Shown here: positions 1 through 64,000 of the stretch, in pieces
Position numbering within the stretch: position 1 is the stretch's first letter
Layout: the number at the start of each line of letters is the position of its first letter
NCBI GenBank assembly: GCA_032622095.1
Contig: CP136063.1
Location: forward strand, 30,382,987 to 30,446,986
Reading direction: 5' to 3'
From: Siphonodentalium dalli
Lineage: Eukaryota; Mollusca; Scaphopoda; Gadilida; Siphonodentaliidae
DNA length: 64,000 bases
Notes under the pieces: model-generated
Told to the model about the DNA's origin: nothing
What the model saw: only the letters and a program-made list of their open reading frames with translations
Database searches by the model: none
Translations under genes and position numbers: made by a program

Positions 1-1
1 A

Positions 2-1177
2 AGACTTTCTGATTCTTACAGATTAGCATCCAAATCTATGTCTGGTGCTCAGAGTGGAAATGCCAAATATTATAATCGAAAGCTTCGTGGTGCAACTATA
101 CATGTAGGTGATAGAGTCTTAGTAAAGACATTAGCTTTCGAAGGCAGACATAAATTGGCAGATAAATATGATTCTGAAGTTTATACTGTTAAATCTCAAC
201 CTAATTCTGACATTCCTGTTTTTAATTTAGAAGATGACAGTGGAAAGCAAAGAACTTTACATAGGAACCACTTGTTGCATATTGGTTCTCTACCCTTTGA
301 CTTTCCAGATGACGACACAGCCCTTAAATCTCCTCTTGAACAGAGAGATGCTGATGCACCAATTGTAGATCCTCTTATCCCACCTGTACGGCCACCAGAG
401 CCTAAGGTGCGGAAACGTCGTATTTCAGGTACTGGTAGTGTTACTTCACGTGATGAAGTTTGTGATAACCATATTAATGGTTCAGACCATATAGATGGTT
501 CAGATGAAGAATCGGTGATTTGTTTTGTTCCACAGGGCGTTGCAGGTATAAAATCTGCTCCTAATGCAGTGGACAGTTCAGCTCCATCTCGTCGGGGTGA
601 CGACTTTCCTGCGAGATTGGAAGCTGGTGGTATTTCTTCTTCCTGTGGTGACGACCGCACTCAAATAGATGAGTTCAGGGAAGTTAGAACTGATGTCGGT
701 GATGACAGTAATGTTGATATTTCAGCTACACAGGATTCGACAGGTCAACTTGAACTTCGTTCCACAGGTGATAGCAATGATGAGGCTGATGAGAATAATG
801 ATGATGAAGTTGTTGATATTGTCCGTGTACCTTTAGCACCTATTGCAGAAGATACTGTTGTTGTTGATGGTAATGTTGATGGTGCGAAAGCGAATGTTTC
901 AGGTGATGATGGTGCCTCGAGTAGTAGTCAGAGTGGAGACAGAGAAAGAATTTCTCTTTCAGCGTCCATACCAAAACCAGTACCTAGAAAATCTAGCAGA
1001 GCAAAGAAATCTCCATCATGGATGGGTGATTATATTTCAAATAATATTCAAACCATTTCAGGTGGAAAAGATGAATATAAGAATCAGCTTTTGCGTAAGC
1101 TTATGGAAAATCAGATCTGCACCAATGTAGCTCCAGATGTTCTTCAGTCCATTCTGAAGACTATATTGGATGAATAA
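2..1177 (+). CDS. Ty3/Gypsy-like Pol, C-terminal part (integrase C-terminus), partial at window edge
   Basis: The reading frame is open from the first bases of the window, so the 5' end lies outside; the ATG at 38 is internal. The first 90 residues read as the C-terminal domain of a Gypsy-type integrase: a YYNRKLRG stretch, then GDRVLVK, HKLADKY, and RTLHRNHLLHIG. The middle is acidic and serine-rich (residues about 110-300). The end has a basic PRKSSRAKKSPSWMGDY segment like the tails of many metazoan Gypsy Pol proteins. The stop at 1175-1177 is followed by about 660 bp of non-coding DNA, a polypurine tract and an LTR on the same strand, so this is the 3' end of one element. Catalytic integrase residues are not in view. 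Confidence 0.85.
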   Translation, partial: RLSDSYRLASKSMSGAQSGNAKYYNRKLRGATIHVGDRVLVKTLAFEGRHKLADKYDSEVYTVKSQPNSDIPVFNLEDDSGKQRTLHRNHLLHIGSLPFDFPDDDTALKSPLEQRDADAPIVDPLIPPVRPPEPKVRKRRISGTGSVTSRDEVCDNHINGSDHIDGSDEESVICFVPQGVAGIKSAPNAVDSSAPSRRGDDFPARLEAGGISSSCGDDRTQIDEFREVRTDVGDDSNVDISATQDSTGQLELRSTGDSNDEADENNDDEVVDIVRVPLAPIAEDTVVVDGNVDGAKANVSGDDGASSSSQSGDRERISLSASIPKPVPRKSSRAKKSPSWMGDYISNNIQTISGGKDEYKNQLLRKLMENQICTNVAPDVLQSILKTILDE

Positions 1178-1830
1178 GATTTTCATTTTCAGTTCACTCA
1201 CTTATATTCAGTGATTCCATATTACTGATATGTCAGTTTCAATGATGTGTGTATACATTGGACATAGGCGTTGTCCTGTTGTGTTAGTTGTTTTTATGTA
1301 TTGATATTATGTATTGTTAGGTATCACTTATCATCTTCGTACGATCAGAGATATTTCCACTTATTCCAGCTGACGATCCAGTGTAGAGCTACGACTCATA
1401 TGAGGTACCAGTTTTCAAGGAATTCTATTTTTGTTCGTTATATACTCTATGAGGTGATAAAGTGTTCCTTTCTATATATGATTATGATTTTAACATATTT
1501 GTGTTGATTGTTGTGTATTCATGATTGAAGTTCTCAGATAGACCAGCCAGTGTGAATCAGTGGTGATTCCATTTCAGTGGTGTTGTGTGATATATTCACG
1601 TTGTTTACTGTCTACGCCAGATAGTGAAGATTAAGTTGATTAAGTGAAGTTATATAATGCTGATATTTTATTTCAGTTCTGAAGATAGGTCGGTGTCAAG
1701 GTTATCTCTGTGTATGAGAATTTTATAGATGATAATTTTCCATTATCAGTTGCAGAGTTTGAAAGTCATGTATATTTGCGACATTTCCTTTCAGTATTGG
1801 TTTAAATGACTAGGGAGTCATTTTGTCAAC
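1178..1830 (+). other. 3' non-coding region of the first Gypsy element
   Basis: This lies between the Pol stop codon and the polypurine tract. It is AT-rich, and I see no coding sequence or protein motif in it. Untranslated stretches of this length before the 3' LTR occur in Gypsy elements. Confidence 0.55.
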
Positions 1831-1841
1831 AGAGGGGAGAG
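1831..1841 (+). other. polypurine tract of the first Gypsy element
   Basis: AGAGGGGAGAG is an uninterrupted purine run that directly abuts the TGTGAC start of the LTR. This is where plus-strand DNA synthesis would be primed during reverse transcription. Its position fixes the LTR start. Confidence 0.8.
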
Positions 1842-2549
1842 TGTGACCGTGCTATTTTATATACCAAATCAGTATATGCCTTTATTACATGCTACACATG
1901 TATACTAACTAAGTTATTAAACCTAACTCACTAATATACATTTTATAGCCGCATTGTAATCATTTCATTCCACGTACTTGGTTCATTCCATTTCGCGCTA
2001 TTCCGTTCTGCACATTCCCCGTTTCCTAGTCTCATTGCTGATCTGTATTTTGCTATTTCCTATTTCTACTTTCGCCCAATATCTCATCCACTCTATTCTC
2101 TATCTTTTATTTACCGCCCAATCTGAGATCTAACTGTCGGGACACTGAGGTGTTTTAGCCAATCATAGGTAAGCTTATTTACCGCGCTTTCTCAGTCCGT
2201 ATTTCGTCGCCAAGGTGTACGCATCGCAATATCGTATAACACTCTCAGTGTTATCCTAATTTCTTCATGCTCGAAGAATGTTAATAAGTTTAAGAAGTAA
2301 TATATGAATACTACATTATGACATCTGACCTATGCTTTCCAAAGGATGGTATGTAATATTTGTTATGTTTTCACCCGTTATTATCGCTTATATATTAATA
2401 ATATTGTCTTCGGTTTTGAAACTTTAGTGTTGTCACATTTGCATATATATATTTGCCCCATAATGTATGGATTTAGGAAATCGCACGCTGCGTTCATAAT
2501 ATCCCTTTTATACCAGCAATATAGGTTTTATTTCTAACTGTTCGTCACA
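1842..2549 (+). repeat. 3' LTR of the first Gypsy element (708 bp)
   Basis: It starts TGTGAC right after a polypurine tract and ends GTCACA, a perfect 6-bp inverted terminal repeat with the usual TG...CA ends. The matching 5' LTR would lie left of the window, so the end at 2549 rests on the inverted terminus alone and the target duplication cannot be checked. Confidence 0.75.
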
Positions 2550-2554
2550 GTTAG

Positions 2555-2612
2555 GATTGTGTCAAAATAGTTGTTTATATCGACAATAGGGAAGTTGGTT
2601 TTTGACACAATC
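2555..2612. repeat. 13-bp perfect inverted repeat
   Basis: GATTGTGTCAAAA at 2555-2567 and its exact reverse complement at 2600-2612 flank a 32-bp spacer, starting six bases after the LTR end. It could be a small foldback relic. It is too far from any gene to be called a terminator. Confidence 0.6.
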
Positions 2613-2987
2613 ACATTTCACATATTTATTTATATCCATTCTGGATATATATTTTGGTAGCAACTACAACCTATGTATTTGTTCACCAGGGTCCTTTTTC
2701 TCGTTGGACATCTCTCGATTGATGTTGGATGTTCGATGTTGTGATGTTGCTGTCAAGCTGTCTGTGTAGATGTTATGTGATGTCATCCATATGTGTCTTG
2801 TGATGTTGGATTGTGTTCCGTTTGGTATTGCATGATGATGAGTATCGAATAAATGCATGATGAAGACTTTTAAAGGTAGGCTCAGTTTACTATAGACCCT
2901 GCCAGATGATCAAGACTCAGAGCCCCATAAATGTTTGTGATATAGCGACATGGTTCACAAAAGACCCACCCCTGTGCTCTACTACAC
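2613..2987. other. no gene seen; GATGTTG-rich low-complexity stretch
   Basis: Bases 2690-2840 are rich in GATGTT/GTGATG words on the plus strand. No coding frame or mobile-element end is recognisable. Confidence 0.4.
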
Positions 2988-3180
2988 TATTTTTTTCGAC
3001 TCCTAGCTGAGGCACCTACTGAAATGTGCCAAAATTTTGTATAAAACACAAAAATCAATATGAGGCTCTTGGGTTGGGAGAAAAATAATCCACCATGACC
3101 CGAGAAGTGGGCGTGGAAAAATCTCACCTTCGAGTTCAGACTATGGACGAGCCTCATGTTCGGCAGAAATATCTCACTTT
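2988..3180. repeat. dispersed repeat family R1, copy 1
   Basis: About 190 bp that recurs at 40283-40480 and, over its first 90 bp, at 63509-63596. Shared words include TTTTTTTCGACTC, CCAAAATTTTGT and GTGGGCGTGGAAAAATCTCA. It has no coding potential and no clear terminal repeat. It is probably part of a mobile element whose ends I cannot place. Confidence 0.7.
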
Positions 3181-3282
3181 ATTTCACCAATCAACTTCAA
3201 TCAATACTTTCTCATATGTTCTGTCCATCTAATTGTTTACTTGTTGTTTGTCTGTTTTATCTAAATTACTCTACCTGTGAAG

Positions 3283-4448
3283 TAGTCCAAGTCTTCTTGT
3301 ACTAAAACCAGCTAAGATATTGGGATGGCGTTGCTGGCGTTTAGTCCAAGCCCGCTTGCATACCAATCCTACCACATGAGTTACGCCCACGATCTGTGGC
3401 GGGAATTTGTGGTGTATTTTACTCGATTTACCTAGCAAATCAATACATGATGCTATATACATCGGAAAGGCTTACATCTAATGGTCATAATGGTGTATAA
3501 TAATCTAACTTTAATGTTAAATTACACATAGAATATTCCGGTTGATTGCCACAAACATCGATTTGTTTCTCTGTTTGTTTACGTTTTAACCGAAAGCCGA
3601 AGTGGTCCGAATAAGTTCGGCATAATCCGCTGTTTGTTCTGGGAATTCTACTTTCCGTTTCTATATATAGCGCGGGTTTTCCGAACAAAAATGGCGAAAA
3701 CCGATCGCCCGAAAGTCCAGTTTTCTATGTGCTTTCAGAACAATTCCCGCACTAAAAACTTAATGACATAATGGAGGATCAGAACGGTAGTTTTGTTGAC
3801 AATTATCGCAAGCAACTTGTCAAAATTGGAGCAAATTAGATCTCTTGTGTCTGACTTGCCATGCGTGTGGTGTGCATTTTGACATCTGTGTTGATAAAAT
3901 AATCGGAGAACCGAATCACACAGTTTCGAAATATAGTTCTTCCGTTTTAGTGGGACTTTTCAAACTTAAGGTTCATTTATTTAGTGTATTACATTTATAT
4001 CTCCAATGTTTAATTAATCTATTTATTATTTTATTTATTGACACACATAATTATGATTACAATGGAGAATTCATCGTAATTTGCGTTGTTGTCCAAAATC
4101 TACGGAATATTTTCAACGGAAAATGCCGAACACAGTTCGCAAGGTCAACCGAGTTCGCATACTTTTAAAAAATTGTAAACATTGAGGTAAATGTCTCTTT
4201 TCGCATTAAATTACCGTTTTAAATTCACAACTGATGTGGGTTTCAGATAAAATAGCATGTCTTCTGCGGAAAATATCCGTTTATTGTCGCAATTGTGATA
4301 TTTTATTTCATATAATTGTGGTTTTATTTGAGCGGGTCACTAACGCTTAAGCCGTGTCATAAGCGAGCATATAGGGCGGTCTTGGACTAAACGCCAGCAT
4401 CGCCATCCCAATATCTTAGCTGGTTTTAGTACAAGAAGACTTGGACTA
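3283..4448. mobile_element. 1.17-kb non-autonomous DNA transposon with 68-bp TIRs and 9-bp TSD
   Basis: Bases 3283-3350 and 4381-4448 are inverted copies differing at about one position; they start TAGTCCAAGTCTTCTTGTAC. The flanks carry CCTGTGAAG at 3274-3282 and 4449-4457, a 9-bp direct repeat that can be read as up to 12 bp because TIR and target share bases. Each TIR also repeats its own tip (AGTCCAAG) at its inner end. Long TIRs with a 9-bp duplication fit Mutator-like elements; Merlin is an alternative. No transposase is present. The interior has only short frames, including one with a CxxC pair near 3850. Confidence 0.85.
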
Positions 4449-4699
4449 CCTGTGAAGTTGACTTGATTGTCAATAAACTTATCTGAAGTAACGTGCATTA
4501 GCTGAATTTAGAACTGACAACGCGTGTAAAATGGGTCGATTAAAATACAAATTGGTGCACTTGAATGCGCCAATAATAGTTTTCTTGGCCTCCCATAATA
4601 CATTTTATTGGACGATCCACCCGGTAATTCCGAGTGTTTGTCTATAAACCAAATGGTTTTGTAAAGTTTGTATACGCCCGTTTGAGAAAAACGGTTGTA

Positions 4700-5425
4700 T
4701 TGTGTAAATAGGTTGTCCGGCCGTCTGTCGCCGGTCCGTCCGATTTTGTTTTCCGTATGGTAACTTAAGATTAAATTGAGTGAACAGAACCTAATTTGGT
4801 ATGTAGTGTTTACCACATCAAAATACAGATCGAGTTAGAATATATAGGTTTCGTCCGTATTATTGTTACTGAGTTATACCCCTTTTGCGACCTGATTTGC
4901 GGTTGCCGGATGATAACATTAGATTGAATCGAGAGAACAGAACAAAATTTGGTATGTTAGTATACCACATCAAAATATAGATCAGGTTCGAATATGGGTT
5001 ACTTCCGCTTGATTGTTAATTAGTTATGTCCCATTTTCGACTTACATTTTACCTGATTTGCGGTTTCCGGGTGATAACTTTTTTAGACTGAATCAAGTGA
5101 ACTGAACCACATTTGGTATATTAGTTTACCACCCCAAAATACATATCAAGTCCGAATGGGTTTCGTCCGCATGATTTTGACTAAGTTATATCCCTTTTTT
5201 TTAGATATATATTTTACCTTATGTGTGGTTTTCGGATAATAACTTTAGATTGAATCGAGTGAACAGAACCAAATTTGGTATGTTAGTTTATCATATCAAA
5301 ATTCAGATCAAATTCGAATATGGGTTTCGTCCGCATGATTTTACTGAGTTATGCCCCTTTTCGACTTAGATTTTACCCGATATGCGGTTTCCAGATGATA
5401 ACTTTAGATTGAGTCGAGAGAATTT
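4700..5425. repeat. diverged tandem repeat, period about 155-165 bp
   Basis: Four to five diverged units share, in order, a TTTGGTATGTTAGTTTACCA-like block (near 4795, 4951, 5114, 5275), a CCAAAATACAGATC block, a TTCGTCCGCATGATT block, and a TTACC...TGCGGTTTCCGGATGATAAC block. The unit start also occurs singly near 11879 and 62688 inside the zinc-finger duplications. It looks like an old satellite fragment. Confidence 0.75.
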
Positions 5426-5483
5426 CTCAGTCAAAAATACCACACTTGAAATTATTGTGTTTTATTTTTGTTATTATTTCGTC

Positions 5484-6086
5484 TTAAAGGGGTACTGTAC
5501 GCCATTTCCATATAACTTTTCCAATAAATTTCCGATAATAACACCGATCTATTATCGATAATATATAGTAACATAAGTAATTTGAGTCGAAGATGTATTC
5601 TGTTAACGCTCATGTTAATATGCTATCTTAAATTTAATAATTTAAAAGTTGATAATTTAATATAAATTGAATTTATGGCTGGAGCCATAAAATGGCGTAA
5701 ATTGTAATACCAATTTCCGTGTACCGGACGTAATCAAATTATAATTGAGGATACTGGATTAGTAAACCCATTGCACACACGATTGGTTGAAACATTATGC
5801 GGATACGGGGAGAAAACTCAAGCCACTCACTGACTAGTGACGATAAATGAGTATATGGGACTAGTATGCATATATAATATAAGTTTTATTTGATACATTT
5901 GGTTGAAAAATGTACAAAAATTACTCGACAACGACAATTTGTATTTTTGCATTCCGGTAAATTTGTCATCCGTAACACTACTTCGTACTCAACAGACTTT
6001 CAAATAATGGAAAATTTGTTACCTTATTCTCCGAATCGGAGTCTATAGAAACCAACAACAACATTTGGCGTACGATATCCCTTTAA
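5484..6086. mobile_element. TTAA-flanked MITE, family T1, copy 1 (603 bp)
   Basis: TTAA at 5484-5487 and 6083-6086 bound inverted ends AGGGGTACTGTACGCCA and its near complement. The interior matches the element at 38965-40124 (for example TTTATGGCTGGAGCCATAAAATGG), and its last 155 bp match 12730-12887. It has no coding capacity. TTAA targets are used by piggyBac and a few other superfamilies, but the ends are not typical piggyBac. Confidence 0.8.
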
Positions 6087-6353
6087 GTCAAAGGTTTCAA
6101 ACAAATTAAACTAAACCTTGCCTCACTCTACTCCAGAAACGGCGTAGTATGCCCCGCCCCGATGGTGTGCTAATGTGGATGTTTATATACATGGAAAACG
6201 GCACAAACGTGTCAATAACATGCAATCTACGCAATATTTATGATTTATATAAGAACAACCTATATCTGTTATATACTATTCTTTCGTTTTTGGCGGTTTT
6301 AGCGGATGTGACTATTTTACCAGCTATTCCCACGACAAAGATCGCCCGTATCT

Positions 6354-6803
6354 TTAAAGGCCCACTTAATTTTCGAACCCCCAGATCACATTATATAAAA
6401 CATATACCATATTATATATCATTTGAAAGAGGAAGCTCCGAAACGTTGTATTATCAACTTATGTGGTGAAATAAACTATGATCTCATTAGTTTCTGCTAT
6501 GCCCAAAAACTTAAAAAACGCATCTATGTGTATTATTTTCAATGAAAGAGGAATAACTCTATTGAATTATTAGAAGAGTTCCCCCTTTTTCAACATAATT
6601 CAACAGAGTTATTCCTCTTTCATTGAAAATAATACACATAGATGCGTTTTTTTTAGCATAGCAGAAACTAATGAGTTCGTAGTTTATTTCACCAGAAGGT
6701 TGATAATACAATGTTTTGGAGCGTCCACTTTCAAATGATATATAATATGGTATATATTTTATATATGTCATCTGGGGGGTTCTAAAATTATGTGGGCCTT
6801 TAA
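6354..6803. mobile_element. 450-bp TTAA-flanked foldback element (two long inverted arms)
   Basis: Nearly the whole element is a palindrome: about 220 bp from 6358 pairs with 6587-6799 at roughly 90 percent by eye, around a short loop near 6580. The tips are AGGCCCAC with TTAA at both ends. Small reading frames here are by-products of the palindrome. Confidence 0.85.
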
Positions 6804-8204
6804 CGTTTATTTGCACAAAATTACACAATAACATTTTTGGTCTATGCAGGGCGATAAACGAAATTTAGTTTTCGACGCCACCGATGAAGAGTTAATGTGT
6901 ATATAGAATGATAGATTAATACATGCACAATATAATAAAGCTTATACTCACCAAAAATACATGTATATATAGGAAATGTGATGATTGTATCAAATATTAA
7001 TAAAAATAACAATAGCAATAAAAATTCAAATTTACAATGTGTTCAGTTTGGTTTCTGTTTCAGTTCATTTTGTATTTGTCAATATCGTCTGTTGCAAACT
7101 CCATAGAGCGCTCTCTACGTTATCACTACGAAATAGCACTGCCATAAGGACATTTTTTTATAACAATTTCTTACATGTTTTTAATTCTTATGTTTTAGGG
7201 TTACAATTGTCTATGTCTGGCTCAGTTCACATTGTTCTTATCAATACCGAAAAAATACCAAAAGAATTAGCATTATTGCAAACTTTTGGTGGTCAAAATA
7301 AGATAATAAGTGAATAAATATAGTTCCGACGATTTACTGCGCTAAAAATAGACTTCCCGAACTTGTGTTTTTGTAAAATGGCGACATTAGATTCTATGAA
7401 TTTTATATCTGCGTATCAACATTCTAAAGATTTAATCAGAGTTAAGCATGATATGAATTCTTGACTCGAATGGAATCGGATTAGACCACTTCACCAAAAG
7501 CATGTTTGGTTTTAGTGGGTCTTTACATACATATATCTGAACAATGGCAATGTTTATTCAATTGTGAGGACTGCAATTTGCAAATTTCTCGAAAATGTGT
7601 GACTGGAAGTGTAGATAATTAGATTTTCTTCTCTTCTCACTGGACAGGAGACAGTCACAGCGTGACAGTGGAGCTGAGGCTAGCGCCGGTAAATTAATAA
7701 CTTGAATCTGTCAACAATAGACTAATGGATTATTTCTATGGTATGTACATCATGTATTTACTAGTATTTATCTTATAGTTATACAATTCCTCGAGTCAAA
7801 ATATTATAGTATGCCGTTGGCTTTGTGGATATTATTTAAGTGCGTCTGCACCCGGCCAAGTCCATGTTTATTTACATCGCATGCCATTCGAGTCACGTTA
7901 AAATTAAAACAATTTTATTTTAAATAATGCAGTGTGAATTTGTGTCATGTCACACGTAAACCGAAACTCGTGAGTCATGTTAAATCGTGTCTTGATAAAT
8001 ACTAAAATAACAGATGATTGAGTATCAAAGCTGCTGACCATAGACATCATTGATGATATCAATTGGAAACCAAATTCAAATTGACATAGATAATTGCGTT
8101 TAAACGCACTAATGAATCTCTAATATCCACACGTATCCTATATTTGTTCCACCCATTGTACCATGGACTACATCATTTGAATTATTGGGAGTTTATGTAA
8201 TGTG
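6804..8204. other. no gene recognised
   Basis: AT-rich intergenic DNA. The longest frame (6985-7317, plus) has low-complexity composition and no motif. I see no TIR, LTR or tandem repeat. Confidence 0.4.
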
Positions 8205-8420
8205 GCTAATTGAGCTTAATCACAATAAGGAATATTCCTTATTGCGCTTAAGGGCAATATGAATATTGCAATAAGAATATTCTTTATTGTGCTTAAGCGC
8301 AATTAGAATACTTATTTTATGTGCTTAAAAGCGCAATATTTAAGAGATTCCTGAATTTTTAAGCAATAGGAGCTTTCCATATTGTGGTTTCATTATTGCG
8401 TTTTTAAAAGCTCAATTATT
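8205..8420. repeat. cluster of AT-rich palindromes
   Basis: A perfect 22-bp palindrome (CAATAAGGAATATTCCTTATTG) lies at 8223-8244. It is followed by nested inverted copies of the words TTATTG, GAATATTC and GCTTAAG(C/G)GC up to about 8415. It may be a decayed foldback element. Confidence 0.65.
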
Positions 8421-8626
8421 TATTAAATGTCAATTTGGCTTCCCATAGATCTCACACAGTCAATCATTCAATGTTATTTTTTTAACATTTTGAATTACAT
8501 GTACAATTTAATAAATTTATTATACTAAATTGTATTGTAACTATTGTTATTGTCCTTATTCCCCATACAGCATGTGCAGTTGTGCACATATTTTATGATA
8601 GACTAGTGAGTACTATTATTACTGAC

Positions 8627-8965
8627 GAAGGGGTCACTCTTACCAAAAAAGGGAAGGGTACACATGGTTTGAAAATGTGCTGAAGGGTACACAGGGTTTG
8701 AAAATGTGCTGAAGGGTACACAGGGTTTGAACATGTGCTGAAGGGTACACAGGGTTTGTGATCGACATGGACATCATTACTGAAATTATCCGTTTGTTTT
8801 CAGTACATTTTAATATTCATTGGAATGTAAACAATTATTCTCTAACAGAAATTATGGGGGGGGGGTTGTACGGAAACTGAATTGTCCCACATTTATAACG
8901 TCATAATAACGACATTTCAAATCATGTGTACCCTTCAGCACTTTTTTGGTGAGAGTGACCCCTTC
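8627..8965. mobile_element. 339-bp MITE-like element with about 40-bp TIRs
   Basis: GAAGGGGTCACTCT then ACCAAAAAAG at the left end returns inverted at 8924-8965, together with the neighbouring GAAGGGTACACATG word. I do not see a clear target duplication. Inside, 8653-8758 is a tandem repeat of the subterminal motif. Confidence 0.75.
8653..8758 (+). repeat. 29-bp tandem repeat, about 3.7 copies
   Basis: The unit GAAGGGTACACAGGGTTTGA plus 9 bp starts at 8653, 8682, 8711 and 8740 with very few differences. It is an amplified copy of the inner part of the MITE's own terminal repeat. Confidence 0.9.
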
Positions 8966-9099
8966 AGCATTAACACTCGTACTAGTAGTAGTTAATACTG
9001 CACTACTGTCAATATTCCAACATCACTTTACATCAATCATCAATTCAAAAACTGGTCTTTTTATGTGTTGAATTTAGTTTAAACTTTTTATAAAAAAAA

Positions 9100-9239
9100 G
9101 CCTGGTTGAATATCTACCATATGGTGCGTCGTTCCTACCCTCAATCTGCTGTCATTGAGACGTTCAACGTTATTTTGCTATTTTGCATGCGAAGAGGTAG
9201 ACTGCTTGAGACCTCGTGGTAGATACATTCACTCCAGGC
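9100..9239. repeat. short foldback with imperfect 20-23-bp TIRs
   Basis: GCCTGGTTGAATATCTACCA at 9100-9119 pairs with 9217-9239 after a three-base gap. The 140-bp length suggests a very small MITE. The target duplication is unclear. Confidence 0.5.
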
Positions 9240-9301
9240 ATTCAACTTTTTGGATCTAAACTTTGACAATTTAGCCAAACACACTATTTTCATATCAGTG
9301 A

Positions 9302-9338
9302 TGATTGATTAATTGATTGGGGTTTATTGTCGCTTTAC
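9302..9338 (-). repeat. possible 3' tail fragment of a SINE
   Basis: A run of TGAT/ATTGATTG words followed by GGGGTTTATTGTCGC resembles, in the same orientation, the tail of the SINE at 12330-12618 (TTGG repeats then AGGGTTTATCGTCG). Only about 35 bp is present, so the assignment is tentative. Confidence 0.35.
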
Positions 9339-9714
9339 CTTCAATCAACATTCTGTACGAAGTATCTAATTACGTTCTTCGTATGTTTACATAAATATTC
9401 TCACCTTTACTAAAGATATTCTTCTTGTATAACGGCTCAAATTCAGTGGTCTTGGTCCTTATTGGAGTCGAAACTGTGATCAACACCAACAAACCAATAT
9501 GGCTACCATTCTGAGACAACGTGCAGATAGTGTTTTATCAGTGCGCATGTCTGTACTCGATACACATATCTGTTCAAGTGTTTACACATATGTGTAAATA
9601 TAGAAAAACATACACAACATGTGTATACACATGTATACAATACTGTATAGATATTGGAGGTACACACCATGTGTACAGTGCCAATGGCATTCTACCTACA
9701 CAGTAGTTTGCAGA

Positions 9715-9823
9715 GAGTACATGTACACGAGATAAACAACGGATACATGTATATATGACTACGCGGTATCTGACGTCACGAGATAGACAGCGGATATATA
9801 GGACTATCTGACTATTCTACACA
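9715..9823 (+). promoter_or_regulatory. conserved 5' flank of zinc-finger unit A
   Basis: Almost the same sequence precedes the start codon of unit B (24186-24290). It contains a roughly 50-bp internal duplication of CACGAGATAAACAGCGGATA, each copy followed by a TATATA-like stretch. It may hold the promoter or 5' UTR. That role is inferred only from position and conservation. Confidence 0.5.
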
Positions 9824-10334
<511 letters not shown>

Positions 10335-10649
10335 GTTGGTGACATTTAATATGTTCGTCGAAGGAGGATTGGAAACAATCTTAGAATCCAATGACAGAGC
10401 GGAAAAGGAGGGCAAAATGAATCTTATCCCTAAATTACTATTTCTGTGGCCTCAAGGATAAAAAAATATTTTATTTGAGTCGAGGAACTTATCTATCAGA
10501 ATTAATCTTCTTCGTAAATTAGCTTTGCACTATGAACTGTATGATTGGGAGGCCTTGCTCAAATTATATGCAGTACTAGTATGCAGTGGATTCCGCACAT
10601 AGAGTTTGGTGAAAGCTTATAGGAAAAATAACCCCAGTGAAGATCCATC
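10335..10649 (+). other. conserved 3' flank of zinc-finger unit A
   Basis: Similar sequence follows copies B (from 37155) and C (from 61874), including TTCGTCGAAGGAGGATTGGA and AATCTTATCCCTAAATTA. It probably contains the 3' UTR. No coding frame is seen. Confidence 0.55.
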
Positions 10650-10910
10650 TATACTTACTATTAGAACGGTATACATGAGATCCTGTGTATCAGTAGCCCC
10701 TTTATTACTATTTGAACGGTATACATGATACACTATTTATCAGTAGCTCAATTCTTACTATTATAACGGTGTACATTAGATCCTATGTATCAGTAGCCCC
10801 GTTCTTACTAAATATTGTAACGGTATACATGAGGCCCTATGTATCGGTAGCTCCATTCTTACTATTAGAACGGTATACATGAGACCCAATGTATCAGATG
10901 CTCCATTCCT
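10650..10910 (+). repeat. about 52-bp tandem repeat, five units
   Basis: Units contain ACTTACTATTAGAACGGTAT, then ACATGAGA, ATGTATCAGTAGC and CCGTT. One or two units of the same sequence occur at 38641-38720, near 62190 and near 62645, so copy number differs among the duplicated zinc-finger units. Confidence 0.85.
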
Positions 10911-10990
10911 GTAACCACGCCTCGTTGATAGAGGGTAACTAACGATTCGTATCAACATGAATTATTTCATTAGATATGTATCAGAAATGG

Positions 10991-11518
10991 TTAAATATGG
11001 ATTATCTCTTTACATAACAATTTTTAAATAGTTGCGTGGGTATAAAATAATAGATATGAACTGAAGACCCATGTCGGGAAAAGTTTCTATCAATTAATAT
11101 TGATTTTATTTCGAATATTAAATCGGGACCGTTCGTGTTACTATTTTTAGAACAGACCATTCGGATGATACCATATTGCGATATAGAGCACTGGGCTGTT
11201 CCTACGGCTACACAACTAAAGTCAATTGTCACAGATTGGTTGTTTGTATTGTTTTATTCCACATATATAAGCGCTAATAAGTATAATTAACGTTTATTTG
11301 TGACAAAATTGTTACATAAAATTTCTGGTCTCTGTTAACGGTAACCACTATTGTTCGCTAGCTGAACAAACACACATTTTTAGACCAGAAAATATTCGAG
11401 ATAAAATTAATATTAATCGATAGAAGCATTTCCGGACAGGAGTCTTCGATTCAAATCTAATAGTTTATACCCCGGTAACTATATAATGCACGTTTACAAA
11501 GAGATAATCCACCTTTAA
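10991..11518. mobile_element. TTAA MITE, family D, copy in unit A (528 bp)
   Basis: It is bounded by TTAA at 10991-10994 and 11515-11518, with inverted ends related to AGGTGGATTATCTCTTTGT. The paralogous site is empty in unit C (near 62313) and unit B (near 38820), so it inserted after the units separated. It has no transposase. Other copies are at 40619, 57379 and 59706. Confidence 0.88.
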
Positions 11519-12194
11519 TTGGTTAATTCTGTTATTCGTGGTCGCATTTTGTTACAAATAACCATAGCGAGCGCCACGTATGATTAAATGTTGTGTTAGA
11601 TTTAATGTAACATACACAATTCCCGTATTCTTTTCCCAAAGATGATAGCCATACAGCCATCCGCCTTAAATCATTGATATTTATTGTGAAATAATTTGCA
11701 CGCCATGCCACATATTTCTAAGAACAAATTTTACTTGAGCGCGAATAAATGTAAAATGTGTCGATCCTCTCACTCGTGGGTACCAATCTTCTCATTTTAA
11801 TAGAAATGACCAATGTTAGGTCCTAGTATTGCAAATATATACTTACTATTAGAACAATATACATGAGATCCAAGGTACCAAATTTGGTATGTTGTTTACG
11901 ACACCAAAATACAGATCTTTCTTGTCCGAGCAAATATATCAACCATACTTTGTCGGTTCGAATTTATCATGGTGGTGGTATGTCAGCACCGCCGGTGCAA
12001 TCTCTTATTTGCAATTGATTTTGATACATCAAAGTTTTTGGCAGGATATTTTCAAACCAGTGGAATAAGATACATACAAATGACCCATTAAAGCACCAGC
12101 CAAATATGCATATTACTTGGTGTATTTAAGACTTACGAATAAATCACCGATTTGACTCGGAAAATTGTTATATGTATCATTTTACCATCATCTA
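11519..12194 (+). other. duplicated intergenic DNA shared with 62325-63003
   Basis: Collinear with the region downstream of zinc-finger copy C, and in part with 38820-38964 and 40125-40282 in unit B. The shared block contains TGTAACATACACAATTCCCG and GTGAAATAATTTGCACG. No gene is visible. Confidence 0.6.
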
Positions 12195-12704
12195 TTAAAG
12201 GTACTCAATCCGATTAAGCACCCCTAACTTTCTTTTTCTTTGGCTCTTGACGTTTATAATTTTCTCGAGATGTGTACTAATAATTGCCACAGAAACACTT
12301 GTTCAGACGGACGAAGATGGATAACTCTGGTTGGTTGGTTAGGGTTTATCGTCGTTCTAGTCGCACACGACACACACACGACGTTGTCAATTTTACGGGT
12401 GGAGGAAAGACCACGCAGAGGCTTAATTTCACCGGGAAATCTCCCCACTGCGTGTAGAAACCACCGACCCCCGGAAGGCAACTGACAAACTTGCTCAGAT
12501 ACACGATTCCGGTTACCCTCCCTATGACGGGGTTCGAACCAGCTTCTACAGCGCTGGACGGTATGTGACGGTGCAAACCACCTGGCACTCTATCGACTGG
12601 ACCATCGGGGGCCCCCGTATAACTCTGAACTCAAGTGGTAATAATAACGCAATTTTTACCGAGAACATTCTTTTGATGGCGTGTTCTGGGCCACAAACAA
12701 TAGA
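12195..12704. mobile_element. family C element, interrupted by a SINE, 3' end lost
   Basis: It begins TTAAAGGTACTCAATCCGAT, the family C tip seen complete at 52290-52744. Its body matches 63130-63290 apart from the SINE at 12330-12618. After about 12700 it runs into a family D tip (ACAAAGAGATAATCC, ending TTAA) and then a family T1 fragment, so several elements are nested or truncated here. Confidence 0.65.
12330..12618 (-). mobile_element. tRNA-derived SINE (289 bp) with 9-bp TSD
   Basis: On the minus strand the element begins GC-rich and carries a pol III A box (TGGTCCAGTCG, 12594-12604) and a B box (GTTCGAACC, 12531-12539). It ends in AACC repeats. It is flanked by ATAACTCTG at 12321-12329 and 12619-12627. 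The same site without the SINE is present at 63200-63208, confirming both ends. SINEs are copied in trans by a LINE reverse transcriptase; the AACC tail hints at the partner's 3' end. Confidence 0.92.
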
Positions 12705-12729
12705 GATACAAAGAGATAATCCTGCTTTA

Positions 12730-12887
12730 ACAACGACAATTTGTATTTTTGCATTCCGGTAAATTTGTCATCGTAACACTACCTCGTACTCAACAGACTT
12801 TCAAATAATGAAAAACTTGTTACCTTATTCTCCGACTCGGAGACTATAGAAACCAACAACAACATTTGGCGTACAGTACCCCTTTAA
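12730..12887. mobile_element. family T1 right-end fragment
   Basis: About 155 bp nearly identical to 5930-6086, ending GGCGTACAGTACCCCT and TTAA at 12884-12887. Only the right half of the element is present. Confidence 0.8.
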
Positions 12888-13366
12888 ATTAAAGACTTTA
12901 AAAAGCCTGACGAAGATCGTTTGTGATTATATAAATATAAATTTATTTAACTTTTAGGGAAATATGTTAGCTACTCAGAGAAATAATGTGAAGGTGGTAA
13001 AATATGTAATATTATCAATATTTTATTAGATCAGAATTATTAGGAATATTTATTATTAACAATCTTTTTAACAATAATTACTAAACCATCATTTGTTAAT
13101 CTACACTGCACGCAAATCTTTGCGCCCCTCTTCCACTTAATTTCTATCTGCTGCCTTACCTCTTTTAACTTTAGCCCAATCCCACCGTGAGTACTTCTCA
13201 TTCACGTTTGCCGCCATTGATATAGTTAGTTTTCTCATATAAACACAATAGAGCGTTTTTTTTTGTTATCGCAGTGCTGTAAATAGTTATAATTGTTGGA
13301 AGTCTCCATGTTGGAGCATTAATGGTATTTCTACTTTTTTTAGCTATGGAGCTATAGTCATCACTC
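12888..13366. other. no gene recognised
   Basis: AT-rich sequence without a usable frame, terminal repeat or tandem structure. Confidence 0.4.
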
Positions 13367-13408
13367 CTCGTCCGTCCGTCTGCCCGTCCGTCCGTTTGTC
13401 CGTCCGTC
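13367..13408. repeat. CCGT-rich microsatellite
   Basis: An imperfect run of CCGTCCGTC words. It marks the left edge of the diverged repeat array that follows. Confidence 0.8.
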
Positions 13409-13429
13409 AACTTTTTAAAAAACATCTTC

Positions 13430-14130
13430 TCCTCTGAAACCATCATACCGAATTGGTTCATATTTGGTGTGGATGTTTCCTAGGTGACTCTCATTCAGAT
13501 TTGTTCAAATGAGGTCACTGGGTCAAATAGTTGCGAAACTAGGGCCATAACTCTATTTCTCCACAGTAATTCTTACAACAACTTCTTGTCCATAACCATT
13601 GTGCCGATTTAGCTAATATTTGGTATGGAGGGTCCTTGGGTGACTGGTGTTCAGATTTGTTCAAATGAGGTCACCCGGTCAATTAGTTGAGAAACCAGGG
13701 CCATAACTCATAGTAATTCTTACAATGACTTCTTCTACAAAAATATTGGGCCGATTTAGCTTATAATTGGTAATGAGGGACCTTGGGTGACTGGGAATCA
13801 GATTTGTTCAAATTGGGTCACTGGGTCAATTAAGGGCAGAGCCAGGGGACATAACTCTAAAAACCAAAAAATTACATTTTTGCATTTTGATCATATTTGG
13901 TGTTTTGGTGTGGATGTTCCCTAGGTGACTGTCATTCAGATTTGTTCAAATGAGGTCACTGTGTCAAACAGTTGCGAAACCAGGGCCATAACTATATTCC
14001 TCCTTGGTAATTCTTATAACGACTTCTTGTCTAGAACCATTGTGCCGATTTAGTTTATATTTGGTATGTGGGGTCATTGAATGACTGGGGTTCAGATTTG
14101 TTCAAATAGGGGTGGAGCCAGGGCCAAAAT
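13430..14130 (+). repeat. diverged tandem repeat, period about 140-165 bp
   Basis: Units share CAGATTTGTTCAAATGAGGT (near 13495, 13650, 13938), GGGTCAA, AGGGCCATAACTC, and GTGCCGATTTAGCTTATATT. Similar units continue at 15770-16380 after the block at 14130-15770. No protein is encoded. Confidence 0.8.
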
Positions 14131-14194
14131 TCCCCAAAAAATAATAAAAAATTCAGGAACTTTAAGATCAATTTAACATTAAAAAAAATTATTA

Positions 14195-14368
14195 CCCCCC
14201 CCCCCACATCACCCAGAACCCCACCCTGCCCCTAACCAACAGCATTCCACCCTATCTCATCTCCTAACTCACAGGTAAATAAAGTATTTTTTATTTAAAT
14301 AAATTAAAAAACATTTAATTAAAATTTTGAAGAACTTGTGACATTACATCTTTGTGGGGGGGGGGGGG
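14195..14368. repeat. homopolymer C and G tracts
   Basis: There are 11 C at 14195-14205 and 13 G at 14356-14368, with C-rich DNA between them at 14206-14260. Such runs are prone to length error in sequencing. Confidence 0.85.
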
Positions 14369-14700
14369 TAGAGTAGGTACCTCTGAAATCAGGGGTTTGG
14401 GAGAAAAGATGAACAGACAGATTACAGAAATGTTAAGTAAATTCCTTATAATACTAGTATCTGTGCATTCCAATTACAAGGGCACTCTGCTTATGTAGCT
14501 ATAGGCAGAATCCCCAGGGAGTGTATTCATGTCAATCATAATTAAAATGAGATTAATGGTGTTATCAATGAAGCACCCTTGTTGTTTACATTATCACTCA
14601 GTGGTCATTAAAATCAGATTAATTTCATTTTCTCCAAGAGTGTCTGTAGAATAAGGTTCCCAGAGGGTGAATTTATGGGAAGTATCTAGCGTCTCAAGAT
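14369..14700. other. no gene recognised; lead-in to the 14.7-kb tandem repeat
   Basis: Contains words of the next repeat (CCCAGAGGGTGAATTTA near 14660) but not a full unit, and no coding frame. Confidence 0.4.
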
Positions 14701-15770
14701 CTCATTCTGCTTATGCCTCATCTTCTGGGAAGTATCTATAGTATCAAATTTACATTGTTGTTAGTTAAATTTCCCTTCTAGGAAGTTTCTGTATCCCTTA
14801 ATTTGCAGAAGATAAAATTCATGATTGAGGTTCCCAATGGGTGAACATCACCAATTTCAACTGGGGAACTTCAATCTTATTCTAGGTCTTCCATAGCAGT
14901 TGAGGGCCTTATCAGAATGAGGTCCCCAGAGGGTAAATTTTGTGATACTAACCCGCTGTGCAGGATAGCGTCACTAAATTCACCCTCTGGGGACCTCATT
15001 CTGCAAATAACAGACAGACTATTTCAAGGCTTGATTGTATAATACAGTGTGTTGCTTGAGGCCAGACATGCACAATGTTGGAACAGACATGCTTTTAATG
15101 ATGCTATCCCACACAGCGGGCTAGCATCACCATATTCACCATTTGGAAACCTCATTCTGCTTAGGCCTCATCTTCTGGGTAGTATCTATAGTATCAAATT
15201 TACATTGTTGTTAGTTAAATTTCCCTTCTAGGAAGTTTCTATATCCCCTAATTTCAGAGGATAAAATTCATAATTGAGGGGCCCAATGGGTGAACATCAC
15301 CAACTTCAACTGGGGAAATTCAATTTTATTCTAGGTCTTCCATAGCAGTTGAGGGCCTTATCAGAATGAGGTCCCCAGAGGGTGAATTTAGCGTCACTAA
15401 ATTCACCCCCTGGGGACCTCATTCTGCAAATGACAGACACACTATCACACTATTTCAAGGCTTGTTGTATAATACATTGTGTTGCTTGAGGCCAGGCATG
15501 CACAATGTAGGAACAGACACGCTTTTTGTGATGCTATCCCGCACAGCAGGCTAGCATCGCCAAATTTACCCTCTGGCGACCTCATTCTGCTTAGGCCTCA
15601 TCTTCTGGGAAGTATCTATAGTATCAAATTTACATGGTTGTTAGTTAAATTTTCCTTCTAGGAATTTTCTATATCCCCTAATTTGTAGAAGATAAAATTC
15701 ATAAATGAGATGCCCAATGGGTGAATATCACCAACTTCAACTGGGGAACTTAATTTTTATCCTTATCAGA
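14701..15770 (+). repeat. tandem repeat, period about 430-450 bp, 2.5 copies
   Basis: Units begin CTCATTCTGCTTAGGCCTCA at 14701, 15151 and 15581; the third stops near 15770. Each unit holds an internal inverted pair: GAATGAGGTCCCCAGAGGGT and its complement about 60 bp later. The block interrupts the 150-bp repeat array, so it may be a tandemly duplicated mobile element. Confidence 0.85.
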
Positions 15771-16380
15771 ATTGTGAAAATGGTATCACAAAGTCAAATA
15801 AGGGCAGAGCAAGAGACTTAACTACATAGTAATTCTTAAAATATGTTTGCAAGAACTAGTTGGCTTATATAGAATCGAATGTTCTTCTTGACTGCAATTC
15901 AGATTTTGTTAATGGGGTCACCTGTTCAAATAGGGGCCAAGCGAAGGACAGTTTCCCTCTTAATATGCTTCCTTCACAAGGACCATCAGGTCTATTTGAC
16001 TGATATTTATGATATGTATGAAGGGTTCTTTGGTGCCTGGGATTCAAATTTATTCAGATGGGGTCACCAGGTTAAATAGGGTGGGACCAGGGACATAACT
16101 ATATGTCTCTATAGTAATTCTTAAAATGTCTTCTCAAGATAGTTTGGACTATTTAGCTTACATATAGTATGGAGGAATTAGGAGGATCCTTTAGTGACTG
16201 AGATTCAGATTTGTTAAAATGAGGTCAACCTGTCAAGAAATGGCAGGCTATGGGGAGTTAACACTTTTGTGTCTAATAAAATCATCGAAATACCAAATTC
16301 ATTAAAACATCTACCTTGGAACCACCTGACTGATTGGTCTGATATACATGTAATGTGTTTAGGTCCATGGATAATTGTGC
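15771..16380 (+). repeat. continuation of the 140-165-bp diverged repeat
   Basis: Three to four decayed units with ATTCAGATTTTGTTAATGGG-like and GTAATTCTTAAAATG blocks, matching 13430-14130. Confidence 0.65.
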
Positions 16381-17878
16381 TTCAAACATGTTTAAATGGT
16401 TTTAGAAAAAGGCGCTTGTGAGATTGGAAATTTCCAACAATTGAGAAAGTTTGAGGTGTCGGTTGTGAAATTCCAACCTAAGACTTGGGAGTCTGGATCC
16501 CGGTCGGGAGGGGACTTGTTGAGCTGGAGGAGGGGGGTGATCAGTAGTGTACAGTTGGCAATTTCAAGGTGGATTTTTACCAAGCTACATACTTGAAGTC
16601 TCTCTAGCCACATATCCTGTTTAAATCTACTTCTTTTAAAGTGATTATGAAAAGTTCTGACTGTTTTGGTCTCCAGAGTTCCAGTCTTATCAGTCTTTGC
16701 AGTCCGGTGAGCGACCCCACAGTCATTGACTGTCTTGTATATATTCATACCCTAGTTCTATATTATATAGTATATACACATTCTAGATTAGGTATCATCT
16801 ATCTTTCTAGGGTCTAGTTTCCAGACTTCACATGTAGGTTATTCAACATGATATTCGTCGGATCCATAGATGTTATCCTATATTACATGTCGCAATGTGA
16901 TTCATCACCATCGATGTATTGTATCGTGCTGTATGTTATTTTGAGAGAGAAGAGAACATTGTAATGAAAACAACTTTTCTTATTCTGCACCCCAACCAGC
17001 CCACCTGCAACTTTCAGGAGTAAAGTGAAATATATGGCTTTAAGTCTTATAGTCTATATGTAGACTGCTAGCTGGAAATATAATAGACACAGGGCTATAA
17101 TGAGCTACGTAAAAGTTAAAGGGCATATGTCGACATTACCGACATTCATATGGCATTAGCAGATTGCTGCATCCAGTAGAATGGTACTATTATAGTATCA
17201 CACTGTGTTCATGAGTGAGCCACTTAAAGGTGCAGCACCTACTGCATGCTAAAACTATAGTTTAAACAGTTTATATGTTGGCATATATCTACACGTACAT
17301 GTACATCCAAGTTATAAATTTATCTATCCCTATTTAAAAAAAAAAATAAGCTATATGTATAACACCAGCTACATGTACCTATCGCATTAATTTTCAGTTG
17401 TCCATGTCATGTAACAAATAAGCATATTTTAAACAGGTAGGGCCTACATGGATATATCATTTCATCATTCATTTGTAAGACAGTTTCTCTAACTGGGACC
17501 CACTTATAATTCCATGCAAGACTATAAATATTTTAGCAAATAATTTAATATTAAGAAGTCCATATCCATGGTACCACATTCTGACATTAATTATACAGTA
17601 CTATAGTAAGTGTTGGCAGTGGGTTAAGAAGGGGCAACTTGATGCACTGGAGAATATTTTTATATTCCATATACTCTTGACAAATATTTCAAGAAACTGG
17701 ATTTGAATTCATAATTTGATGACACTCTGTTGAGACACTTCTGACAGATGGAAGCAGGCGCCGGTAAAACAGATGCCCGAACAAAGATGTTAATTTCCGT
17801 CGCACGTCTTCTTTCATACATTTAGTTTTGTTCAACTTAAACATCGTGATTTGTCTGTCAAGCAGGCAAAACACACGG
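16381..17878. other. no gene recognised
   Basis: Frames of up to 118 codons occur (16392-16748, minus), but they lack recognisable motifs. No repeat ends are seen. Confidence 0.4.
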
Positions 17879-18133
17879 CGCCACGATAAAGGATATTGTT
17901 GGTAATATATAATTAGAGAAGCTGGTTCAATCGAAACGTTTTATATAAGACAATGACAAGATAATAAACCAAAGCACATGCGAACGCAGTAGGTGTTCGA
18001 TTGAGAAACCGAGTTAACACAGTAGGTGTTCGATTGGGAATCCAAGGAAACACAGTAGGTGTTCGATCGGGAATCTCTATACCGGACGTACCGTAACTAC
18101 GCCGAACAAGTAATGCGAACCAATGTTATGGCG
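17879..18133 (-). repeat. 3' LTR of the 5.5-kb element (255 bp)
   Basis: By eye identical to 23138-23392. The ends are CGCCA...TGGCG rather than TG...CA. Inside are three tandem copies of a 33-bp unit containing CAGTAGGTGTTCGAT, starting near 17985. Confidence 0.9.
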
Positions 18134-18136
18134 CAG

Positions 18137-18149
18137 CCTCTTTTCTCTT
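18137..18149 (-). other. polypurine tract of the 5.5-kb element
   Basis: On the minus strand the sequence reads AAGAGAAAAGAGG, a few bases upstream of the 3' LTR, as expected for plus-strand priming. Confidence 0.75.
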
Positions 18150-18183
18150 ATAAAGGAACTTTAAAACAAATTAATTACACAAA

Positions 18184-19251
18184 TTAAACATCTTCCTCGC
18201 TGAGGACATAGTCTGACAAATATCTCGGTGGATGTTTCTCGCGAGTTGATCTTCTGGGACTACTAGTACTCTCTGTGTCTTCACACATAGAAATTTCACT
18301 TGGTATTGTTTGTGGAACTGGTGGTGGACATACTGATACAGCACTGTCTGATTCATGACACAAGTTTTCACCATCTTCATCTGGAATGCAAGTCAGAGTA
18401 TGTTTAGGAGTGTTATTGTTAAGATTGATGTCGGTGGGAACTTTGTAACACTCGCTACGTTTTAAGCGATAGGAAGAGTTCCGAAGTTGAGATCCAACAA
18501 ATTTCTTCAAGTTACACCATGAACCGTCTATGCTTGTTACTAAATACCGGTCACGGGGTTTGTGCTTGTCTCTATCTGAATATATATAAACAAGGTCACC
18601 AATCTTCATATTTGTATCAACAGGAAGTTTCCCAGATGGTGATTTTGAAATCTCACTAGCAGGATGATTCAACGATCTTTGAGCACTCTGTTGAGAAATT
18701 AAGTCACAGTCTTTAATGGGTAACTGTTCACCGGTATACTGATCACGTTGGGTCCACATTTCATTTGCCGAAAGTCCGCGTGTCCGAATTCGTGAATTCA
18801 ACTGAGAAATTGCCACTGCAAGATTAACAGAAGTGAGAATGTCAGACCGGTTATATTGACGGGCAAGCTCATTTTCTACTTCTTGTACAGCCCTTTCAGC
18901 AAAAGGATTTTTGTTACAGTTCTTTGTCCTTCCGAGCTCGATAGCTACGAGATGGCTTTTTAAGAGACTGTCCTTGCATATAGCTTGAAAGCCAGGTGCT
19001 GGATCAGTACGCACAATAGTTAATGGACCTCCAGAGGGTTTTAATTTCAGACACAACTGTAACAAGGCATTGCGCAAAGTTTCTCCACGCTCATTGTCAA
19101 TAATAATTGCATCTGTGTATGAAGTAACACATTCTCGAATTACGAAAATGAATTGTTTATTTCTTCTGAAGACGTCAGCAGCGAATGTAGAACCAATAAT
19201 ATCAGGTGGGGGCTCCTCTGAACTTTGTTTCTGTAAAGTTTTTGGTACGGA
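18184..19251 (-). pseudogene. integrase catalytic core and C-terminus of the 5.5-kb element (frame-shifted)
   Basis: This frame carries the DDE core: an Asp in FAADV, an Asp in RTDPAPGF, and a Glu in NPFAERAVQEVENEL. A DLVYIYSDRD C-terminal domain and a basic RRSTREKHPPRYL tail follow, with a stop at 18184-18186. It lies in the -1 frame relative to the main gag-pol frame. The switch falls within a few codons of the integrase zinc-binding CHAC motif, at a TC dinucleotide run (19255-19262). A 2-bp length change in that run would account for it. It is therefore better read as a mutation than as programmed frameshifting, which rarely falls inside integrase. Confidence 0.85.
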
Positions 19252-22200
19252 TCGGAGAGAGATGCACATGCGTGGCACTGGGCAGACACAGTTTCGATAA
19301 TATTGTCCATATCCAAAGCAAAGAAGTACCGATGTAATACCATTTTCAGCTGGTGAGCAGAAGGATGGCTTAGCTTGATATGGAGAGCAGTAGCCACACC
19401 GTCTATAAGATTGCGAGGAATAACAATACGTTCTCGGTCATGAGTTAGAGCCTGTTCGTGCTTCACGACAAGAAGACCATCTTTTGCAACTGTGACAGAG
19501 TTCAGATACCGCTTGATGTCTCGAATGTTAGTCACTTTCTTGGAAGGTCGGGTTCCCTGTGTCAAGTGAGAATGAGTACGTCGAAGGTCATAGCATTCAG
19601 ACTGAGCCTGTAACCATGTAGACCTATTCACAAAGGGAAATCTCACATCCCCAGAAAGCACATCCTGTACACTTGTTTGACGAACAACAGAATCGGCGGT
19701 TTGTTGTATGAATAAACATATGCGGCACTCAGGATTGAAACACTCTGGTGCATTTCTGCTAGCGAAATCGGACATCAAATTCACACTACCAGGTAAATGG
19801 CGAACTGATACCTGGTATCTACTGACGACTGACAGAAATGTCGACACACGCGGGCTTGCAGAAAATTCACCTCTACACAACTTCTCAAAAGCCTGTACGC
19901 ATGGCTTGCTATCGGTGAGTAAACATGTTGGATCACAAGACTGAATGATGAATGCACTGAAATGCTTTATGGCTGCCGCGATACTTAATGCTTCAATTTC
20001 ACAAGGCAGCCATCGAATTTGTTGACTTCGCACTTTAGCACTGAAGAAGCCAGCCAACATCAACTTTTTGTTGCGAAGCACATATAACGTAGCACCAATA
20101 CCATTTTGCTTCACTGAACCATCGGTCACGATCCATAAAGAGTCATCTGCTCTTGGAAGCACAATTGACTGACAAGTAGACAAATGCTTTTGTGCTACTT
20201 TGAATGAAGAACACTGGTCGTCTGACCACTTTATACACTCCTGAGAAGCTCGACCGGCAATCATCGCATCAAGTGGAGCAAGAATACGAGAACACTGAGG
20301 AATCACACGCGATAGGACTTTATATGCTCCTATGAATGACTTCAAACCTTTCACTGTGGATGGAGGCACACATGTAGTAAGCGTAGTGACACGATGTGGG
20401 CTAGCACTGAGTGAACCATTTGACCATATCCAACCGAGAATCGATGCACGTTGAGGCACAATTACTGTCTTAGCGGCAGACAGTCGCAAATCTGACTTGC
20501 TGAATGCTTGAAGAACACGGCTCCAATTCAAAAGTAGTTCCTCCAGAGAATTTCCACCACAATAGAGATCATCAGCAAGCTTAACCACCACGCCTTCCAT
20601 GAGTAGGTCACCGAGTACACGTGAAAGAAGCTCTTCAAGCGCTGTTTCGGATCCTGGCATCCCCATGGCTGACCGCATATACACTCGCACTCCGCGATAT
20701 GGTGTTACTACTCCACAGTACTTTGTAGACTCTCGAGATAGCGGAATTTGATAAAACGAGCTTGTAAGGTCTGATACAGCAATATATTTCCATTGGCCGA
20801 TAATGCGTAGTGTTGAATCAACATCAGGCATCATGGATGGCGGAGGTTTGCTGTAGCGGCCGACATCAGCGAATGCTGTCACCAGTCTGTAATTACCATT
20901 CGGCTTTTTCACCAGGAAAGATGGATTAAGGTATTCAGCTACGACACCTGCATCTTCTGGACGTTGAAAAACACCACGCTCTTCAAGCTCATCAAACTTT
21001 TGTTGAAGTTCAACGAGTTTGTCTCGCGAGTATTGCGGCACATGACCTTTTCTTTGAGGAGGCTGAACAGGGCCCATGTTGACGACTGCTTGAAATGGAC
21101 CACAGGAACCGTTATAACCAGGATAGGCAGGGTCAAATACATGATCATAATCAGAAAGTACATCCAGGAACTTCTGTTTGATCTGCGGCGAAAGAATGTT
21201 GTCAGGATCCAATTGTACGGCATCAGAATGGTTTTTGTTGGTAGAAATGACATTATTACCGGTAGATGTAGGTACTGAAGTGCCGATAGGTGAAGGTGTC
21301 ATTATATTTAAGACCTGGCATATGTGTGAGCTTTTGTGGATAGTCTTTGCTTCAGGTGTGTTGTTTACAATTCTGATAGTTCCACCTACACTGCATATCA
21401 CATCTGGTGGAGGCCAGATTTCATCAGGTTCTGGGCACTTCTGCAGGTCGGGGCGAGGTTCAACAGCGACTGTGGAATCGGCATCTATGTCATCAGGCAA
21501 TTGTAATTCAACAAACTCTCCTGGCCAAACTGTTGTTGTTGTTGGGGGACCACGCACCACGTAGGCTTCGGCACGTCGAACACGATGTGGACCCGACATA
21601 CGAGGAGGTGATCCATAGACAAATATAGTCCCATCTCCAATAATAACTTCATTTCTGGCTGGTCTAACCATTATGTCATTAACGTTCATAAACGGAACAC
21701 CGGCAAGAATGTCCACATCCAATTGGTCTACAACCAATGCTTCAAGACTGAAGGTATGGTTATCTCGAGTCAACTGTAGACGAGTTTCTCCAGTAACAGT
21801 TAGTGGGCTGCTACCGTCTGCCTGAATTGCTGATTGGCAAGATTTCGTCACTTTGAGACCTAACTGGTGAGCAACTGAAGATTTCAGCATATTAGTTTCA
21901 GCCCCCGAGTCGATGATGATGGAAACTGGGTGATGCTTGTAGTAGGCAGCCAGGAAAGGTGATTTTCGCACTTGCACTCGTCTGGTTGGAATAGTAGGAG
22001 TATTCTTGACAGTTTCACAACTGTTGTCCAATCCAGTGTTCTGTATTTGCTGACAAATTTCTTCATCATTAAAGTTATCATCAGTGATCAGGACGGACCG
22101 AGCTCTGGTCATGAACTTTTTGTCGCGTGCAGGTAGGTGAGGACACATACTCAGGAAGTGACTGAAATCAGGTCGACCAGCCTGTTGACAAAGCGGGCAG

Positions 22201-22760
22201 CATTTTTGTCTGTTACCCGATGCTGCTTGTGGGAAGACTTTTGGAGAAGCTTTCCGGTCATAGTTAGTGGTAAATGCACGCATAACTTTTGTTTCTTCTG
22301 CAGAAATGACTTCATCTATGAGAGAATCCAACGCCATCGAAATTTCGGGTTTTATTGTAGCAAGCGAGCGAGAGCGTAATTCTGTACCATAACGTTGTTT
22401 TATCAACTTAGGTAAGTCCTTGTGTAACAGTTGCAGCCATATCAGAACAATGAGGTTGTCAAGTGTCGGCGAGAGCTCTTCATCTTCATCGGGTTGAGCA
22501 CCATGGTGTGATATGCCACCATCCCGTTTCATTAGACTGTCGTCGATGAAAGCCGATAATCGTTGGAACAAGTCTTCTGGGCGTTCATCGGGGAGATGCT
22601 TGATGTTTGCGAAGTCGATGAAGTGACTGCCTGTTGACTGAAAGCCAAAATGTTGACGGATTGCCTGCCAGACGCTTTCAAGCGATGTCGAGTTTTTCAA
22701 AATGGTGTTGCGTGAAATTATTGGGCAGAAGTTGGCGATTTGACCCAGCAGCAATTCCAA
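19140..22760 (-). pseudogene. gag-pol of the 5.5-kb element: Gag C-part, protease, RT, RNase H, integrase N-part
   Basis: This is the long open stretch following the in-frame TAA at 22761-22763. Residue numbers count from 22760. A capsid-like region (residues 1-160) is followed by a CPLC...HFLSMC zinc knuckle (188-206), retropepsin DSGA (284-287), and an RT whose catalytic box reads LADD (728-731) instead of the usual YxDD of Gypsy RTs. RNase H follows with TDGS and LLTDSKP motifs (879-952), then the integrase HHCC region (H1127 to C1165). After that the frame runs into nonsense and stops at 19140-19142. Length and order fit a single-ORF gag-pol of this kind. Confidence 0.9.
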
Positions 22761-23000
22761 TTATGTGACCTTTTGTGCAGCTGTTCGACGAGTGGCTGCT
22801 GCTATGGCATCACCATCATTAGTAAACCCACGAGAAGGATCGGCACGTGTCTTCTTACCCCATTTCACACCATCAACCAAAAAGGTTGCAAAATTTGCAT
22901 CTAATGACAATGTATAGTGGATGTTAGCTTTCCAACTTTCGAAGGAAGTCACGCTTTCGTCTTTTGTTAGGCACCATTGTTTCGGCGCACGACATGCCAT
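22761..23000 (-). pseudogene. N-terminal Gag segment of the 5.5-kb element, ending at an in-frame stop
   Basis: The first ATG in frame is at 22998-23000 (MACRAPKQW...). About 80 residues lead to a TAA at 22761-22763. The same frame is open directly beyond the stop and continues as Gag, so the TAA is a nonsense change inside Gag, not a gag/pol boundary. Readthrough is possible but unusual so early in Gag. Confidence 0.8.
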
Positions 23001-23119
23001 TGTCCTTGATCGATTTTGCACGACACCGTTTAGTCGGGAACCACTTCGAACGTGAAAACGATTAACTCTTCAAGATTAAATAAAACCACGTGTAGCCGGC
23101 GTAAATTCCGCGTGTGAGT

Positions 23120-23137
23120 CCGTTGAAGCTGCCACCA
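23120..23137 (-). other. primer binding site of the 5.5-kb element
   Basis: On the minus strand TGGTGGCAGCTTCAACGG begins directly after the 5' LTR. TGG pairs with a tRNA CCA end. Which tRNA matches GGCAGC needs a tRNA library. Confidence 0.7.
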
Positions 23138-23392
23138 CGCCACGATAAAGGATATTGTTGGTAATATATAATTAGAGAAGCTGGTTCAATCGAAACGTTT
23201 TATATAAGACAATGACAAGATAATAAACCAAAGCACATGCGAACGCAGTAGGTGTTCGATTGAGAAACCGAGTTAACACAGTAGGTGTTCGATTGGGAAT
23301 CCAAGGAAACACAGTAGGTGTTCGATCGGGAATCTCTATACCGGACGTACCGTAACTACGCCGAACAAGTAATGCGAACCAATGTTATGGCG
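23138..23392 (-). repeat. 5' LTR of the 5.5-kb element (255 bp)
   Basis: Looks identical by eye to the 3' LTR at 17879-18133. It should contain the element's promoter. No TATA box is certain. Confidence 0.9.
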
Positions 23393-24290
23393 CGGCCTTT
23401 GATTTATTTCTAGGAGTTGAAAAGCCCGGGGGGATTCCCCAGTCTAAAAATAGATGTATCCGTCCGCACAGTTAACAAGTTACCATCCTTATGGCAGTGG
23501 TATCTTAGCGTAGCGATGAGAGATAACTCTGCCTGGAGTTTGCGTCTGTTGGTCTCAAGACGAGAGGTCCGGTTCATTTTCCGGCACGAAATTATCGCCG
23601 TCTCTGATTCCGGTTACTTAGATTGAATTGATCAGAAACCTAATTTCACTAACATCTTGTCTCTATTTGGTGAAATACCCATCAGTTGAACGACATATAT
23701 TCTTTATTGCCTCTTTTTGGGGAGAGAATGTTGTGACTTTAAACCGCCCGGTAACACACTTACTCACATGTAGACTGTGTATTCATCTATCGTTTCGTGG
23801 ATGGTACTTCTAATCACAACCACATATTTAGACGCACGTTTATTGCGCACAAGACGGTATTTCCTTCGTTCGATTGATACGAGATCCTTCCTTATTTTCT
23901 TCTTCTTTTAACTATCCACCCATTTAGGGCGAAACATTCTGGTATGTACATACCAGGGTATGTACAGTATCTAGATTAATAAAACAACAATTGATTACAT
24001 GTCACGGAGATGTGCAGGTCTGACTAGTCTGTGCAAAATTTTACTTGTGAACAGTTCACGAATATCTTTAGCCAAGAGACGGAGATCGGTATCTTGAACG
24101 GTCTCGCTGCCACGGGCGAGGAGAAATCATTGAACATCGATGGACCAAGAATGAACTGCAGCTTATCTATAAATATAGCCACTACCGGTACATGTACACG
24201 AGATAAACAGCGGATATATATGACTACACGGTATATCTGACGTCACGAGATAAACAGCGGATATATAGGACTATCTGACTATTCTACACA
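23393..24290 (+). promoter_or_regulatory. 5' flank of zinc-finger unit B
   Basis: Bases 23555-23885 match 60565-60920 upstream of copy C (for example CGTTTCGTGGATGGT), and 24186-24290 match 9715-9823 upstream of copy A. The segment directly before the ATG holds a tandemly doubled CACGAGATAAACAGCGGATA motif. This conserved flank probably contains the promoter and 5' UTR. The 5.5-kb retrotransposon inserted just upstream. Confidence 0.5.
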
Positions 24291-24572
24291 ATGGGAGATG
24301 CTAACCTGAATAACCATGAGACCACCAACACAGAGAATAAACGACATCATTGTGACGTATGCGGGAAACTGTTCGCCACTCCAGGCAGCTTGGTGAGACA
24401 TAAGATAATCCACACCGGCGATTATAAGCCTCACCATTGTGATTTATGTGGAAAATCATTTAATACATCGAGCAGCTTGGTGACACACAAGAGAATCCAC
24501 ACCGGCGATAAGCCTTACCATTGTGATATATGCGGGAAATCGTTTAATACGTCGAGCAACTTGGTGACACAT
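24291..24572 (+). pseudogene. C2H2 zinc-finger gene, copy B, 5' part (split by LTR element)
   Basis: ATG at 24291 opens MGDANLNNHETTNTENKRHH, then finger 1 (CDVCGKLF...HKIIH), finger 2 (CDLCGKSF...HKRIH) and most of finger 3 ([17 protein letters not shown]). The coding frame is cut by the 11.8-kb retrotransposon at the CACAT target site (24568-24572). It resumes in the same frame at 36415 with the missing QRIH of finger 3. Read through the LTR instead, the protein ends after about ten foreign residues. Before insertion this was an open frame with about eleven tandem fingers and TGDKPY linkers. Confidence 0.9.
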
Positions 24573-24835
24573 ATTGTAAAAATTGGCTGTATATAATAAC
24601 CAGTTACAATATAATATATAATAATGAACATACTTACTATTAATACATCTTGACACAAACGAGGATTACAAAGGATATAAACTGTAGAATATACGTCTGG
24701 ATGGTTCGGTTTCTTTTTTGTTCTGATTTCTCCGGTTGCTGGTCCACTCGATTTCGACTCCGGATCCTCAGTATAATTTCCGGTCTAATAAGACTTTCTG
24801 CACCATATTTCCGGTTTAATCCCAATTTCACAACA
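24573..24835 (-). repeat. 3' LTR of the 11.8-kb element (263 bp)
   Basis: On the minus strand it starts TGTTGTGAAATTGGG and ends TTTTTACAAT. It appears identical to 36147-36409. The outer edge is set by the CACAT target duplication. Confidence 0.92.
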
Positions 24836-24850
24836 CTATTCCCTTTTCTT
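24836..24850 (-). other. polypurine tract of the 11.8-kb element
   Basis: The minus strand reads AAGAAAAGGGAATAG directly against the TGTTGTG start of the LTR. Two pyrimidines interrupt an otherwise purine run. Confidence 0.7.
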
Positions 24851-25350
24851 AATAAAAGCTGTTTCCCCCCGTGACGAAATGAATCCCAATTTCTGAATGA
24901 TGACTCCAAAGTTTCTTATTGATAAATGGCGAATCCAAAGTTGTTGAAGAATGATGAATCCAAAGTGTTTTACACAGAACTTTACACAATCACAGAAGTT
25001 CACAACACAATAACATAAAAAATAACACTGCACCTACTGGCGTACAGCGTCGGAATGAAACAGTATGTCATGATCATACAAAATGTCAGTCAAGGCAGTT
25101 TACAAATCCCTGGTGGTATATAATCAGTCCTGTAAGGTTTACCGGACTGACTCCAAGGATGTGTATAATCAGCTTTACTGACTTGGTCTCCAGTTGGCGG
25201 TATTGTTAATCAAAATGAGCACTCTCTAAATTTTGGAAAGTAGTAGTAATGAGCAGAAATTTGAGCATGAGAGTGTCTCCTATGAGCCGAAAACCCAAAA
25301 AATAATTTGGAACACCTGATCAACTGACATAAGTAGGGTGAATATGGAGT
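24851..25350 (-). other. 3' untranslated region of the 11.8-kb element
   Basis: About 500 bp between the ORF3 stop and the polypurine tract with no long frame on the element strand. A run of imperfect GAATCCAAA/TTTGGATTC words lies at 24880-24965. Confidence 0.5.
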
Positions 25351-28251
25351 TTAACGGTTGATCGGCTGGATGCCATACAGTCTTTGGGCATTTTCCTGTG
25401 TCCGAGCTAACACATCCTCCGGGGATGTTCCCAGGATCCGTGCTAAGGAGACAGCAACCTCCCCAATGACTGCAGGGGTGGTAAAAGGACGTCCCTGCGA
25501 ACCGAAATGGGGTGCGTCAGACTCTAAAAGTAACCTGCCTGGCTTGATGCTTCGAATAGCATCTTTCTGGACTTCATTAAAGCCGGCACAGGCTGTGGTG
25601 ACCCCGAAATAAGTGTTAGGTCTGAGATACGACCACCGGTCAACCATTTCTCTACATCCCGTGAAACAGTGGAAATGAATCGCTTGATGTTCGCGGGTTT
25701 CGGTTCTGACTTTATCCAGGGCGTTGTAGCTGACATCCTGACCCATATGCTGGCCAGGCCCCCCTCTTAAATGCATAATTAGGGGTTTGCCCCACAAACG
25801 CACCATCTCCAAAATTTGCCGGAAGAGATTATCCTGAATCAGTTGATCGCTATCCGGTAAAATAATGGAACGATCAAGACCAATTTCGCCGATAGCCACG
25901 ACAGCCGGGTGTGCTATTAAAGCCTTGAATTTATTCATTGTGGCTGGAACCAGTAACTGCTTGATTTTTTTCGGATGACACCCGACAGCAACCTTCCACT
26001 GAGAATCACAGGATAAGGTGTTGATATCTGGGTAATTATCGGGGTCGCAATAAATCTGGACGCCACCGATGACAGTGACGGGAAAGGACACCGAAATGTT
26101 AGTTGCCTGAATGGCTTCCAGTGCTGTGAATCTAGCATTCAGTTTGTGACTTTGACACATTCGATCAAGATGAAAATGAGAATCGATTCCCGTTAACTTC
26201 CGTTTTGGAATGCCAGACTGGCGAGCTAGTGCTTTTGTCATGGAGGTTAACACAGCTTTATAAGTCGGCTTTGGAAGGGTAACGGGAGTCGATTTGATGG
26301 ATGATGATGATCTAGCAGTTTTCACGCTGCTGGTAGGCTTAGTCGGCTTTGACACAGGAACGGGAGCCGACTTGGTGGATGATGATGATCTAGCAGTTTT
26401 CACGCTGCTGGTAGGCTTAGTCGGCTTTGAAACAGTAATGGGAGCCGACTTTGATGATGATGATCTAGCAGTTTTCACGCTGCTGGTAGGCTTAGTCGGC
26501 TTTGAAACAGTAATGGGAGCCGACTTTGATGATGATGATGATCTAACAGTTTTCACGCTGCTGGTAGCCTTAGTCGGCCCTGTGGTTGAGGGTTCGACTG
26601 GTAAGGTGTTGGTGCCTGTCTGAGATAAACAAGCTTTCTTTGCATCGGCTGTAACAGAAACCGGATGGGTACGTTTCCGCTCGATAGGCAGGGGATTATT
26701 CGCCCTGTACTGTTGTCTGGCTTCATACGTGTATTGTTGCCGGGCGTCGCAGATTTGCCTATACCGTTCCTTCCTCCTCTGCTTCCGGGTCAGACCGCTC
26801 AAAAGGTTGGTCGGAACCGGAGTAGATTTGGGCGGTTGTACAGGTGAGGTTGATATAATTGGTTTCACCGTTGCGGCCGAATTGACCTCGTGTTCGACTG
26901 TATAAAAATCATGGATTATGCAGGCCGCTGCTATAGCCGTGGGAGCTCGCTCGGGTTTGAAAAGGCCAGAGGCTGAAATGGTGGCCCGAGCTTCATTTAA
27001 CTCATCGACTGGGATTCGATTTTTGACAATGCGATCCCTCAGAATATCCATCAACCAAAAGTGGGAATTCGACTTTTGGAATTTCTGTATTTCACTGTCG
27101 GGCAGTTTATTTAGAATGGCTGCCAAGACCCGCCAATGGGTCAAACATGCGTTCGAATTGATCCGCGGTGCTATGCTGAACCCACTTGCTGGAGGGGTCA
27201 CTCCCATATCAGAGCCAAATGTTCGGATATGGTTGAGTGCCATTACTCCCAAGAAACAGGGCGTAGGAATTGCCTTTAAGTCCCAGTGTTCGTTAAGTAA
27301 ATATCTTAGCTTGGTGAGACGAGATTGCTCATCCAGCTCCCGAACATCTGGGCACAAAACTGCAGCGAAATGACTTAAGTCGTCCCTAACCTGTTGACGA
27401 AATATTTTGGGCACAGCCCCATAAATGTTGTCAAATTGCCACCAGCATGGTTTAACATGCTGCGTGTAAAAGTGATGCCGTTGCTGGCCCATAATAGGAC
27501 GGTCACAGTCCTTAAACACACAATGGTCGGGAAGTTGTGTGTCTCGACCGCCGGTACTAACTTCCTTTGACCCTGAAAAGGAAGAGCTTTGTGAGGCTAT
27601 GGTTACAGTTGGAATTTTAGCTTTTGGTGGGCCCACTTGGTCACTTCCAGTGTCGTCCAATATAGCATGAGATATATATCTCACGCACTGTTCGTCCACT
27701 ATGCAAGCTGGTGGATGGAAGGCTTCCTCAATCAACTTGCATAGAGGGTTAACGTTGGCAACCGCTTGAGTCTGTATTGGCTCGCTAACGGCTGGTGTTT
27801 GCTGTGATAAGTTTTCATCAGAGTCCACCTGCATAGACTCGACCGCTTGAGTTTGAATGGACTCAGTCACGGGAACCTCAGGCAGACTCGTCAGGAAACT
27901 TGGATAGAACAGGTCTATTATAGATTTGCCTTCCGTGGGGGATACGTTAATTTCCTCCTTTGCCGAGGCCGAATTAGCCTCACTCACTTCGACACCAATC
28001 AAGTTATCGATAGACTTTAAAATGTCTGATACTGGCAAAGGGGATAACATAGGTTTGGAAGAATTATCCAATTGAATATTAGGCAAATTCATACCTGCTG
28101 CATCCATAATTTCAACCCGCTCCCCACTGGACGAATTGTCCTCTGGCGGCTGGCTGTGCTCCTCATCAGAATCGATGTGCAGAGCCTCTGTGTCGACAGC
28201 AGTATTGTGCTCCTCATCAGAATCGATGTGCAGAGCCTCTGCGTCGCTCAT
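25351..28251 (-). CDS. ORF3: 966-residue protein with C-terminal TatD-family nuclease domain
   Basis: ATG at 28249-28251, TAA at 25351-25353. The N-terminus doubles a 17-residue EALHIDSDEEH unit. Residues 244-265 hold a C-x4-C...HH-x4-H zinc-finger-like cluster followed by an unfamiliar region to about 450. Residues 490-526 are strongly basic (RKQRRKERYR). Residues 562-660 are four 26-residue repeats rich in SSS and KPTKP. Residues 689-966 are a TatD hydrolase: HFH (H692, H694), GEIGLD (E789), IMHLRG (H827), HFHCFTG (H861) and LESDAPH (D912). All metal ligands of the family are present. TatD proteins are divalent-metal 3'-5' nucleases in DNA repair and apoptosis. Here it would act with the retroelement; its role is unknown. 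It shares pol's reading frame but is separated by a stop and 98 bp, so separate expression is needed. Confidence 0.9.
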   Translation of the reverse strand: MSDAEALHIDSDEEHNTAVDTEALHIDSDEEHSQPPEDNSSSGERVEIMDAAGMNLPNIQLDNSSKPMLSPLPVSDILKSIDNLIGVEVSEANSASAKEEINVSPTEGKSIIDLFYPSFLTSLPEVPVTESIQTQAVESMQVDSDENLSQQTPAVSEPIQTQAVANVNPLCKLIEEAFHPPACIVDEQCVRYISHAILDDTGSDQVGPPKAKIPTVTIASQSSSFSGSKEVSTGGRDTQLPDHCVFKDCDRPIMGQQRHHFYTQHVKPCWWQFDNIYGAVPKIFRQQVRDDLSHFAAVLCPDVRELDEQSRLTKLRYLLNEHWDLKAIPTPCFLGVMALNHIRTFGSDMGVTPPASGFSIAPRINSNACLTHWRVLAAILNKLPDSEIQKFQKSNSHFWLMDILRDRIVKNRIPVDELNEARATISASGLFKPERAPTAIAAACIIHDFYTVEHEVNSAATVKPIISTSPVQPPKSTPVPTNLLSGLTRKQRRKERYRQICDARQQYTYEARQQYRANNPLPIERKRTHPVSVTADAKKACLSQTGTNTLPVEPSTTGPTKATSSVKTVRSSSSSKSAPITVSKPTKPTSSVKTARSSSSKSAPITVSKPTKPTSSVKTARSSSSTKSAPVPVSKPTKPTSSVKTARSSSSIKSTPVTLPKPTYKAVLTSMTKALARQSGIPKRKLTGIDSHFHLDRMCQSHKLNARFTALEAIQATNISVSFPVTVIGGVQIYCDPDNYPDINTLSCDSQWKVAVGCHPKKIKQLLVPATMNKFKALIAHPAVVAIGEIGLDRSIILPDSDQLIQDNLFRQILEMVRLWGKPLIMHLRGGPGQHMGQDVSYNALDKVRTETREHQAIHFHCFTGCREMVDRWSYLRPNTYFGVTTACAGFNEVQKDAIRSIKPGRLLLESDAPHFGSQGRPFTTPAVIGEVAVSLARILGTSPEDVLARTQENAQRLYGIQPINR
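26287..26570 (-). repeat. 75-78-bp coding tandem repeat in ORF3, four units
   Basis: The word CTAGCAGTTTTCACGCTGCT recurs at 26312, 26390 and 26465, with CTAACAG at 26543. It encodes a Ser/Lys/Pro-rich 25-26-residue linker repeat before the TatD domain. Antisense frames here are artefacts. Confidence 0.9.
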
Positions 28252-28275
28252 TCTATAATCTTACTCGTACTCATG

Positions 28276-28297
28276 CTGAAAATAGAAAGAGGCCTTA
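28276..28297 (-). promoter_or_regulatory. candidate splice acceptor upstream of ORF3
   Basis: The minus strand reads CCTCTTTCTATTTTCAG, a pyrimidine tract ending in CAG, 24 bases upstream of the ORF3 ATG. Retroviruses and env-bearing Gypsy elements make env from a spliced subgenomic RNA, so this could do the same for ORF3. A short out-of-frame ATG lies between the acceptor and the ORF3 ATG. A GTAAGT donor candidate lies in the 5' LTR at 36206-36211. Confidence 0.5.
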
Positions 28298-28350
28298 CAG
28301 ACTGATTTATGGCTGAGCATGAGAGTTCGAGTAGAAGCTTATAAAACATA

Positions 28351-31300
28351 TTAACATCTCGGGCATCGATAGGTGTCTAATTGATCAGCTTCTTCCTGTG
28401 TAATATTAACACATTCACCATGGTACCAATCATTGCAATAATCACACTGGAGCATCAATTTTCCACCCCATTTTTTCTGACATACGCAAAAAAGGCCAGT
28501 GGATCTCTCAAGTGTGACTTCTCCCGTCTCATGGAAGCGTTTTAAACATTTAGTTAGCCATGGCGGAATGGTTCGATCGTGACACTTTTTCAGTCGATCG
28601 TGATTTACCACATTGGTGGCACTTTTAAAAAATATTTTAAAAAGGTATGGCGTGTATACTTTAGCAATTATGCCTGGACCTTTCCAAAAAGAAGAAAGTT
28701 TTCGGGCTTTGCCTTTCTTTGTTGCGGTGTCCAACAAGTATACTAAATCACCAAGCTTATATTCAAATTTGTTAATTTTAACATCATAATCTCGCTTCAT
28801 TTTTTTACAAGCAGCCTTCAAGTGCTCACGCGCGAGTTCATGACAATCTTTATACTCTTTCACCAGCGTTTGCACATATTCGGCCGCGTTTTCATATTCT
28901 GGTATTTTTGAATTAAAATTAAAAACGAGATCTGACGGGTGATTTACCTCACGTCCCAGCATCATTCTATTTGGTGTAAAACCCGTAAGACGGTGTACCG
29001 ATGATCGCATGGCCCCGGCGAGCTGTGAAAGATACCTATCCCAGGAATTCTGGTTCTTATCAATATAACACCGGACGGCATTCATCAATGTCCGATTCTG
29101 GCGTTCTGCGGCCCCATTCGAGGAAGGTCGATATGGCGTGGTACGTGCCTTATGGATCTGAAGCGCTTCACACATAGCTGTGAACAGCTTTGATTCAAAA
29201 CACGACCCTTGATCAGAGAAAATTTGGAATGGGCATCCAAATCTCGAAAAGAACTCTTTAACAGCTGTGTATGCTGCTGTTTCGGCAGTCTGATCGGGTA
29301 ATGCTATAAATTCGACCCATTTGGTGAACTGACAGGTCATAACCAAAATATATTTATTTCCCTTCTGGCTGAGTGGCAACGGTCCCAAAAAATCAATATG
29401 TACACGTTCCATTGGGGCCCCAGCGTGGAAAGAAACCTGCTCCCATTTAGCATGTCGAACCGGTTTCTTGCCTTGATTACACTGGGGGCAGGCCGCCACG
29501 AATGTTTCAATATCTTCGCTAACCCCATACCAATAGTAATTTTGCCGTATCCGTTCTCGGGTACGGGTTACGCCCTGATGCCCTGATGCCGGAATATCAT
29601 GGGCGAGGGTCAGAATTTCAGTGGCAAACTTTCGTGGAATAACCAAGACTTGTTGGGAATCCCGCTTGATTTTGTACAACAATTTATTTTTTATGAGGAA
29701 ACGTTGCCGGTTTATCCAAATATACTTAGTAGCTTGGCTACTAATAAAAAGTTCACCTTCCCTGGGGTCTTTTCCAGTTTCTAACCACCCAATCACAGGG
29801 GCTAAGTCAGGGTCATAACGCTGAAATTCAGCGAGTTCGTCCAGAGTACATACATCCGCTAGGAGGGCATTATCCTTGGGGGTAGTGGTCTGTCGCACCC
29901 TGACTTCAGGTTTTAATCCCGATGATATTTCTAGGTCAACCTGGGAATGGGTCCAACCCGTGTTCGAACAGACGGAGTCTGTTGGTTCGTAGGGATCTTC
30001 CCACTCATCTCCCGGCTCCCACGAAAAACCTAGGGGAGGGTTTGGCTGACTATCTGTCTGGCGAATTGCCGGACTGGCGCTCTCAGATAGTTCGGCAAAC
30101 GTAATGGAACCTTTGGTTAGGGGAACCACATCGTCCACAGCATTTTCGAATCTGGTCCAGCTATTAAACACCCGAGTGCAATATTTACACCCACCACAAG
30201 GGAGATCAGAGAGTTTACACCCTGTGAAATACTCTTCACATGAGCCGTCCGCAGGAATTCTGGACAGCGCATCGGCATTTACGTGCAATGTTCCCTTGCG
30301 ATGCTCAATAACCATATTATACTCACCGAGTTCCTCTAACCACCTTGCAAGTTGTCCCTGCGGTTCCTTAAAGTTCATGAGCCACCTTAGGCTACTATGA
30401 TCAGTCCTTACCAAGAATTTCCGACCTAGCAGGTAGTGGCGAAATTGACGTATGAATCGTACTACTGCAAGAAGTTCTCGCCGTGTAGTACAATAACGCC
30501 GTTGTTGTGGGGACAGCACAAAACTACCAAAGGCGATAGCTTTCTCATTACCATCTTGGACTTGAATTAATTCCCCACCGATGGCAAAATTACTACTATC
30601 ACAGTCCAGAATAAAAAGGTCAGTTGAATTTGGTAGGCTCAGCACAGGTGGCGAGGTCAGCGCATCCTTGAGCCTATCAAATGCAACCTGCTGTTCTGGG
30701 TTCCATTTAAATTTATGTTTACCGGTGATGTCATATAGAGGTCGTGCTAACTCTGCATAATTTTTTATGAATAACCGATGATAATTAACTAGCCCACAAA
30801 AACTTTCTACCTCTCTAGTATTCTGGGGTACAGGCCAGCTTTGGACAACCTCTATAGATGATTCCATCATTTTCACACCTTGCTCACTCACAATTCTGCC
30901 CAGAAATTCAATACTTTTCTGAAAAAACTCACATTTACTGGGCTTGAGTTTAAGATTATATTTTCGGAACCGAGAGAGTACTTTTTCGATGTTTTCCAAA
31001 TGATTTTGAATCGAATTGCCCATCAGAACAACGTCGTCCAAGTACCCTAAACAGATATCCCAGTTCAGACCGTGCAATACCAAATTGATAACCCTACACC
31101 AAGTAAACGGGCTTCCAGTTAGGCCGAACGGCATTTTAATGAAATTGAAAATCCCGTATTTGGTCAGAAAGGCTGTTTTAGCACGGTCTTCGTCACGTAC
31201 GGTAACCTGATGATACGCAGCCAAACAGTCTGCCTTTCCGAACCACGAATTTCCACTAAGTGTGTCAAGACACTCATCAATTCGAGGCAAGGGGTAGACG

Positions 31301-32550
31301 TCTTTGCGGGTCACCGAGTTTATGACGCGATAGTCTATGCACCAGCGAATAGAGCCGTCCCGCTTTTTAACAAGGACAGGGGCTGATGCCCATTCCGACA
31401 CAGAGGGCTCGATGACCTTGGCCATCAAAAGCTTTTTCAAATGAGTTTCCTCTTGGTCGGCAAAGCATGCTGGGGTGCGCCTCATAGGCTGCTTAATTGG
31501 ACGAGCTCCCTCTAAAAGAGGAATACTATGCTCGATTTGGGAGAATGTACCCAAATCAAACTCGTCTTTTGCAAACACGTCTTGAAATTCCAGAAGTAGT
31601 TTTTCAAGGCGGGCTATGTCAGGCCCTGACAATAATTTCGAAGAGCGCTCAAATAGACTCTGTAAATATCCTGGAAGGGTGGAATTACCCACCAGGCGAT
31701 CTCCAGCGCTATTATTTGGGGAGCTCCCCGGAGATAAATAGTCCGGAGCAGATTCCGGCTTGGGCGCGCATGACTTGACGGAGTGTTCAATCACCTCATC
31801 AACTTCATAAGCTTCACCCACACATTGTAATTTATCTAAGATTATCTCTGAATGTTGAGAATTTATAAAACATACTTTTGGGGGGCTATACCCCGAGTGC
31901 AAAGTAGGCAAAATATACTCACCAAGTTGTTCATTGGGTTCAATAGTAAAATCAGCTAATGGTGGAATCGTTTCACACTGCAGTAACACAACTGACTGAG
32001 GGGGTATAACTGTTCGCTGATTGACTATAATTCTAGAAATTTTAGCCACTTTTGGTTTTACCTTGGGAATTGTAGGAATCCGACTCTTTCCCAAAAAGAT
32101 AGAACCTTTATTTGCCCCAATTTTTGCATCGTATTTAGTGAGAAAATCCATCCCAAGAAGCATGGGATCTTCAATGGGTGCTACATATATATTTTCACTA
32201 CACTCGAGTTCCCCAATGGTAATGTCTATGGGTCCCACCAACATACCTTCCATGTGACCATCACGAGCCGCCGTATTAAAGTGTAGAGATTTAATTAAGG
32301 GTGGCTCAGGGCTGAGTTGGTGAAACAATTTGTCAGAGATAATCGTAACATCGGCGGCTGTGTCTACTACTGCTTGGGTAACATGACCAGCTATTTTGAC
32401 CGGAACCTTGATGGCGGAGGCTGATTTAATTTGTTTAATAGTTAATTCCGGTTTGATTTCACCAGACGTTACATTTTTACCAGTTACGAGGTCATGAATT
32501 ATAATTGGGATCGGGCTCAGACCTCGGAAGTTGCCCCGTTCCCGTTTAAA
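28351..32550 (-). CDS. pol: Pol of the 11.8-kb element: protease, RT, RNase H, integrase, PHD finger
   Basis: Made as a Gag-Pol fusion by -1 frameshifting at 32544-32550; the frame has no suitable ATG near its start. Order: retropepsin DTAA active site (Asp at 32362-32364); RT with YLDD (31034-31045); RNase H (DCDSSN, RRELLAV, RTDHSSL); a Cys-rich CKLSDLPCGGCKYC insert; integrase HHCC (about 29600-29480); and a DDE core with 35 residues between the second Asp and Glu (VHIDF, FSDQGS, NGAAERQN). A GPG/F-like module (FWKGPGII) follows. The last 45 residues form a C4HC3 PHD finger ending on the final Cys. PHD fingers read histone H3 tails, so this may steer integration as chromodomains do in chromoviruses. 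No breaks are seen. Confidence 0.93.
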   Translation of the reverse strand, partial: FKRERGNFRGLSPIPIIIHDLVTGKNVTSGEIKPELTIKQIKSASAIKVPVKIAGHVTQAVVDTAADVTIISDKLFHQLSPEPPLIKSLHFNTAARDGHMEGMLVGPIDITIGELECSENIYVAPIEDPMLLGMDFLTKYDAKIGANKGSIFLGKSRIPTIPKVKPKVAKISRIIVNQRTVIPPQSVVLLQCETIPPLADFTIEPNEQLGEYILPTLHSGYSPPKVCFINSQHSEIILDKLQCVGEAYEVDEVIEHSVKSCAPKPESAPDYLSPGSSPNNSAGDRLVGNSTLPGYLQSLFERSSKLLSGPDIARLEKLLLEFQDVFAKDEFDLGTFSQIEHSIPLLEGARPIKQPMRRTPACFADQEETHLKKLLMAKVIEPSVSEWASAPVLVKKRDGSIRWCIDYRVINSVTRKDVYPLPRIDECLDTLSGNSWFGKADCLAAYHQVTVRDEDRAKTAFLTKYGIFNFIKMPFGLTGSPFTWCRVINLVLHGLNWDICLGYLDDVVLMGNSIQNHLENIEKVLSRFRKYNLKLKPSKCEFFQKSIEFLGRIVSEQGVKMMESSIEVVQSWPVPQNTREVESFCGLVNYHRLFIKNYAELARPLYDITGKHKFKWNPEQQVAFDRLKDALTSPPVLSLPNSTDLFILDCDSSNFAIGGELIQVQDGNEKAIAFGSFVLSPQQRRYCTTRRELLAVVRFIRQFRHYLLGRKFLVRTDHSSLRWLMNFKEPQGQLARWLEELGEYNMVIEHRKGTLHVNADALSRIPADGSCEEYFTGCKLSDLPCGGCKYCTRVFNSWTRFENAVDDVVPLTKGSITFAELSESASPAIRQTDSQPNPPLGFSWEPGDEWEDPYEPTDSVCSNTGWTHSQVDLEISSGLKPEVRVRQTTTPKDNALLADVCTLDELAEFQRYDPDLAPVIGWLETGKDPREGELFISSQATKYIWINRQRFLIKNKLLYKIKRDSQQVLVIPRKFATEILTLAHDIPASGHQGVTRTRERIRQNYYWYGVSEDIETFVAACPQCNQGKKPVRHAKWEQVSFHAGAPMERVHIDFLGPLPLSQKGNKYILVMTCQFTKWVEFIALPDQTAETAAYTAVKEFFSRFGCPFQIFSDQGSCFESKLFTAMCEALQIHKARTTPYRPSSNGAAERQNRTLMNAVRCYIDKNQNSWDRYLSQLAGAMRSSVHRLTGFTPNRMMLGREVNHPSDLVFNFNSKIPEYENAAEYVQTLVKEYKDCHELAREHLKAACKKMKRDYDVKINKFEYKLGDLVYLLDTATKKGKARKLSSFWKGPGIIAKVYTPYLFKIFFKSATNVVNHDRLKKCHDRTIPPWLTKCLKRFHETGEVTLERSTGLFCVCQKKWGGKLMLQCDYCNDWYHGECVNITQEEADQLDTYRCPRC
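28354..28488 (-). other. PHD finger at the Pol C-terminus
   Basis: The spacing is C-x-C-x11-C-x2-C-x4-H-x2-C-x15-C-x2-C, with the conserved W (WYHGEC) two residues before the His. This matches the PHD family. It sits where some Gypsy lineages carry a chromodomain, directly after the integrase C-terminal module. Confidence 0.9.
32507..32550 (-). promoter_or_regulatory. -1 programmed ribosomal frameshift site, gag to pol
   Basis: The minus strand carries the canonical slippery heptamer TTTAAAC (32544-32550), phased as T TTA AAC in the Gag frame. Gag ends at 32517-32519 and pol is open in exactly the -1 frame from 32556. The next bases can pair: CGGGGC (32533-32538), five bases after the heptamer, with GCCCG (32512-32516), extendable by GGG with CCC. 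Heptamer, frame and spacing all agree. Confidence 0.88.
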
Positions 32551-35363
32551 TCCTCCTTAAATTTAACTTTATTATCCCGGTTAGGGCGATTTTCAGGATT
32601 CCGTGAAGGGCAGTCTCTTTGAAAATGCCCCACCCCCTGACAGGCATAGCAAATGACCTTGGCCTTGGGAGAGGGTGACCTTGACCTACTTTTGAAATCT
32701 GACTCTTTTTTATCAAAGTGAGAAATTGTGCCAGACTGTGGCTTATTGGTCGCCATCTTTTCTAAAACAGTTGTTAATTTCTCCACTGTCTTTTGGAGAG
32801 TTTCCATATTAGTTTCCAAGGCGAGCATACGTGCCTTGGAATTTGAATTATCGCTCGAAGTTTTCCAACTTGGAGCGCGGGGCGAAAATCTACGAGGGCC
32901 TGGTGAATCACCGGTCTCCGAATCGGAACCCTCGCGCTTGCCTCGGAAGTTGTATCCTCGCTGCTTTGGTCTACCACGACCAGTCTGTCTTACAGACCTA
33001 ACAGGAGAGGTTTCATCATCAGTATCCGATGAAACATGGCGCACGTCTTTGCGAGACACTTTGCTGCCATGAATAGCAGCATAATTGTGTTGATGCCATC
33101 GGATTCTGTTGATGGCTTGTTCCATGGACTGAGGTGTTTCCATGGTAACAAGTTCGGCCGCCCTGGTGTCAGAACAGCCTTGACAGAAGCGCAAGACCGC
33201 TTGCTTGAAGGTAAAATTGGCCGGACATTCTTTAAAGGCACGTGTGGCCAATGAGAGAACGGTCTCGGCCCATTCTTCCAGCGACTGACCAGTGACTTGC
33301 TTTGCTTGTTGGAATCGAATTTGGGTCGTTTCGGGCAAGTCTTTAAATCCGAAACGATTTTCCAACCCGTCAAGCAACTGAACAACTGTCAGATAGGGAT
33401 CACGCTCGGTAAGCAGCGTAAAATACTCGCTCGCTTTTCCTTTTAAACACCAGCAGAGAGCCTGCTGCTGCTCATCCCATCCCCAACGTTGCGACTGGGC
33501 ATACAAAGTGAATTTCACCCTGAAGGCTTGCCACGAGTCGATACCATCATACGAAAACCCTTTTGGCATATGAGGCAGTCGATAATCGCCCTGCCTTCCG
33601 TGAGGAGCGACTTGTTGATTGTATGGTTGATAACCTCCCGGCCCTGGACCAATTTGATTCATCCCGGGGTTTCCCATCCCCTGATTTCCCGGATTCTGTA
33701 TCCATTGATTTCCCGGGGGTGGTTGGTTATACCCAGGGTTCTGCATCCCTTGATTTCCCGGGGGCGGTTGGTGGTAACCAAGGTTATGCATCCCTTGATT
33801 CCCCGGGGGCGGTTGGTTGTAACCAAGGTTCTGCATCCCTTGATTCCCCGGGGGCGGTTGGTTGTAACCAAGGTTCTGCATCCCTTGATTTCCCGGGGGC
33901 GGTTGATTGTAACCCGTTCCCGATACATTGGGTCCCGGCTGAACCTGGGCATGAGAGCCTGGGTTTCTATAACCCGACATATCTTGATTAAACTGACCGA
34001 AGCCAGCTTGAGTGGTACCAGACCCTGGACCCCATGGGTTTAAGGGCCCGGTTGGCGTTGGATCGGTTGGCGGATTTAACTGTGCAAAACTAGTTTGACC
34101 CATGCCAGATTGAGTAGTTCCATAGCCTTGATGCCCGGTTGTTGCATATCCAGAATTTGGATTTAAATTGTAGTGTTGGCTACTCTGTGGTTGTGATCCG
34201 GCATAACCACGATTAGGTTGGTTGTAACCTGGCTGAGCGGGTTGACTCCATTGATATGATTTTCCATATGAGGAGGTGTATGTGCTGGCTATGGTCTGAC
34301 CATATGTACCAGACGTGGTGGCCTGGGTATAGACAGGACTATTTTGCATAGGCGGCACTCGCCCGTCACCTGCATATGCACCCTGCTGAGCGGCCGCATA
34401 GCTGCTCATTGGCGTAGACGTAGCAGGGGGTACAAAGCGTGACGATACCACTGTCGAATTGGCAGTTACGGTAGCTGCTGACGCTTGGCCGTGATGAACA
34501 AATGATGCAGCGGGGGCTACCACTGTTGAATAGGCAGGCATTGTAGTCGACGCTTGGCCACAGAATGAATAGGCCGATGAAAATGATGCAGCCTGTGGTG
34601 CCCCAACTGTAGAACTAGCAGTTACAGCTGCCGGCTGTTGGCCAAAAAGACCATAGGATGGTATAGCAGGTAGTGTCGGGCGAAACCCTGGAAACGGTTC
34701 GCCCGCACTTCGTGCTGGGTTGGAAACCATGGGGCTAAACCAAGCAACGGGTTGTGAAACGGTAACAGCAGCAGCTGCTTGTGTCCCATCGGCTTGGGCG
34801 CCATGTGTGATGTCACCCTGAATCTGGGATTCAGACCAGCGACGTCTTGTGAATTCTGGATCGGTCCTCGGATTTGCGATGGGAGAATAACCTTTCGCAA
34901 ATAAGGCCGCCATTTCCTGACTACTTGGGGGAGAAGGTGGGTGTGTTAGCTTACGCCTCACACTCTCCGGCATCTGCTCACCCCCGGCATCATGGAGAAC
35001 CATTTTCTCGGGGGTTGTTAAACCAGATGGCGGCTTCTTCTCTGTCTGGGGAGGGGTCAAGGGTGACTGGCTTCTTGCGTAATCCTCCCTTCCCTCACCA
35101 TCAGACTCAGACTGATAGTTGTTGGGGTCCGCATGAGCCCTCGGTACCCAGTTATCAGCTTGGGACTTTGAAGTTGGGTGACTAAAGTCAATCACACTCA
35201 ACTGATCCCTTGAACTTCTGAACCGGGGTACGAGACTAAGATCCCTTTGTGATATTAGAGTTACCTGCCGGCGTAACTGAATTATATCGGCGGCAATTTG
35301 GGGACCCACATGAGGAATTTGTTGCAACTCTTTCCAATTAGCTGTATTTATGAAAATCTTCAT
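32517..35363 (-). CDS. gag: Gag of the 11.8-kb element, with N-terminal HhH-like motif and CCHC knuckle
   Basis: ATG at 35361-35363, TGA at 32517-32519, 948 residues, long for a Gypsy Gag. Residues 5-31 (INTANWKELQQIPHVGPQIA...) match the helix-hairpin-helix pattern of ComEA-like proteins, which bind DNA backbone. Residues 35-600 are low-complexity, rich in Pro, Gly, Gln and Ser, with five to six 15-residue NQPPPGNQGMQNLGY repeats (33660-33915). Residues about 600-768 look like the retrotransposon Gag capsid region (SWQAFRVKFTLYAQ...). An SR-rich segment and a CCHC knuckle (C905, C908, H913, C918) follow, then the frameshift site. It should form the particle and package RNA. The HhH motif is an unusual addition. 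Confidence 0.9.
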   Translation of the reverse strand: MKIFINTANWKELQQIPHVGPQIAADIIQLRRQVTLISQRDLSLVPRFRSSRDQLSVIDFSHPTSKSQADNWVPRAHADPNNYQSESDGEGREDYARSQSPLTPPQTEKKPPSGLTTPEKMVLHDAGGEQMPESVRRKLTHPPSPPSSQEMAALFAKGYSPIANPRTDPEFTRRRWSESQIQGDITHGAQADGTQAAAAVTVSQPVAWFSPMVSNPARSAGEPFPGFRPTLPAIPSYGLFGQQPAAVTASSTVGAPQAASFSSAYSFCGQASTTMPAYSTVVAPAASFVHHGQASAATVTANSTVVSSRFVPPATSTPMSSYAAAQQGAYAGDGRVPPMQNSPVYTQATTSGTYGQTIASTYTSSYGKSYQWSQPAQPGYNQPNRGYAGSQPQSSQHYNLNPNSGYATTGHQGYGTTQSGMGQTSFAQLNPPTDPTPTGPLNPWGPGSGTTQAGFGQFNQDMSGYRNPGSHAQVQPGPNVSGTGYNQPPPGNQGMQNLGYNQPPPGNQGMQNLGYNQPPPGNQGMHNLGYHQPPPGNQGMQNPGYNQPPPGNQWIQNPGNQGMGNPGMNQIGPGPGGYQPYNQQVAPHGRQGDYRLPHMPKGFSYDGIDSWQAFRVKFTLYAQSQRWGWDEQQQALCWCLKGKASEYFTLLTERDPYLTVVQLLDGLENRFGFKDLPETTQIRFQQAKQVTGQSLEEWAETVLSLATRAFKECPANFTFKQAVLRFCQGCSDTRAAELVTMETPQSMEQAINRIRWHQHNYAAIHGSKVSRKDVRHVSSDTDDETSPVRSVRQTGRGRPKQRGYNFRGKREGSDSETGDSPGPRRFSPRAPSWKTSSDNSNSKARMLALETNMETLQKTVEKLTTVLEKMATNKPQSGTISHFDKKESDFKSRSRSPSPKAKVICYACQGVGHFQRDCPSRNPENRPNRDNKVKFKEDLNGNGATSEV
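33660..33915 (-). repeat. 45-bp coding tandem repeat in Gag
   Basis: A unit with TTGATTTCCCGGGGGCGGTT (plus-strand reading) repeats every 45 bp, five to six times, encoding the NQPPPGNQGMQNLGY array. Open frames on the plus strand here are mirror images. Confidence 0.92.
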
Positions 35364-36146
35364 GTTGACCAACAAATCACTAAATATTAACCACTATGAA
35401 ACCTTGCACTACCTAGACGCTAAGTAAAATATAATTACAACCAATTTCCCATAGAATCTAGGAAAACTACTCTATATTTTACCACATCTATTTTTATCCA
35501 AAAAGAAAATAGTAACGAACAATAGAGAATATATTGTTCTATTCAACATGCAAAATACGCGAAGAGATGACCATCAAATTACAACAAGAGCGAAATTGTT
35601 TCCATCTTCCGTCTTCTCCGGTCAAATATCAAAAACCTAAATAAATGGATCTTTAATAATTCACGTACAGTGATGTCGATTATGTAATTAAACCGACTGG
35701 AAAATCTGTGCGAATTGGACAATAAATTTCCAGCGATAACATATTTTGAAAGTGGCGAGAAGCAAAAATTGCTGCAAAATCACTTTAATAAATTGATTTA
35801 TGGGGAAGCATGCACAACACAGGAATTCCGGATGTACAAGTGGTGTGATGAAAAATTTAACCCAGAATTGAAGCAGAGATTTCCATGTGGAATTCACCGG
35901 AAAAAATTCAAAGTTATTTCAACACTCTATTCCCACAAAAACAAAAAAACAAAAACCCACCATGCGTAAAAAGCAAGGAGAATCCATTGAAATAAGCATG
36001 GAAGGCTAAATGAGTAAGCAAAGTGAAAAAACAAGCTATAGAAGGCAATAGAATAAACCACGCTGAAATCACGTGGAAATTGGGGTAGAAAAAATACGAG
36101 AAATTATTCCGCAAAAAACATCAAATAATTAACGACTAACGTCAGT
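35364..36146 (-). other. leader between 5' LTR and gag of the 11.8-kb element
   Basis: About 780 bp, AT-rich. A plus-strand frame of 84 codons lacks an ATG and any motif. After the LTR the element strand begins ACTGACGTTAGTCG, without the TGG start of a usual tRNA primer site. The packaging signal should lie here but cannot be recognised. Confidence 0.55.
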
Positions 36147-36409
36147 ATTGTAAAAATTGGCTGTATATAATAACCAGTTACAATATAATATATAATAATG
36201 AACATACTTACTATTAATACATCTTGACACAAACGAGGATTACAAAGGATATAAACTGTAGAATATACGTCTGGATGGTTCGGTTTCTTTTTTGTTCTGA
36301 TTTCTCCGGTTGCTGGTCCACTCGATTTCGACTCCGGATCCTCAGTATAATTTCCGGTCTAATAAGACTTTCTGCACCATATTTCCGGTTTAATCCCAAT
36401 TTCACAACA
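36147..36409 (-). repeat. 5' LTR of the 11.8-kb element (263 bp)
   Basis: Looks identical by eye to 24573-24835. Its outer end at 36409 is followed by CACAT, the second copy of the target duplication, and then by the interrupted zinc-finger frame. Confidence 0.92.
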
Positions 36410-36414
36410 CACAT

Positions 36415-37134
36415 CAGAGAATCCACACCAGAGATAAACCTTACCATTGTGATATATGCGGGAAATCGTTTAATTCTTTGAGCTACTTGGTGACACATAA
36501 GAGAAACCACACCGGAGATAAACCTTACCATTGTGATATATGCGGGAAATCGTTTAATCGATCGAGTGCCTTGGTGGTACATAAGAGAATCCACACCGGA
36601 GATAAGCCTTACCATTGTGATATATGCGGGAAATCATTTAATCGATCTGACATATTGGTGATACATATGAGCATCCACACCGGAGATAAACCTTACCGCT
36701 GTAATATATGCGAGAAATCGTTTAATACATCGAGCTACTTGGTGACACATAAGAGAATCCACACCGGAGATAAACCTTACCGCTGTGATATATGCGGGAA
36801 ATCATCTAATACATCGAGCGACTTGGCGACACATATGAGAATCCACACCGGAGATAAACCTTACCATTGTGATATATGCGGGAAATCGTTTAATACGTCG
36901 AGCAACTTGGTGACACATCAGAGAATCCACACTGGAGATAAGCGTTACCATTGTGATATATGTGGAAAATCATTTAATCAATCGGGCAGCTTGGTGACAC
37001 ATAAGAGAATCCACACCGGAGATAAACCTTATCGTTGTGATATATGCCGGAAATCGTTTAATACATCGAGCTACTTGGTGACACATAAAAGAATCCACAC
37101 CGGGGATAAACCTAACCATTGTGACGACACATAG
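36415..37134 (+). pseudogene. C2H2 zinc-finger gene, copy B, 3' part (after LTR element)
   Basis: The frame continues directly from 24572 once the element and one CACAT copy are disregarded. It completes finger 3 and adds eight more C2H2 fingers of the form CDICGKSFN-x3[10 protein letters not shown] with TGDKPY linkers. One linker is TRDK, one is TGDKRY, and one finger has KSSN for KSFN. The last finger is cut off after HCD by an internal deletion, giving a stop at 37132-37134. The family tail TYISPN remains downstream, out of frame. This is the least decayed of the three copies apart from the insertion. The residues that would choose DNA bases are very similar between fingers, suggesting recent array expansion. 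Confidence 0.9.
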
Positions 37135-37690
37135 CAGAGTCCACACCGGAGATAACTCCACATACATCTCCCCAAATTGAGTTGGTGACATTTAATACAT
37201 GTATGTTCGTCGAAGGATGATTGGAAACAATCTTAGATTCTAATGACAGAGCAGAAAAGGAGGGCAGAATGAATCTTATCCCTAAATTACTATTTCTGTG
37301 GCTTCAAGGGTGAAATATATTTGATTCGAGTCGAGAAACCTATCTATCAGAATGAATCTTCGTAAATTAGCTTTGCACTATGAACTGTATGATTGGGAGA
37401 GATCTTTATTGCCTCCTTGAAGGAGAGATATGTGTACAAGTATATACATGCTTATAAATTCAATAGTGACATACATTGTATATCAATTTCACTTGCATAA
37501 GGTCAGTTAATGAGTGTCCGTATGTATGTGAGCGAAAATGTTATAGTATTTACATCTTAGCATTTAGATCCGCTTACAACAGTTTGTGTCCAGTGAGAAT
37601 ATCACTCGTATATATCCCTGCATGTATGGACACTCAGCACTAGATATATGTTGTTGGTTTGTACATAATATCGAGCAGTGATGAATTATG
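37135..37690 (+). other. 3' flank of zinc-finger unit B, then unassigned sequence
   Basis: 37140-37400 matches the flank after copies A and C. From about 37400 the match stops and unrelated sequence leads to the LINE remnant. No gene is seen. Confidence 0.5.
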
Positions 37691-38627
37691 CTAAGTCACA
37701 TGCGAGTGGGCTGTAAATTTTGCCCTAATTAGGGAACACATAACAAAAAGGAAAAAAGCGGCTATATCGATAAATGAGTCCCGACAGTGACCCACAGCGT
37801 CCAAGAGTGATGGGTGTTCACTTCCCAAGATTAGGGAAAAGAAGTCGTCCTTCACTAGACCGGAAATAAAGAGATATATTTCGATGCCACAACAATCGAT
37901 GACCCGTTCCCAGAAACTATTTCTCAGCAACAGGATCGGAAGTGACGAGCACGTGAACAAGGCGTGATCCAGCTCTTGGTCGTATGTATTTAGGCACTGA
38001 CGACATATACTATTGTTTGGGTATGTTGTCTTGTTCAGCAGAATCGCAAGGTTATTGTATTTCGAGGAAAATGTCGGTTGTGAACGCATGCGCTTCCAAA
38101 CATACCACCCAGATAGCGGATCAGGTACAACCTTCCTGAACACACACAGGTCAGAATCATTTTCGACTGACGCACGCCATGAAGATATATAGCACAGTTT
38201 TACTGTCTCTCTCACTATACATTTCCACACATATTTTGTTTGGAAAATCACCTAGGTCTAACAATTTATCCAGAAAAGAGTCAAGTCGGTACGCCCTCAA
38301 TATAGTTATTATCTCCGTGACGAATCCAGATACAGGTCTTTTGTACAGCCGCTGCAAATGAGCTTTGATGAGGAAAATTTTCAATGGATCCTGTTTGTGA
38401 AATGGAAGGTTTATAAGGCTACCAAGAAAGCACAGTTTACGTATGTGTATTTCCTTCTCCATTGGTAAGATACCCAATAGTCCGAGAGCAAGTTTTGTAT
38501 TTGTTCGTTTTGGTAGAGACTGGGCAGATTTTACACAGGTACGCAATGAACGTTCTATGGTGGCAATAGCAGTCGTTTGTTGTAGAGGGATAACCTCATA
38601 ACCGTATAGTGCTTTCGGTTGAACCAC
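37691..38627 (-). pseudogene. C-terminal remnant of a LINE-type reverse transcriptase ORF
   Basis: On the minus strand 38627-38157 reads LYGYEVIPL..., IERSLRTCVKSAQSLPKRTN and LGLLGILPMEKEIHIRKL, typical of the region downstream of the RT palm in non-LTR retrotransposons. A frame change near 38170-38250 leads to a second frame (to 37691) with CRQCLNTYDQELDHALFTC, the C-x2-C...H-x4-C cluster near the ends of such ORFs. The 5' end is missing, as usual for LINE copies, so endonuclease and RT cores are absent. It replaces part of the duplicated DNA of unit B, so it arrived after the units separated. Confidence 0.72.
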
Positions 38628-38640
38628 AGTCTTGATAATA

Positions 38641-38720
38641 TACTTACTATTAGAACGGTATACATGAGACCCTATGTATCAGTAGCTCCGTTCTTACTAT
38701 TATAACGGTATACATGATAC
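38641..38720 (+). repeat. 52-bp repeat, 1.5 units (unit B)
   Basis: The same unit as the five-copy array at 10650-10910, here with fewer copies. Confidence 0.8.
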
Positions 38721-38964
38721 ACTTTATGTAGTTCTTGTAACCACGCCTCGTTGATAAAGGGTAACTAGCGATTCGTATCAACATGAGTTATTTCATGAGA
38801 TATGTATCCGAAATTTTTAATTGGTTAATTCTGTTATTCGCGGTCGCATTTTGTTACAAATAGCCATATATAGTGCCTTGTATGCTTAAATGTCGTGTCC
38901 GATTTAATGTAACATACACAATTCCCGTATTCTTTACCCAAAGAGTGTTATACAGCCATCTACC
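38721..38964 (+). other. duplicated intergenic DNA of unit B
   Basis: Collinear with 10911-10990 plus 11519-11660 in unit A and with 62228-62468 in unit C. It ends at the TTAA where a T1 element is inserted. Confidence 0.65.
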
Positions 38965-39195
38965 TTAAAGGGGTACTGTACCCCAATTTCAATAAATTCC
39001 CGGTGACAATAGCGATCTAATATGAATATTTTATTATATACTTGCCCATGAATTATAAGGTTTTAGCAGTGAGATATAAGTGATATCCCACTAGTGAGAT
39101 ATCGATATCTCACTGGTATTATTGCGCCGTATGGATCCTCATGTGTGTAGTCAGGTTATATACTTCATAGTGAATGATTTCCTGCACACATCATG

Positions 39196-39385
39196 CACTG
39201 ACATTCATTGGGGTGCCATCGGCAAGTAACGAAAGTATATAATAAATACAAAATCTATACTTTTTGAGTGTTTTAAATATGGGACAATTTTTTTGGGCGT
39301 AATGTGTCAGCATGAAATTTCTGATGTATTGACATTCATTGGGGGCCATAGGCAAGTAACTAAAGTATATAATAAACAGAATATC
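39196..39385 (+). repeat. 54-bp direct repeat pair
   Basis: TGACATTCATTGGGG...GGCAAGTAAC...AAAGTATATAATAAA occurs near 39198-39252 and again near 39331-39380, inside the insertion within the T1 element. Confidence 0.75.
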
Positions 39386-39537
39386 CACACTTGTTCAGTG
39401 GATATGGGTTAAATCTCATGAGTGATGACAAAACATTTGAATTTCCACTCGTGGCTAAAGCCACTCGTGGAAATTCAATGTTTTGTCATCACTCATGAGA
39501 TATAACCCATATCCACTGAAAAAGTGTAGATATCCAC
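39382..39537. repeat. 156-bp near-perfect hairpin
   Basis: Two arms of about 75 bp meet at a 2-base loop (39457-39458; GTGGCT AA AGCCAC). They include TCTCATGAGTGATGACAAAA and AATTTCCACTCGTGGC. Only a few mismatches are seen. It is probably the core of a foldback MITE. Confidence 0.88.
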
Positions 39538-40124
39538 TATATATTATAAAATAACTAATTTGAGTCGACGATGTCTACTGAAAACGTTCCGGTTAACAGG
39601 CTATCGTAAAAGTAAAATTGAATTATTTAATATAAATTCATTTATGGCTGGAGTCATAAAATGGAGAATTATGCCATTACAAGTTACCGTTCTTGAAATC
39701 GCATATGTTGCGTGTATTTTATCGACGGCCGTTCGCGAACATTATTGAGTTTCAAACAAAACATGTTACCTGCAAAATAAGGCCCGTTATAATCGATTCG
39801 GAAAAAAGGAGAAAGAAACAAGAGTCATAAAGCGTCAAGTATTTTATAGGGAGTGAGATTGTTCGATGGAAGAGATTGAATGCATCAATCGAAGCTGTGA
39901 GCAATGAACTTCCGGTTCTTCCTGCGACCTGCGTCTTCTCAGGTTGAAGGTCAAAAACATGGCGCGTAGTTTGAAATCGTAATATTTTTTTTTCCAAGAT
40001 CAATATTTTCTTCGCTAAATTAGGTTTATACGAAACTCATAACACGAACACAATCTAACTTGAAAGTTATTTCAATGGGAGTAAATAAAAAAATCGCCTA
40101 TCTTTGTGTACAGTACCCCTTTAA

Positions 40125-40282
40125 ATCATTCATGTTTATTGTGAAATAATTTGCACGACATGCCACCGATTTCGAAGAACAAATCTTGAGCGCGAATAAA
40201 TGCAAAAATGTGTCGATCCTCACACTCGTGGGTACCAACCTTGTTGTCATTTTAATAGAACTGACCAATTTGTTAACGTTGC
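40125..40282 (+). other. duplicated intergenic DNA of unit B, continued
   Basis: Resumes the match to 11670-11815 and 62470-62610 right after the T1 element. Confidence 0.65.
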
Positions 40283-40480
40283 GATTTTTTCGTCTCCTAG
40301 CTTAGGTATCTACCTAAATGTTCCAAAATTTTGTGTAAAACACAAAAATCAGTATGAGGCTCTTGGGTTCGGAGAAAAATAATCCACCATCACCTGGGAA
40401 GTGGGCGTGGAAAAATCTCACCTTCGGGTCCAGACTATGGACGATCCTCGTGTTCGGCAGAAATATCTGCCACCTCCCCC
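40283..40480. repeat. dispersed repeat family R1, copy 2
   Basis: Matches 2988-3180 throughout. A run of 13 C follows at about 40476-40488. Confidence 0.75.
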
Positions 40481-40618
40481 CCCCCCCGCACTCGGGGTGA
40501 AATCTTTCCACCCTACACCACAGGTCATGATGGATAATATTATTCTTATCTCAACCCAGCTTCTGCGCCCACGTGTTTCGCGTTAAGATTTTTCTATTTA
40601 TGGCATTCAGTCTTTCGA

Positions 40619-41097
40619 TTAAAGATGGCTTATCTCTTTGTAAATATGTATTATATAGATACCGGGGTATAAAATATTAGATCCGAATCGAAGACTCCTG
40701 GCCGGAAATGCTTCTATCGATTAATATTAATTTTTTTTCTCGAATATGTTGTGGTCTAAAACGGTGTGGTTGTTTAGCTAACGAACAGTAGTGGTTACTG
40801 TTAACAGAGTCCAGAAATTTTATTGTGTAATATTGTCGAAAATAAACGTTAATTATAGTCATCATCTCTTATAACTATGGAATAAAACCATACAACCAAT
40901 CATTGATTATACACATTATCGATTATAACTACATGTATGGAATAAAACAATACATTCATTCTGGGACATTTGACGTTCGGTGCGTATCTATAGGAACAGC
41001 CTAATCCTTTCTATCGTTATATGGTATCACCTGAATGGTCTGTTCTAAAAATAGACAAATAAACGGGCCCAAAAATATTCGAAATAAAAATCAATAA
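40619..41097. mobile_element. TTAA MITE, family D, right-truncated copy
   Basis: It begins TTAAAGATGGCTTATCTCTT in the same orientation as the copy at 59706 and carries a duplicated internal stretch (near 40870 and 40930). The match fades near 41097 before the right tip. Confidence 0.75.
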
Positions 41098-41480
41098 TAT
41101 GACCATACGTAAACGTAATAAAGCCCACGTAGATTAAATCTGGCAGTTTGCGATACGAAATACATTTATAATAATTACCGCTTTTGAATTATACCGGTAT
41201 CGAAATTAATCGACGAAATTGATGTGACAAAGATAAAGGGAAATAAGGACATTTCTTCCTGTGCTCAAATAGAACTTGCGAAGAGGTGTTCTTTTGTGCG
41301 ACACTGTTAACATTTTCACAACATTTTTTACTCGATGCGTTTACTGGTAACACCGAAGATCTGGTCTGCTTGACAGCGTGGAAATATAATAAAATTACAT
41401 TACAAAATGCTCCAAGTTGTGTGTTGAAATTCTGCACTACATGTGGGGTGATTACAGGGTGTGCTGTATAGCTCATGGTG
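41098..41480. other. no gene recognised
   Basis: Unassigned AT-rich DNA. The frames on both strands here overlap each other and have no motif. Confidence 0.4.
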
Positions 41481-44400
41481 TGTTGCTACACAGCTAAGTC
41501 ATGTAGTCCGAAAATATCCAACGTCTGTTCAAATCTGAGATAGAAATGCTTATTTGCATAAGTTGGAGGGAATTGTGTGAGCAAATGGTAACGTCGTACA
41601 GTATAGTACAGTTCACAATCCGAAGAAACAAGTCGTGTTACAGTCATGTCACAAGCATATGGGTGCTCGTCCCATATCCCAACTAAAGAACACATGTGTG
41701 ACATTAAGAACTAACCGGCACGATAGAACATAGTGACATTAACGGATTGACAGACCCATGTCACAGTATATGTCGCAAGCATATGAACGCATGCATTTGA
41801 CACTATATCACTACGTGGGATACATACACAAAACCGCACGCGTATGTTATTGGTATCCGTATATCGAGCGATTGCGACCCTATAGGTGTCATCCTTGCGC
41901 GACGCAGGCATGCACATAATTCCCAAAATTCAGTCATACCAGAGTTAAGAATATTGTACCCAAATATACAAGTTATGTCACACCGTTATATAATCGTTAT
42001 TTGTTTGTGTGTAAAGCGTTCCTACATCAATAATTTGTACACTGCTACTACGTCAATAAATTTTCAGTCAATATATTCCAGGATATGTTAATCAACTTCG
42101 GAACGCAATGTGAAATTAAGAAGTATCCACGATTAAATACAATGTCCCACTACCAGTTGGACAGACTATTGCCATTATAACTAGTGGTTGTCGCAAGCAT
42201 GTGGATGCACTTATGACACGATATCAATGTCGCATGCTTGGTATGGAATATATACACAAAACTACATGTGTGTGTTACTGTTGTCAGTATATCGGACGAG
42301 TTCAATGGCGTAGGATAGCACAATCTGCCAAAAAACAGTATTATTCTCATTAAAAGACGCATGCATGATTATCATACACTGTCGGCCAGTAACAATCATG
42401 CAACTGGGTCTGTTTACCACACGCTCGATCGATATATTATAACTGACTCTTCCCCACCGATGTCTCTATATCCCTTCAAGATACATGTTGCCTAACACTG
42501 TTTCTTGAGTGAAAGTGCTCAATTTCAGGTAAAAAACGCATAGATTTAACCATAAAACCTGCATTTTAGTAACTTCATTTGTATTCTTCTTGCGATAATT
42601 GTCATATCTGCTTCAAAATAACACGGACACCAAACACCATCAGCACCAAAATTCAGTCATACACGTAGTGGAGAATACTGTACCCAATTACTGGTTGTGT
42701 AAACATTTTAAGGCTTTATTTTTTGTACACTGCGCTACTACGTCAATAATGCAATGTTCAGTCCATATGCCAGGATCCATTAATCGATGTCGCAACCATG
42801 TGAGCGCCCCTTCCGGAATATCGACGTACCCAAACTCTAGAACGCATGCAATGTGAAATTAAGAATTAACCACAATTGAACATAGAATACCACTAACGGA
42901 TTGGCAAACTATTGCCATATACTGTATGTCGCACGCATATGGACGCACTTGACACGACATCAATATCGCACGCTTGGTACGGAATATATACACAAAATCG
43001 CATGCGCGAGTTACTGTTGTCGTATATCGGACGAGTGCAGTGGCATAATGATCGCAAGATCAGTCAAATACAAACTGGTATCCTTACGCGACGTATGCAA
43101 GTATGTCATATACCAGGGGGAACTAACACACATATGCGGCTGTTAATAACACATTGGAACGGCATATTCTAACTGACCCTTCCCCACAAGTGTCTCTACA
43201 TCCCTGCATTATGGATGTTGATCAACACGGTTTCTTTCATGAAAGTGCCAAATACATATAACGATATATACCCATAGATTTAATCACACAACCTGGAAAT
43301 TGTTAGTATTTTATTCACTGTCTGTATTTTTCCTGCAATATTTGTGTATCCTCTTAATGCTGGGAGCTGCATTCTTGTGGTATTAAAGACCATGTTCCAG
43401 TGCCTTCTCTTATATAGGAAGCCTCGTATATGTAAGAGAATGCGTTGGCACAGGGTTTTTCGTAATATTTCCGGAAACTCAAGTTATGACATTGTTAAAT
43501 TTAGTAGACACCACGCACTATCAGCATCAAAACTCTAATAGCAGGTAGCGTTGAGAACACTGTACACAATTACTGGTTATGTCATAAGTGTAAGGCCGTA
43601 TTATATATTTTAATGCACTCTCACATTACCCATTTTCACACTGCGCTGGTACACCAATTAAGGATTTTCAGTCTCTATTCTAGTATGAGTTGATCAATGT
43701 CGCAACCATTATTACCATATGTTCGTCCATTCTGGAATATCGACATACCCAGTCTGAGTGAACGTCGACTCAATATTTGAAATATAGAGTCTGGAGCTTA
43801 TGTAGCCAAAACCATTTCTATTCAGCGAAGAGCTTCCCCAAAATGACGTCACGGATTTAAAAAAATACATCGATGATTGACAGGTGTCCCCACGTGTTAT
43901 TTGTTGTGCTTCGCAATAGTAATGGCCTGTGTCGCAACATAAAATTACAGCAGATAATATTTGTCGTGTGTGCGACTATTCTTTTTCGGGAGATGAACTC
44001 GCTGCATCACCCGGAAAGCTGCATCCGAGAGCAAAAAATAAGGTCGTCATCAAAAATGATGCTTTAGAACTATTTAAAAGCATAACATTAAGTCATTTCC
44101 TCGGTGTTAACTTTCAGATGATTTTTTTACGACAAATAATTTGATTTGCAAACCATGGCGTAATAAAGTAAATCAAATACACGGACGTGAGTGAGTTCTA
44201 TTTATATTTATGGGAGGCCAAGTTGGTACCATGCGCAGGCCCATCTATCAGGTCTAGCACATCCTTCAAATTAATCCGAATCGTACCGAATATATAATTT
44301 CGAAGCCATTGTTTCTGTCTGTTGTATTTGCAAGCATCGCTTTCGATCGGAGAAATTCCGCTCTGTTACTCCGCCCACTGACACTTGTTTATTAACCCAT

Positions 44401-45520
44401 ACGGTTTCATTGGACGGAAAATAATTTACGCAATCAATCAGATTACGGAATCCCGAGGACTTGGAAATGAGATTTCGATGTTATCCGTCAGACCTTATAT
44501 TCAATGTTGTAATGAATATTTAGGTATGAGTTTACTCAGACTGCGACATACCCAACTATGGAACGCATTGTGAAATTATGTAATAACAACATTGAACTTC
44601 CTACCACTAATGGGTAGACAGACTATTTCCATAGTGTATGTCGCAAGCATATGAAAGCACTTGCCACCATATCAATATCACTCGCTCGGTATGAAATATG
44701 TTATACAAAACCGCATGTGTGTGCTCGTTTCGTTATCTGACAAGTGCAATGACGTAATGATAGCTTGACCTGTCAAATACACTTCCACGATCGCACATAA
44801 TTTCATAAACATTCCGGAAGTCCACACCGCATCTTAACATATTTTCAATGTGTCTGTTCCTGCATGTGCAATGGAATTGTGAAATTGCCAGTTTGAAACT
44901 GAATTGTTTTCCGATTTTAATGCAATTGCTTGTAGCTACAGGTACCTGCTTAAATATAACTGACACCACAAACCGTCAATATCAAATCACAATCATACCA
45001 AATTGAGCTGAGGACACTGCTACCAATTTCTGGTATACCACGATGCCAGTCTTATTAAAACTAGACCTAACTTTCATTACTTTCAACTTACGTTGAGAGT
45101 TGACTGTAAGGAAACCTTGGTCTAGTTATTACTAGACTGCCACGATGCTAAAGCTGTAGTTTTATGTTGGTTATACTGAGTAAATACGTCAATCATTTTC
45201 CACAGCACTACTGCATCAATAAAGGATCTTTCAGGACGTGTTCATCAACGTCACAACTGTATGGACACACCTCCCAAAATATTGAAACATCACGAGTCTG
45301 GAACACATTGTTAAGAATAGAAATGACCAAATTAGCAGACTCTTGCCATCGTGTATATCGCAAGCATATGGACGCATGTGCCACTACCGGTATATCAATA
45401 TGAAACGTTGGTATGCAATATATACACACAACTGATTACGTGTTTTCCTGTCGTCGGTTTACCATATGAGTGCAAATGCGCAAAGATAGTACAATTTTCT
45501 GCACGAACAGTGAAATACCT
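41481..45520 (+). repeat. diverged tandem array, about 700-1400-bp units, five copies of the core
   Basis: A core of about 200 bp (TGTCGCAAGCATATGGACGC, ATATCAATRTCGC, GGTATGGAATATATACACAAAA, then CGCATGTGTGTGTTACTGTT) recurs near 41779, 42190, 42926, 44640 and 45355, always in the same order. Between cores a second block recurs (CACTGCGCTACTACGTCAAT, GATCCATTAATCGATGTCGC, GAACGCA(TGCA)ATGTGAAATTAAG). Copies are well diverged by eye. No protein is encoded. Confidence 0.8.
45047..45139. mobile_element. 93-bp mini-MITE with 21-bp TIRs and 9-bp TSD
   Basis: CAGTCTTATTAAAACTAGAC (plus one base) at 45047-45067 pairs with 45119-45139. CCACGATGC flanks both sides (45038-45046 and 45140-45148). The 9-bp duplication matches that of the 3283-4448 element. 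Confidence 0.8.
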
Positions 45521-46384
45521 CATGCGTTATTGTTATGGGATCGCATGAGTTTCATAAACTTGGGGCCATAGCACCGATGTATGTTCTTTCTTTGAATGTC
45601 TAATTCAACATAATAATTGCTGTTTGCAGTCATGTTTCAGGAACTTATATAGCTATAGTAGTATATGTACCCTGATGTATGTAAGGCAAAATTATAGTAA
45701 ATATTTGTATGTAGAGGATCTCACATGAGTTTATATTTTGTAAGGAATCTATCAATCGAGATAACTAAATTCGATTTGAGCCGAGGTTCACCGAGACTCA
45801 AATAGAATTTAGTGGATGAAGTTGATAAATTATGTATAAAGTAGAATGAGTTTGATATACCTTTTACCACATGATCAAATAAATGTGAAACGCGAAACAA
45901 CAAAGTATTCATTGAATAAAACTATCATAAACGTCAGCAACCGCAAGTCATTTAAATAATGACGTGACGTCATCGCACGTGCTAATATTACACGGGTGTC
46001 TTACCAATAATTATGAACCTGGTTTTGTGAGTTAATTATGTGATAAACTGTGATATTAAACGTTCGTTGAATAACAGGAAATAGTGCCAGGAGACCCTTT
46101 ACTTCCGGTCTGTCTATTTACACTCCATATATTATGTCTTCCAATATTTTTCCAACCAGCTATAATCATGAAGAGTTTGAAAAGTTATGTCATTATATAT
46201 ACACCATTAAATACATCAAAGTGTCTTGATTTATCTGGGACTATTTCTTTACACGCGCAAACAATGCACAGTTACATGAAAAGTCACCCCATGTCTTATA
46301 GAAGCCAATGTTAGTTTTGCGTCCCATTTGTTAATTTAAGTAGGTTTTGTCGAGGCTTTAGATCATGTAATAAATATAATCTAT
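45521..46384. other. no gene recognised
   Basis: AT-rich, with no motif-bearing frame and no terminal repeat. Confidence 0.4.
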
Positions 46385-46530
46385 AACTCGTCCCCAGAGT
46401 ATAGGCTATAGCGGAATTTTCAAAACTCGTCCACTACATTAGGTCAGGACCTCAACAAAGGCTCGTCCAGTTCTAATTTATATTCTGGACTCGTTCTGTA
46501 AATTCCGCAATAAACTGGGGACTCGTTGTA
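46385..46530. repeat. imperfect foldback, about 145 bp
   Basis: ACTCGTCCCCAG...GCGGAATTTTCAAAACTCGTCC at the left returns inverted at 46490-46528 as GGACTCGTTCTGTAAATTCC... and CTGGGGACTCGT. Confidence 0.65.
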
Positions 46531-48069
46531 GATGCTCTCTTTATTGCACACCCTGATCCCTGGAACATGACAAATGTGGCAAGAATGAAAAAATACCAAC
46601 CGGTTTGATGGAAGTATCTCATTCTGATAACAATATATTGCTTTATAGGAGAATTTGAATTTAGTTCAAAATAATATGATCATACTGTTGGCCCAATATT
46701 TTATTAATCAGAAGGCAATCACATCACCCAGGAGTCGTCATGTCTTTTCATTGCACTTTCTGTTAGACATTATATGTACAGCCACCTTCAAATGTAAATT
46801 ATGACACTTTCAAATGTAATAGATTTACATTCTCCAGAATTGAAGCAGTGTATATTTTCCTTAGAACAAGTGGATCAATACCCTGTACTTTCATAAGATG
46901 TTAACTTTTGCACTGAATAATAAATACACATCAGCTTCCTTGAGTTAATTCCTTGTTACCTCAGGACAAGAATCACTATAATGTGTGCACATATTACACA
47001 TGTGTGCCTCCACGCCAAAAGTATCAATTGCACACATGACTACCTCCAATATAATTTAGAATAGATGGTGTATTTTCTGTTATCCTGTTTTCTCATCATT
47101 TCCCTTTCTAGTAGTATTATAAGGGAGCTGAAGTTTGTGTCCTTGGTGTTGATATTGTCTTTGTGTGTGACTAACATTCCAAGAAGAAAGCCCACAGAAA
47201 ATAGTGGATTTGACATTTGTCTCATCATAGTCAGGATACAACAGTTCCATTTAATCCCTGATTGTGAATTTTAATTTTACAACTGTCCACAAAAATTGTC
47301 TGATGCCTTTTAAAAATGTATTCAGAACCAGTAAATGTCAGATCACAGAGTTGAACTTCTGATAGTTGACATAGTTCTATAGTTATATGTGTGATAAGCA
47401 GGATGTAGATCCAAAATATCCCTGAAAATAGAAAATAAAACACTTTAAGTATACAATAATAGAACATACACAATACAGACATGATTTTAACAAGTGTGGT
47501 TGCACAACTAATCAATTGATCAAGTGTATGCTGCATTTTACATGTAAGTACTATGGCTTCTTTTCATGGAGTTTGAACTGTTAAATAAAAGGAACGACTG
47601 ACAGTCCTTTTTTATGCCAAGCAGTTTGAACTACCGAGTACAACCATGTAAATTTTGCTGACATCTAAAAGCATTGTTGTCAACATTAAAAATAAACAGT
47701 AGTAACTACTACTGTAGCTGGGATACCAGGAGTTTGCTTTAATGAGGGTTAAATAATTATTGTGCCTACAAGTCATCCAAGCTAATTATTAGTGTCTCTT
47801 TGATTTGCCGCACCTACCATATTCCATGAGACAGTTCCCCCCACATATATTCTAAGCTGATGACAAACACTCTTTATTGCTAATTATTAGTGCCACTTTA
47901 AAATCATCTGAGAAACACAGCACCTATCCTACGACAATCCATGGGTCACGTTACAGTACTCAGGGCTGTGTATTAATTTTCCTACATATATTAGCTTCTA
48001 AGCTGATACTACTTAGGCGATGCTATATTATTAACCCTTTCCTAACTGGAGCTTCCTGAAATTTTGCAA
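46531..48069. other. no gene recognised
   Basis: Short frames only. The minus-strand frame at 47040-47228 and the one at 47231-47536 have no motif. Confidence 0.4.
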
Positions 48070-48160
48070 AAACCCTGTGCCAATGTATTCTCTTATATAT
48101 GCGAGTCGCCAATGTGGCACGTCACCTACTAGTATAAAAGAGAATGCATTGGCCAAGTCT
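48070..48160. repeat. short hairpin repeat, also at 43400-43460
   Basis: CCCTGTGCCAATGTATTCTC pairs with GAGAATGCATTGGCC about 60 bp later. A related structure with GTGCCTTCTCTTATATAGG...AAGAGAATGCGTTGGCAC lies at 43400-43460. Confidence 0.55.
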
Positions 48161-48291
48161 TTCCCAGGAAAAGGGAGCGATTGCTCCCACACCTATAATT
48201 ACTGGCAATATTTTATTCGCAGGTGCCAAAATTTGCACTTGTCAAAATGTTCACGATCACTGTAATAGTTGATTAAGGTATATACATGTAG

Positions 48292-48658
48292 GCTGGACAA
48301 AACAAGTGTCCACTTAACCGCGGTGCGGTTAGCGTTGCCACCGCGGCCGAAATGCAACTACACTGCGGCTCCACCGGCTAACAACAGTTGGGCTGCGGTG
48401 TACTTGCCATTCGGCCATGGTGTAGTTGCCGCGGTGTACGTTCATTAAACTGAAAAAAGATGATACAAACCCGAAATCTAACCACGATGTACATGCCATT
48501 CGGCCGCCTTGTAGTTGCCTTTCGGCCATGGTGTACTTGCCGCTCGGCTGCAGTGTACTTGCCGTTCGGCCGCGGTGCTCAACTGCAGTTTCAAACTCTG
48601 ACACCGCGACCGAACGGCAAATACACCGCGGTGCCAATGGACACTTGTTTTGTCCAGC
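48292..48658. mobile_element. 367-bp MITE with GC-rich tandem core
   Basis: Perfect 21-bp TIRs (GCTGGACAAAACAAGTGTCC plus A) at 48292-48312 and 48638-48658. The core holds at least six diverged copies of a 22-bp GTGTACTTGCCGTTCGGCCG-type unit. It is far richer in G and C than the AT-rich surroundings. The target duplication is not clear. Confidence 0.85.
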
Positions 48659-51600
48659 GGGGTATTTATAACCTTTCCAATCAGTTAAATTATGGCATGT
48701 GAAAAGTTTAACTGGACATATGTCTATCCCACAATTCTACAGGTATTATTTTTTGTTTTGCCTTATATGATTGAGGATTATCAACCATTACTTAAACAGT
48801 TGCTAGTTTGCTACTATGATGCTAATAAGACATATATCTTTCAAGCTAAGTTTGCAGCGGTACAAGTAATTTAAAATGGTTGAGTTTTAACATGTACATG
48901 TATGTTTCCATGGTACTAGTAACTGCGATGAACAGTGGCTTGTCACTGGGGAGCCACTGACCATGCACATGAGAAGTTAAATGTACTTTGAGAAAAGTTC
49001 TACTTGTGTGAAACGAAAGGAGAACAATGTAATTGTACTTGCTCTCACTGATCGTTCAGTTAGCTGACTAAACAATAAAAGAATTGAAGACAGACCAATT
49101 GGGTTTTAACATATTAAACCACAAATCATGTATGGTAGCGATTTCGCATTCAGTAAGTTAATCCATTTTTATATCTCAGCATACACATGGATAGGCCTAC
49201 ATGTACATGGGGAAACTAAAAAAATGCATGGTTATAAATGATCATGATGGAAGGCTTGCATGTTAGTTGTTTCGGTTTAATGTATAGTGTTTTCACAATG
49301 GAGTTGTGTTAAACATTTGTTTTGTATTTATAACAGGTAGAGGCAAAAGTGTGTAACGCTAAATGTTCGGCAAAAACATTATCGCTGTCGAGGAAAAAAA
49401 ATTAGGTTTGAGGTCCTGAACGTGGATTTTGGTCAGTCGAAACATGGAAGTTTTTTTGTTTTTGGCCTTTATATATGTACCGGTACTGGTGCATGCAGTA
49501 TATTTACATGTATGTTGTGCATGGCGGTTCTCAAATATATTCAACATCGATTAAGAACTGTATCTGTAGCTGCGTAAATTTAAAACTGAGCGAAAAATAA
49601 TAATGTTCATACATGAGTGTCAGAGAGACTATTATAATATTACAAATATTAGGATGAAAGTTAAAAAAAATAATAGCTGGATCCAACAGGATCCAAGACA
49701 ATTCCCGCAACGTACGGTATTTCCTTGCAATCATGATTAACCTGAAGATGAAGTGTATAAAAATACTAGTAGTGTGACGGTGAGGCCATTTGGTATTGCA
49801 GAATAGCAGAATGGGTAATAATCACAACCCAAAGGGTTGTTTTACAGTAACATAAGCGACGCAAGTATAGTTGTGACGTCAGTAATTTCTATACCCTATC
49901 AACATGAAAAAATTGTTTTTACATCCGGGCGATTCAGACCTATGGGGCCTATGGTGGCCGCCATGTTGGAATAGAATTGTCAAATTAATAAAACGAATTT
50001 ATTTTTCTTCTTCGACCAGCCTCCCTATAGCAACACTATTAAATTTGAAAAACAAAATCAACCTTATTCAAAATTAAATGCTTAATGTGGATTTAGCTGA
50101 CGCGGGCGCATAGCATTCGGCAAACCTCGCCAGATTCCGTACCGTTACAGTTAGAATATTACGTCCCCTGGCAGGCCATAGCAACGTTGGAAATGATGAC
50201 GTAATTTCGTTACAAAATGGTGGCGCTCTCTTGTTTGCGAAATTTGAAATGGAATTGCTTGTTATTGTTATCGCTCGTATTTTAAATGTACAACGGTATC
50301 ACAGCACGTAAGCGTTGAGAACAAACGAGAAACCACAAGCGAAGATAGCACTACGAGCCAATTACTGAAATGACTTTAGAGTCATTTTGAAGCAGTCAAA
50401 AGAAGAAGAAGAATAACAACAACATGTCAACAACAACAACTTGTTAAGTTGTTTTGAAGTTGAAGTGAACTGTGTTCAAAGTGAAAATCAGTCAGTCGGA
50501 AAGAAACTCAATGACGAATCTGTGACTGAAAAAAATATGAAAATGAAGGTCACTGGAATGGAATGTGGACTGGTCTGTGCAGACTGCTCACCACGGCGAT
50601 TTGACTTGTTCTGTTATTGTTCAATTTTAAGTCTGTTTTCACCTGGACTGGTTTAGTGGTTAGACTTAGAGTTTCAACTGCAAGCATCAAATCGTTCAAT
50701 CTACTAACTACTTCTCTAAATAGTAAATTTAATTGTTAATATCTAACACTGTCATGTCAAACCTCAACTTGGGTCAAGGAAATCAGAAAATGGACATTTT
50801 AGAGCTGACTGATTTACTATACACAGTATAGTTCAATCATGAACCGTTGAACGTAGCGCGTAGCTGGAACTTGTGCCAGTTGTGGACGCAATAATCGGTG
50901 AAAGCGTTCATGTGGCTTACTAATCTAATAATATTAGGATTGTATTAGTCAATTTAGTGATTACAGATTACTAAATTTAGTTATCAACGACTTCAGCCTC
51001 ACCCACTCACTGTGAATGTGACTCAGGTCAAAATACAATTCTAGCCATCTACAGTCGACAGACTCGACACACAGATGTAACAAACATGTGAAGCCCAGTG
51101 AATTGGTGACTAACAAAGTGAGTCATTTATCTTCTTGTTGAGTGAAGGAAAAGAAAAACATCTCCCAATCCCACTTGGTCTCGGCACTGGTGAGAGGTGA
51201 GAGGATATGCTTCCGGGCCAACTTTCCATCTGTGTGTGTGAATTCTGTTTCCTGTGATGGACACATCAAGTTAAATTTAATAATTATATTGCACGGTGAT
51301 TAGTTTAAATAGCATTCACACATATTAAATAATTCATGATTTTAACACTGTTCTCGATTTAAACCTTAAGCATAAAGCGGGAGCTTGATCAGCATGGCTA
51401 GCATATATATATTAACTAGTGGCTATTTGTGGAAAAATTATTAAATATAGCCCTGCGAACTTGCTATTGTCGACTTGACACATTGGGATTGGAATAATAT
51501 GTTGAACTGTCACGACCTTCTAGTTATACATGTACATGACTAATGTAGTAATGAGGCAATCATATAAATGTTTAATCTAGTAGCATTTTCTCAGACCATG

Positions 51601-52289
51601 CCATGAACATCTATGTATCTATGCCTGTCAAAAATAATGCCATTCCTGCCGAGCAATTATTAAAATGTTCATATACAGTAGATATACTATCAGATGCCTA
51701 TTAACCAATAGTGTCAGCATGTGTCGCATGATTAGTAATTTTAGATAAAATTCTCAACGATCATTAAGTTTTTTGGCAAAGAGACATATATAGAATTAAA
51801 TTGAAATCGAATTAAATAGAATTAAATTTCCATCAATATTGTTAATTTCAGTCTAGGTCTCCGCTATCACTATTGTTGACCATCACAATGATTAGACATC
51901 TGAGAGTACGATAAAAGCTCACAAAAGTCACGAACAAGCATGCAATCTCGAGCTGGGACCACCCTTAATACTTGTTTCTTATCATCTACTTCACAGAAGG
52001 GGTCACCCCTAAGTAGTAACCATATAGGAAATGCACCAAACATATCAATATTGCACAATGACATCAGTTTGTTTGATCTAAAATATTTATCCACTCCAGC
52101 CCCAAAACAAAAGTCATTTGGCAAATTATCTCATTCATTTTTGAAGTGCCTATCATCTACTGAAGTTGGATCCTACCACAGGCCATAACTTATGTCTCAT
52201 TGAGTCATTGTGCCCCATCCACGTAACCCGTTTTCATAAAAATGTATTCAGTATTATATGTAAATTTATCCAATAAAGATATTTTTCCC
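48659..52289. other. 3.6 kb without a recognised gene
   Basis: No motif-bearing frame, LTR or TIR seen. 49960-50330 is locally less AT-rich and includes GGTGGCCGCCATGTTGGAAT and AAATGGTGGCGCTC, which resembles promoter or first-exon DNA of a host gene. That is only an impression. The frame at 50441-50656 starts without an ATG and has no motif. Confidence 0.4.
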
Positions 52290-52744
52290 TTAAAGGTCCT
52301 CAATCCGAATCAATAGTCCCCATATCATCAGATTCCAACAACAAGAAGATTTTTTGAAATGCCGCTTCAGTTGACAGAATCGATTAATTGCTCCAAAAAA
52401 ACTGCAGTCAATTATAGCATAAAATTGACAAAAACTTGTAATTTATCAACTTTTTGCTCAACGAATATTGCTGATTTGTCAAACATCTGACACACACACA
52501 AAAAAACAGTTGATTTTAGAATTATCCATATTCATCTGCAATTTGGTCAGAAAAAGTATTCTCGTCTGCTGTTTACTGGCCAATGCTGGGCCACCTAAAA
52601 TTAAAATGATAGATTTTAAAAATCGGTATCTGATCACTCTGAGCTTTGATTTTGTGGGTTCCTCGACTTGAATCAAATATTGTTCACCTCCGAAGTCAAG
52701 GAAATAATAATATGCGAGGGTTAATTCGGATTGAGTACCTTTAA
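52290..52744. mobile_element. TTAA element, family C, complete copy (455 bp)
   Basis: TTAA at both ends (52290-52293, 52741-52744) with inverted tips AGGTCCTCAATCCGAAT and ATTCGGATTGAGTACCT. Its interior shares GCTTTGATTTTGTGGGTTCC with 53190 and related sequence with 63310. It is non-coding. Confidence 0.82.
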
Positions 52745-53495
52745 AATTGCAAAAATTAAATAAAATAATTTTGCCTTGAAAATTGGTCGCTTGGACAGAT
52801 TCAACCTTCACCTGGTGATTGCATTTTGAAGAAATATAGTAAAATGTGCTATATGGCTAATATCGCTTGACTGGCACCATGGATATTGGTCTGGAAATTA
52901 GAGAAATGTTAGAGGCAATATCTCACTCTGACCCATGTCTATCTGTGGCCCACATTCCTCTACATCTGGTGCTGCAAATAGGTTTATTTGTACCTAAATA
53001 TTCACATATGTTCATAAGGTTTGCTATTCTGGGCGTATTTATACCAAGTAGTTATTATTACCACGATTTTAAAGTTATCCATCTTTATCTGGAAGACCGC
53101 CCGTTTGATCTCGTCCTTATGGCACGATCAGGCCCAGAAACAATAAAAATAGCAAAATGCAAAGATCGATATCTAATTAGTCTGAGCTTTGATTGGTGGG
53201 TTCCTCGACACTAATCAAATATCCCCCCCCCCCACCGAAACCAAAGAAAGAGTAATTTAGCAGCGTCTTATCGGATTGAGTACCTTTAAGTTATTACCTT
53301 CATAAAAAGAGTTTTATGATAAAGAACCCTCTCAAAACTTTAGAATATAGAATGAACTTCAAAATAACAAGTTATAAAAACCTTCTGAATATCGAGGAAT
53401 ATAGAGAACCTTGGGAATGGCGAAACTTCGGTATAATGAAACTTTGGGAATAGCGAACCTTTGGACATATTTTTGAATTATTTAATTTAATTTCA
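52745..53495. mobile_element. family C fragment and unassigned DNA
   Basis: 53150-53289 repeats the family C right half, ending ATCGGATTGAGTACCT with TTAA at 53286-53289. The left tip is not found. A 115-codon frame at 52867-53214 starts without an ATG and ends in this repeat, so I do not call it a gene. 53290-53495 is AT-rich. Confidence 0.5.
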
Positions 53496-53910
53496 AAAAT
53501 TGAAATGGTTCAACACCGAGCAGTCAGATATATCTTCAATATTTACAACTACCCAAGCAGCCCCACAAACATGTTAAACATTCTTAAATGGCCTAGCTAC
53601 TCTTAGCAGTAGAAGAGACTTCTCCTCTGGTATCCTCTTCCATAAAATCAGATATAATCATGTAAACATCACTGACTCTGCTCCACTAACACCCACACGA
53701 GACCACAAACTTCTCCGCCCCTTCTATCGACCGAAATACCTCAGCACTTCCTTCTATCCCCGAACTATTTCTCTCTGGAACAAAATCCCAACCGATACTG
53801 CAAATATTCAAGACACATCATTGTTTAAGGATGCCCTCCACAGTCACTTATATGAACCCGGTAAGAGCAAGCAGGGCTCCTCCACAAAACCACCACCAGC
53901 GTCAAAATAA
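53496..53910 (+). pseudogene. C-terminal remnant of a CR1/L2/Jockey-like LINE ORF2
   Basis: One frame reads KIEMVQHRAVRYIFNIYNYP and TNMLNILKWPSY, then stops. Another continues as SRRDFSSGILFHKIRYNHVN, FYPRTISLWNKIP and DTSLFKDALHSHL up to a stop at 53908-53910. These are the typical last 120 residues of ORF2 in CR1-like non-LTR retrotransposons. The switch between frames at about 53595-53605 shows decay. The RT core is absent, in keeping with 5' truncation. Confidence 0.85.
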
Positions 53911-54108
53911 TGGTACATAAATTCCAAATGCTCTTGATTTTAATAACAAACAAAAAAACAAAAATTCTTTTACCCATGTAATTATATTTTATTCATGCGC
54001 CCCCTAATAATCCTCAGTTCATTGAGGGTATGGGGTATACTGTAGATGTAGATGGAGTGACATGTCGCCGTCCTACGGTCCATATATACGTACTGGCGTG
54101 ATCGTATA
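53911..54108 (+). other. likely 3' UTR of the LINE remnant, then unassigned
   Basis: Follows the LINE stop codon with a TGTAGATGTAGATGG tail near 54041, the kind of short simple repeat that ends CR1-like elements. Confidence 0.4.
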
Positions 54109-56051
54109 TACCGTAAAATGGGGTGACTTTGCCACCAACGGGGTGACTTTGCCACGTCACTGAGAAAAAGTTAAGAATTAACAGCTCAGCAACAATAACC
54201 AGATAGCAAAATGTTTCATATGTTCTAATGATTTTACAAGTTCAGATTATATCACATGTGCCACAAAATTTGATGTATACAAATTCTGAAGGTCAAGGTC
54301 ACCACCTGACCTTTATAGAACATTTTGGCAAATTTTCTACATAACTCCAAATTTGTAGGGTTTCTTCGAGACCAGCAATGATACATACCTAAGGGAAAGT
54401 TCATGTTTATTGCGATTTGGTCCTGTTTCCATGAATATATTTATTTTTCCTGGTATTAGATTATTTAATTGTAATTTGGAAAAAAAAACAAATTTCCATG
54501 TGAGAATTGAAATCGCTCGGGGTCACTTTGCCATAGTGGCAAAGTAACCCCGCATCAAATTAGAACAGAAAAATTTACAAGCCACATATATTTATATAGA
54601 ATCTATCACTTAACTTCAGTTAATACTGTTATTAGTATGAAAACTTGCATCTTCATGTATAAAAATTTAGCATGGTATTTCCTAATAAGCCCTATTGCAT
54701 AAAAACTGCAAAAAGCCTATAGATGGATATTTTTACCATTGATGGCAATACCGTTTCGAACCAATAGAATACATGTATTTGTACCATTTTAGAATCATAG
54801 GTTTTATTCAGCCATGACTGTGGTGACATTAAGTTACTAAGGCATTATCAAGCTCACAAATCTTCTCATTGCTTGGTAAACCTGTTGTTATGTGGATTTC
54901 AGTCATTGGGCAGTATTTCTAATACAGGTGAGGGGGTTGATATATCTTATACCACAAAAACCATCGCGGTCACCCACCTCCACGCAAAAACATCTCTGAT
55001 GTGTAATCACACCACTCCTCAAAGTTAATTCACATGTGTGTGCTGGTCACATACTACAGTATCAAACAATAGGACTATAGTAAACATATGAATACCCGGT
55101 ACAGGTGTAAAATAAAGTGATTCAAGTGATCATCACAGATTACTATGCATTAATCCAGATGCCCAGTGACTGTATTATACGGTATGTACTGGATTAACTG
55201 TAATTATGGTCTATCACTCATTTACAAAGTATCGGTACATTCATCACAATCTGAGCAGATACATGTATCTTGGTGAGATCATCACCATAATCCATTGTAT
55301 TGGATGCAATCTGGAGAAACATGTGACTGGAAATTCTTAAGAGTATTTAGCTTAGGGCATGCTTTTTTGTGACTTTTCAGTGATAACCAAGACGTTCTTG
55401 CGGAGTGAAGTTTATGACATCGTCCCATCAGTAGCATAGTTTTCGCCATGTGACACCAAAAACAGCCTATCCTAGTAGTTGCACAATATTAGCACATGTA
55501 TTATTTTGACAATTATGTGTTCTCTATATTTCATAATCAAGATTATAAAGACATTAGTGATGCAGACCAGACTGGACCACCCTAGGTGGTCCAGTGCGTG
55601 GTCCAGTCCATTGACTAGGCAGTCCTGTCCGGTCCAGGCCATTCTGGTCTGGTACCCTTGTATGAAGTTGGACTGGTCCAAAGCGGTCTGGTCTACTTAT
55701 ATGTGAATGAATGACCCTTTTAGCAAAATCTATACATTATACTATACCAGGCCCATATAAAATGGACAACAGATACATGTGGCACTGTTATTTTCAACAC
55801 ACATAGAAGCATACAGAGAATCGTACCGACATGTGGCAAAGTCACCCCAACCCATGGGGTGACTTTGCCACCCAACTTTTTCAGTACATGCTCTCATTCC
55901 AAACATACATGGACTATAACCACACATGAAATATATAGCATGAAGTTACCTGAGTTAAATGACTGTAGAACTGTTTTCTGAATTTAGCTTGGGCCTGAAT
56001 GCTACATAGAAATATGCCAAAAAGGTGGCAAAGTCACCCCGTTTTACGGTA
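54109..56051. mobile_element. 1.94-kb non-autonomous DNA transposon with 26-bp TIRs and TA flanks
   Basis: CCGTAAAATGGGGTGACTTT plus GCCACC at 54111-54136 pairs with 56024-56049 with one mismatch, flanked by TA at each side. The subterminal word GGGGTGACTTTGCCAC also recurs at 54139-54154, as inverted pairs near 54530-54556 and at 55831-55873. No transposase frame is found. A nested foldback (55563-55694) has arms based on AGACCAGAC...TGGACCA. Confidence 0.83.
55563..55694. repeat. nested GGTCCAG-rich foldback
   Basis: CAGACCAGACTGGACCACCC at the left and GGTCCAAAGCGGTCTGGTCT at the right form imperfect inverted ends of a 130-bp block made largely of GGTCCAG words. Confidence 0.65.
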
Positions 56052-57061
56052 TCGCAAGTTGGCCAGAAATACAGGCGCTCAGGCTATGAAACATACATTT
56101 ATCATTTTATAGATGGACGTACGTGTTTTGGGTTGTCCATACGTACTGACGTAATCATATTAATACCAGTTTACTCTGACAAGTTTCAAAATTGAAAACA
56201 AACTGTTATATTAATAAATGTACTGTAGTCAGTGTTGTGTACGGCAGACTTATTGTATTATTCCATACTTTCTCATCAGGATTATTACCGTGAAAACAAT
56301 TGCCATCGCCGTGTGTCGGTGTTCTATCATTCGACAATTAAGTCAACATTATTATGACAACAATGCGAGAATTCGATCGCTTCCGTCCTGTGTAGTGTGT
56401 AAATAATTTCTGGTTGCAGGTAATGGCACCTTTGACAAAACTGTGTTCATAAATTAATTTTGTCGCTGTGTACGTAATATAGTACTCGCAAGTATAATCA
56501 CAAATGAAGTAGATAACTTGATTCGTTCAAATTGTAATTTCTAAATTTGTTGCAAGAGTGAATCGTGGAATTATGACTTTGAACCCGAGTCACTAAACTT
56601 GGAGTCAACGGTCAACGGTCAGTCTGCCATCGCCTGGAAATTGGCTGGAGTTGGTGAATTTGTTACATTCGCCGCCAAACAAGACGTACAATGGTACACC
56701 ATACACCCGATAATGATCATGTACATGTACTCACCTTGTATATCATAATGTAAGCAGTTTTTCTCTCGCCCAACGCGTGTGTTGTAATTAGTAATTCGAG
56801 GAAATAATAATCCGAGGTGGCATTTTTCAACTTTGTTTGAAAAGCATCACTTGCCTAACAACCGTCTGTGAGCAACGTTGATTCTGATTGGTTAAGACAA
56901 ACGCGATTATCCAATCGCTGCATATGTGGCTCGGGAAGACGAGTTCAAAGTTCAAAGTGTGTCAGGGTCATGATATATTTTTAGAAACTTATTTTTCGTT
57001 CAACAGTATTGCAGATTCAATGCTCTCCCAGCGTCGAGTGCGTACGCCCAGTACCATCTAA
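56052..57061. other. no gene recognised
   Basis: No motif-bearing frame. TACGTACTG(G/A)CGT(G/A)ATC(G/A)TAT is shared between 54086-54107 and 56143-56162 on either side of the 1.94-kb element. Confidence 0.4.
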
Positions 57062-57105
57062 AGCCCACGGCTCCGCCCCTGCGGGGCGTCGCCTACGTGG
57101 GCTTA
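57062..57105. repeat. GC-rich hairpin
   Basis: GCCCACG...CCGCCCC at the left pairs with CGGGGCG...CGTGGGC at the right. The sequence is unusually GC-rich for this window. Confidence 0.65.
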
Positions 57106-57222
57106 TTAACTGATAGAAGCCTAAATGGACAGGGGTCTTCAGTTCATATTAATTATTTTATACCCAGGCAACTATTTCAAATTTGTTAATTAAACAGATA
57201 ATCCACCGAGTGTAATGCATAT
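57106..57222. mobile_element. family D right-end fragment
   Basis: Matches the right end of the 59706-60233 copy: TTCAGTTCATAT, ATTTTATACCCA, then ACAGATAATCCACC. Confidence 0.7.
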
Positions 57223-57378
57223 GATTATTCACAAGCGTAATTAATGGATCAAAGCTAAAACACTCACATGGGGGTTTCTGTGTGTAGCATTTAAAACAAC
57301 TCAAGCTTATCCATTTGATTCATAACTTGTCAACGATAGTCTACAAACAATTTAATGCCTTGGTGTAACTTTCCCCAA

Positions 57379-57902
57379 TAAGATCGATTATCTATTTACA
57401 TAACAAATTTTAAATAGTTGCGTGGGTATAACATAATAGATATGGACTGAAGACCCCTGTCCGGAAAAGCTTCTATCAATTAATATTGATTTTATTACGA
57501 ATATTAAATCGGGACCGTTTATGTTAATATTTTTAGAACAGACCATTCGGGTGATACCATATTGCCATATAGAGCACTGGGCTGTTCCTATGGCCACGCA
57601 CTGAAAGTCACATGTCCCAGATTGATTTTTTTTATTGTTTTGTTCCACAGATATAAGCGACAATGAGTATAATTAACATTTATTTGTGACAAAATTGTAC
57701 AATAAAATTTCTGGTCTCTGTTAACAGTAACCACTATTGTTCATTAGCTGAACAAACACCTTTTTAGACCAGAAAATATTCGAAATAAAATTATTATTAA
57801 TCGATAAAAGCATTTCCGGACAGAAGTCTTCGATTCAAATCTAATATTTTATACCGCGGTAACTACATAATGCATGTTTACAAAGAGATAATATACCTTT
57901 AA
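57379..57902. mobile_element. family D copy, same orientation as 10991
   Basis: Nearly full length. The left tip is worn (AAGATCGATTATCTATTTAC without TTAA); the right end reads ACCTTTAAA with TTAA at 57899-57902. Confidence 0.8.
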
Positions 57903-58564
57903 ATGAATTCGCGTGGATCTGAATATATCTTCTGCTCTGTTCATAAGTACATATATGTGTTATCGTTCTATTCAAGAAAATAGGATAGATATGGATTATC
58001 AGTTTCATGTATGTACTATGCAGACATACATGTATGATGACAATCAAATCCATATTAAATAGTATCTTATCTCCGTTCGCACGGTATCTACATTGTATAG
58101 TCTCTACATATTTAAACCATGCAGTATACATGTATTGGTTGCTTTTAAGATTTCTTAAAAGCGGTAATATTCCGGAAAAATGAGAATTCCTTCATACATC
58201 TTTCTGAAATTCGAACATGTGTAGGGTTTCCCATGACTTGCGTGTCGGGTCCTTCCATTGGTCAATTAATTTAGTTCACTATTTCCTAGACAATTCACTA
58301 CACGTCACCGTTTCTCTTTACAAAAGAGACGTTGATTGGTTGTTTTTGTTGACAGTAGTAACGTTTGACATTTGTGTCTTGATTACAGGTAAAATTTCAT
58401 TCGAATTTTGAGCTTCAAAGCGCTCGAATCACATTTTTTTCCCACCCGCCCAAAAGTTTCCCTTCAAGTTTTATATTCGAATAAGAGTGGGCAGATTTAG
58501 CCAAAAATATGTTCAAAATATATATATATATATCTATAAATAGACCGAACACAACGCGCATCTT
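57903..58564. other. no gene recognised; TA microsatellite at 58522-58540
   Basis: AT-rich DNA with a short (TA)n run and no coding signal. Confidence 0.4.
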
Positions 58565-58674
58565 AATCGAGACTCTTTTATCGAATGAGTTGCGGATGGC
58601 GCAAGGATATATTTCGCGAGAGCGAAATGTATCTTTGCGCAGTCCGCAACGAGTTCGATAAAAGATTCGAGATT
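58565..58674. repeat. 110-bp near-perfect hairpin
   Basis: Two 53-55-bp arms, AATCGAGACTCTTTTATCGA... and its complement ending TCGAGATT, meet near 58619. The middle reads TTTCGCGAGAGCGAAA. Confidence 0.85.
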
Positions 58675-59090
58675 ATGATACAAGTTATGTTCTGTATTTA
58701 TTCTACACCGTTCAGTCAGATAAGTTCAATTCACGAATGTCACCTCCATGGTTACTTTAGCTACGTTTATTGTGATTTAAGTCTGACAAATAACCAGTAA
58801 TTATGGGGGATCACCGGAAGCGGATGATCGACGTAATGTACGTAATCTTTCTTGGCGACAACGTCAACAGGAATAGTTCCGGCTTGTATTCCACTAGAGG
58901 TATACACTCATATGTATTCAATGGCTGGGATTCCGTTGAATACATGTGCCTCACGTCAATGGGTGTGGAATAAATATTGTAATTGTTTAATCAGATTTGA
59001 TTTGATTTGATTAATTGCAATATTGCCTATTGAGAAAATAATATGAAACTATGATTTTTTGACAACTCGCAATAGGTGCCTATTTGCGAC
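58675..59090. other. no gene recognised
   Basis: Short GATTTGATTT repeats near 58992. No gene. Confidence 0.4.
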
Positions 59091-59298
59091 GGTCCCCGAA
59101 TTCGCGGAGTTCCCAAAAATTGTCGAAATATGTTGATTATAATGAGGGAACGTGTGCGTATATGTCAATTGATACGTATTTTAAACAAATAGTGACACCG
59201 TCATCAAAATAGTGGTTTGTTCTATCAATCAGATCACCACCATCATCATCGTCGTAATATGGAACTAGTCTTGCGACTTTTCGTCTCAATAGTATCAT
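59091..59298 (+). repeat. segmental duplicate, empty of the family D element
   Basis: 59091-59205 is collinear with 59580-59709 plus 60234-60255. It holds GATACGTATTTTAAACAAAT (59171-59190) as the unoccupied target. Confidence 0.85.
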
Positions 59299-59705
59299 TT
59301 GCAATGCTTGTTTACAAATATATGTATCGTCATTCGATATTTACTTGTTTACTTTAGTAAAAAAAAAAAGGAAAATAATAGTCAACCAATTGGGAGAGAA
59401 CTTACAAAAAGGCCACAAAAGGCTTGCTGTCTCATCCCATTCCAATCTGAACCCATAATCATCCTTCAGCATTTTTGTAAAATATTCATCTTGTTTTGTA
59501 TTGGGAATAAATAGTGTTTACACCAACTGAGAGCCTGGAAATAATTTATAACCCATTGGGAGCCCGTTGTGAAAATTCGCAGTAAGTCCATCTCTGCGGA
59601 TGTCTATTTGCGGAGATCCCTGAATTTGCGGAGTTCACCTAAAATGGTCGAAATATGTTAATGTTAATTAGGGAACGGGTGCGTAGCCTATATGAGATAC
59701 GTATT
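59299..59705 (+). other. duplicated intergenic DNA, no gene
   Basis: From 59580 it repeats 59091 onward (ATTTGCGGAGTTC, GGTCGAAATATGTT, AGGGAACG). The frame at 59299-59514 has no motif. Confidence 0.5.
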
Positions 59706-60233
59706 TTAAAGGTGGATTATCTCTTTGTAAACATGTATTATATAGTTACCGGGGTATAACATATTAGATTTGAATCGAAGACTCCTGTCCGGAAATGCTT
59801 CTATCGATTAATATTAATTTTATTTCGAATATTTTCTGGTCTAAAAATGTGTGTTTGTTCAGCTAACGAACAACAGTGGTTACTGTTAACAGAGACCAGA
59901 AATTATATTGTGCAATTTTGTCACAAATAAACGTTAATTATACTCATTATCGCTTATATCTGTGGAACAAAACAATACAAACAACCAATCTGTGACATTT
60001 GACATTCGTTGCGTAGCCGTAGGAAAAGCCCAGTGCTCTATATCGCAATACGGTCTCATCCGAATGGTCGGTTCTAAAAATAGTAACATAAATGGGCCCG
60101 ATTTAATATTCGAAATAAAATCAATATTAATTGATAGAAGCTTTTCCGGACATAGGTCTTCAGTTCATATCTATTATTTTATACCCACGCAACTATTTAA
60201 AATTTGTTATTTAAAGAGATAATCCATCTTTAA
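59706..60233. mobile_element. TTAA MITE, family D, best copy (528 bp)
   Basis: TTAA at 59706-59709 and 60230-60233, inverted tips AGGTGGATTATCTCTTTGT and AAAGAGATAATCCATCT. The paralogous empty site at 59171-59190 has a single TTAA. It has the same length as the copy at 10991-11518 but the opposite orientation. Confidence 0.92.
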
Positions 60234-60564
60234 ACAAATAACGACACGATTTATAGCAGGAACACAATGACTCCGATTTTTGGTCCACATTTAGAGACTT
60301 CTGGTGTGGTAAATTAGAAACCTACAGTAATATGGCATAGTTTTTTGTAATAACTTGAAGGATTAGTTGTTTTAACGGAATTCTGCGGCATTGCATTCAT
60401 GTAACCAATATATTTTTGATTTTTTTTATAATTTATATTTATGTGTAATAATATAATCTTGAGGGCGTTACCATTTCTGATTATGTTTTTTTTTTTTGCT
60501 ATATACACGCCCACCGTTCTACTGTGCGACATAAGCGCTCGCATCTGTCAATATAGTATGTTAT
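60234..60564. other. no gene recognised
   Basis: AT-rich with a T run near 60487. Nothing further. Confidence 0.4.
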
Positions 60565-61021
60565 TCTCGATCCGAGAGTTCCGGTTCACTTTCCGGCACA
60601 AACTTATCGCCGTCTCTGGTTCCCGTTACTTCAGATTGAATTATCTCTCATTGATCAGAAACCTTATTTAATATTATCTTCTCTGTATTCGCTGAGGTAT
60701 CCAAACAGTCGAACGACATACTACTTTATTTGCCATTTGAAGAGTGATATGTTGTGACTCTCAACCGCCCGGCAGTAGGATCACGTGTAGGCTGTGTATT
60801 CATCTATCGTTTCGTGAATGGTGCTTCTAAACACAACCACAAATTAAGACGCATGTTTATTCCACACAATACGATATTTCCACCGTCCTTTGTTCGATCG
60901 ATGCGTGTTCCTCCATTAACGTGAACTGTATTAAATTACAGTTACACTGTGCTGCATCTGTATCATATACGTCCGAGATCCCAATCTGGTTTTGGATATA
61001 ACTATCTTACAATTACACACG
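60565..61021 (+). promoter_or_regulatory. 5' flank of zinc-finger unit C
   Basis: 60565-60920 matches 23555-23885 upstream of copy B. The final 100 bp before the ATG differ from A and B, so this copy has lost the doubled ACAGCGGATA motif. Confidence 0.5.
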
Positions 61022-61873
<852 letters not shown>

Positions 61874-62227
61874 GTTGGTGACATTTAATATGTTCGTCGA
61901 AGAAGGATTGGAAACAATCTTAGATTCAAATGACAGAGCAGAAAAGGATGGCAGAATGAATCTTATCCCTAAATTATTATTTCTGTGGCTTCAAGGGTAA
62001 AAGATATTTGATTCGAGTCGATGAACCTATCTATCAGAATGAATCTTCTTCGTAAATTAGCTTTGCACTATGAACTTTATGATTGGATGGCCTTGCTTAA
62101 ATACTATGTGGCATGCAGTGGATTCCACACATAGAGTTTGGTCAACGCTCATGGGATGATAACCCGATGCAGTAAAGATCCATTTATACTTACTATTACA
62201 TGATACCCAATGTATCAGTAGCTCCGT
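61874..62227 (+). other. 3' flank of zinc-finger unit C
   Basis: Matches the downstream flanks of A and B, with one 52-bp repeat unit near 62190. No gene is seen. Confidence 0.55.
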
Positions 62228-63003
62228 TTCTGTAACCACGCCTCGTTGATAGAGGGTAACTAACGATTCGTATCAACATGAGTTATTTCATTAGATATGT
62301 ATCCGAAATGGTTAAATGGTTAACTCTGTTATTCGCTGTCGCATTTTGTTAAAATACCCATAGCGAGCGTCATATATCATATATGCTTAAATGTCGTGTT
62401 AGATTTAATGTAACATACACAATTCCCGTATTCTTTTCCCAAGGATGATAGCATACAGCCATCCGCCTTAAATCAATCATGTTTATTGTGAAATAATTTG
62501 CACGACATCCCACCGATTTCGAAGAACAAATCTTACTTGAGCGCGAATAAATGTAAAATGTGTTGATCCTCTCACTTATGGGTACCAATCTTCTCATTTT
62601 AAAAGAAATGACCAATGTTAGGTCCTAGTATTGCAAATATATACTTACTATTGAAACGGTATACATGAGACCCAATGTACCAAATTTGGTATGTTAGTTT
62701 ACGACACCAAAATACAGATCTTCGACTTTCCTGTCCGAGCAGATATATCAACCATACTTTGTCGGTTCGAATTTGTCATGGTGGTGGTATGCCAGCACCG
62801 TCGGTGCAATCTCTTGTTTGCAATTGATTTTGATACATCAAAGTTGTTGGCAGGATATTTTCAAACCAGTGGAATTAGACACATACCAATGACCCATTAA
62901 AGCACCACCCTCATATGCATATTACTTGGTGTATTTAAGACTTACGAATAAATCACAGATTTGACTCGGAAAATTGTTATATGTATCATTTTACCATCAT
63001 CTC
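62228..63003 (+). other. duplicated intergenic DNA of unit C
   Basis: Collinear with 10911-12194 in unit A minus the family D insertion. It holds intact target sites for the family D (62313) and T1 (62468) insertions seen in the other units. Confidence 0.7.
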
Positions 63004-63352
63004 TTAAAGGTACTCAATCCGATTGAGCACCCCTAACTTACTATTTCTTTGGCTCTATGTGTAATAATATTTGATTCGAGTCGATGAACCTATACATCAA
63101 AGCTCAGAGTGATCAGATATTGATTTTTGACGTTTGTAATTTTCTCGAGATGTGTACTAATAATTGCCACAGAAACAATTATTCAGACGGACGAAGATGG
63201 ATAACTCTGAACTCAAGTGGTAATAATAACGCAATTTTTACCGAGAACATTCTTTTGGTGGCGTGTTCTGGGCCACAAACAATAGAAATAACAAAACTTC
63301 AAAAATTGATATCTGATCACTGAGCGTTGATCGGTAGGTTCCTCGACTCGAA
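63004..63352. mobile_element. family C element without SINE
   Basis: Starts TTAAAGGTACTCAATCCGAT. 63198-63212 (GGATAACTCTGAACT) is the unoccupied form of the SINE target at 12319-12627. The right tip is replaced by a family D fragment. Confidence 0.75.
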
Positions 63353-63355
63353 TTA

Positions 63356-63473
63356 TTCGAAATAAAATTAATATTAAATCGATAGAAGCATTTCTGGACA
63401 AGATTAAGATAGAATAGTGTATACCCCAGTAATTATATAAAACATGCTTACAAAGAGATAATCCTCCTTTAAC
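63356..63473. mobile_element. family D right-end fragment
   Basis: Contains CGATAGAAGCATTTCTGGAC and ends ACAAAGAGATAATCCTCC with TTAA. Confidence 0.75.
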
Positions 63474-63508
63474 ATGAACTGGTAAAGTACGGCAATTTTC
63501 TAACGTTG

Positions 63509-63596
63509 CTATTTTTTTCGACTCCGAGCTGAGGTACCTACTGAAATGTGCCAAAATTTGGTATAAAACACAGAAATCAGTATGAAGCTCTAACGT
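63509..63596. repeat. dispersed repeat family R1, copy 3 (partial)
   Basis: Matches the first 90 bp of 2988-3180 (TCGACTCCGAGCTGAGG...CACAGAAATCAGTATGA), then stops. Confidence 0.75.
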
Positions 63597-63610
63597 CAAA
63601 TTCCATGCTG

Positions 63611-64000
63611 ATTAATATATACTATAGAGGGGCCCTAGATGATACATTGGGAGAACGACACCCTAAAAGACATGTGCTTACTGTCGTTCTTCATTAATAT
63701 ATACTATACAGGGCCCTAGATGATACATGGGGAGAACGACACCCATAAAGACATGTGCTTACTGTCGTTCTTCATTAATATATACTATACAGGGGCCCTA
63801 GATGATACATGGGGAGAACGACACCCGAAAAGACATGTGCTTACTCTCGTTCTTCATTAATATATACTATACAGGGGCCCTAGATGATACATGGGGAGAA
63901 CGACACCCGAAAAGACATGTGCTTACTCTCGTTCTTCATTAATATATACTATACAGGGGCCCTAGATGATACATGGGGAGAACGACACCCGAAAAGACAT
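63611..64000 (+). repeat. 82-bp minisatellite, at least 4.8 copies, cut by window end
   Basis: Units start ATTAATATATACTATACAGG at 63611, 63693, 63774, 63856 and 63938 and are nearly identical. Each unit holds an AGAACGACA...TGTCGTTCT-type inverted pair, worn in the later units. It continues beyond the window. Confidence 0.92.

What the first reader, a model, noticed from the sequence alone, without database searches (positions are those of the whole stretch)
25351..28251. LTR retrotransposon with a TatD-family nuclease as its third ORF
Seen: a complete 966-codon frame inside intact LTRs, between pol and the polypurine tract, with every TatD metal-ligand motif (HFH, GEIGLD, IMHLRG, HFHCFTG, LESDAPH). 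Known: TatD proteins are metal-dependent 3'-5' nucleases, and third ORFs in this position of Gypsy elements are normally env-like. Inferred: the element has captured a nuclease that may process cDNA ends, remove RNA or DNA intermediates, or disable a host defence. The frame is intact although it adds 3 kb, which suggests selection.
Basis: partly seen in the sequence, partly recalled or inferred. Interest (0 to 1): 0.92.

Follow-up and report, generated by a model that had tools for sequence, protein, structure and literature searches.

The report
Retrotransposons with a TatD nuclease gene
A "copy-and-paste" mobile element in this animal genome carries a third gene for a TatD-type nuclease; the same gene, in some families joined to an RNA-repair enzyme, recurs in related elements of the genome and is kept by selection, so these elements seem to bring their own tool for trimming or repairing nucleic acid.

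Summary
Window 24572-36409 (- strand) is a young Ty3/Gypsy-type LTR retrotransposon (identical LTRs, 4-bp target duplication, gag, pol with protease-RT-RNase H-integrase-PHD finger). ORF3 (28251-25351, 966 codons) ends in a complete TatD domain (PF01026, E 8e-34). Of 23 places found by the LTR alone, 21 have an ORF3 match, one is a deletion derivative and one is unresolved. Of nine other TatD loci picked from the genome, six have a PHD-finger Gypsy pol directly upstream and one a Gypsy pol without PHD; three of three PHD-pol loci that seemed to lack TatD have it. Metal ligands are intact in 41 of 41 near-complete domains; dN/dS of the domain is 0.09-0.15 across families. In four of 14 ORF3s scanned a complete Tpt1/KptA RNA 2'-phosphotransferase domain is present too. 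Integrase and TatD trees agree where resolved, and a splice-acceptor-like tract tends to precede ORF3. Literature searches listed no report of TatD or Tpt1 in a retrotransposon; the nearest precedent is the DEDDy exonuclease ORF3 of bdelloid rotifers. Function is inferred: most likely nucleic-acid end processing or repair for the element. No activity was shown.

The parts
24568..24571 (.). target-site duplication CACA (3' side of the element)
   Evidence: flanks; 4-bp rule from 14 other insertions
24572..24835 (-). 3' LTR, 264 bp
   Evidence: identical to the other LTR; bounds from other copies
24836..24850 (-). purine-rich tract before the 3' LTR (candidate polypurine tract)
   Evidence: sequence printed
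25351..28251 (-). ORF3, 966 aa
   Evidence: Pfam
25372..26187 (-). TatD nuclease domain (ORF3 residues 689-960), all six metal ligands present
26222..26578 (-). tandem repeats of about 78 nt, Ser/Lys/Pro-rich linker before the TatD domain
27457..27522 (-). C-x4-C-x10-H-x4-H zinc-finger-like motif (residues 244-265), nearly invariant in relatives
28276..28292 (-). polypyrimidine-CAG tract (splice-acceptor-like) 24 nt before the ORF3 ATG
28351..32556 (-). pol open frame: protease, RT, RNase H, integrase, PHD finger
28354..28488 (-). PHD finger at the C-terminus of pol
   Evidence: PF00628, E 4.1e-10
32517..35375 (-). ORF1, gag-like, 952 aa as listed from a TTG, zinc knuckle near the C-terminus
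   Evidence: CCHC motif seen in the translation
32544..32550 (-). T TTA AAC slippery heptamer in the gag-pol overlap; pol lies in the -1 frame
36146..36409 (-). 5' LTR, 264 bp
36410..36413 (.). target-site duplication CACA (5' side of the element)

Best explanation
ORF3 is a normal, long-held gene of a clade of Ty3/Gypsy LTR retrotransposons: a fast-evolving N-terminal part, a zinc-finger-like motif with a conserved His-Trp-Arg block, in some families a Tpt1/KptA domain, and a C-terminal TatD nuclease. Shown: position, recurrence in the sampled families, intact metal ligands, purifying selection, shared descent with integrase where resolved, and a splice-acceptor-like tract before the ORF. Inferred: the protein is made from a spliced subgenomic mRNA, as retroviral env is, binds nucleic acid through the zinc-finger part, and uses the metal-dependent phosphodiesterase of TatD (and the 2'-phosphate removal of Tpt1 where present) to clean up or repair ends of the element's own RNA, primer or cDNA, undoing damage by host nucleases or removing leftover RNA before integration. 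About 0.95 for the identity and descent part, about 0.35 for the end-processing mechanism.
For: TatD domain complete; metal ligands kept in 45 of 45 rows of at least 250 aa, which are 41 loci because four were fetched twice, all from the better-scoring matches and including six loci of the non-LTR kind (recount). LTR-marked places: 21 of 23 have an ORF3 match; 14 of 14 insertions tested, and the window, have a 4-bp duplication and unlike flanks. Other families: nine loci picked from the TatD list, six with a PHD-finger pol upstream (L051-L056), one with a Gypsy pol without PHD (L057), two with another ORF (L058, L059). From the pol side: 57 of 95 PHD-pol matches have a TatD match within 7 kb downstream, a lower bound because only 150 of 529 TatD candidates (and 94 of 4911 pol candidates) were scored; 3 of 3 fetched from the other 38 do have a TatD ORF3 (L163-L165). 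Selection: dN/dS 0.15, 0.12, 0.09 and 0.11 in four sets of TatD domains; the N-terminal part 0.27. Descent: integrase and TatD trees of 7 elements both pair window with L055 and L051 with L053. Splicing: acceptor-like tracts within 35 nt of the ORF3 ATG, combined p 8e-5 over 10 families. End processing: Tpt1 (PF01885) complete in L051, L053, L056 (E 8e-48 to 3e-41) and L144 (E 6e-32); 25 of 39 matches of 480 bases or more have TatD downstream in the same orientation.
Against: No enzyme activity, transcript or protein was seen. TatD enzymes act on several substrates, so the fold does not fix the role. Tpt1 is absent from the window's ORF3 and from 9 other ORF3s scanned (L052, L054, L055, L057, L141, L143, L163, L164, L165, the last a broken frame), that is from 10 of 14; 14 of 39 long Tpt1 matches have no listed TatD downstream. 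Only 9 of 21 copies (window and L031-L038) keep the full 969-codon frame. A copy without the TatD part exists, and both its LTRs are 99% identical to the window's, so TatD may be dispensable in cis or supplied in trans. Acceptor tracts are not significant on their own in L051, L052, L053, L054 and L163, and L057 has none. The TatD of L057 does not group with the others in the tree (long branch).
Confidence: 0.6

Rival explanations
1. ORF3 is a counter-defence factor: its nuclease (and Tpt1, an NAD-using enzyme) acts on host small RNAs, guide RNAs or other immune nucleic acids, not on the element's own intermediates.
For: The window ORF3 also matches the model of QatD, the TatD nuclease of a bacterial anti-phage system (E 9.7e-15, 54 bits, far below its cut-off of 230). 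Tpt1/KptA is discussed as part of RNA repair in virus-host conflict (PMC9503650, passages read). The N-terminal part evolves faster than the TatD domain (0.27 against 0.15).
Against: The TatD domain is strongly conserved, and no partner gene of a defence system was seen in the window element. The QatD match only says that both are TatD.
Confidence: 0.2
2. ORF3 removes RNA from RNA:DNA hybrids or R-loops during or after reverse transcription or integration, as a helper to RNase H.
For: Human TATDN2 is described as degrading the RNA strand of R-loops (PMC12754012, passages read; the primary paper was not held).
Against: The ORF3 TatD clade lies apart from the octopus TATDN2 sequences in the tree, and pol already has an RNase H domain.
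Confidence: 0.2
3. The TatD ORF is a host gene carried along by chance, a transduced retrocopy in one element family.
For: TatD genes are widespread (14 of 14 control genomes), and retrocopies are common.
Against: Found directly after a Gypsy pol in 11 sampled loci of different families or subfamilies (window, L051-L057, L163-L165), with dN/dS of 0.09-0.15 and congruent trees.
Confidence: 0.02
4. ORF3 is mainly a nucleic-acid-binding or structural protein in which the TatD fold has a binding or regulatory role.
For: Zinc-finger-like motif nearly invariant; more than half of the protein is low-complexity or fast-evolving.
Against: All six metal ligands are kept in 41 of 41 loci, unexpected for a dead enzyme.
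Confidence: 0.1

Closest known systems
Bdelloid rotifer Juno and Vesta LTR retrotransposons with a DEDDy exonuclease ORF3 (Rodriguez, Kenefick and Arkhipova 2017, PMC5408684; passages read)
   Same: LTR element with an enzymatic, nuclease-type ORF3 in the env position; role unknown.
   Different: A different nuclease superfamily (RNase D-like, not a TatD metal-dependent hydrolase); that paper reports at least two independent gains and no significant departure from neutrality, whereas here the TatD domain has dN/dS near 0.1 across families; Tpt1 is not mentioned in the passages read.
TATDN2-like cellular proteins (octopus P0044, P0047)
   Same: TatD domain at the C-terminus of a longer protein.
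   Different: Outside the ORF3 branch in the TatD tree; P0044 does not match the zinc-finger-HWR profile.
Bacterial TatD / YcfH nucleases (TIGR00010; PDB 1yix, 2gzx)
   Same: TatD domain and metal ligands.
   Different: Free-standing proteins of about 260 aa.
TRPT1/Tpt1 tRNA 2'-phosphotransferase (PDB 7yw2)
   Same: Tpt1 domain of L053 ORF3 aligns over nearly the whole enzyme, E 1.7e-33.
   Different: Fused with TatD in one retrotransposon ORF.
Chromodomain Gypsy elements (chromoviruses; recalled, and search listings)
   Same: Chromatin-reader domain at the C-terminus of integrase.
   Different: Here a PHD finger instead, plus ORF3.

Membership tests
Ty3/Gypsy LTR retrotransposon (Metaviridae) | direct LTRs with short target-site duplication | tested here: met
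Ty3/Gypsy LTR retrotransposon (Metaviridae) | pol order protease-RT-RNase H-integrase | tested here: met
   (RT, RNase H, H2C2, rve in that order); protease motif VVDTAAD seen by eye in the -1 frame translation
Ty3/Gypsy LTR retrotransposon (Metaviridae) | RT in the Gypsy clade of a reference tree | not tested
   no reference set of clades at hand
Ty3/Gypsy LTR retrotransposon (Metaviridae) | tRNA primer binding site after the 5' LTR | tested here: inconclusive
   sequence after the LTR does not start with TGG; no primer named
TatD family nuclease (PF01026) | full-length profile match over the curated cut-off | tested here: met
   117.5 bits against 27
TatD family nuclease (PF01026) | metal ligands H-x-H, E, H, H, D | tested here: met
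TatD family nuclease (PF01026) | metal-dependent nuclease activity | not testable with these tools
   needs a bench assay
Env-bearing (errantivirus-like) element | ORF3 codes for an envelope glycoprotein | tested here: not met
   Pfam and NCBIfam find only TatD-type models in ORF3
QatD anti-phage nuclease | model match over the curated cut-off | tested here: not met
   54.3 bits against 230
Tpt1/KptA RNA 2'-phosphotransferase (some other families, not the window) | full-length PF01885 match over the cut-off | tested here: met
   L051, L053, L056, L144; window ORF3 has none

The most novel reading that the evidence does not exclude
A whole clade of animal Gypsy retroelements carries its own nucleic-acid end-healing kit in the env position: a TatD nuclease, in a large branch fused to Tpt1, which removes 2'-phosphates or ADP-ribosylates RNA ends. 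It would repair the element's genomic RNA or tRNA primer after attack by host ribonucleases, a retroelement counterpart of phage RNA repair.
Probability: 0.22. Interest if true: 0.95.

Novelty: new variant of a known kind. Interest (0 to 1): 0.82.

Why it matters
LTR retrotransposons are usually thought to need only gag and pol, with env as the main optional extra. A nuclease gene kept in the env position by divergent families under strong purifying selection, and in part fused to an RNA-repair enzyme, suggests that end processing or nuclease defence limits these elements. It gives purifiable enzymes with clear substrates to test. It also warns that some "TatD" or uncharacterised gene models of bivalve, brachiopod and echinoderm genomes that share this architecture may be mobile-element genes and not host genes; their genomic context was not seen here.

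Tried and rejected
Host-gene retrocopy: rejected, because ORF3 follows a Gypsy pol in 11 sampled loci. Chance ORF: rejected by the Pfam match and the dN/dS. Protein search with residues 235-966 gave 2 hits, probably because low-complexity words filled the 8000 candidates; the TatD part alone gave 51. Joint Tpt1-TatD proteins elsewhere: 10 hits with the Tpt1 part among 865 candidates of similar length, all listed with PF01885 alone, those with names from oysters. RT dN/dS as a yardstick failed: the fetched pieces L161 and L162 do not hold the RT. Young copies give too few changes for dN/dS; rows L040, L043 and L049 run past frameshifts and are not used (they give 0.58-0.70); L050 was dropped before that count. 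In one search only domains of 250 aa or more were counted (L008, L011, L017, L018 and L030 are partial and left out). L057 was left out of the combined p, and L052 out of the trees. In the tree the label own_PHD_Gypsy includes L012/L144, L016 and L020, whose pol was not fetched. RNA fold after the slippery site: z -1.48, weak.
Full report
What is there. On the - strand of the window, 36409 down to 24572, lies one complete LTR retrotransposon. The LTRs agree in 265 of 265 bases. Other insertions show that the true LTR is 264 bp (TGTTGTG...CAATA) with a 4-bp target duplication: in 14 of 14 copies whose two flanks were fetched, and in the window, the four bases before the 5' LTR equal the four after the 3' LTR (read by eye; one copy has an altered 5' LTR start; ATAT occurs three times, but with unlike flanks). 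The element interrupts a C2H2 zinc-finger array on the + strand. ORF1 is gag-like (952 aa, zinc knuckle). Pol overlaps it in the -1 frame, and the overlap holds T TTA AAC (32550-32544), a classical slippery heptamer (name recalled). The RNA fold downstream is only mildly stable (z -1.48). Pol has RT, RNase H and integrase in Gypsy order and ends in a PHD finger. ORF3, 966 codons, follows after about 100 bases.

ORF3. Pfam finds only TatD_DNase, residues 689-960, whole model, E 8.3e-34. Solved bacterial TatD/YcfH proteins match by sequence, and entries named TATDN1 and TATDN3 match with a profile of 45 ORF3-like rows. In that alignment the six metal ligands are invariant and a C-x4-C-x10-H-x4-H motif is nearly so. 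In this genome 45 of 45 rows of at least 250 aa keep H, H, E, H, H, D. These are 41 loci, since four were fetched twice; they come from the better-scoring matches, and partial ones were not counted.

The family in its genome. The window lies in a 2.23-Gb assembly of 9 contigs. The 3' part of ORF3 finds about 30 places, fragments included, from 83 to 100% identity, and more distant ones near 70%. Twenty of these were fetched: in 20 of 20 the ORF3 sequence is followed by the 3' LTR, and 8 have the full 969-codon open frame. As they were found through ORF3, the test for ORF3-less copies is the LTR search: 40 scored matches (of 70 candidates) mark 23 places, and 21 have an ORF3 match. One of the other two lacks window 27470-25351; since the first third of its ORF3 remains, it is a deletion derivative. 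The last (C7:27590030) was not examined.

Other families. Nine places were chosen from the TatD list, so TatD is there by choice; the question was what lies upstream. Six (L051-L056) show pol ending in a PHD finger and then ORF3 of 950-1492 aa with TatD at the C-terminus (Pfam was run on the PHD finger of L051, in the others it was seen in the translation and in the alignment). L057 has a Gypsy pol without a PHD finger and a 513-aa ORF3 with TatD; its N-terminal part matches the zinc-finger-HWR profile of the other ORF3s (E 1.2e-10), which the octopus TATDN2 P0044 does not (1.9). L058 and L059 are another kind (see noticed). From the other side, 95 matches to the window's integrase-PHD piece (94 of 4911 candidates scored) were checked: 57 have a listed TatD match within 7 kb downstream, and 3 of the 38 without one were fetched, all 3 with a TatD ORF3. 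The shortfall therefore reflects, at least in part, the cap on scored TatD matches (150 of 529).

Tpt1. In L051, L053, L056 (E 8e-48 to 3e-41) and L144 (E 6e-32), 4 of 14 ORF3s scanned, ORF3 also holds a complete Tpt1/KptA domain (the pol of L144 was not fetched). The genome has 83 PF01885 matches; 37 of 83, and 25 of the 39 that are at least 480 bases long, have TatD downstream within 5.5 kb. The L053 domain aligns over most of its length with solved tRNA 2'-phosphotransferase 1 (E 1.7e-33). A search of public proteins with this part found 10 relatives, none listed with both domains. The window's own ORF3 has no Tpt1.

Selection and descent. Between the window and L045 the TatD domain has 12 synonymous changes over 190 sites and 12 nonsynonymous over 644 (ratio 0.29; p 0.003 against neutrality); the rest of ORF3 gives 0.65 (p 0.057), and the difference between the two parts is not significant by itself (p 0.14). 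With a codon model the TatD domain gives 0.148, 0.121, 0.091 and 0.108 in four sets and the N-terminal part 0.268. Very young pairs are uninformative, and L141-L143 pairs (few changes) give 0.6-0.8. Trees of integrase and of TatD for 7 elements both pair window with L055 (starred in both) and L051 with L053 (starred for integrase, 86/96 for TatD); the rest is unresolved. In a quick tree of 62 TatD domains the domains labelled PHD-Gypsy and 32 of 33 related proteins, the named ones from bivalves, a brachiopod and a sea urchin, share a starred branch (96), apart from octopus TATDN2, the L058/L059 kind, L057 (long branch) and bacteria. So one old acquisition passed down with pol is the simplest reading; the zinc-finger match of L057 suggests that it belongs to the same history, either from before the PHD finger or by exchange of ORF3, but its TatD placement does not show it.

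Expression. A polypyrimidine tract ending in CAG lies 24 nt before the ORF3 ATG. Over ten families the best acceptor-like score within 35 nt of the ATG is higher than elsewhere in the same loci (combined p 8e-5; alone below 0.05 in 5 of 10; none in L057, which was left out). This suggests a spliced mRNA, as for env; it is not shown.

What is known. Searches of the open library for TatD or TATDN with retrotransposon, LTR retrotransposon, transposable element, transposon or duplication, for Tpt1/KptA with retrotransposon (12 of 56 papers listed), and for PHD finger with Gypsy terms (20 of 30 listed, 12 of 106 listed) listed no title or abstract that reports this arrangement. Passages were read in PMC5408684, PMC6338049, PMC9503650, PMC12754012, PMC5840709, PMC6962438 and PMC5408686; the rest were seen as listings. 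The nearest is the DEDDy exonuclease ORF3 of bdelloid LTR elements. Repbase and subscription journals were not searched, so an earlier description cannot be excluded.

How it most likely works. The conserved catalytic domain with a zinc-finger-like motif, the env-like position with an acceptor-like tract, and the recurrent partner Tpt1 point to processing or repair of nucleic-acid ends for the element. This is inference; rivals are counter-defence and removal of RNA from hybrids.

Noticed in passing
L058 (C6:103051600), L059 (C3:80494700), L001-L006: In L058 and L059 a CCCH-like zinc finger plus TatD exon of about 300 aa lies about 2.6 kb after an unknown 912-947 aa ORF; near-identical TatD loci sit on different chromosomes (L002/L003 99.65% over 3.7 kb). 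A further dispersed, perhaps mobile kind whose TatD falls near octopus TATDN2.
   Followed up: partly
window 17874-23398: A second LTR element (- strand, LTRs 99% identical) with pol split over two frames (19140-22760 and 18184-19278); no third ORF listed.
   Followed up: no
window 24315-24571 and 36414-37134: C2H2 zinc-finger array on the + strand interrupted by the element; read by eye, the frame continues across the joined site.
   Followed up: partly
window 32544-32550: T TTA AAC slippery heptamer in the gag-pol overlap, the type best known from coronaviruses (recalled).
   Followed up: partly
window 36100-36145: No TGG-starting primer binding site directly after the 5' LTR; the primer is unknown.
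   Followed up: no
window 38-1177: 379-aa ORF on the + strand, which looks to me like the C-terminal part of an integrase followed by an acidic tail; not searched.
   Followed up: no
P0021, P0042: TatD ORF3-like proteins labelled as bacterial symbiont MAGs (Sedimenticola, Thiodiazotropha) look like host contamination; inferred from similarity only.
   Followed up: no
window 32517-35375: N-terminus of gag has a weak comEA-like (helix-hairpin-helix) match, E 7e-4, far below its cut-off.
   Followed up: no
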